Notes under the pieces: generated by a model
Told to the model about the DNA's origin: nothing
Seen by the model: the letters and a program-made list of their open reading frames with translations, nothing else
The model's database searches: none
Source of the DNA: an uncultured Actinoplanes sp.
GTDB lineage: Bacteria > Actinomycetota > Actinomycetes > Mycobacteriales > Micromonosporaceae
Length of the DNA: 21,697 nucleotides
Direction of reading: 5' to 3'
NCBI GenBank assembly: GCA_934667465.1
Contig: CAKUMG010000011.1
Coordinates: forward strand, 1-21,697
Made by a program: the position numbers and the translations under genes
Part shown: positions 1 to 21,697 of the stretch, piece by piece
Layout of the letters: each line of letters opens with the position of its first letter
How positions within the stretch are numbered: the stretch's first letter is position 1

Positions 1-2803
1 GCGGGATCTCGGCCGGCCGCTGCGGCAGCCCCGGCAGGCCCGCCGCGGGCCTGGCCTCCGGCACCGGGACGTCCGGCATGTAGAGCGTGAACGTCGAGCC
101 CTCGCCCGGCCGGGACGCCACGACGATGGTGCCGCCGAGCAGCGCCGCGAACTCCCGGCTGATCGAGAGCCCGAGCCCGGTGCCGCCGTACTTGCGGCTG
201 GTGGTGCCGTCGGCCTGCTGGAACGCCTCGAAGATCAGGCTCAGCTTCTCGTCGGAGATCCCGATGCCGGTGTCGGTGACGGCGAACGCCACGACCTGGT
301 GGGCGGCGCTCAGCGTCGGCATGTCGAAGTCCGTGCCCTCGGGCGCCGGGAAGATGCTGAGCGTCACGGAACCGTGGTCGGTGAACTTGACCGCGTTGGA
401 GAGCAGGTTGCGCAGGATCTGCTGGAGCCGCTGCTCGTCGGTGACGATCGAGTCGCCCAGCCCCGGCGCCACCTCCACCCGGAACTCCAGGCCCTTCTCG
501 TCGGCCTGCGGGAGGAACGCCTGCTCCACATAGCTGCGCACGCCGTCGAAGTCGACCTGGTCGGGCTCGACGTCCATCCGGCCGGCCTCGATCTTGCTGA
601 GGTCGAGGATGTCGTCGATCAGCGACAGCAGGTCCGAGCCGGCGCTGTGGATGGTCCGGGCGAACTCGATCTGCTTCTCGCTGAGGTTCCGGTCGCTGTT
701 GTCGGCCAGCAGCCGGGCCAGCAGCAGCAGGGAGTTGAGCGGGGTACGCAGCTCGTGGCTCATGTTCGCCAGGAACTCCGTCTTGTAGGCCGAGGCGCGG
801 GAGAGCTGCTGCGCCTTCTCCTCCAGGCCCAGGCGGGCTAGCTCGATCTCCCTGTTCTTCGTCTCGATGTTGCCCTTCTGCTCGCTGAGCAGCTGCGCCT
901 TGTCCTCCAGCTCGGCGTTGGTGCGCTGCAGCTCGTTGGACTGGTCCTGCATCTCGCGGGCGAGCCGCTGCGACTGCGAGAGCAACTCCTCCGTACGCCG
1001 GTTGGCCTGAATGGTGTTGAGCGCGATCCCGATCGTCGCGACCAGCCGCTCGAGGAACGTCAGGTGCAGGCCCGAGAAGACCGCGACCGACGCGAACTCG
1101 ATCACGCCGAGCATCTCGCCCTCGAAGAGCACGGGCAGCACGACGAGGTCGTTGGGCGGCATGGACATCAGGCCCGAGCGCATCGTCAGCACGCCGTCGT
1201 GCGTCGCGCGCACCCGGATCGTCCGGCGCGAGACGGCTGCCTGGCCCACCAGCCCTTCGCCGGGGCCGAACGTGACCTCGTGGTTGCGGGCGACGTAGCC
1301 GTAGGAGGCGGCCAGCCGCAGGCGCATCACCGCTTCCTCGTTGTCCATCAGGAAGAACGCGCCGAGCTGCGCGTCGACCAGCGGCGTCACCTCGGTCATG
1401 ATCATGCGGCAGACCTCGCCGAGATCGCGCTGGCCCTGCAGCAGGCCGCCAATCCGGGCCAGGTTGGAGTCGAGCCAGCCCTGCTCGGCGTTGGCCTTGG
1501 TGGTCTCGCGCAGGGCCACGATCATCTGGTTGATGTTGTCCTTGAGCTCGGCGACCTCGCCCTGCGCCACGACGGCGACGCTCTGGGTCAGGTCACCGCG
1601 GGCCACGGCCGTGGACACCTCGGCGATCGCGCGCAGCTGGGTGGTCAGCGTCGAGGCGAGCTGGTTGACGTTGTCGGTCAGGTCGCGCCACGTACCGGAG
1701 ACGCCCTTGACCTCGGCCTGACCGCCCAGCTTGCCCTCGATGCCCACCTCGCGCGCCACGCGGGTGACCTCGCCGGCGAACGAGGACAGCTGGTCGACCA
1801 TCGTGTTGACGGTGTCCTTGAGCTCGAGGATCTCGCCGCGGGCGTCGACCGTGATCTTCTGCGACATGTCACCCCGGGCCACGGCGGTGGTGACCGAGGC
1901 GATGTTGCGGACCTGCGCGGTCAGGTTGGACGCCATGTAGTTGACGTTGTCGGTCAGGTCGCGCCAGGTGCCGGCCACGCCGCGCACCTGCGCCTGACCG
2001 CCCAGCTTGCCCTCCGAGCCCACCTCGCGCGCCACGCGCGTGACCTCGTCGGCGAACGACGACAGCTGGTCGACCATCGTGTTCACGGTCATCTTCAGCT
2101 CGAGGATCTCGCCCTGGGCGTCGACAGTGATCTTCTGCGACAGGTCGCCGCGGGAGATCGCGGTCGCCACCTGCGAGATCGACCGCACCTGGTGGGTCAG
2201 GTTGGAGGCCATGAGGTTCACCGAGTCAGTGAGGTCCTTCCAGGTGCCCGCGACGCCGCGCACGTCGGCCTGGCCGCCGAGCTCGCCCTCGGTGCCGACC
2301 TCGCGGGCCACCCGCGTCACCTCGTCGGCGAACGACGACAGCTGGTCCACCATCGTGTTGACCGTGCGGCCGATGCGCAGGAATTCACCCCGAAGGGGTC
2401 GCCCGTCCATCTCGAGCGCCATGTGCTGGGACAGGTCGCCGTCGGCCACCGCCACGATGACGCGGGAGATCTCCGTGGTCGGGCGGGCCAGGTCGTCGAT
2501 CAGCGAGTTCACCGAACGCACATGGTCGGACCACGCTCCGTCGAGGCCCTCGTCGTCGAGGCGCTCGGTCAGCCGGCCTTCGCGGCCGACCGTGCGGCTG
2601 ATCCGGCGTACGTCGAGGTTCTGCCGCTCCTGGAGCGACACCACCTCGTTGAATGCGTCGACCAGCTCACCGAACGTCCCGCTGCGCCGGGCGAGGCGTA
2701 CCTTGAGATCACCGCGACGGACCCGTCGCAGCGCGTCGGCAACCTCGCCGAGCAGAGCCGTTTCGTCGGTCACGCCGACACCGACCTCCTTGGCCGTAGT
2801 CAT
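1..2803 (-). CDS. Poly-HAMP cytoplasmic histidine kinase, partial (C-terminus off the left edge)
   Basis: The first 934 residues are visible and the frame stays open to the window edge. Order: a HAMP array from about residue 15 to 430, GAF at about 440-590, a coiled coil rich in E/Q/L at about 600-675, HisKA with the phospho-accepting His683 in [10 protein letters not shown], then HATPase_c with N box ([12 protein letters not shown]), G1 (DTGIGIS) and G2 ([11 protein letters not shown]). A Pro/Ala-rich linker follows, as in hybrid kinases that continue into receiver domains; that continuation is inference. There is no membrane segment before the first HAMP, so the kinase is probably soluble. 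The HAMP units recur with an exact 92-residue period, the arrangement of fungal group III (Nik1/Os-1) kinases. The ATG is preceded by AGGA about 5 nt upstream. The gene is divergent from the phosphatase at 2915. Its partner and stimulus cannot be read from the sequence. Confidence 0.93.
1509..2612 (-). repeat. 276-bp coding tandem repeat (poly-HAMP units)
   Basis: The stretch encoding [10 protein letters not shown] recurs in register near 1785, 2061 and 2337, exactly 276 bp (92 codons) apart. A diverged fourth copy (NINQMIVAL) lies one period further left and weaker copies lie to the right. Each unit encodes a canonical HAMP (GDLSQKITV) alternating with a divergent one (EGKLGGQA...GTW+DLTDNVN). 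Confidence 0.88.
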
Positions 2804-2823
2804 GCTGTCCTCACTCGCTGTCC

Positions 2824-2872
2824 GACGCCGGGGCGTCCCATCATCCCTCGCCCGGCCGGGTTCTCGCGAGAA
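2824..2872. promoter_or_regulatory. Cluster of three palindromes in a divergent promoter region
   Basis: Between the two divergent starts (2804-2914) lie GACGCC-GG-GGCGTC (2824-2837), CCCGGCCGGG (2851-2860) and the perfect 12-mer TTCTCGCGAGAA (2861-2872). They could be operators shared by the kinase and the phosphatase gene. I cannot identify a regulator or a convincing -10/-35 pair. Confidence 0.4.
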
Positions 2873-2899
2873 GTGGCTTTGTACATCGGGGTGCTGACA

Positions 2900-2906
2900 G
2901 GAGAGG
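2900..2906 (+). promoter_or_regulatory. Ribosome binding site fixing the GTG start at 2915
   Basis: GGAGAGG lies 8 nt before GTG 2915. It excludes the in-frame GTG at 2891 and all more upstream starts of this very long open frame, whose upstream part is only the antisense of the kinase gene. Confidence 0.75.
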
Positions 2907-2914
2907 ATGCAGTC

Positions 2915-4933
2915 GTGCCGGTGGAGGTGGGTCAGACGACGAACGCTCTGGTGCGGCGTGTGCGCCTGCCCAACGACCGGCGGACCCCCGCGGCCGCCCG
3001 CGCCCTGGTCCGGTCCGTGCTCGAGGAGGCGGGCCTCGACGGGCTGGTCAACGAGGCGCTGCTGCTGACCACCGAGCTGTCCACCAACGCGGTCGTGCAC
3101 GCCGGCACCGAGCTCGACATCGAGGTCGCCGCCGACGAGGCCGGCCTCACGGTTACGGTCACCGACTTCGCTCCCGGCCCGGTCGAGGAGCTCGCCGTCG
3201 GGCCCCGCAACGACAAGACGGACATCGGCGAGGTGGCCGAGCGGGGTCGCGGGCTGCTGCTGGTCGACCACTTCGCCAGTCGCTGGGGCACCGTGCACGA
3301 GGGCACCGGCAAGGGGGTGTGGTTCCGCCTCGAGAGCCGACCGGGCGACCCGGTCGCGGCCACCGCGGCGCTGCCCGTGGCCGAGGGCGAGGCCACGCCC
3401 AGCGTCGGCGAGCTGACCACGCTGCTCCAGATCGACCCGGGGCGCACCACCGACGACGGCCTGGCCGACTTCGCCACCGAGCTGCTCGCCCGCCTGGCCC
3501 GGCTGACCGGCGCCAGCGGCGCGGTGGTCCGGCTCGACCGGGGCGAGAACGGCGGCCGGGGCCTGCTGGCCCGGCACGGGCGGGCACCGCGCGACGACGC
3601 GGCCACCATCCGGGTGCCGCTCTCGGTGCACAGGCCCTATTCGGGCGAGCTGGAGCTCGACGCCTCCCCCGACGGCTACGCCCAGCCGCTCGCCGTGATC
3701 GTCGCCGAGCGCCTCTCCCTGCACCTGGAGAACGACCGCCTGCGCCGCGCCGACCTGCGGCGGCAGACCTGGCTCACGTTCCTGGCCGAGGCGAGCGAGC
3801 TGCTCGCGCAGAGCCTCGACGTCAACCTCACGATGGCCCTGATCCCCCAGCTCGTGGTGCCCCGGTTGGGCCAGTGGTGCGCGGTGCACACCACCGACGC
3901 CTGGGGCCGCCTGCAGCTCTCGGCCGCCACGCACGCCGACGAGTCGGCCATCTCCCAGCTCTACGGCACGCTGTCCGAGACCGGCCCCGACTCGATCCTG
4001 TCCCGGCTCGAGGAGGCCTCGCGGCTCGGCCAGCAGGTCATGTTCGGCACGCCGTCCGAGGGCTTCGCGGTGCCGCTGGTCGCCCGGGGCCAGCGGCTCG
4101 GCACGCTTGCTGTGGGCCGCCACCCGCGGCACCGGCACGACGCCGACGAGGTCGCGGTGCTCGAGGACGTCGCCCGGCGCGCCGCGCTCGCCATCGACAA
4201 CGCGCGCATCCACGACGAGCGGCACAAGGTCGCGCGTACGCTGCAGGCCTCGCTCCTGCCCCCGGCCCTGCCGCACGTCGACGGCGTCGGGTTCGCCGCC
4301 GAATACGTCCCGACCGGCTCCGAGGTGGGCGGCGACTTCTACGACGTCGTCCCGTCCGGCGACGGCTGGCTGGTCGTGGTCGGCGACGTCTCCGGCAAGG
4401 GTGTCCAGGCTGCCACCGTGACGGGCCTGGTTCGCGACGTCATCCGGATCCTGGTCGACGACGGCAAGCCGATGACCGAGATCCTCTGCCGGGTCAACCG
4501 CACCCTGGTCCAGCGTGGCGGCGGCCGCTACTGCACCCTCGCGATGGCCTCGGTCACCCGCGACGGCGACGACCTGCAGGTCTGCCTCCACCTGGCCGGC
4601 CACGACCGCGCGGTCCTGGTGCGGGCCGACGGGCGCACGTCCTTCGTCGGCGAGGGCGGCACCGCCCTGGGCCTGCTGGAGAGCATCACCTCCCCCGACG
4701 CCGCGGTGACCCTGCGCCCCGGCGACTCGCTGATCTTCTACACCGACGGTGTGACCGAGCGGCGGCGCGGGCGCGAGCTCTTCGGCACCACCCGGCTGCG
4801 CCAGGCCGCCGAGCCCCTGGCCGGCTATCCGGCGGACGTGATGGCGGCCCGGCTGCGGTCCACGACGATCAACTTCTCGGTCGAGGAGCCGCGGGACGAC
4901 ATCGCGATCCTGGTGCTGCGCAACGACGCCTGA
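2915..4933 (+). CDS. RsbW-like ATPase / GAF / SpoIIE-type PP2C phosphatase fusion
   Basis: 672 aa. Residues about 10-145 form an anti-sigma-factor-kinase-type HATPase: the N box is TTELSTNAVVHA (Asn58), followed by a degenerate TDFAPGP and RGRGLLLVD. Residues about 165-275 are a weak GAF-like segment. Residues about 285-435 are a clearer GAF domain ending in LAIDNARI. Residues about 440-672 are a SpoIIE/RsbU phosphatase with TLQASLLPP, GGDFYD (472-477), GDVSGKG (490-496), FYTDGVTER and a terminal EPRDDIAILVL. Such proteins dephosphorylate anti-sigma antagonists, and the N-terminal domain resembles the kinase that phosphorylates them, so one chain may carry both opposing activities (inference). 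No membrane segments are seen. The gene is divergent from the poly-HAMP kinase, suggesting a joint pathway. The domain call is firm; the partner proteins are unknown. Confidence 0.92.
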   Translation: MPVEVGQTTNALVRRVRLPNDRRTPAAARALVRSVLEEAGLDGLVNEALLLTTELSTNAVVHAGTELDIEVAADEAGLTVTVTDFAPGPVEELAVGPRNDKTDIGEVAERGRGLLLVDHFASRWGTVHEGTGKGVWFRLESRPGDPVAATAALPVAEGEATPSVGELTTLLQIDPGRTTDDGLADFATELLARLARLTGASGAVVRLDRGENGGRGLLARHGRAPRDDAATIRVPLSVHRPYSGELELDASPDGYAQPLAVIVAERLSLHLENDRLRRADLRRQTWLTFLAEASELLAQSLDVNLTMALIPQLVVPRLGQWCAVHTTDAWGRLQLSAATHADESAISQLYGTLSETGPDSILSRLEEASRLGQQVMFGTPSEGFAVPLVARGQRLGTLAVGRHPRHRHDADEVAVLEDVARRAALAIDNARIHDERHKVARTLQASLLPPALPHVDGVGFAAEYVPTGSEVGGDFYDVVPSGDGWLVVVGDVSGKGVQAATVTGLVRDVIRILVDDGKPMTEILCRVNRTLVQRGGGRYCTLAMASVTRDGDDLQVCLHLAGHDRAVLVRADGRTSFVGEGGTALGLLESITSPDAAVTLRPGDSLIFYTDGVTERRRGRELFGTTRLRQAAEPLAGYPADVMAARLRSTTINFSVEEPRDDIAILVLRNDA

Positions 4934-4955
4934 TCACCCGTTCGGGTTCGCGTTC

Positions 4956-4986
4956 GGCCTCCCGAGGCCTTCCGGGCGGGCCTTTT
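4956..4986 (+). terminator. Possible terminator after the phosphatase gene
   Basis: Two alternative short stems share the AGGCC at 4965-4969: GGCCT-cccg-AGGCC (4956-4969), or AGGCC with GGCCT at 4979-4983. The second runs into TTTT. The stems are short, so this is tentative. Confidence 0.4.
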
Positions 4987-5001
4987 GTCCGTTTGCGCGG
5001 G

Positions 5002-5017
5002 TCCGCGATTTCTGTCG
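5002..5017 (+). promoter_or_regulatory. Upstream box shared with the paralogue at 5858
   Basis: TCCGCgaTTTctGTCG starts 39 nt before ATG 5041. A near-identical TCCGCccTTTtaGTCG (5818-5833) starts 40 nt before GTG 5858. Its position suits a core promoter or operator retained after duplication. Function is inferred only from conservation of sequence and spacing. Confidence 0.35.
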
Positions 5018-5040
5018 TACCCCGGTGCCAGGGTGGCTGC

Positions 5041-5619
5041 ATGGATTCGACGGCGAAGACGCAGTACTACACGGCGACCAGCATCGACGGCTACATCGCC
5101 GACTCGGACAACTCGCTCGGCTGGCTCTTCGAGGTCGAGCAGGAGGAGCGCGACGAGGCCAACCCGTTCGGCGCCTTCTTCGCGGAGGTCGGGGCGTTCG
5201 CAATGGGTTCGACGACCTACGAGTGGGTGCTGGAGCACGAGGGCCTGCTCGACGACCCGCAGAAATGGAAATCGTTCTACGGCGACGTGCCGGCGTGGGT
5301 GTTCACCCATCGCGAGCTGCCGGCCATCCCGGGGGCGGCGCTGACCTTCGTGCGTGGGGACGTCCGCCCGGTCCACGAGGCCATGACCGCGGCCGCCGCG
5401 GGGCGCAACATCTGGGTCGTGGGCGGGGGTGAGCTGGCGGGGGCCTTCGCCGACGCGGGGCTGCTCGACGAGCTGATCCTGGGGGTGGCGCCGGTGACGC
5501 TCGGGGCGGGGGCGCCGCTGCTGCCCCGGCGGCTGACGGCCGCGCGGCTCGGGCTGACGGGGGTCGAGCAGGTGGGCCAGTTCGCCTACCTGCGGTATGC
5601 GGTGTCGGCTCCGGCCTGA
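5041..5619 (+). CDS. Dihydrofolate reductase / RibD C-terminal-fold protein, copy 1
   Basis: 192 aa, a single RibD_C/DHFR-like domain. The N-terminal TATSIDGYIAD is the family's signature first strand and loop. GSTTYEWVL, WVFTHRELP and the Gly-rich NIWVVGGGELAGAF (the nucleotide-binding part in this fold) follow, then APVTLGAGAPLLP near the end. The family includes NADPH-dependent reductases, but many members are uncharacterised and the substrate cannot be named; no folate or riboflavin gene is nearby. The ATG follows AGGGTGG with a short spacer. It is a clear paralogue of the next gene (roughly 60-65% identity by eye). Confidence 0.9.
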   Translation: MDSTAKTQYYTATSIDGYIADSDNSLGWLFEVEQEERDEANPFGAFFAEVGAFAMGSTTYEWVLEHEGLLDDPQKWKSFYGDVPAWVFTHRELPAIPGAALTFVRGDVRPVHEAMTAAAAGRNIWVVGGGELAGAFADAGLLDELILGVAPVTLGAGAPLLPRRLTAARLGLTGVEQVGQFAYLRYAVSAPA

Positions 5620-5673
5620 CCCGTCCCGCTCGGAGGGGCGCTCAGGCTCGCTTGGAGCCTGTGATCAAGTGCC

Positions 5674-5760
5674 GGGGCGGGGTGCTGACGCCGGCTGGGG
5701 GCGGGGTGCCGGCGCCGACTTGGGGCGGGGTGCCGGCGGGGAGTGGGCGGGTGCCAGCGC
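5674..5760 (+). repeat. G-rich ~24-bp imperfect tandem repeat between the two DHFR-fold genes
   Basis: The core GGGGCGGGGTG occurs at 5674, 5698 and 5722, exactly 24 bp apart. A degenerate fourth copy (GTGGGCGGGTGCC) starts near 5743. Several runs of four G on the plus strand give it G-quadruplex potential. It lies in the 5620-5857 gap, and I see no credible gene in that gap. Confidence 0.75.
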
Positions 5761-5857
5761 GCTTCCGGGCGCCCGTCGTCGGGCGGCGGCGGGGAGTGGG
5801 CGCCCATCTCTGCCCGATCCGCCCTTTTAGTCGGCAAGGTCGTGGCATGGTGTTGTC

Positions 5858-6493
5858 GTGGCGATGACTCAGTACTACACCGCGACCAGCATCGACGGCT
5901 TCACCGCCGACTCGGACGACTCGCTCGAGTGGCTGTTCGAGGTCGAGGAGGGGACGGACAACCCGTTCGGGGCGTTCTTCTCCAACATCGGGGCGTTCTG
6001 CATGGGCGCCACCACCTACGAGTGGGTGCTCCGCAACGACAACGTGCTCGAGGAGCCGGAGAACTGGCACGAGATGTACGGCGACGTCCCGTGCTGGGTC
6101 TTCACCCACCGGGAACTCCCCCTCGTCCCGGACGCCAACATCTTCATGGTCAGCGGCGACGTCCGCCGCGTCCACGAAGCGATGACGGTGGCCGCCCAGG
6201 GCCGCAACGTCTGGCTCGCCGGCGGCGGCGACCTGGTCGCGGAGTTCGCCGACGCGGGCCTCCTCGACGAGATCATCCTCGCCGTGGCCCCGGTCATGCT
6301 CGGCGTCGGCACCCGCCTGCTCCCCCGCCGCCTCACCGCCCAGCAACTGGCCCTGACCCACGTCTCCCAGATGGGCCAGTTCGCCTACCTCACCTACGCC
6401 GTGGGCAACCTCGCCAAGCTGGGCCGCCACCTGGCCGCCGACGCCCTGACCCGCCCCACGGGCATCATCGACCCAGCCATCACCCGCGCCTGA
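5858..6493 (+). CDS. Dihydrofolate reductase / RibD C-terminal-fold protein, copy 2
   Basis: 211 aa, the same domain as the preceding gene: TATSIDGFTAD at the N-terminus, GATTYEWVL, CWVFTHRELP, NVWLAGGGDLVAEF, and APVMLGVGTRLLP. It carries about 24 extra C-terminal residues (LAKLGRHLAAD...) absent from copy 1. The start is GTG 5858, with ATG 5864 as alternative. The GTG is preferred because a box shared with copy 1 lies at the same distance (39-40 nt) upstream. The ribosome binding site is weak. A 238-bp gap separates it from copy 1, so it probably has its own promoter. It is convergent with the FAD oxidase gene, 46 bp away. The substrate is unknown. Confidence 0.9.
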   Translation: MAMTQYYTATSIDGFTADSDDSLEWLFEVEEGTDNPFGAFFSNIGAFCMGATTYEWVLRNDNVLEEPENWHEMYGDVPCWVFTHRELPLVPDANIFMVSGDVRRVHEAMTVAAQGRNVWLAGGGDLVAEFADAGLLDEIILAVAPVMLGVGTRLLPRRLTAQQLALTHVSQMGQFAYLTYAVGNLAKLGRHLAADALTRPTGIIDPAITRA

Positions 6494-6539
6494 CCCGCCG
6501 AGTCGGCCCCACGAGGCCACCCCGGCGGTCTCGAAGCCC

Positions 6540-7721
6540 TCAGAACAGGTCTTGCCGTTTCGCCATGTCGATGCGGGCACTGATCGCGGGTGGCGCCGTC
6601 ACGGCGACGCACCGCCCATCACGCGCCAGCAACACCCCGCGCAGCGCGTCGAGGATGCGCTCCACCCGGTGCGGCATCATCGTCCCCGGCAACACGGCAT
6701 GCATGGCGCCACGACCGGCGGCGCCCCTGACGGGCACCGGAATGCCTGTCGCGTCGCTGAGGGCATAGACCGCGGCCTGCAACGCCTCGATCGGGGCTGT
6801 GAGCCGCAGCCCGACATCTCCCTCGTCGAACGGGTAGCGGCCCCACCAGGGCGGCGACGTCGCGCTGACGGAGGCCGACCCGCTCAGCGCCTTGGCCAGC
6901 TTCTCGGCCCGCCGCGTGGCCCCGGCCGGATCACCCTCCACCAGCACCGCCAGCGCGCCCGCGGGATGGGCCGGCGGCGACGCGGGCGTCGGCAGATCGA
7001 GCTCGACAGCGCTCGCGCGCACCCCCTGGGCCTCGATCTCGCCGATCAGCGCGGGCACCTCGCGGGGCAGCGAGACCGGGATCGTCACCCAGCGGCGCGC
7101 GGGCGGCAGGGGCTCGAGCCGGACGGTGGCGGAGAGCAGCACGCCGTCGATCTCCGCGATCCCGGGGCGGCCCTCCTCGCCGTCGGACTCGGCGCGCTCG
7201 CCGTCCGCGGAGACGTAGTCGACCTTCACGATCTGGGCCGCGGGGGTGCCGTAGCGGTGGCGCAGCGGGCCCGACTCATTGAGCGCGAGCATCCCGCCGA
7301 GGGTGGCCGTGGGCGAGGGCGGGTCGACCGGGACCCGGAGGCCACGCAGGGCGAGCGCCGCCCGCACGGCCCGGATCGGCGTGCCCACCCCGATCTCCGC
7401 GGTGCCCGCCTCGGCGTCGTGATGCCAGATGCCGTCCAGGCGGCGGGTGTCCATCAGCAGGTCGACGCCGGGCGGCGGGCCGCCCCAATCGATCTTGGAG
7501 CCGGACCCGCGGGGGACCACCGCGAGGCCGCGCTCGGCCGCCAGCGCCATGACCTCGGCGACAGCCCGGGCGGTCGCCGGCGTGGCGACGAAGCTGGCGC
7601 GCCGGCCCGCGACCACGTCGAAGGGCTGAGCCTTGCGGGCGAAGTCGGGACCGCAGATGTCGATCAGGGCGCGGAGCAGCGGCTCACGCGCGGGCAGGCC
7701 GGGCCGCGTCGGATCCATCAC
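6540..7721 (-). CDS. glcE: FAD-binding oxidase, glycolate oxidase subunit GlcE-like (orphan)
   Basis: 393 aa. Residues about 35-175 are an FAD_binding_4 (PCMH-type) domain: VATPATARAVAEVM, then VVPRGSGSKIDWG, the pyrophosphate-binding loop typical of GlcE, then PSPTATLGGMLALN. The C-terminal half matches the GlcE/oxidase fold loosely (PPWWGRYPF, MPHRVERILDALR). In the known complex GlcE works with GlcD (catalytic flavoprotein) and GlcF (iron-sulfur) to oxidise glycolate to glyoxylate. Neither is in this window, so the partner is elsewhere or the substrate differs. The start is GTG 7721 or the next codon, ATG 7718. A GGGGGAGG lies unusually close, so the start is uncertain by a codon. The gene is divergent from oligopeptidase B. 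Confidence 0.82.
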   Translation of the reverse strand: MMDPTRPGLPAREPLLRALIDICGPDFARKAQPFDVVAGRRASFVATPATARAVAEVMALAAERGLAVVPRGSGSKIDWGGPPPGVDLLMDTRRLDGIWHHDAEAGTAEIGVGTPIRAVRAALALRGLRVPVDPPSPTATLGGMLALNESGPLRHRYGTPAAQIVKVDYVSADGERAESDGEEGRPGIAEIDGVLLSATVRLEPLPPARRWVTIPVSLPREVPALIGEIEAQGVRASAVELDLPTPASPPAHPAGALAVLVEGDPAGATRRAEKLAKALSGSASVSATSPPWWGRYPFDEGDVGLRLTAPIEALQAAVYALSDATGIPVPVRGAAGRGAMHAVLPGTMMPHRVERILDALRGVLLARDGRCVAVTAPPAISARIDMAKRQDLF

Positions 7722-7803
7722 CCTCCCCCGTCAACCGGAGATCTCGGCACTCGCGTCGATCCCCGGGCGTCGCTGTCAGCCGGAGATCGTCCACTCTGCA
7801 CAT

Positions 7804-7817
7804 CGTACACATGTTCT
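7804..7817. promoter_or_regulatory. Possible LexA/SOS-like box between divergent genes
   Basis: GTAC-ACAT-GTTC (7805-7816) differs by one base from the actinobacterial SOS box core GAAC-N4-GTTC. It lies 51 nt upstream of the oligopeptidase B start and 84 nt upstream of the glcE-like start. One mismatch in a short core is weak support. Confidence 0.22.
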
Positions 7818-7867
7818 AATCCACCGGGGAGACCCGAGGAGCAGTACGCCCGGTAACGTGATGACTC

Positions 7868-9955
7868 GTGACGACCGAGATGCCCACGACCCCACCCGCG
7901 GTCCGCCAGGTGCCCGCCGAGCGCACCTTCCACGGCGACACCGTCACGGACGAGTTCTCCTGGCTCGCCGACAAGGAGAACCCGGAGACGATCGCGTATC
8001 TCGAGGCGGAGAACGCCTGGACCGAGCGCGCCACCGCCCACCTGGAGCAGCTCCGCACCACGGTCTTCGAGGAGATCAAGGGCCGCACGCAGGAGAGCGA
8101 CCTGTCGGTGCCGCAGCGCAAGGGTGGCTATTGGTACTACACCCGCACGGTCGAGGGCAAGCAGTACGGCATCCACTGCCGGGTGGCCGCCGCGGCGGAC
8201 GACGCCAACCCGCCGGCGACAGGCGACGGCGGCCCGCTGGCCGGCGAGGAGATCCTGATCGACGGCAACGAGCTGGCGGAGGGCAAGGACTTCTTCTCGC
8301 TCGGCACGTTCGACGTGACGCCGGACGGCACCCGCCTGGCCTACTCGGTGGACTTCTCGGGCGACGAGCGCTTCACCCTCAAGGTGAAGGATCTGACCAC
8401 CGGCGAGACCCTGCCCGACGAGGTGGCGGACACGTTCTACGGCAGCGCGTGGTCGGCCGACGGCTCGTCGCTGTTCTACATCACCGTGGACGACGCCTGG
8501 CGGCCGAACCGGGTCTGGCGCCACACGGTCGGGCAGCCCGCCACGAGCGACGTGCTCGTCTACGAGGAGGCCGACGAGCGCTTCTGGGTGGGTGTCGGGC
8601 TGACGCGCAGCGAGCGCTTCATCGTGATCGACGCCAACAGCAAGATCACTTCAGAGGTACGGGTCATCGCCGCCGACGATCCCACCGCGGAACCCGCAGT
8701 CGTCCGCGAGCGGGTCCAGGGCGTCGAGTACTCCATCGAGCACCACGGGCACCGCTTCCTGATCCTGCACAACGAGAACGCCGAGGACTTCGCGCTGGCG
8801 TGGACGTCGGTCGACCACCCCGGCGAGTGGATCGAGATGATCCCGCACACCCCGGGCACCCGGCTGGAGGGCGTCGACGCGTTCCAGCGGCACATCGTGA
8901 TCTCGCTGCGCAAGGACGGGCTCACCGGCCTGCGGGTGATCGCCGACGGCAGCACCGACAGCCGCGACCTGCGGTTCCCCGAGCCGCTCTACAGCGTGGG
9001 CCTGGCCGGGAACCCGGAGTACGACACCAACCTGCTGCGCATCTCCTACACCTCGCTGGTCACCCCCGACTCGATGTACGACGTCGACCTGATCACGCAC
9101 GCGATGGTGCTCCGCAAGCAGAAGCCCGTGCTGGGCGGCTACGACCCGGAGGCGTACGAGCAGTTCCGCGAGTGGGCCCGCGGCGACGACGGCACCCAGG
9201 TGCCGATCTCGATCGTCGCCCGCAAGGGTGTCGTGCGCGACGGCAGCGCGCCCCTCGTGCTGTACGGCTACGGCTCCTACGAGCACAGCATCGACCCGTA
9301 CTTCTCGATCGCCCGCCTCTCCCTGCTCGACCGGGGCGTCGTCTTCGCCATCGCGCACGTCCGCGGCGGCGGCGAGATGGGCCGGCGGTGGTACGAGGAC
9401 GGCAAGATGCTGTCGAAGAAGAACACGTTCACCGACTTCGTGGCGGCCGCCCGCGCGCTGGTCCGCGCGTCGTGGACTCGCGCCGACCGGATCGTGGCCC
9501 GCGGCGGCTCGGCCGGCGGCCTGCTCATGGGCGCGATCGCCAACCTCGCCCCGGACGCGTTCGCCGGCATCGTCGCGGAGGTGCCGTTCGTCGACCCGCT
9601 GACGACGATCCTCGACCCCTCGCTGCCGCTGACGGTCACCGAGTGGGAGGAGTGGGGCAACCCGCTCGAGAGCGAAGAGATCTATGCGTACATGAAGTCG
9701 TACAGCCCCTACGAGAACGTCGCGAAGCTCGAGTACCCCGCGATCCTCGCCGTGACCAGCCTCAACGACACGCGCGTGCTCTATCACGAGCCCGCCAAGT
9801 GGATCGCGCGGTTGCGCACGACCGCGCCCGACGGTGCGTACCTGCTCAAGACCGAGATGGGCGCCGGCCACGGCGGGCCCAGCGGCCGCTACGACGCCTG
9901 GAAGGAGGAGGCGTTCGTCGCCTCCTGGATCCTCGACAAGCTGGGCCGCGCCTGA
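7868..9955 (+). CDS. ptrB: Oligopeptidase B (prolyl oligopeptidase family, S9A)
   Basis: 695 aa, the usual length for the family. It cleaves short peptides after basic residues, normally in the cytosol; no signal peptide is present. The N-terminal two thirds contain the seven-bladed propeller that gates the active site. The C-terminal alpha/beta-hydrolase domain has GYGSYE, AHVRGGGEMGRRWYEDGK, the nucleophile Ser548 in RGGSAGG, EWEEWGNP (characteristic of oligopeptidase B), Asp634 in SLNDTRV and His668 in GAGHGGPSGR. The spacing of this triad fits the family. The start is GTG 7868 with no strong ribosome binding site; ATG 7880 is an alternative, and the N-terminal PTTPPAVRQVP is typical either way. 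It is convergent with the TIGR03086-family gene. Confidence 0.95.
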   Translation: MTTEMPTTPPAVRQVPAERTFHGDTVTDEFSWLADKENPETIAYLEAENAWTERATAHLEQLRTTVFEEIKGRTQESDLSVPQRKGGYWYYTRTVEGKQYGIHCRVAAAADDANPPATGDGGPLAGEEILIDGNELAEGKDFFSLGTFDVTPDGTRLAYSVDFSGDERFTLKVKDLTTGETLPDEVADTFYGSAWSADGSSLFYITVDDAWRPNRVWRHTVGQPATSDVLVYEEADERFWVGVGLTRSERFIVIDANSKITSEVRVIAADDPTAEPAVVRERVQGVEYSIEHHGHRFLILHNENAEDFALAWTSVDHPGEWIEMIPHTPGTRLEGVDAFQRHIVISLRKDGLTGLRVIADGSTDSRDLRFPEPLYSVGLAGNPEYDTNLLRISYTSLVTPDSMYDVDLITHAMVLRKQKPVLGGYDPEAYEQFREWARGDDGTQVPISIVARKGVVRDGSAPLVLYGYGSYEHSIDPYFSIARLSLLDRGVVFAIAHVRGGGEMGRRWYEDGKMLSKKNTFTDFVAAARALVRASWTRADRIVARGGSAGGLLMGAIANLAPDAFAGIVAEVPFVDPLTTILDPSLPLTVTEWEEWGNPLESEEIYAYMKSYSPYENVAKLEYPAILAVTSLNDTRVLYHEPAKWIARLRTTAPDGAYLLKTEMGAGHGGPSGRYDAWKEEAFVASWILDKLGRA

Positions 9956-9998
9956 CCTGACGAGCAAGACCTGCCACTGGTACGCCCGACAAGTGCCG

Positions 9999-10022
9999 GC
10001 GTGGGGCCTGCGAGCCCCACGC
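9999..10022 (+). terminator. Hairpin downstream of oligopeptidase B
   Basis: GCGTGGGGC (9999-10007), loop CTGCGA, GCCCCACGC (10014-10022): a perfect 9-bp GC-rich stem starting 43 nt after the stop codon, with no T-run. It is a likely part of the terminator region between convergent genes. Confidence 0.6.
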
Positions 10023-10070
10023 CCGGCCGAAAAGCCCCCGCCGGCCGAGCCTTCCGACGCTCGGCCGGGC
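10021..10070 (-). terminator. Bidirectional terminator region with two mutually exclusive stems
   Basis: CCGGCCGAGC (10041-10050) pairs perfectly with GCTCGGCCGG (10059-10068). Alternatively GCCCGGCCGA (10021-10030) pairs perfectly with TCGGCCGGGC (10061-10070). Read on the minus strand, the 10-bp hairpin is followed by GCGGGGGCTTTT, a good terminator for the gene ending at 10093. Confidence 0.65.
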
Positions 10071-10092
10071 CACCAGCGGCCGGGCGAGCGGC

Positions 10093-10641
10093 TCAGGCGA
10101 CCCGGCCGAGGTGCGAGACGAGCCGGTCGAGCACCGGCGCGGAGGGCTGCGCCGCGAACGGTGCCGCGAAGGGTCGCCGCTCGGCCGGCATCCCGGACAG
10201 CGCCTGAGCCGTGAACCCCAGCTCCTGCGCGACCACCTCGTCGGGGAACCACGCCTGCTGCCCGGTCGCGCGGGCCAGGTCCCACCCGTGCACGATCAGC
10301 TCGGTCAGCCGCAGGTGCAGCGCCATCAGCCCGGACACCCGGCCGAACGGGACCTCCAGGATCCGGTCCGGCGTGCCGGGCGGCGCATACGCCTCCACCA
10401 GCGCCCGCGCGGTCGCGTCGAAGCCGCCCAGCAGCTCCCGGGCGGTGGCCGGCCGAGTCAGCAGCGAGGACGTGTCGGCGACGTTGCCCAGCACGAGATG
10501 CCGGACCAGCGCACGCACGTCCCACTCGGGGCACGGGGTCGGGTCGGTCCACTGGTCCGCCTTGATCCCGGCCACCAGCGCGCCCACCCGGGCTGTCACT
10601 TCGGCCAGTTGATCGACGGTCGCGGCGCTCACGCTGTTCAC
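10093..10641 (-). CDS. TIGR03086-family metal-binding protein (DinB-like / maleylpyruvate isomerase N-terminal fold)
   Basis: 182 aa from GTG 10641, which follows AAGGGG with a 7-nt spacer; more upstream starts lack such a site. The motif DPTPCPEWDVRALVRHLV near residues 33-50 is the hallmark of this actinobacterial family. The central LTELIVHGWDLARATGQ supplies the His/Asp ligands of the DinB four-helix bundle. Some relatives are mycothiol-dependent enzymes; this one has no assigned substrate. It is convergent with oligopeptidase B. Confidence 0.85.
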   Translation of the reverse strand: MNSVSAATVDQLAEVTARVGALVAGIKADQWTDPTPCPEWDVRALVRHLVLGNVADTSSLLTRPATARELLGGFDATARALVEAYAPPGTPDRILEVPFGRVSGLMALHLRLTELIVHGWDLARATGQQAWFPDEVVAQELGFTAQALSGMPAERRPFAAPFAAQPSAPVLDRLVSHLGRVA

Positions 10642-10694
10642 CCTATTGCCCCTTGCCAACCCCGCGGAACGGACTGTCCGCCCGATGGAACGGC

Positions 10695-10740
10695 GACCGC
10701 CGTGTCTTGCCACTCGTGCGGGCGACAAGACACGGCGGTC
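10695..10740 (-). terminator. 15-bp perfect inverted repeat (terminator of the lectin gene cluster)
   Basis: GACCGCCGTGTCTTG (10695-10709) and CAAGACACGGCGGTC (10726-10740) pair perfectly around a 16-nt loop. The structure begins 6 nt after the stop codon of the last lectin-like gene and has no T-run. The loop and the right arm contain a motif found again near 9971. Confidence 0.7.
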
Positions 10741-10746
10741 ATGTGC

Positions 10747-12384
10747 TCAACTGCCCAGCACGGCCGGGTAGCGCGGCGCCTTCAGGTCCAGCTTCTTCAC
10801 CGAGGCCGGGCCCTCGACGGCATAGACGACCGGCACCTCGACCGAGGCGTCGGCGCTCGGGAAGGCGATGCCGGAACCGTAGGTGAGCTCGAAGATGGTC
10901 GGGTCGGCCGCGGCCAGCGTCCCGCGGTCGGCGGGGTCCGAGATCCGCACCGGCTCGCCGAAGACGCGGGTCCCGTAGCCAGTCTCGGCACGGTAGTACA
11001 CCACGTTGTCCGGCCCGCGGTAGGCAAGCTGGAACGTGGCGTCGTACTGGACCGACAGGGGTCCGGTGGCGGGTGGCCCGCCGATGGACGTCCACTCCGC
11101 GGGGAAACCGTCGGGGTCGTACTCCGAGAACGGTTTGTAGACCACGGCCCCCTCGGTGGTGCGCGCGAACACCGCGAGGTCGATCCCGAAGCCCGCGACC
11201 TGGGCCGGTTCGTCCGCCAGGCCCTCGCCGCCGAGGTCGAGCCAGTTGTTGAGCCCGCCGGAGCCGAACGTCGCGGTCAGCAGCTTGCCACCGGTGGTCC
11301 GGACGAAGATCCGGGCACCGTAGCCCTGCTCGACGACCGTCGGCGTACCGGTCAGATCCGTCCCGCCGAGGTTGCGCCATGCGCCCACGGGCGCCTGCGG
11401 GTCCAGCTCGCTCTCCAATGCGTACCAGAGGGATCCGTCGCGGATGGCGAACGTGCCCACCCCGAAGCCCCCACCGCCGATCTTCTGCGCGGCCGGCTGC
11501 CCGGCCAGCGCGCCGCCGAACTCCTGGACCGCCGAGAACGTTCCCGAGGCCACGGCGTTCTCGTAGGTGAGGACGACGTCGCCCGCGGCCGCCTCCTGCG
11601 CGACCAGCTCGGCGCGCCCGTCCTGCCGGAACGCCGCCTGGGTCCGTCCGGTGTAGTTGCCGCCGATGGTCCGCTGGTAGACCGTCGCCGGCGGGTTCGT
11701 CCGCGGGCCGTTCAAGTCGTGGACGCGGATCACGTTGACCTGGCGGTCCGCGCCGACCCAGCTCAGGTAGTGCTGCTCGTACTGCTCGTGCAGCACGGTG
11801 ACCGGCTGCAGGCCGGTCCAGGGGCGCGCAACCGCGCGCGCCGAGTTGGCCGGCGGCAGGTAGACCTGGTCGTTCGTGACGTTCACCGAGGGCGAGCAGG
11901 TGTACTGGACGAGCTGCACGTTGTCCGCGACCGAGCGGCCCGGCACGTTCAGGCACTTGCCGCTGCGCGCCGAGACCAGCCGGATCGTCGGCTGCTGCGG
12001 CACGTCCACCACGTTCCAGAGCATGTTGGCCGCGTCGCTGCACGTGTACTAGATGATCAGCGCGTTGTCGGCGAGCGAGTTGCTGCTGACGTTGAGGCAC
12101 TTGCCCGAGCTCACGGACCGCACCTGGAAGGCACCGCCGGGACGGCGCACCAGCGTGAAGTTGTCGTTGACCGCGGTGGCCGAGCACCCGTACTGGACGA
12201 TCTTCGCGCTGTCAGCAAGGCTGTTGCCCTGCACGTTGAGGCACTTGTTGCTGTGCCCGAGCCGGATCGAGATGCCCTCGTCGGCGGGGAGTCCGGGGAT
12301 GTCGGGGTCGGCGTGGGCCGCGACGGCCGGAAGCAGGGCCGCGATCAAGGCGCCCGCGGCGGTGGCGATGGACAGGGTTCTCAT
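10747..12384 (-). pseudogene. Ricin-type lectin / beta-propeller secreted protein, interrupted by one amber codon
   Basis: A 546-codon frame, the third and most diverged of three tandem paralogues. It has a signal peptide (residues 1-26, ALIAALLPAVAAHA) and a ricin-type beta-trefoil with three copies of KCLNVxxxSxAD...QYxC. The C-terminal half has propeller-like repeats (GSLWYALE, WRNLGGTDLTGTPTVV) and the family's ...PAVLGS end. Codon 112 is TAG (12049-12051), where both paralogues have CAG (Gln) in ALIIQYTC. The frame before and after is otherwise intact, so one C-to-T change on the coding strand explains it. The ATG at 12024 downstream has no ribosome binding site and would lack a signal peptide. 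Readthrough, suppression or a sequencing error are alternatives. The start is ATG after GGGGGAGACC. Confidence 0.85.
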
Positions 12385-12400
12385 GGTCTCCCCCGTGGGT

Positions 12401-12431
12401 GCCCCTCCCCGCCGCGCGGGCGGGGAGGGGC
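12401..12431 (-). other. Intercistronic hairpin before the third lectin-like gene
   Basis: GCCCCTCCCCGCC (12401-12413) pairs perfectly over 13 bp with GGCGGGGAGGGGC (12419-12431), with a 5-nt loop. It ends 16 nt before the ATG and starts 15 nt after the previous stop codon. There is no T-run. Confidence 0.8.
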
Positions 12432-12446
12432 TGGACGTGACGGGAA

Positions 12447-14174
12447 TCAGCTACCGAGCCTGGCGGGCTGCTTCGGTGCGTCGAGCCGCTGCCGCTCGAT
12501 CTCCGGGGCGGCCGCCGCCTTGCGTTGGGCCGAGGCCGCAGCCCCCTCGACCGTGAGGACGACCGGGAAGTCGACGGTCGCCGCCGCGCTCGGGAAGGCG
12601 ATGGCGGGCCGCCGGCCGGTCGCGTCGGTGAAGGTGAACACGGTCGGGTCCGAGGCGGCCAGCGTCTCGGGGTCCGCGGGGTCGGAGACCCGGATCGGCT
12701 CGCCGAAGACCTCCGTGTTGTAGCCCGTCTCGGCGGCGTAGTAGACCGTGCCGTCGGTGCCGCGGAAGGACACGCTGACCACGCCGGTGACCGGGTCCTG
12801 TGCCGCCGACGGCGTGCCGGAAGCCGCCGGCGCGTCCAGCGTCAGCCAGTCCGTCGACCAGGCGCCGACACCCGTGATGAAGTCACCGTTCGTGACGCCC
12901 TTGTCCTGCTGCTTGTAGACGATGAAGCCGTTCGAGGTGCGGGCGAACACCGTGACCAGGTAGGGCGCGGAGGCGGTCGACACCGTGAACGGACTGCTGA
13001 CGATGCCGCCGCCGACACCGACGCCACCGAGCGACTGCCAGTCACCCAGCGCGCCGCCCGTGAAGTATGCGGTGAGCACCAGACCGGCGGTGGTCGTCAC
13101 GAAGACGCGCGGCCCGATCGAGCTCGGCATGATCGACGGGGTGCCGGTCAGGTTCGAGCCGGTCAGGGAGCCGCCGAGGTTGCGCCAGGCACCGGCCGGC
13201 GTCTGCGGGTTGTTCACGCTCTGCGGGGCGTACCAGAGCTGGCCGTCGCGCACCGCGAACAGGTACAGGCTGCCGTCGACGTCGCGGCCCACGCCGGGGC
13301 CGGTCGCCAGGGCGCCGCCGATGTCCTGCAGGCCACCGAAGACGCCCGTACGCGGAGCGGTCTCGTCGGTGAGGACGATGTCGCCGGCCGTGGCGTCGTG
13401 CGCGAGCGTCTGGACCCGGCCGTCCTGCAGCGTCGCGATCTGCGGGCGGCCCGTGTAGCCGGCGGTGTCGGACTCGGACCAGACCGGATCGGGGGCGCTC
13501 GGGTTCGTCCCCGTCAGGTCGAAGTCCGCCAGCACGTTGAGCTGGTTGGCGGCGTCGATCCAGCTGAGATAGACCGGACCCATGCCCTTCTGAATGGCGG
13601 CGACCGGCTGCTTGGTGGTGAACGGCCGGGCCACCGGGGTCGCCGAGTCGGCCGGCGGGAAGTAGACCTGCTCGTTGAGCTTCGTCGGGCTGCCGTTACA
13701 GGTGTACTGGATCAGCTGCACGTTGTCCGCTGTCGAGTTGCCCGGCACGTTGAGGCACTTGCCGCTGCGCGTCGAGACCAGCCGGAAGGTCGGACGGTCC
13801 GGGACCTCCACCACCCGCCAGAGGTTGTTCGCGGCGTCGCTGCAGGTGTACTGGATGATCAGCGCGTTGTCGGCGAGGGAGTTGCTCGTGACGTTGAGGC
13901 ACTTGCCCGAGCTCACCGACTGGACCCGGTAGGCACCGTTGCCCCGCGGCACCAGCTTGAACTTGTCGTTGGCGGCGGTGGCCGAGCAGCCGTACTGAAC
14001 GATCTTGGCATTGTCGGCGGTGCTGTTGCTCTGCACGTTGAAGCACTTGTTGCTGTGCCCCAGCTTGATCGGAATGCCCGCGGCGGGGGTGACGGCCGCC
14101 TGGGCCGCCACGGCCGGAAGCAGCGCCGCGATCAGGGTGCCCGCGGCGGCCGCAGCGATGGAGAGTTTTCTCAT
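12447..14174 (-). CDS. Secreted ricin-type beta-trefoil lectin with C-terminal beta-propeller-like domain, paralogue 2
   Basis: 575 aa. A Sec-type signal peptide covers residues 1-27 (TLIAALLPAVAAQA). Residues about 35-170 are a ricin B-like trefoil with three repeats. Each repeat has KCxNVxxNSxADNAxIxQYxC, giving six Cys as three probable disulfides; the QxW position is altered (KFKLV, LWRVV). Residues about 185-545 contain propeller-like repeats such as GQLWYAPQSV, AGAWRNLGG, WQSLGG and GTDGTVYYAAETGY, resembling the PLL/DUF346 lectin type; this is a fold-level guess. The tail ends PKQPARLGS, as in the third copy. No catalytic motif is seen, so sugar binding outside the cell is the likely role. 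GGGAGACCG precedes the ATG. Expected to be co-transcribed with its neighbours (gap 63 nt). Confidence 0.88.
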   Translation of the reverse strand: MRKLSIAAAAAGTLIAALLPAVAAQAAVTPAAGIPIKLGHSNKCFNVQSNSTADNAKIVQYGCSATAANDKFKLVPRGNGAYRVQSVSSGKCLNVTSNSLADNALIIQYTCSDAANNLWRVVEVPDRPTFRLVSTRSGKCLNVPGNSTADNVQLIQYTCNGSPTKLNEQVYFPPADSATPVARPFTTKQPVAAIQKGMGPVYLSWIDAANQLNVLADFDLTGTNPSAPDPVWSESDTAGYTGRPQIATLQDGRVQTLAHDATAGDIVLTDETAPRTGVFGGLQDIGGALATGPGVGRDVDGSLYLFAVRDGQLWYAPQSVNNPQTPAGAWRNLGGSLTGSNLTGTPSIMPSSIGPRVFVTTTAGLVLTAYFTGGALGDWQSLGGVGVGGGIVSSPFTVSTASAPYLVTVFARTSNGFIVYKQQDKGVTNGDFITGVGAWSTDWLTLDAPAASGTPSAAQDPVTGVVSVSFRGTDGTVYYAAETGYNTEVFGEPIRVSDPADPETLAASDPTVFTFTDATGRRPAIAFPSAAATVDFPVVLTVEGAAASAQRKAAAAPEIERQRLDAPKQPARLGS

Positions 14175-14191
14175 CGGTCTCCCATGGAAGT

Positions 14192-14222
14192 GCCCCTCCC
14201 CGCCACGACGGCGGGAAGGGGC
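14192..14222 (-). other. Intercistronic hairpin before paralogue 2
   Basis: GCCCCTCCCCGCC (14192-14204) pairs with GGCGGGAAGGGGC (14210-14222) with one mismatch and a 5-nt loop. It ends 17 nt before the ATG and starts 15 nt after the previous stop, the same geometry and nearly the same sequence as the hairpin at 12401. Confidence 0.8.
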
Positions 14223-14237
14223 AACGTGTGACGAGGG

Positions 14238-15923
14238 TCAGCTGCCGAGCTTGGCCGGCTGCTTGGGGGTGTCGAGCTTCTGTCGCTCGGCCTCCGGCGT
14301 GGCGGCCTTGCGCTGGCCCGCCGCGGCAGCGTTCTCGATAGTGAAGAGCATCGGGAGCTCGGAGTCCCCGGCGCTCGCGAAGGCGATCGCGGGCCTGGTG
14401 CCGCCCGCACCGGTGAAGGTGAACGCCGTCGGGTCCGACGCGGCAAGCGTCTCAGGGAACTCCGGGTCGGAGACCTGGAGCGACTCACCGAACTCGCCCG
14501 TGTTGTTGCCGGTCTCGGCGACGTAGTAGACGATGCCGTCGGTGCCGCGGTAGGTCACGTCCAGGGCGCCGGTCTCCGGGTTGTGCACGGCGGACGGCAG
14601 ACCGGCCGTCGGCACGTCCGCGGGCAGGCCGACCCAGCCCGACCACGCGCCGCCGTCGCTGCTGTCCTGCTGGCTGTAGCCGATGGCGCCACTGATGTTC
14701 CGGCCGAACAGCGTGGTCCAGCCGTCGGCGTCGGTGACCGCGGTCAGGCTGCCCGTCAGGTTGGCACCGTTCAGGGTCACCCAGTCGCTGAGCTGACCGT
14801 TGGCGAACACCGCCGTCACGACCCGGCCGGCCGTGTTGATCACGAAGACCTGGTAGCCCGTCGCGGTCGTCACCACGGCCGGCGTGCCGGTCAGGCCCGA
14901 GCCGCCGAGGCTGCGCCAGGCACCGACCGGCGCCTGCGGGTTGTTCACACTCTGCGGGGCGTACCACAGCGCGCCGTTGCGGATCGCGAAGGTGGCGAGG
15001 CTGCCGTTGGCGCCGCTGCGGGCCAGGTCGGGGCCGACGGCGAGCGAGCCGCCGATGTCGTAGAGGTTGCCGAACTGACCGGGGTCCCCCGGGATCTCGT
15101 CGACGAGGGCGACATCGCCGGCGTCGCCGTCGTGCACGAGCGCCTGGATCCGGCCGTCGGCGAGACGCTCGACCTGGGTCCGGCCGGTGTAGGCGGTGTC
15201 GCCCGTGGTCACGAGCCAGACGGGGTCGGGGGCGTTCGGGTTCGAGCCCTCCAGGTCGAAATCGGTCAGCAGGTTGAGCTGGTGGTCCGTGCCGATCCAG
15301 CTGAGGTGGACCGGGCCGGCGCCGTCCTGCGTGGCCGAGATCGGCTGCTTGGTGGTGAGCGGCCGGGCCACCGGGGTCGCCGAGTCGGTCGGCGGGAAGT
15401 AGACCTGCTCGTTGAGCTTCGTCCTGCTCGAGGTGCAGGTGTACTGGACCAGCTGCACGTTGTCGGCGGTCGAGTTGCCCGGCATGTTGAGGCACTTGCC
15501 GCTGCGCGTCGAGATGATCCGGTGGGTCGGGCGGCCGGGAACCTCGTCCACCCACCACAGGTTGTTCGCCGCGTTGCTGCACGTGTACTGGATGATCAGC
15601 GCGTTGTCGGCGATCGAGTTGCCCGTGACGTTGAGGCACTTGCCCGAGCTCACCGACTGGATCTGGTACGTGTCGTCACCCCGCGGCACCAACTTGAACT
15701 TGTCGTTGGCGGCGGTGGCCGAACATCCGTACTGAACGATCTTGGCGCTGTTGGCCGTGCTGTTGCTCTGCACGTTGAAGCACTTGTTGCTGTGCCCCAG
15801 CTTGATCGGAATGCCGGCGGCCGGCACGACCGCGGCCTGCGCGGCGATGCCCGGCAGCAGGGCGGCGCCCAGCACTCCGGCCGCCGAAGCGGCGACGATG
15901 GACAGACTTCTCCTGGTTGACAT
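14238..15923 (-). CDS. Secreted ricin-type beta-trefoil lectin with C-terminal beta-propeller-like domain, paralogue 1 (first in the cluster)
   Basis: 561 aa, closest to the 12447-14174 gene. The signal peptide (residues 1-31) is longer, with MSTRRSLS followed by a hydrophobic stretch and AQA. Residues about 38-175 are the three-repeat Cys-containing trefoil (KCFNVQSNSTANSAKIVQYGC and related units). Residues about 190-535 are propeller-like, with GALWYAPQSV, GAWRSLGGSGLTGTPAVV, WVTLNGANLTGS and GTDGIVYYVAETGN. The end is PKQPAKLGS. The best start is ATG after GGGGGAGCGC. It is the first gene of the three, so the cluster promoter should lie in 15924-16043. That gap holds a hairpin at 15939 but no promoter I can assign with confidence. 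Role inferred: extracellular carbohydrate binding. Confidence 0.88.
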   Translation of the reverse strand: MSTRRSLSIVAASAAGVLGAALLPGIAAQAAVVPAAGIPIKLGHSNKCFNVQSNSTANSAKIVQYGCSATAANDKFKLVPRGDDTYQIQSVSSGKCLNVTGNSIADNALIIQYTCSNAANNLWWVDEVPGRPTHRIISTRSGKCLNMPGNSTADNVQLVQYTCTSSRTKLNEQVYFPPTDSATPVARPLTTKQPISATQDGAGPVHLSWIGTDHQLNLLTDFDLEGSNPNAPDPVWLVTTGDTAYTGRTQVERLADGRIQALVHDGDAGDVALVDEIPGDPGQFGNLYDIGGSLAVGPDLARSGANGSLATFAIRNGALWYAPQSVNNPQAPVGAWRSLGGSGLTGTPAVVTTATGYQVFVINTAGRVVTAVFANGQLSDWVTLNGANLTGSLTAVTDADGWTTLFGRNISGAIGYSQQDSSDGGAWSGWVGLPADVPTAGLPSAVHNPETGALDVTYRGTDGIVYYVAETGNNTGEFGESLQVSDPEFPETLAASDPTAFTFTGAGGTRPAIAFASAGDSELPMLFTIENAAAAGQRKAATPEAERQKLDTPKQPAKLGS

Positions 15924-15938
15924 GCGCTCCCCCGTTCG

Positions 15939-15959
15939 GATGCGGCAACCGGCCGCATC
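15939..15959 (-). other. Hairpin in the leader of the first lectin gene
   Basis: GATGCGGC-aaccg-GCCGCATC is a perfect 8-bp stem ending 15 nt before the ATG at 15923. It could equally terminate the rsb operon, whose last stop codon lies 85 nt upstream on the minus strand. Confidence 0.6.
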
Positions 15960-16043
15960 GAAGACCGCAAAAATCTCTCATCCACACAGGACGTCTCGCA
16001 ACCCCTCCGGGCGTGGAGAGTGAGCGAACAGTGACTGAAGGCT

Positions 16044-17591
16044 TCAGGCAGCGCGGCGGACGGCGACCACGGCGATGTCGTCGGCCTGCTGGCCGGAGCC
16101 CGCGAGATTCGCCAGGAGACGGTGGCAGAAGTCGTTGAGATCCGGCTCCACCTCGGCCGTGCAGGCGGCCAGGGCCGCCAGCCCGACGTCGATGTCCGCG
16201 TCGCGGCGCTCGATCAGACCGTCGGTGTAGAGGACCAGCGTGGCGCCCGGCGGCAGGGTGAACTCGAGATCGGCCGGGCGGGTGGCGTTGATGCCGAGCA
16301 GCGGGCCGCGCGGGTTGAGGAAGCGCACTCCCTCGCCGGGCACGTGCAGCAGCGGCGGCAGGTGACCCGCACTGGCCAGCCGGATCCGGCCGGTCGCGGG
16401 TTCCATGCTCAGCAGGCACAGCGTGGCCGACTCGGCGACCAGGACCGTGCGCATGAAGCGGTTGACGAGCTCGAGCACGGCACCGGGTGGATGACCTTCG
16501 ACCGCGTACGCCCGCACGGCGTGCCGCAGCTCGGCCATGACCGTGGCGGCGTGCAACGAGTGGCCCGCCACATCCCCGATCGCCACGAGCAGCCGGCCGT
16601 CGAGCACGGTGAGCTCGTAGAAGTCGCCGCCCACCTCGGTCTGCGCGCCCGCGGGCTCGTACAGCACCGCCCGGTCGACACCCGGGATGTCGGGCAGGCG
16701 CGACTGCAGGAGGCTGCGCTGGAGCGTGACCGCGATCCGGTGCTCCTCGTCGTAGGACCGCTGCGCCTCGACCGCCGCCGCGACCGCCTGGGACAGCTGG
16801 CGCAGCACCGGGAAACCGGGGCTCTGTGAGCTGGCGGGCACGGCGACGTAGGCGGGCGTCCGGTCGCTGCGCAGCCGGGCCGAGGCGACCGCGACCGACT
16901 CGCCCTCGGGCCACCGGGTCACCGCCCACGCGTCGGGCTGCTCCGTGCGTACGGCCGAGCCCACCGCCGTCTCGTGGTCGTCCAGGCCCCACGGCTGCAC
17001 GGTCGCGGGCTCGCCGGCGGCGACCGCGGCCAGGCTGTCCCCGTCGGCCGTCTCGGCGACCACCACGACCGGGCCGCCGAAGATGTCGTACGCGCCGTCG
17101 GCAGCCGCGGCGAGCAGCTCCGGGAGCGTGGGGGCCGAGTTGATCGCCAGCGTGGTCTCGGCCAGCTTCAGCATGCGGGCGGCGAGCAGCTCCGCGCGCT
17201 GCCGGGCCCGGTAGTAGCGGAGCACCGCCTGGGCGGTCGCGATCAGCTCGTCCGGCTCGATCGGCTCGACCAGGTAGGCGTCGGCGCCGCGGTTCAGGCC
17301 CTGCGTGCGGTCGACCACGTCGACGGCGTGCGCCGACACGTGGATGACGGGCAGGATGCCGTACGCGGGATTGGTCTTGATCCGCTCGCAGACCTCGAAG
17401 CCGTTCATGTCCGGCAGCTTGACGTCGAGCACCACCAGGTCGACGTCGATCTCGCCCTCGTCGAGCAGGGCCAGCGCCGAGCCGCCGGTCTCCGCCTCCA
17501 CCACCGTGAACCCGGCGCGCGACAGCCAGCTCACCAGCAGGTAACGCTTGGTGGCGCTGTCGTCGACGACCAGGACGGTGGCAGGGTTCAT
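16044..17591 (-). CDS. Receiver domain fused to SpoIIE/RsbU-type PP2C phosphatase
   Basis: 515 aa. Residues 1-125 are a receiver domain: acidic pair Asp10/Asp11, phosphoacceptor Asp56 (VVLDVKLPDMNGFE) and Ser86 (HVSAHA). The usually invariant Lys is replaced by Glu109 in AYLVEPIEPDEL. Residues about 150-285 are GAF-like. Residues about 290-515 are a PP2C with TLQRSLLQ, EVGGDFYEL, IGDVAGHSL, LASAGHLPPLL, LYTDGLIERRD and a terminal QADDIAVVAV, all metal-ligand motifs present. It occupies the RsbU position: a phosphatase that would dephosphorylate a STAS-domain antagonist. It starts inside the stop codon of the kinase gene (ATGA), so the two are translationally coupled and the kinase is the probable phosphodonor. 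It is the last gene of the operon. Confidence 0.92.
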   Translation of the reverse strand: MNPATVLVVDDSATKRYLLVSWLSRAGFTVVEAETGGSALALLDEGEIDVDLVVLDVKLPDMNGFEVCERIKTNPAYGILPVIHVSAHAVDVVDRTQGLNRGADAYLVEPIEPDELIATAQAVLRYYRARQRAELLAARMLKLAETTLAINSAPTLPELLAAAADGAYDIFGGPVVVVAETADGDSLAAVAAGEPATVQPWGLDDHETAVGSAVRTEQPDAWAVTRWPEGESVAVASARLRSDRTPAYVAVPASSQSPGFPVLRQLSQAVAAAVEAQRSYDEEHRIAVTLQRSLLQSRLPDIPGVDRAVLYEPAGAQTEVGGDFYELTVLDGRLLVAIGDVAGHSLHAATVMAELRHAVRAYAVEGHPPGAVLELVNRFMRTVLVAESATLCLLSMEPATGRIRLASAGHLPPLLHVPGEGVRFLNPRGPLLGINATRPADLEFTLPPGATLVLYTDGLIERRDADIDVGLAALAACTAEVEPDLNDFCHRLLANLAGSGQQADDIAVVAVRRAA

Positions 17592-18934
17592 GGCTCCACC
17601 GGCAGGCAGACGGTGAACGTGCTGCCCTCGCCCGGGGTGGAGGAGACCCGCAGCGCACCGCCGAGGATGCCGACCAGGCGGCGGGCGTAGGGCAGGCCCA
17701 GGCCGGTGCCCTTGCCGCTCAGCGCCTGACTGCCGGGCACCTGGTAGAACTCCTCGAAGATGCGCTCGGTCAGCTCGGGCGGGATGCCGGTGCCGGTGTC
17801 GGAGACCGTGAACTCGGCGTCGTCGCCCGTCCGCGTGACCCGGAGGCGCACCTCGCCCGCGGCGGTGAACTTGATCGCGTTGGTCAGCAGGTTGCGCAGG
17901 ACCTGGGCGAGCAGCACCTCGTCCGAGCGCAGCCGGGGCACGGCCGGCTCCTCCACCACGAAGTCGACCCCGGGCCGCGTGGCCAGCGGCCGCAGCGTGC
18001 CGCGCAGCTGCCCGAAGACCGCCTTCAGGTCGACCTCCTCCCAGTTCGGCTCGATCCGGCCGGCCTCCGCCTTGGCGAGGTCGAGCAGGTCGTTGACCAG
18101 GGTCAGCAGGTCGGTGGCCGAGCCGCGGATCAGCTCGACCTGGCGGCTCTGATCGCTGGTGAGCGGCTCGGAGGACCCGTCGGTCAGCAGCCGGCCGAGG
18201 CCGATGATCGCGGTGACCGGGGCGCGCAGCTCGTGGCTGACGTTGGCCAGGAACCGGCTCTTGGCCTCGCTGGCGGCGCGCAGCTGCACCGACTTCTCGT
18301 CCAGCTCGGCATAGAGGGCGACCACGCCGCGGTTCGTCTCCTCCAGCTCGTCGGAGAGCTGGTGGTAGAGCGCCATGACGCCGCGGTTCGTCTCCTCCAG
18401 CTCGGCGTTGAGCCGGGCCAGGTCGTCGCGCTGGGCCCGCACCTCGTCCAGGGCCGCGATGAGCTGCTGGTTCTGCACTGTCAGCTCGTCCAGCGGCGTG
18501 CCGGGGACGTGGTTGGCCAGGTGCGTGCGAATCTCCTCCATGCGGTCTCGGTTCAGCTCCGGAGCCGTGAGCGGCAGCCGCCGCGACATCCGCACCACCG
18601 TGCCGGACTCGCCATCGGTCACCTCCATCGTGTCGACCAGGCGGCGCACCTGCGTGAGCTGCGCGGCGAGCGGGGACGCGTCGCCCGGGGCGGCCTGGTA
18701 GGCCATCTCCACCTGGAGCGTGGGTACCCGTCCGGCCACCGTTGTGAACACGACGTCGGCGTCGCGTCCGGCGGCGACCACGAGCCGCCCGACCTCGCTG
18801 AGCGCCGTGGCGAGCCGCGTCTGGTCCTGCGACTCGAACCCGACCTCCCGGGCCACCTCGCGGCCGAGCTGCCGGACCGAGAAGACATCCTGCTCGGTAC
18901 GCAGACCGATGCGCATCAACATCCGCTCGGTCAT
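17588..18934 (-). CDS. Histidine kinase with an N-terminal RsbT-like domain lacking ATP-binding motifs
   Basis: 448 aa, no membrane segment. Residues 1-120 align by eye with the RsbT encoded two genes upstream. RTEQDVFSVRQLGREV matches SDQDVVRVRQLVRTL, and QVRRLVDTMEVTDGESGTVV matches GARRLVDEFDIDTEVGKGTT. The N-box Asn is lost (ALSEVGRLV) and no G1 or G2 box remains. Residues about 150-222 are a coiled coil containing ELEETNRGVxALY twice. Residues about 223-290 are HisKA with His234 (NVSHELRAPV). The HATPase_c has LRNLLTNAIKFT, DTGTGIP and GKGTGLGLPYARR, so the kinase itself looks active. ATGA overlaps join it to both neighbours. It probably senses RsbT/stressosome state and phosphorylates the REC-phosphatase; this is inference. 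Confidence 0.9.
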   Translation of the reverse strand: MTERMLMRIGLRTEQDVFSVRQLGREVAREVGFESQDQTRLATALSEVGRLVVAAGRDADVVFTTVAGRVPTLQVEMAYQAAPGDASPLAAQLTQVRRLVDTMEVTDGESGTVVRMSRRLPLTAPELNRDRMEEIRTHLANHVPGTPLDELTVQNQQLIAALDEVRAQRDDLARLNAELEETNRGVMALYHQLSDELEETNRGVVALYAELDEKSVQLRAASEAKSRFLANVSHELRAPVTAIIGLGRLLTDGSSEPLTSDQSRQVELIRGSATDLLTLVNDLLDLAKAEAGRIEPNWEEVDLKAVFGQLRGTLRPLATRPGVDFVVEEPAVPRLRSDEVLLAQVLRNLLTNAIKFTAAGEVRLRVTRTGDDAEFTVSDTGTGIPPELTERIFEEFYQVPGSQALSGKGTGLGLPYARRLVGILGGALRVSSTPGEGSTFTVCLPVEP

Positions 18935-19962
18935 GACGGCCCTGCCACGAGCACCCCGGCATCGTCGCGCCGGGTTCCCGCCTCGCGCAGCAGGGCGGTC
19001 GCGACGACCTGGGGCGAGTGACCGAAGGCCCCGGTGACGGTGGCCGTCTCCCAGCGGTCCACGAGCCCGTCGGTGTGCATGACGACCAGGGCGCGCGGCG
19101 GCAGCGGGTAGTCGTACTCGCGGATCTGGCGGCGCTGGTGGCCCGCGATGCCGGGCAGCGAGATCATGCCGCGGCGGCTGCCGTCCGTCCCGAGCACCGT
19201 GCCGGAGATGTTGCCCAGCCCCGCGTAGTGGACCACTTCGCGCTCGCGGTCGAGCTCGGCGACGGCCAGCGCCGCGCCGCGGGTGTGGCTGAGCGACCGG
19301 TGCAGCACCTCGACGATCGCGGCCGGCGGCGCGGCGGGGGCGGCCCGGAAGACGCGCGCGGCCTCCTGCCCGGCGGCGTGCGCGAGACCCCCGTGGCCCA
19401 GCCCGTCGCACATCAGCACCTGGCGGCGGCCCTCCACCTCCCGGATCGCGTACGCATCCCCGCTGACCGGCTCGCCCGTGATCGGCCGCGTGACGCCCGC
19501 CGCCCACGCCGGCTCGGGCGCCTCGCCGGGCCAGACCTGCACGGCCAGCACCGTGCCCCGCCCGGGCACCGAGTGCAGGTCGTACCACGATGCCTGGCGC
19601 ACGATCGCGCCCAGTCCGATGCCCAGCGTGCCGGCCGTCGAGTGGCCGTCACCGACCGCGCGGGTCACGTCGGCCATGCCGGGCCCGCGGTCCATCGCGA
19701 TGACCTCGACGCCCGCGTGCTCCCGGTCACGGACCGGCCGCAGCAGCATGACGCCCTCGTCGGCGTGCTTGACCAGGTTGCCCGCGGCCTCCGCGACGAC
19801 GATCGACAGGTTCGCGACGCGCTTTTCCGGGATGCCGAGCTCGGCGGCGAGGCGCTCGGCGGCGCGGCGGACCGTGGCGGCGCTGCTCGCGGCCTCGACC
19901 CGGAACCAGAGGCCCTCGTCGAGCAGGCCCTCGGGGAGTGACGCCACTGCGCCTCCGCTCAT
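18931..19962 (-). CDS. RsbT/RsbW-like ATPase fused to RsbX-like PP2C phosphatase
   Basis: 343 aa. Residues about 20-145 are a GHKL ATPase with N box VVAEAAGNLVKHA (Asn62), G1 DRGPGM (91-96) and G2 TLGIGLG (112-118). Residues about 155-343 are a short PP2C of RsbX type with GDA (168-170), CDGLGHGG (185-192), HTDGLVDRW and a terminal RRDDAGVLV. RsbX resets the stressosome by dephosphorylating RsbS and RsbR; here it is joined to an ATPase domain that seems intact. ATG 19962 is chosen because it forms an ATGA overlap with the rsbT stop, like the other junctions. GTG 19971 is also possible. It overlaps the kinase gene by 4 nt. Confidence 0.9.
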   Translation of the reverse strand: MSGGAVASLPEGLLDEGLWFRVEAASSAATVRRAAERLAAELGIPEKRVANLSIVVAEAAGNLVKHADEGVMLLRPVRDREHAGVEVIAMDRGPGMADVTRAVGDGHSTAGTLGIGLGAIVRQASWYDLHSVPGRGTVLAVQVWPGEAPEPAWAAGVTRPITGEPVSGDAYAIREVEGRRQVLMCDGLGHGGLAHAAGQEAARVFRAAPAAPPAAIVEVLHRSLSHTRGAALAVAELDREREVVHYAGLGNISGTVLGTDGSRRGMISLPGIAGHQRRQIREYDYPLPPRALVVMHTDGLVDRWETATVTGAFGHSPQVVATALLREAGTRRDDAGVLVAGPS

Positions 19963-20378
19963 CGACACCACTTGATCACGGTGATCGTGGTGCCCTTACC
20001 CACTTCGGTGTCGATGTCGAACTCGTCCACCAGCCGGCGCGCGCCGCTGAGCCCGAGCCCCATCCCGCCGCCGGTGGTGTAGCCATCGGTCAGCGCCAGC
20101 CCCAAGTCGGGGATGCCCGGGCCCTGGTCGGCAAAAACGATCTTGATGCCCGGGCGGCGGCCGTTGTCGACCCGGAGCACGTCCACGGTGCCACCGCCGC
20201 CGTAGACGAGCGTGTTGCGGGCCAGCTCGCTCGCCGCCGTCACGATCTTCGTCTGGTCGACCAGCGACAGCTTGACGGCGACGGCAAGGGTCCGCACGAG
20301 CTGCCGGACCCGGACGACGTCCTGGTCGGAGGCGACAGCGATCCGCTCGGCGGCGGCGACGCCCTCCCCGGTCGTCAT
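19959..20378 (-). CDS. rsbT: RsbT-type serine/threonine kinase (stressosome switch kinase)
   Basis: 139 aa, the normal RsbT length, a single GHKL ATPase domain. The N box is TAASELARNTL (Asn55), G1 is ADQGPGIPD (Asp84) and G2 is GGGMGLGLSG (103-112); the C-terminal GKGTTITVIKW is typical. RsbT is held by the stressosome, phosphorylates RsbS and RsbR on stress, then leaves to activate an RsbU-type phosphatase. The gene sits directly after rsbS with an ATGA overlap, as in known rsbRST modules. Confidence 0.95.
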   Translation of the reverse strand: MTTGEGVAAAERIAVASDQDVVRVRQLVRTLAVAVKLSLVDQTKIVTAASELARNTLVYGGGGTVDVLRVDNGRRPGIKIVFADQGPGIPDLGLALTDGYTTGGGMGLGLSGARRLVDEFDIDTEVGKGTTITVIKWCR

Positions 20379-20791
20379 GGGGCGGTGACCGCCGCTTCCT
20401 CGTCCTCGTCGCCGGCGCGGAAGTCGTCGTCGAACTCGGCACGCTGCCGGGCGAGCAACTCCATACCGAGCTCGACGTTGAGCGCCGTCCGGATGCCCGG
20501 CAGCGACAGGCCGAGCTCGACCAGGGTGATCGCGACCGCGGGCCGCATGCCGACGACGACGGTCTCGGCGTCGAGCACCCGCGACACCGAGGCGATGGTC
20601 GCCAGCGTCCGGCCGACGAAAGAGTCGACGATGTCGAGCGCGCTGATGTCGATGATCACACCGTGGCAGCCGGTCGCCACGATCTTGTCGGCCAGGTCCT
20701 CCTGGAGCTGGAGGGCGACCTGGTCCTCCATGTCGATCTGGATCGAGACCAGCAGGATGTCGCCGATCTTCAGAACCGGTACCCGCTCCAC
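20375..20791 (-). CDS. rsbS: RsbS-type STAS protein (stressosome core)
   Basis: 138 aa, one STAS domain. The phosphorylation motif DIVDSFVGRTL places the target Ser at residue 57, matching the conserved RsbS serine. The GVIIDISALD strand and GMRPAVAITLVELGL are typical. An acidic tail (FDDDFRAGDEDEE) extends beyond the usual end. The start is GTG 20791, 1 nt after the rsbR stop codon, which implies coupling. Confidence 0.94.
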   Translation of the reverse strand: MERVPVLKIGDILLVSIQIDMEDQVALQLQEDLADKIVATGCHGVIIDISALDIVDSFVGRTLATIASVSRVLDAETVVVGMRPAVAITLVELGLSLPGIRTALNVELGMELLARQRAEFDDDFRAGDEDEEAAVTAP

Positions 20792-20792
20792 G

Positions 20793-21644
20793 TCAGCGCT
20801 CCCGCCGCGTCGCCCCGGTGCTGCCGGTGAGGCGGAGCACGTGCCGCAGCGCGTCGGCCAGCGAGGCCTTGGTGGCGATGTCGCCGAACTCGATGCCCAG
20901 CGCCACGATCGTCTGGGCGATCTGCGGGCGGATGCCGGAGATGATGCAGTCCGCGCCCATCAGCCGGGCGGCCACGACAGTCTTGAGGACGTGCTGCGCG
21001 ACCTGCGTGTCGACCGCCGGGACGCCGGTGATGTCGATGATCGCGTACGGCGAACCGGTGTCCACCAGCGTCTGCAACAGGCGTTCCATGACGACCTGAG
21101 CCCGGGCCGAGTCGAGCGTGCCCACCAGCGGGACCGCGACGACACCCTCCCAGAGCTTGACCACCGGCGTCGACAGCTCGAGGAGCTGCTCGGCCTGGTC
21201 CGCGATCAGCGCCTCGCGCGCCCGGGTGTAGCTGTCGAAGGTGTAGAGCGCGGCCTGGTCGATGAAGGCGGAGAAGGCGACGAAGTCGCGCAGCGCGGCG
21301 GCATCCGCACCCTCGCCGGAGATCTTGAGCAACGCGTCCTTGAGCGCGAACACGCTGATCGCGGTCTCGTTGGCACTGAAGCCCTGCCGCGCCCGGCTCG
21401 CCGACAGCTCACCCAGCTGCGCCCGCAGCTCGGCAGCGGTGTCGTCGTCGAGCGCCAGGGCCCCGCCGGTCAGCGCGACCTGGAAGCCCTTCTGCAGGTC
21501 AAGGGTCTGCCGGTGCAGCTCCGCATAGCTGAGTCGCCCGCGCAGTGTCGCCGCGATCTGCTCGGTCCAGGACGCGACGACGGCGTCCTCGTTACCCTTG
21601 AGCAGATCTGCGAAGCGACTTCCCTCTTCCGAACTCAGCGCCAC
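20793..21644 (-). CDS. rsbR: RsbR-type stressosome sensor protein
   Basis: 283 aa. Residues about 8-145 are an all-helical RsbR N-terminal sensor domain. It shows no PAS, LOV or haem-ligand signature I can recognise, so the stimulus is unknown. Residues about 148-270 are a STAS domain with VPLVGTLDSARAQ, IIDITGVPAVDTQVAQHVL and SGIRPQIAQTIVALGI. Thr203 (VDT) matches one conserved RsbR phosphorylation site. The other falls at Ser169 (LDS) where B. subtilis RsbR has Thr, as far as I recall that sequence. The GTG start has GGGAGG 5 nt upstream. First gene of the operon seen here. Confidence 0.94.
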   Translation of the reverse strand: MALSSEEGSRFADLLKGNEDAVVASWTEQIAATLRGRLSYAELHRQTLDLQKGFQVALTGGALALDDDTAAELRAQLGELSASRARQGFSANETAISVFALKDALLKISGEGADAAALRDFVAFSAFIDQAALYTFDSYTRAREALIADQAEQLLELSTPVVKLWEGVVAVPLVGTLDSARAQVVMERLLQTLVDTGSPYAIIDITGVPAVDTQVAQHVLKTVVAARLMGADCIISGIRPQIAQTIVALGIEFGDIATKASLADALRHVLRLTGSTGATRRER

Positions 21645-21697
21645 CGCTGCCTCCCGTGAGCTTCGTCAGGTTGAGCATGCCGCAAGTCGCGGGCAGC

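What the first reader, a model, noticed from the sequence alone, without database searches (positions are those of the whole stretch)
16044..21644. Stressosome module hard-wired to a two-component system in one overlapping operon
Six genes run rsbR-rsbS-rsbT-(ATPase/RsbX fusion)-(histidine kinase)-(REC-PP2C). Four junctions are ATGA overlaps (20375-20378, 19959-19962, 18931-18934, 17588-17591) and one is a 1-nt gap. In B. subtilis RsbT binds the N-terminus of RsbU directly; here the RsbU-like phosphatase has a receiver domain instead, and a kinase gene sits between. This suggests stressosome and phosphorelay inputs meet at one phosphatase. No sigma factor or RsbV/W pair follows, so the output is separate or new. 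RST-X modules are known in several phyla; the wiring proposed here is inference.
Basis: partly seen in the sequence, partly recalled or inferred. Interest (0 to 1): 0.8.

Follow-up and report, generated by a model that had tools for sequence, protein, structure and literature searches.

The report
RsbT-like domain on stressosome-linked kinase
A bacterial stress-sensing operon encodes a histidine kinase that carries its own worn-down copy of the stressosome's switch kinase RsbT joined to a conserved coil, which may explain how stressosomes signal to two-component systems.

The parts
20793..21644 (-). rsbR: RsbRD_N sensor domain (aa 11-107) + STAS (aa 163-264)
   Evidence: Pfam E 9.8e-21 and 6.4e-14; RsbR structures 7o0i (E 5.2e-35) and 9o4r (E 5.1e-29)
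20375..20791 (-). rsbS: single STAS domain with the conserved Ser57 (VDSF)
   Evidence: Pfam STAS; RsbS 6jhk E 2.2e-32; Ser57 invariant in 12 of 12 aligned RsbS
19959..20378 (-). rsbT: switch kinase with intact ATP motifs (SELARN, DQGPGI, GMGLGL)
   Evidence: Pfam HATPase; all three motifs in 93 of 93 RsbT of the loci set
18931..19962 (-). RsbT-like domain (about aa 20-145) fused to an RsbX-type PP2C (about aa 161-343)
   Evidence: Pfam HATPase_c_2 + SpoIIE; BLASTP to window RsbT E 5e-13; N-domain forms its own clan
17588..18934 (-). histidine kinase, predicted soluble: degenerate RsbT-like domain + coil + HisKA (aa 224-292) + HATPase_c (aa 338-447)
   Evidence: Pfam; highest Kyte-Doolittle mean over 19 aa is 1.04; AF2 model mean pLDDT 88.1, pTM 0.48, so domain arrangement unsure
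18572..18934 (-). degenerate RsbT-like domain of the kinase, aa 1-121; R21 and R25 kept, N-box Asn is Leu51, G1 box and lid lost
18287..18496 (-). coil aa 147-216 holding two copies of ETNRGVxALYxxL
   Evidence: predicted as part of one continuous helix 147-251; coil motif in 86 of 89 fifth-gene products
16044..17591 (-). REC (aa 6-119; acceptor Asp56, Glu109 at the canonical Lys position) + unassigned middle + SpoIIE-type PP2C (aa 331-513)
   Evidence: Pfam; REC residue counts over 82 sixth-gene receivers

Best explanation
This is a stressosome (RsbR, RsbS, RsbT, RsbX) whose output kinase carries a captured, worn-down RsbT domain. Shown here by sequence and predicted structure: the kinase's only detected input region is the RsbT-like domain plus a conserved coil leading into the HisKA helix. 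The domain belongs to one family, separate from RsbT and from the RsbT-like half of RsbX. In Actinomycetota it has lost its ATP site but kept the two alpha-1 arginines that correspond to RsbT's RsbU-binding R19/R23. Inferred: when stress frees RsbT from the RsbR/RsbS core, RsbT pairs with or displaces this built-in RsbT stand-in on the coil. The coil changes state, the kinase switches, phosphate (or another interaction) passes to the REC-PP2C, and that phosphatase acts on STAS antagonists elsewhere in the cell. RsbX resets the core. In short, the kinase contains in cis what the Bacillus RsbT-RsbU pair does in trans.
Against: No contact or phosphotransfer is demonstrated. Ten of 89 fifth-gene products lack the RsbT-like domain but keep the coil, so the domain is not essential to the coupling. 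RsbT D92, which pairs with the RsbU linker, is Gly in 9 of 10 intact and a gap in 65 of 67 other fifth-gene domains. The receiver's canonical Lys is Glu or Asp in 63 of 63 REC-PP2Cs, so classical receiver switching may not apply. One Streptomyces locus (L067) has RSTX with no output gene. Exchange with RsbT, docking on STAS domains and a purely structural role cannot be told apart here.
Confidence: 0.55

Rival explanations
1. The RsbT-like domain docks the kinase onto the stressosome core itself, on RsbS or RsbR STAS domains, and stress releases kinase and RsbT together.
For: The domain is RsbT-like, and in ten loci from Deinococcus, cyanobacteria, Acidobacteriota, a planctomycete, a gemmatimonad and two Pseudomonadota the ATP motifs are intact. 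One orphan RsbT-kinase in a Pseudomonadota genome (L123) is encoded divergently from an RsbR paralogue with no S, T or X detected in the 16 kb fetched.
Against: In Actinomycetota the nucleotide motifs and lid are gone. From memory of SpoIIAB/SpoIIAA, the STAS partner sits over that pocket, so a kinase-type grip on STAS would be lost there.
Confidence: 0.3
2. RsbT acts on the coil in trans, as on the RsbU linker; the fused RsbT-like domain is only a dimerisation scaffold or an inhibitory cap.
For: The coil is the most constant part: 86 of 89 fifth-gene products, including all ten without the domain, and the only such part in six of 13 strong Pseudomonadota modules. PMC12143880 reports RsbT working through the RsbU linker (abstract and passages).
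Against: The domain is retained in 79 of 89 with its arginine face conserved, more than expected of a mere spacer. The coil is not recognisably an RsbU linker (see Tried and rejected).
Confidence: 0.35
3. The kinase-phosphatase pair is only a neighbour with its own unknown input and is not controlled by the stressosome.
For: No interaction data; for Vibrio vulnificus, PMC9237108 (section 10) reports failure to get positive interaction results for RsbT and its downstream two-component protein VvD1.
Against: Tight linkage in whole genomes, overlapping genes, an RsbT-derived domain in the kinase and no other detected sensor.
Confidence: 0.1
4. HK to REC-PP2C phosphotransfer does not occur; the receiver is a phosphorylation-independent partner.
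For: Lys replaced by Glu (51) or Asp (12) in 63 of 63 REC-PP2Cs.
Against: Acceptor Asp in 82 of 82 sixth-gene receivers, acidic pair and Ser/Thr nearly always kept; the kinase H-box reads SHELRAP, and an H-box of this kind is found in 81 of 89 fifth-gene products, the other eight including PP2C and GGDEF outputs.
Confidence: 0.3

Closest known systems
RSTX modules with two-component output genes (Vibrio vulnificus VvD1-VvD2 and others, PMC9237108)
   Same: rsbR-S-T-X followed closely by HisKA/REC output genes; no sigma factor, no RsbU_N in most outputs
   Different: There RsbX is described as single-domain and RsbR as globin-type, and no RsbT-like domain in the output kinase is described in the section I read. 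Here RsbX has an RsbT-like half, RsbR is RsbRD_N-type, and the kinase carries an RsbT-derived domain plus coil
Bacillus RsbT-RsbU switch (PMC12143880, abstract and passages)
   Same: RsbT family domain, coil linker leading to the effector, SpoIIE-type PP2C at the end
   Different: RsbT acts in trans on RsbU_N plus linker; here the RsbT-like domain is fused in cis to a kinase (or PP2C or GGDEF), and Pfam finds no RsbU_N
Bacillus cereus RsbK-RsbY (search listings only; the receiver-PP2C nature of RsbY is recalled)
   Same: a histidine kinase feeding a receiver-PP2C
   Different: RsbK is a hybrid sensor kinase and no RSTX module is described in what I saw
SpoIIAB/RsbW anti-sigma kinases
   Different: those are stand-alone ATP-dependent kinases; this domain lacks the ATP motifs in Actinomycetota

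Membership tests
Stressosome RSTX module | RsbR (N-terminal sensor + STAS) and RsbS (STAS with phospho-Ser) | tested here: met
   (sequence only; phosphorylation not tested)
Stressosome RSTX module | RsbT with intact N, G1 and G2 boxes | tested here: met
Stressosome RSTX module | RsbX-type PP2C | tested here: met
   SpoIIE E 3.6e-10, but fused to an RsbT-like domain
Stressosome RSTX module | assembly into a large RsbR-RsbS complex | not testable with these tools
   needs biochemistry or cryo-EM
RsbT family (kinase N-domain) | sequence and fold of the RsbW/SpoIIAB/RsbT group | tested here: met
RsbT family (kinase N-domain) | ATP-binding motifs | tested here: not met
   absent in the window; none of three motifs in 65 of 89 fifth-gene products, intact in 10 of 89 from other phyla. 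So it is an RsbT-derived pseudokinase here, not an RsbT
RsbT family (kinase N-domain) | effector-face residues R19/R23 and D92 | tested here: inconclusive
   R19 and R23 equivalents kept, D92 not
RsbU phosphatase (sixth gene) | RsbU_N domain | tested here: not met
   Pfam reports only Response_reg and SpoIIE at E up to 1
Two-component pair | HisKA/HATPase_c kinase and receiver with acceptor Asp | tested here: met
Two-component pair | canonical receiver Lys | tested here: not met
   Glu or Asp in 63 of 63 REC-PP2Cs, window included
Two-component pair | phosphotransfer kinase to receiver | not testable with these tools
   needs an assay

The most novel reading that the evidence does not exclude
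One subfamily of stressosomes, seen here in seven phyla, speaks to its outputs through a third RsbT: a portable RsbT-derived adaptor domain plus ETNxGV coil that is fused to histidine kinases, PP2C phosphatases or a GGDEF enzyme. Free RsbT exchanges with it. Where the ATP site is intact it may itself be a regulated switch kinase; where it is dead (Actinomycetota) it is a pseudokinase. This would answer how stressosomes control effectors that have no RsbU_N.
Probability: 0.4. Interest if true: 0.8.

Novelty: new variant of a known kind. Interest (0 to 1): 0.62.

Why it matters
PMC9237108 (section 10) notes that most output proteins lack RsbU_N and can only suggest how RsbT might reach them. A conserved RsbT-derived domain and coil on such outputs names the parts to test. 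The Streptomyces version, with the domain fused straight to a PP2C, offers a two-protein assay. The family also looks like a pseudokinase in the making: intact in several phyla, dead in Actinomycetota. The presumed orthologue in Deinococcus radiodurans (DR_B0028; tag-to-gene match not verified) was among proteins raised during recovery from vacuum exposure (one passage of PMC6501615).

Tried and rejected
RsbU-linker idea: I compared the coil's TNRGV with the RsbT-contacting RsbU linker residues T89, R91, G92 and Q94 (PMC12143880 passages; the intervening B. subtilis letters are recalled). The one other RsbU looked at, from Lysinibacillus, reads SLLQKQ there by eye, so the likeness is not general and I dropped it.

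Own-genome search for STAS targets (and later SigB, RsbV/W): no genome is held for the window.

Full-length kinase fold search: the list was filled by kinase cores, residues 220-448, so I folded the N-domain alone.

Pfam on the N-domain: HATPase_c_2 is called there in the intact forms (7 of 7 scanned: L003, L004, L063, L065, L081, L082, L089) but not in the window nor in the three degenerate ones scanned (L005, L006, L058).

Literature: eight searches of open-access PMC listed no paper whose title or abstract start pointed to an RsbT-like domain in an output kinase; full texts were not read through. Subscription papers such as the 2005 and 2017 Pane-Farre reviews were not seen, so they could hold it.

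Rows left out: of 89 fifth-gene products, 77 entered the column counts; the ten without the domain and L030 and L092, whose frames look broken, were dropped. The domain tree used 25 of 93 loci and the PP2C tree 28 of 63 sixth-gene PP2Cs, six fifth-gene PP2Cs and four others, all chosen by me.

Not done: complex prediction (no multimer tool); cyanobacterial phylum count (unanswered, not repeated).
Full report
What is there. Pfam gives RsbRD_N+STAS, STAS, a HATPase, HATPase_c_2+SpoIIE, HisKA+HATPase_c and Response_reg+SpoIIE. RsbR and RsbS match solved stressosome proteins. The closest named relatives are Actinoplanes and allied genera. No whole genome is held for the window.

How general it is. 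With 12 plasmid loci picked from two searches and the window that makes 93 loci. The fifth gene could be read in 89. The four others are L026 and L064 (contig ends), L048 (no X gene found before the contig ends) and L067, which has RSTX followed by what looks by eye like an unrelated dehydrogenase gene. Of the 89, 79 have the N-domain region (L030 in a broken frame) and 10 do not; 86 have the coil motif, including all ten without the domain. A sixth REC gene follows in 82: REC-PP2C in 63 and REC-HK in 19. By record titles, fifth genes with the domain come from Actinomycetota, Pseudomonadota, Deinococcota, Cyanobacteria, Acidobacteriota, Planctomycetota and Gemmatimonadota, the last three from metagenome-assembled genomes.

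Samples drawn across groups. Pseudomonadota: 299 genomes, among them the centre G006, known to have a module. RsbS at E 1e-15 or better is in 24. All 13 with RsbS at E 1e-55 or better carry R-S-T-X with the fused X and a fifth gene: seven with N-domain and coil, six with coil only (the coil of G602 is seen, not by my motif). Of the 11 weaker ones I read ten (not G565); one (L125) has an N-type fifth gene, and no N-domain kinase or coil was seen in the other nine. So the trait marks one subfamily of stressosomes. Eight full-length N+coil places were found in these genomes; seven have RsbT just upstream and the eighth (L123) lies opposite an RsbR paralogue. Five coil matches were found with a 45-residue query, all 1.5-2.4 kb downstream of rsbS. 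Micromonosporaceae (family of Symbioplanes lichenis): 58 of 121 genomes, with RsbT 1375-1772 bases away in 57; in the 58th (G720) RsbT is on another contig (the sample includes two genomes known to have it). Actinomycetota at large: 3 of 296, one of them the chosen centre (only up to ten candidates per genome were scored). Streptomyces: 16 of 150 genomes, 17 places at E 2.1e-39 or better, the centre G003 included. In 13 genomes picked because they hold a module, all 28 matches of the N+coil profile fall in one region per genome.

Three RsbT families. A tree of 75 domains from 25 chosen loci separates RsbT (94/94), the RsbT-like half of RsbX (100/100) and the fifth-gene domain (95/89). Some branches are long (F_L070 2.42) and only 147 columns were usable. 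RsbT keeps all three ATP motifs in 93 of 93. The fifth-gene domain is judged intact in 10 of 89 (two Deinococcus, two cyanobacteria, two acidobacteria, one planctomycete, one gemmatimonad, two Pseudomonadota): eight with all three motif tests positive and two (L008, L065) with the third missed. It shows none of them in 65, scattered motif matches in four, and is absent in 10. By column, the N-box Asn is present in 93 of 93 RsbT, 92 of 93 RsbX-N, 10 of 10 intact fifth-gene domains and 1 of the other 67 (L070, Pseudomonadota); the G1 Asp in 93, 93, 10 and 2 (L011, L070). Those 67 are Actinomycetota apart from L006 and L070.

The face that is kept. PMC12143880 (passages) lists RsbT R19, R23 and N24 as implicated in RsbU binding. 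On Lysinibacillus RsbT these are R19, R23, N24. The R19 column is Arg in 93 of 93 RsbT, 93 of 93 RsbX-N and 77 of 77 fifth-gene domains. The R23 column is Arg in 92 of 93 RsbT, 10 of 10 intact and 57 of 67 other fifth-gene domains (5 Lys, 4 Gln, 1 Ala), but Glu, Thr, Ala and others in RsbX-N. In the window these are R21 and R25. The N24 column varies even within RsbT. Against the reading: D92, which pairs with the RsbU linker, is Asp in 84 of 93 RsbT but Gly in 9 of 10 intact and a gap in 65 of 67 other fifth-gene domains.

Outputs change, the input stays. In Streptomyces plasmids L005 and L012, and chromosomal loci L132 and L133, the same N-domain and coil are joined to a PP2C with no kinase. 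The L005 domain sits beside the kinase-linked L058 domain in the tree (97/92). Its PP2C nests with the sixth-gene PP2Cs of Streptomyces (97/95), while the coil-only PP2C of Planosporangium L043 (also Micromonosporaceae) nests among Micromonosporaceae ones with less support (88/84). The PP2Cs of the more divergent L011, L128 and L129 do not nest there. So kinase and receiver seem to have been cut out at least twice, with input and phosphatase joined directly. In an acidobacterium (L081) the output is GGDEF (E 8.2e-44). This is the best evidence that kinase and REC-PP2C form one series path.

The receiver. Over 82 sixth-gene receivers the acceptor Asp is present in all, but the canonical Lys is Glu (51) or Asp (12) in all 63 REC-PP2Cs. 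In the 19 REC-HKs it is His in 11, Gln 3, Ala 2, Glu 1, Lys 1, gap 1. Phosphotransfer should not be taken for granted.

What is known. PMC9237108 (section 10 read; other passages) describes RSTX modules followed by PP2C, c-di-GMP or HisKA/REC genes. It says most outputs have no RsbU_N and suggests that RsbT phosphorylates the kinase. PMC12143880 (abstract and passages) reports RsbT working through the RsbU coil and proposes exchangeable N-terminal domains, including RsbU_N on kinases. Neither, in what I read, has an RsbT domain on the output. Eight searches of open-access papers listed none that I recognised by title or abstract start. PMC6501615 (one passage) names kinase DR_B0028 among proteins higher after vacuum exposure and says DR_B0028 and DR_B0029 are thought to be co-regulated with an antisigma-factor operon; that DR_B0028 is the L004 kinase is likely but not checked.

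Mechanism. Shown by sequence and predicted fold: RsbT ancestry of the domain, its conserved face, its lost ATP site in Actinomycetota, its linkage to RSTX, and exchange of outputs. Inferred: RsbT freed by stress pairs with or displaces this built-in copy at the coil and switches the kinase, which then drives the REC-PP2C. The rivals (docking on STAS, RsbT acting on the coil alone, receiver used without phosphate) stay open. They are separable by simple binding and kinase assays.

Noticed in passing
window 2-2803 (-) and 2918-4933 (+): A divergent pair: a four-HAMP, GAF histidine kinase running off the window end, and an RsbW-like HATPase-GAF-PP2C protein; another kinase/phosphatase pair in the same window.
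   Followed up: partly
window 10747-15923 (-): Three neighbouring related genes with ricin-B-type lectin domains (below Pfam's cut-off in the first, whose frame looks split from 12049-12384), likely secreted; they lie just downstream of the stressosome operon.
   Followed up: partly
L123 5018-7521: An orphan RsbT-domain kinase whose N and G1 boxes look intact by eye, encoded opposite an RsbR paralogue with no rsbS, rsbT or rsbX detected in the 16 kb; the genome also has a full module (L124).
   Followed up: partly
L155 3153-3632 and L156 3533-4108: In more distant modules the RsbT-like half of RsbX seems to be a separate gene between rsbT and a short rsbX, so R-S-T-T'-X.
   Followed up: no
L081 3796-4923: Acidobacterial fifth gene is intact RsbT-like domain + coil-like helix + GGDEF.
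   Followed up: partly
L141, L142, L143: A second kind of RSTX module in Micromonosporaceae, with hybrid kinases that have a coil-like match but no RsbT-like domain.
   Followed up: partly
sixth-gene receivers of 63 loci: Receiver Lys replaced by Glu or Asp throughout, a conserved charge reversal whose meaning is unknown.
   Followed up: partly
L067 9739-13141: A Streptomyces RSTX module followed directly by a gene that looks by eye like a 3-hydroxyacyl-CoA dehydrogenase, with no output gene.
   Followed up: no
L030 9612-12242; L092 10184-11804: Fifth-gene frames that look broken or fused (kinase helix running into PP2C in L092); could be assembly errors.
   Followed up: no
window 5043-5619 and 5858-6493 (+): Two neighbouring reductase-like genes; the second matches RibD_C, the first was only seen as an open frame that looks similar.
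   Followed up: no
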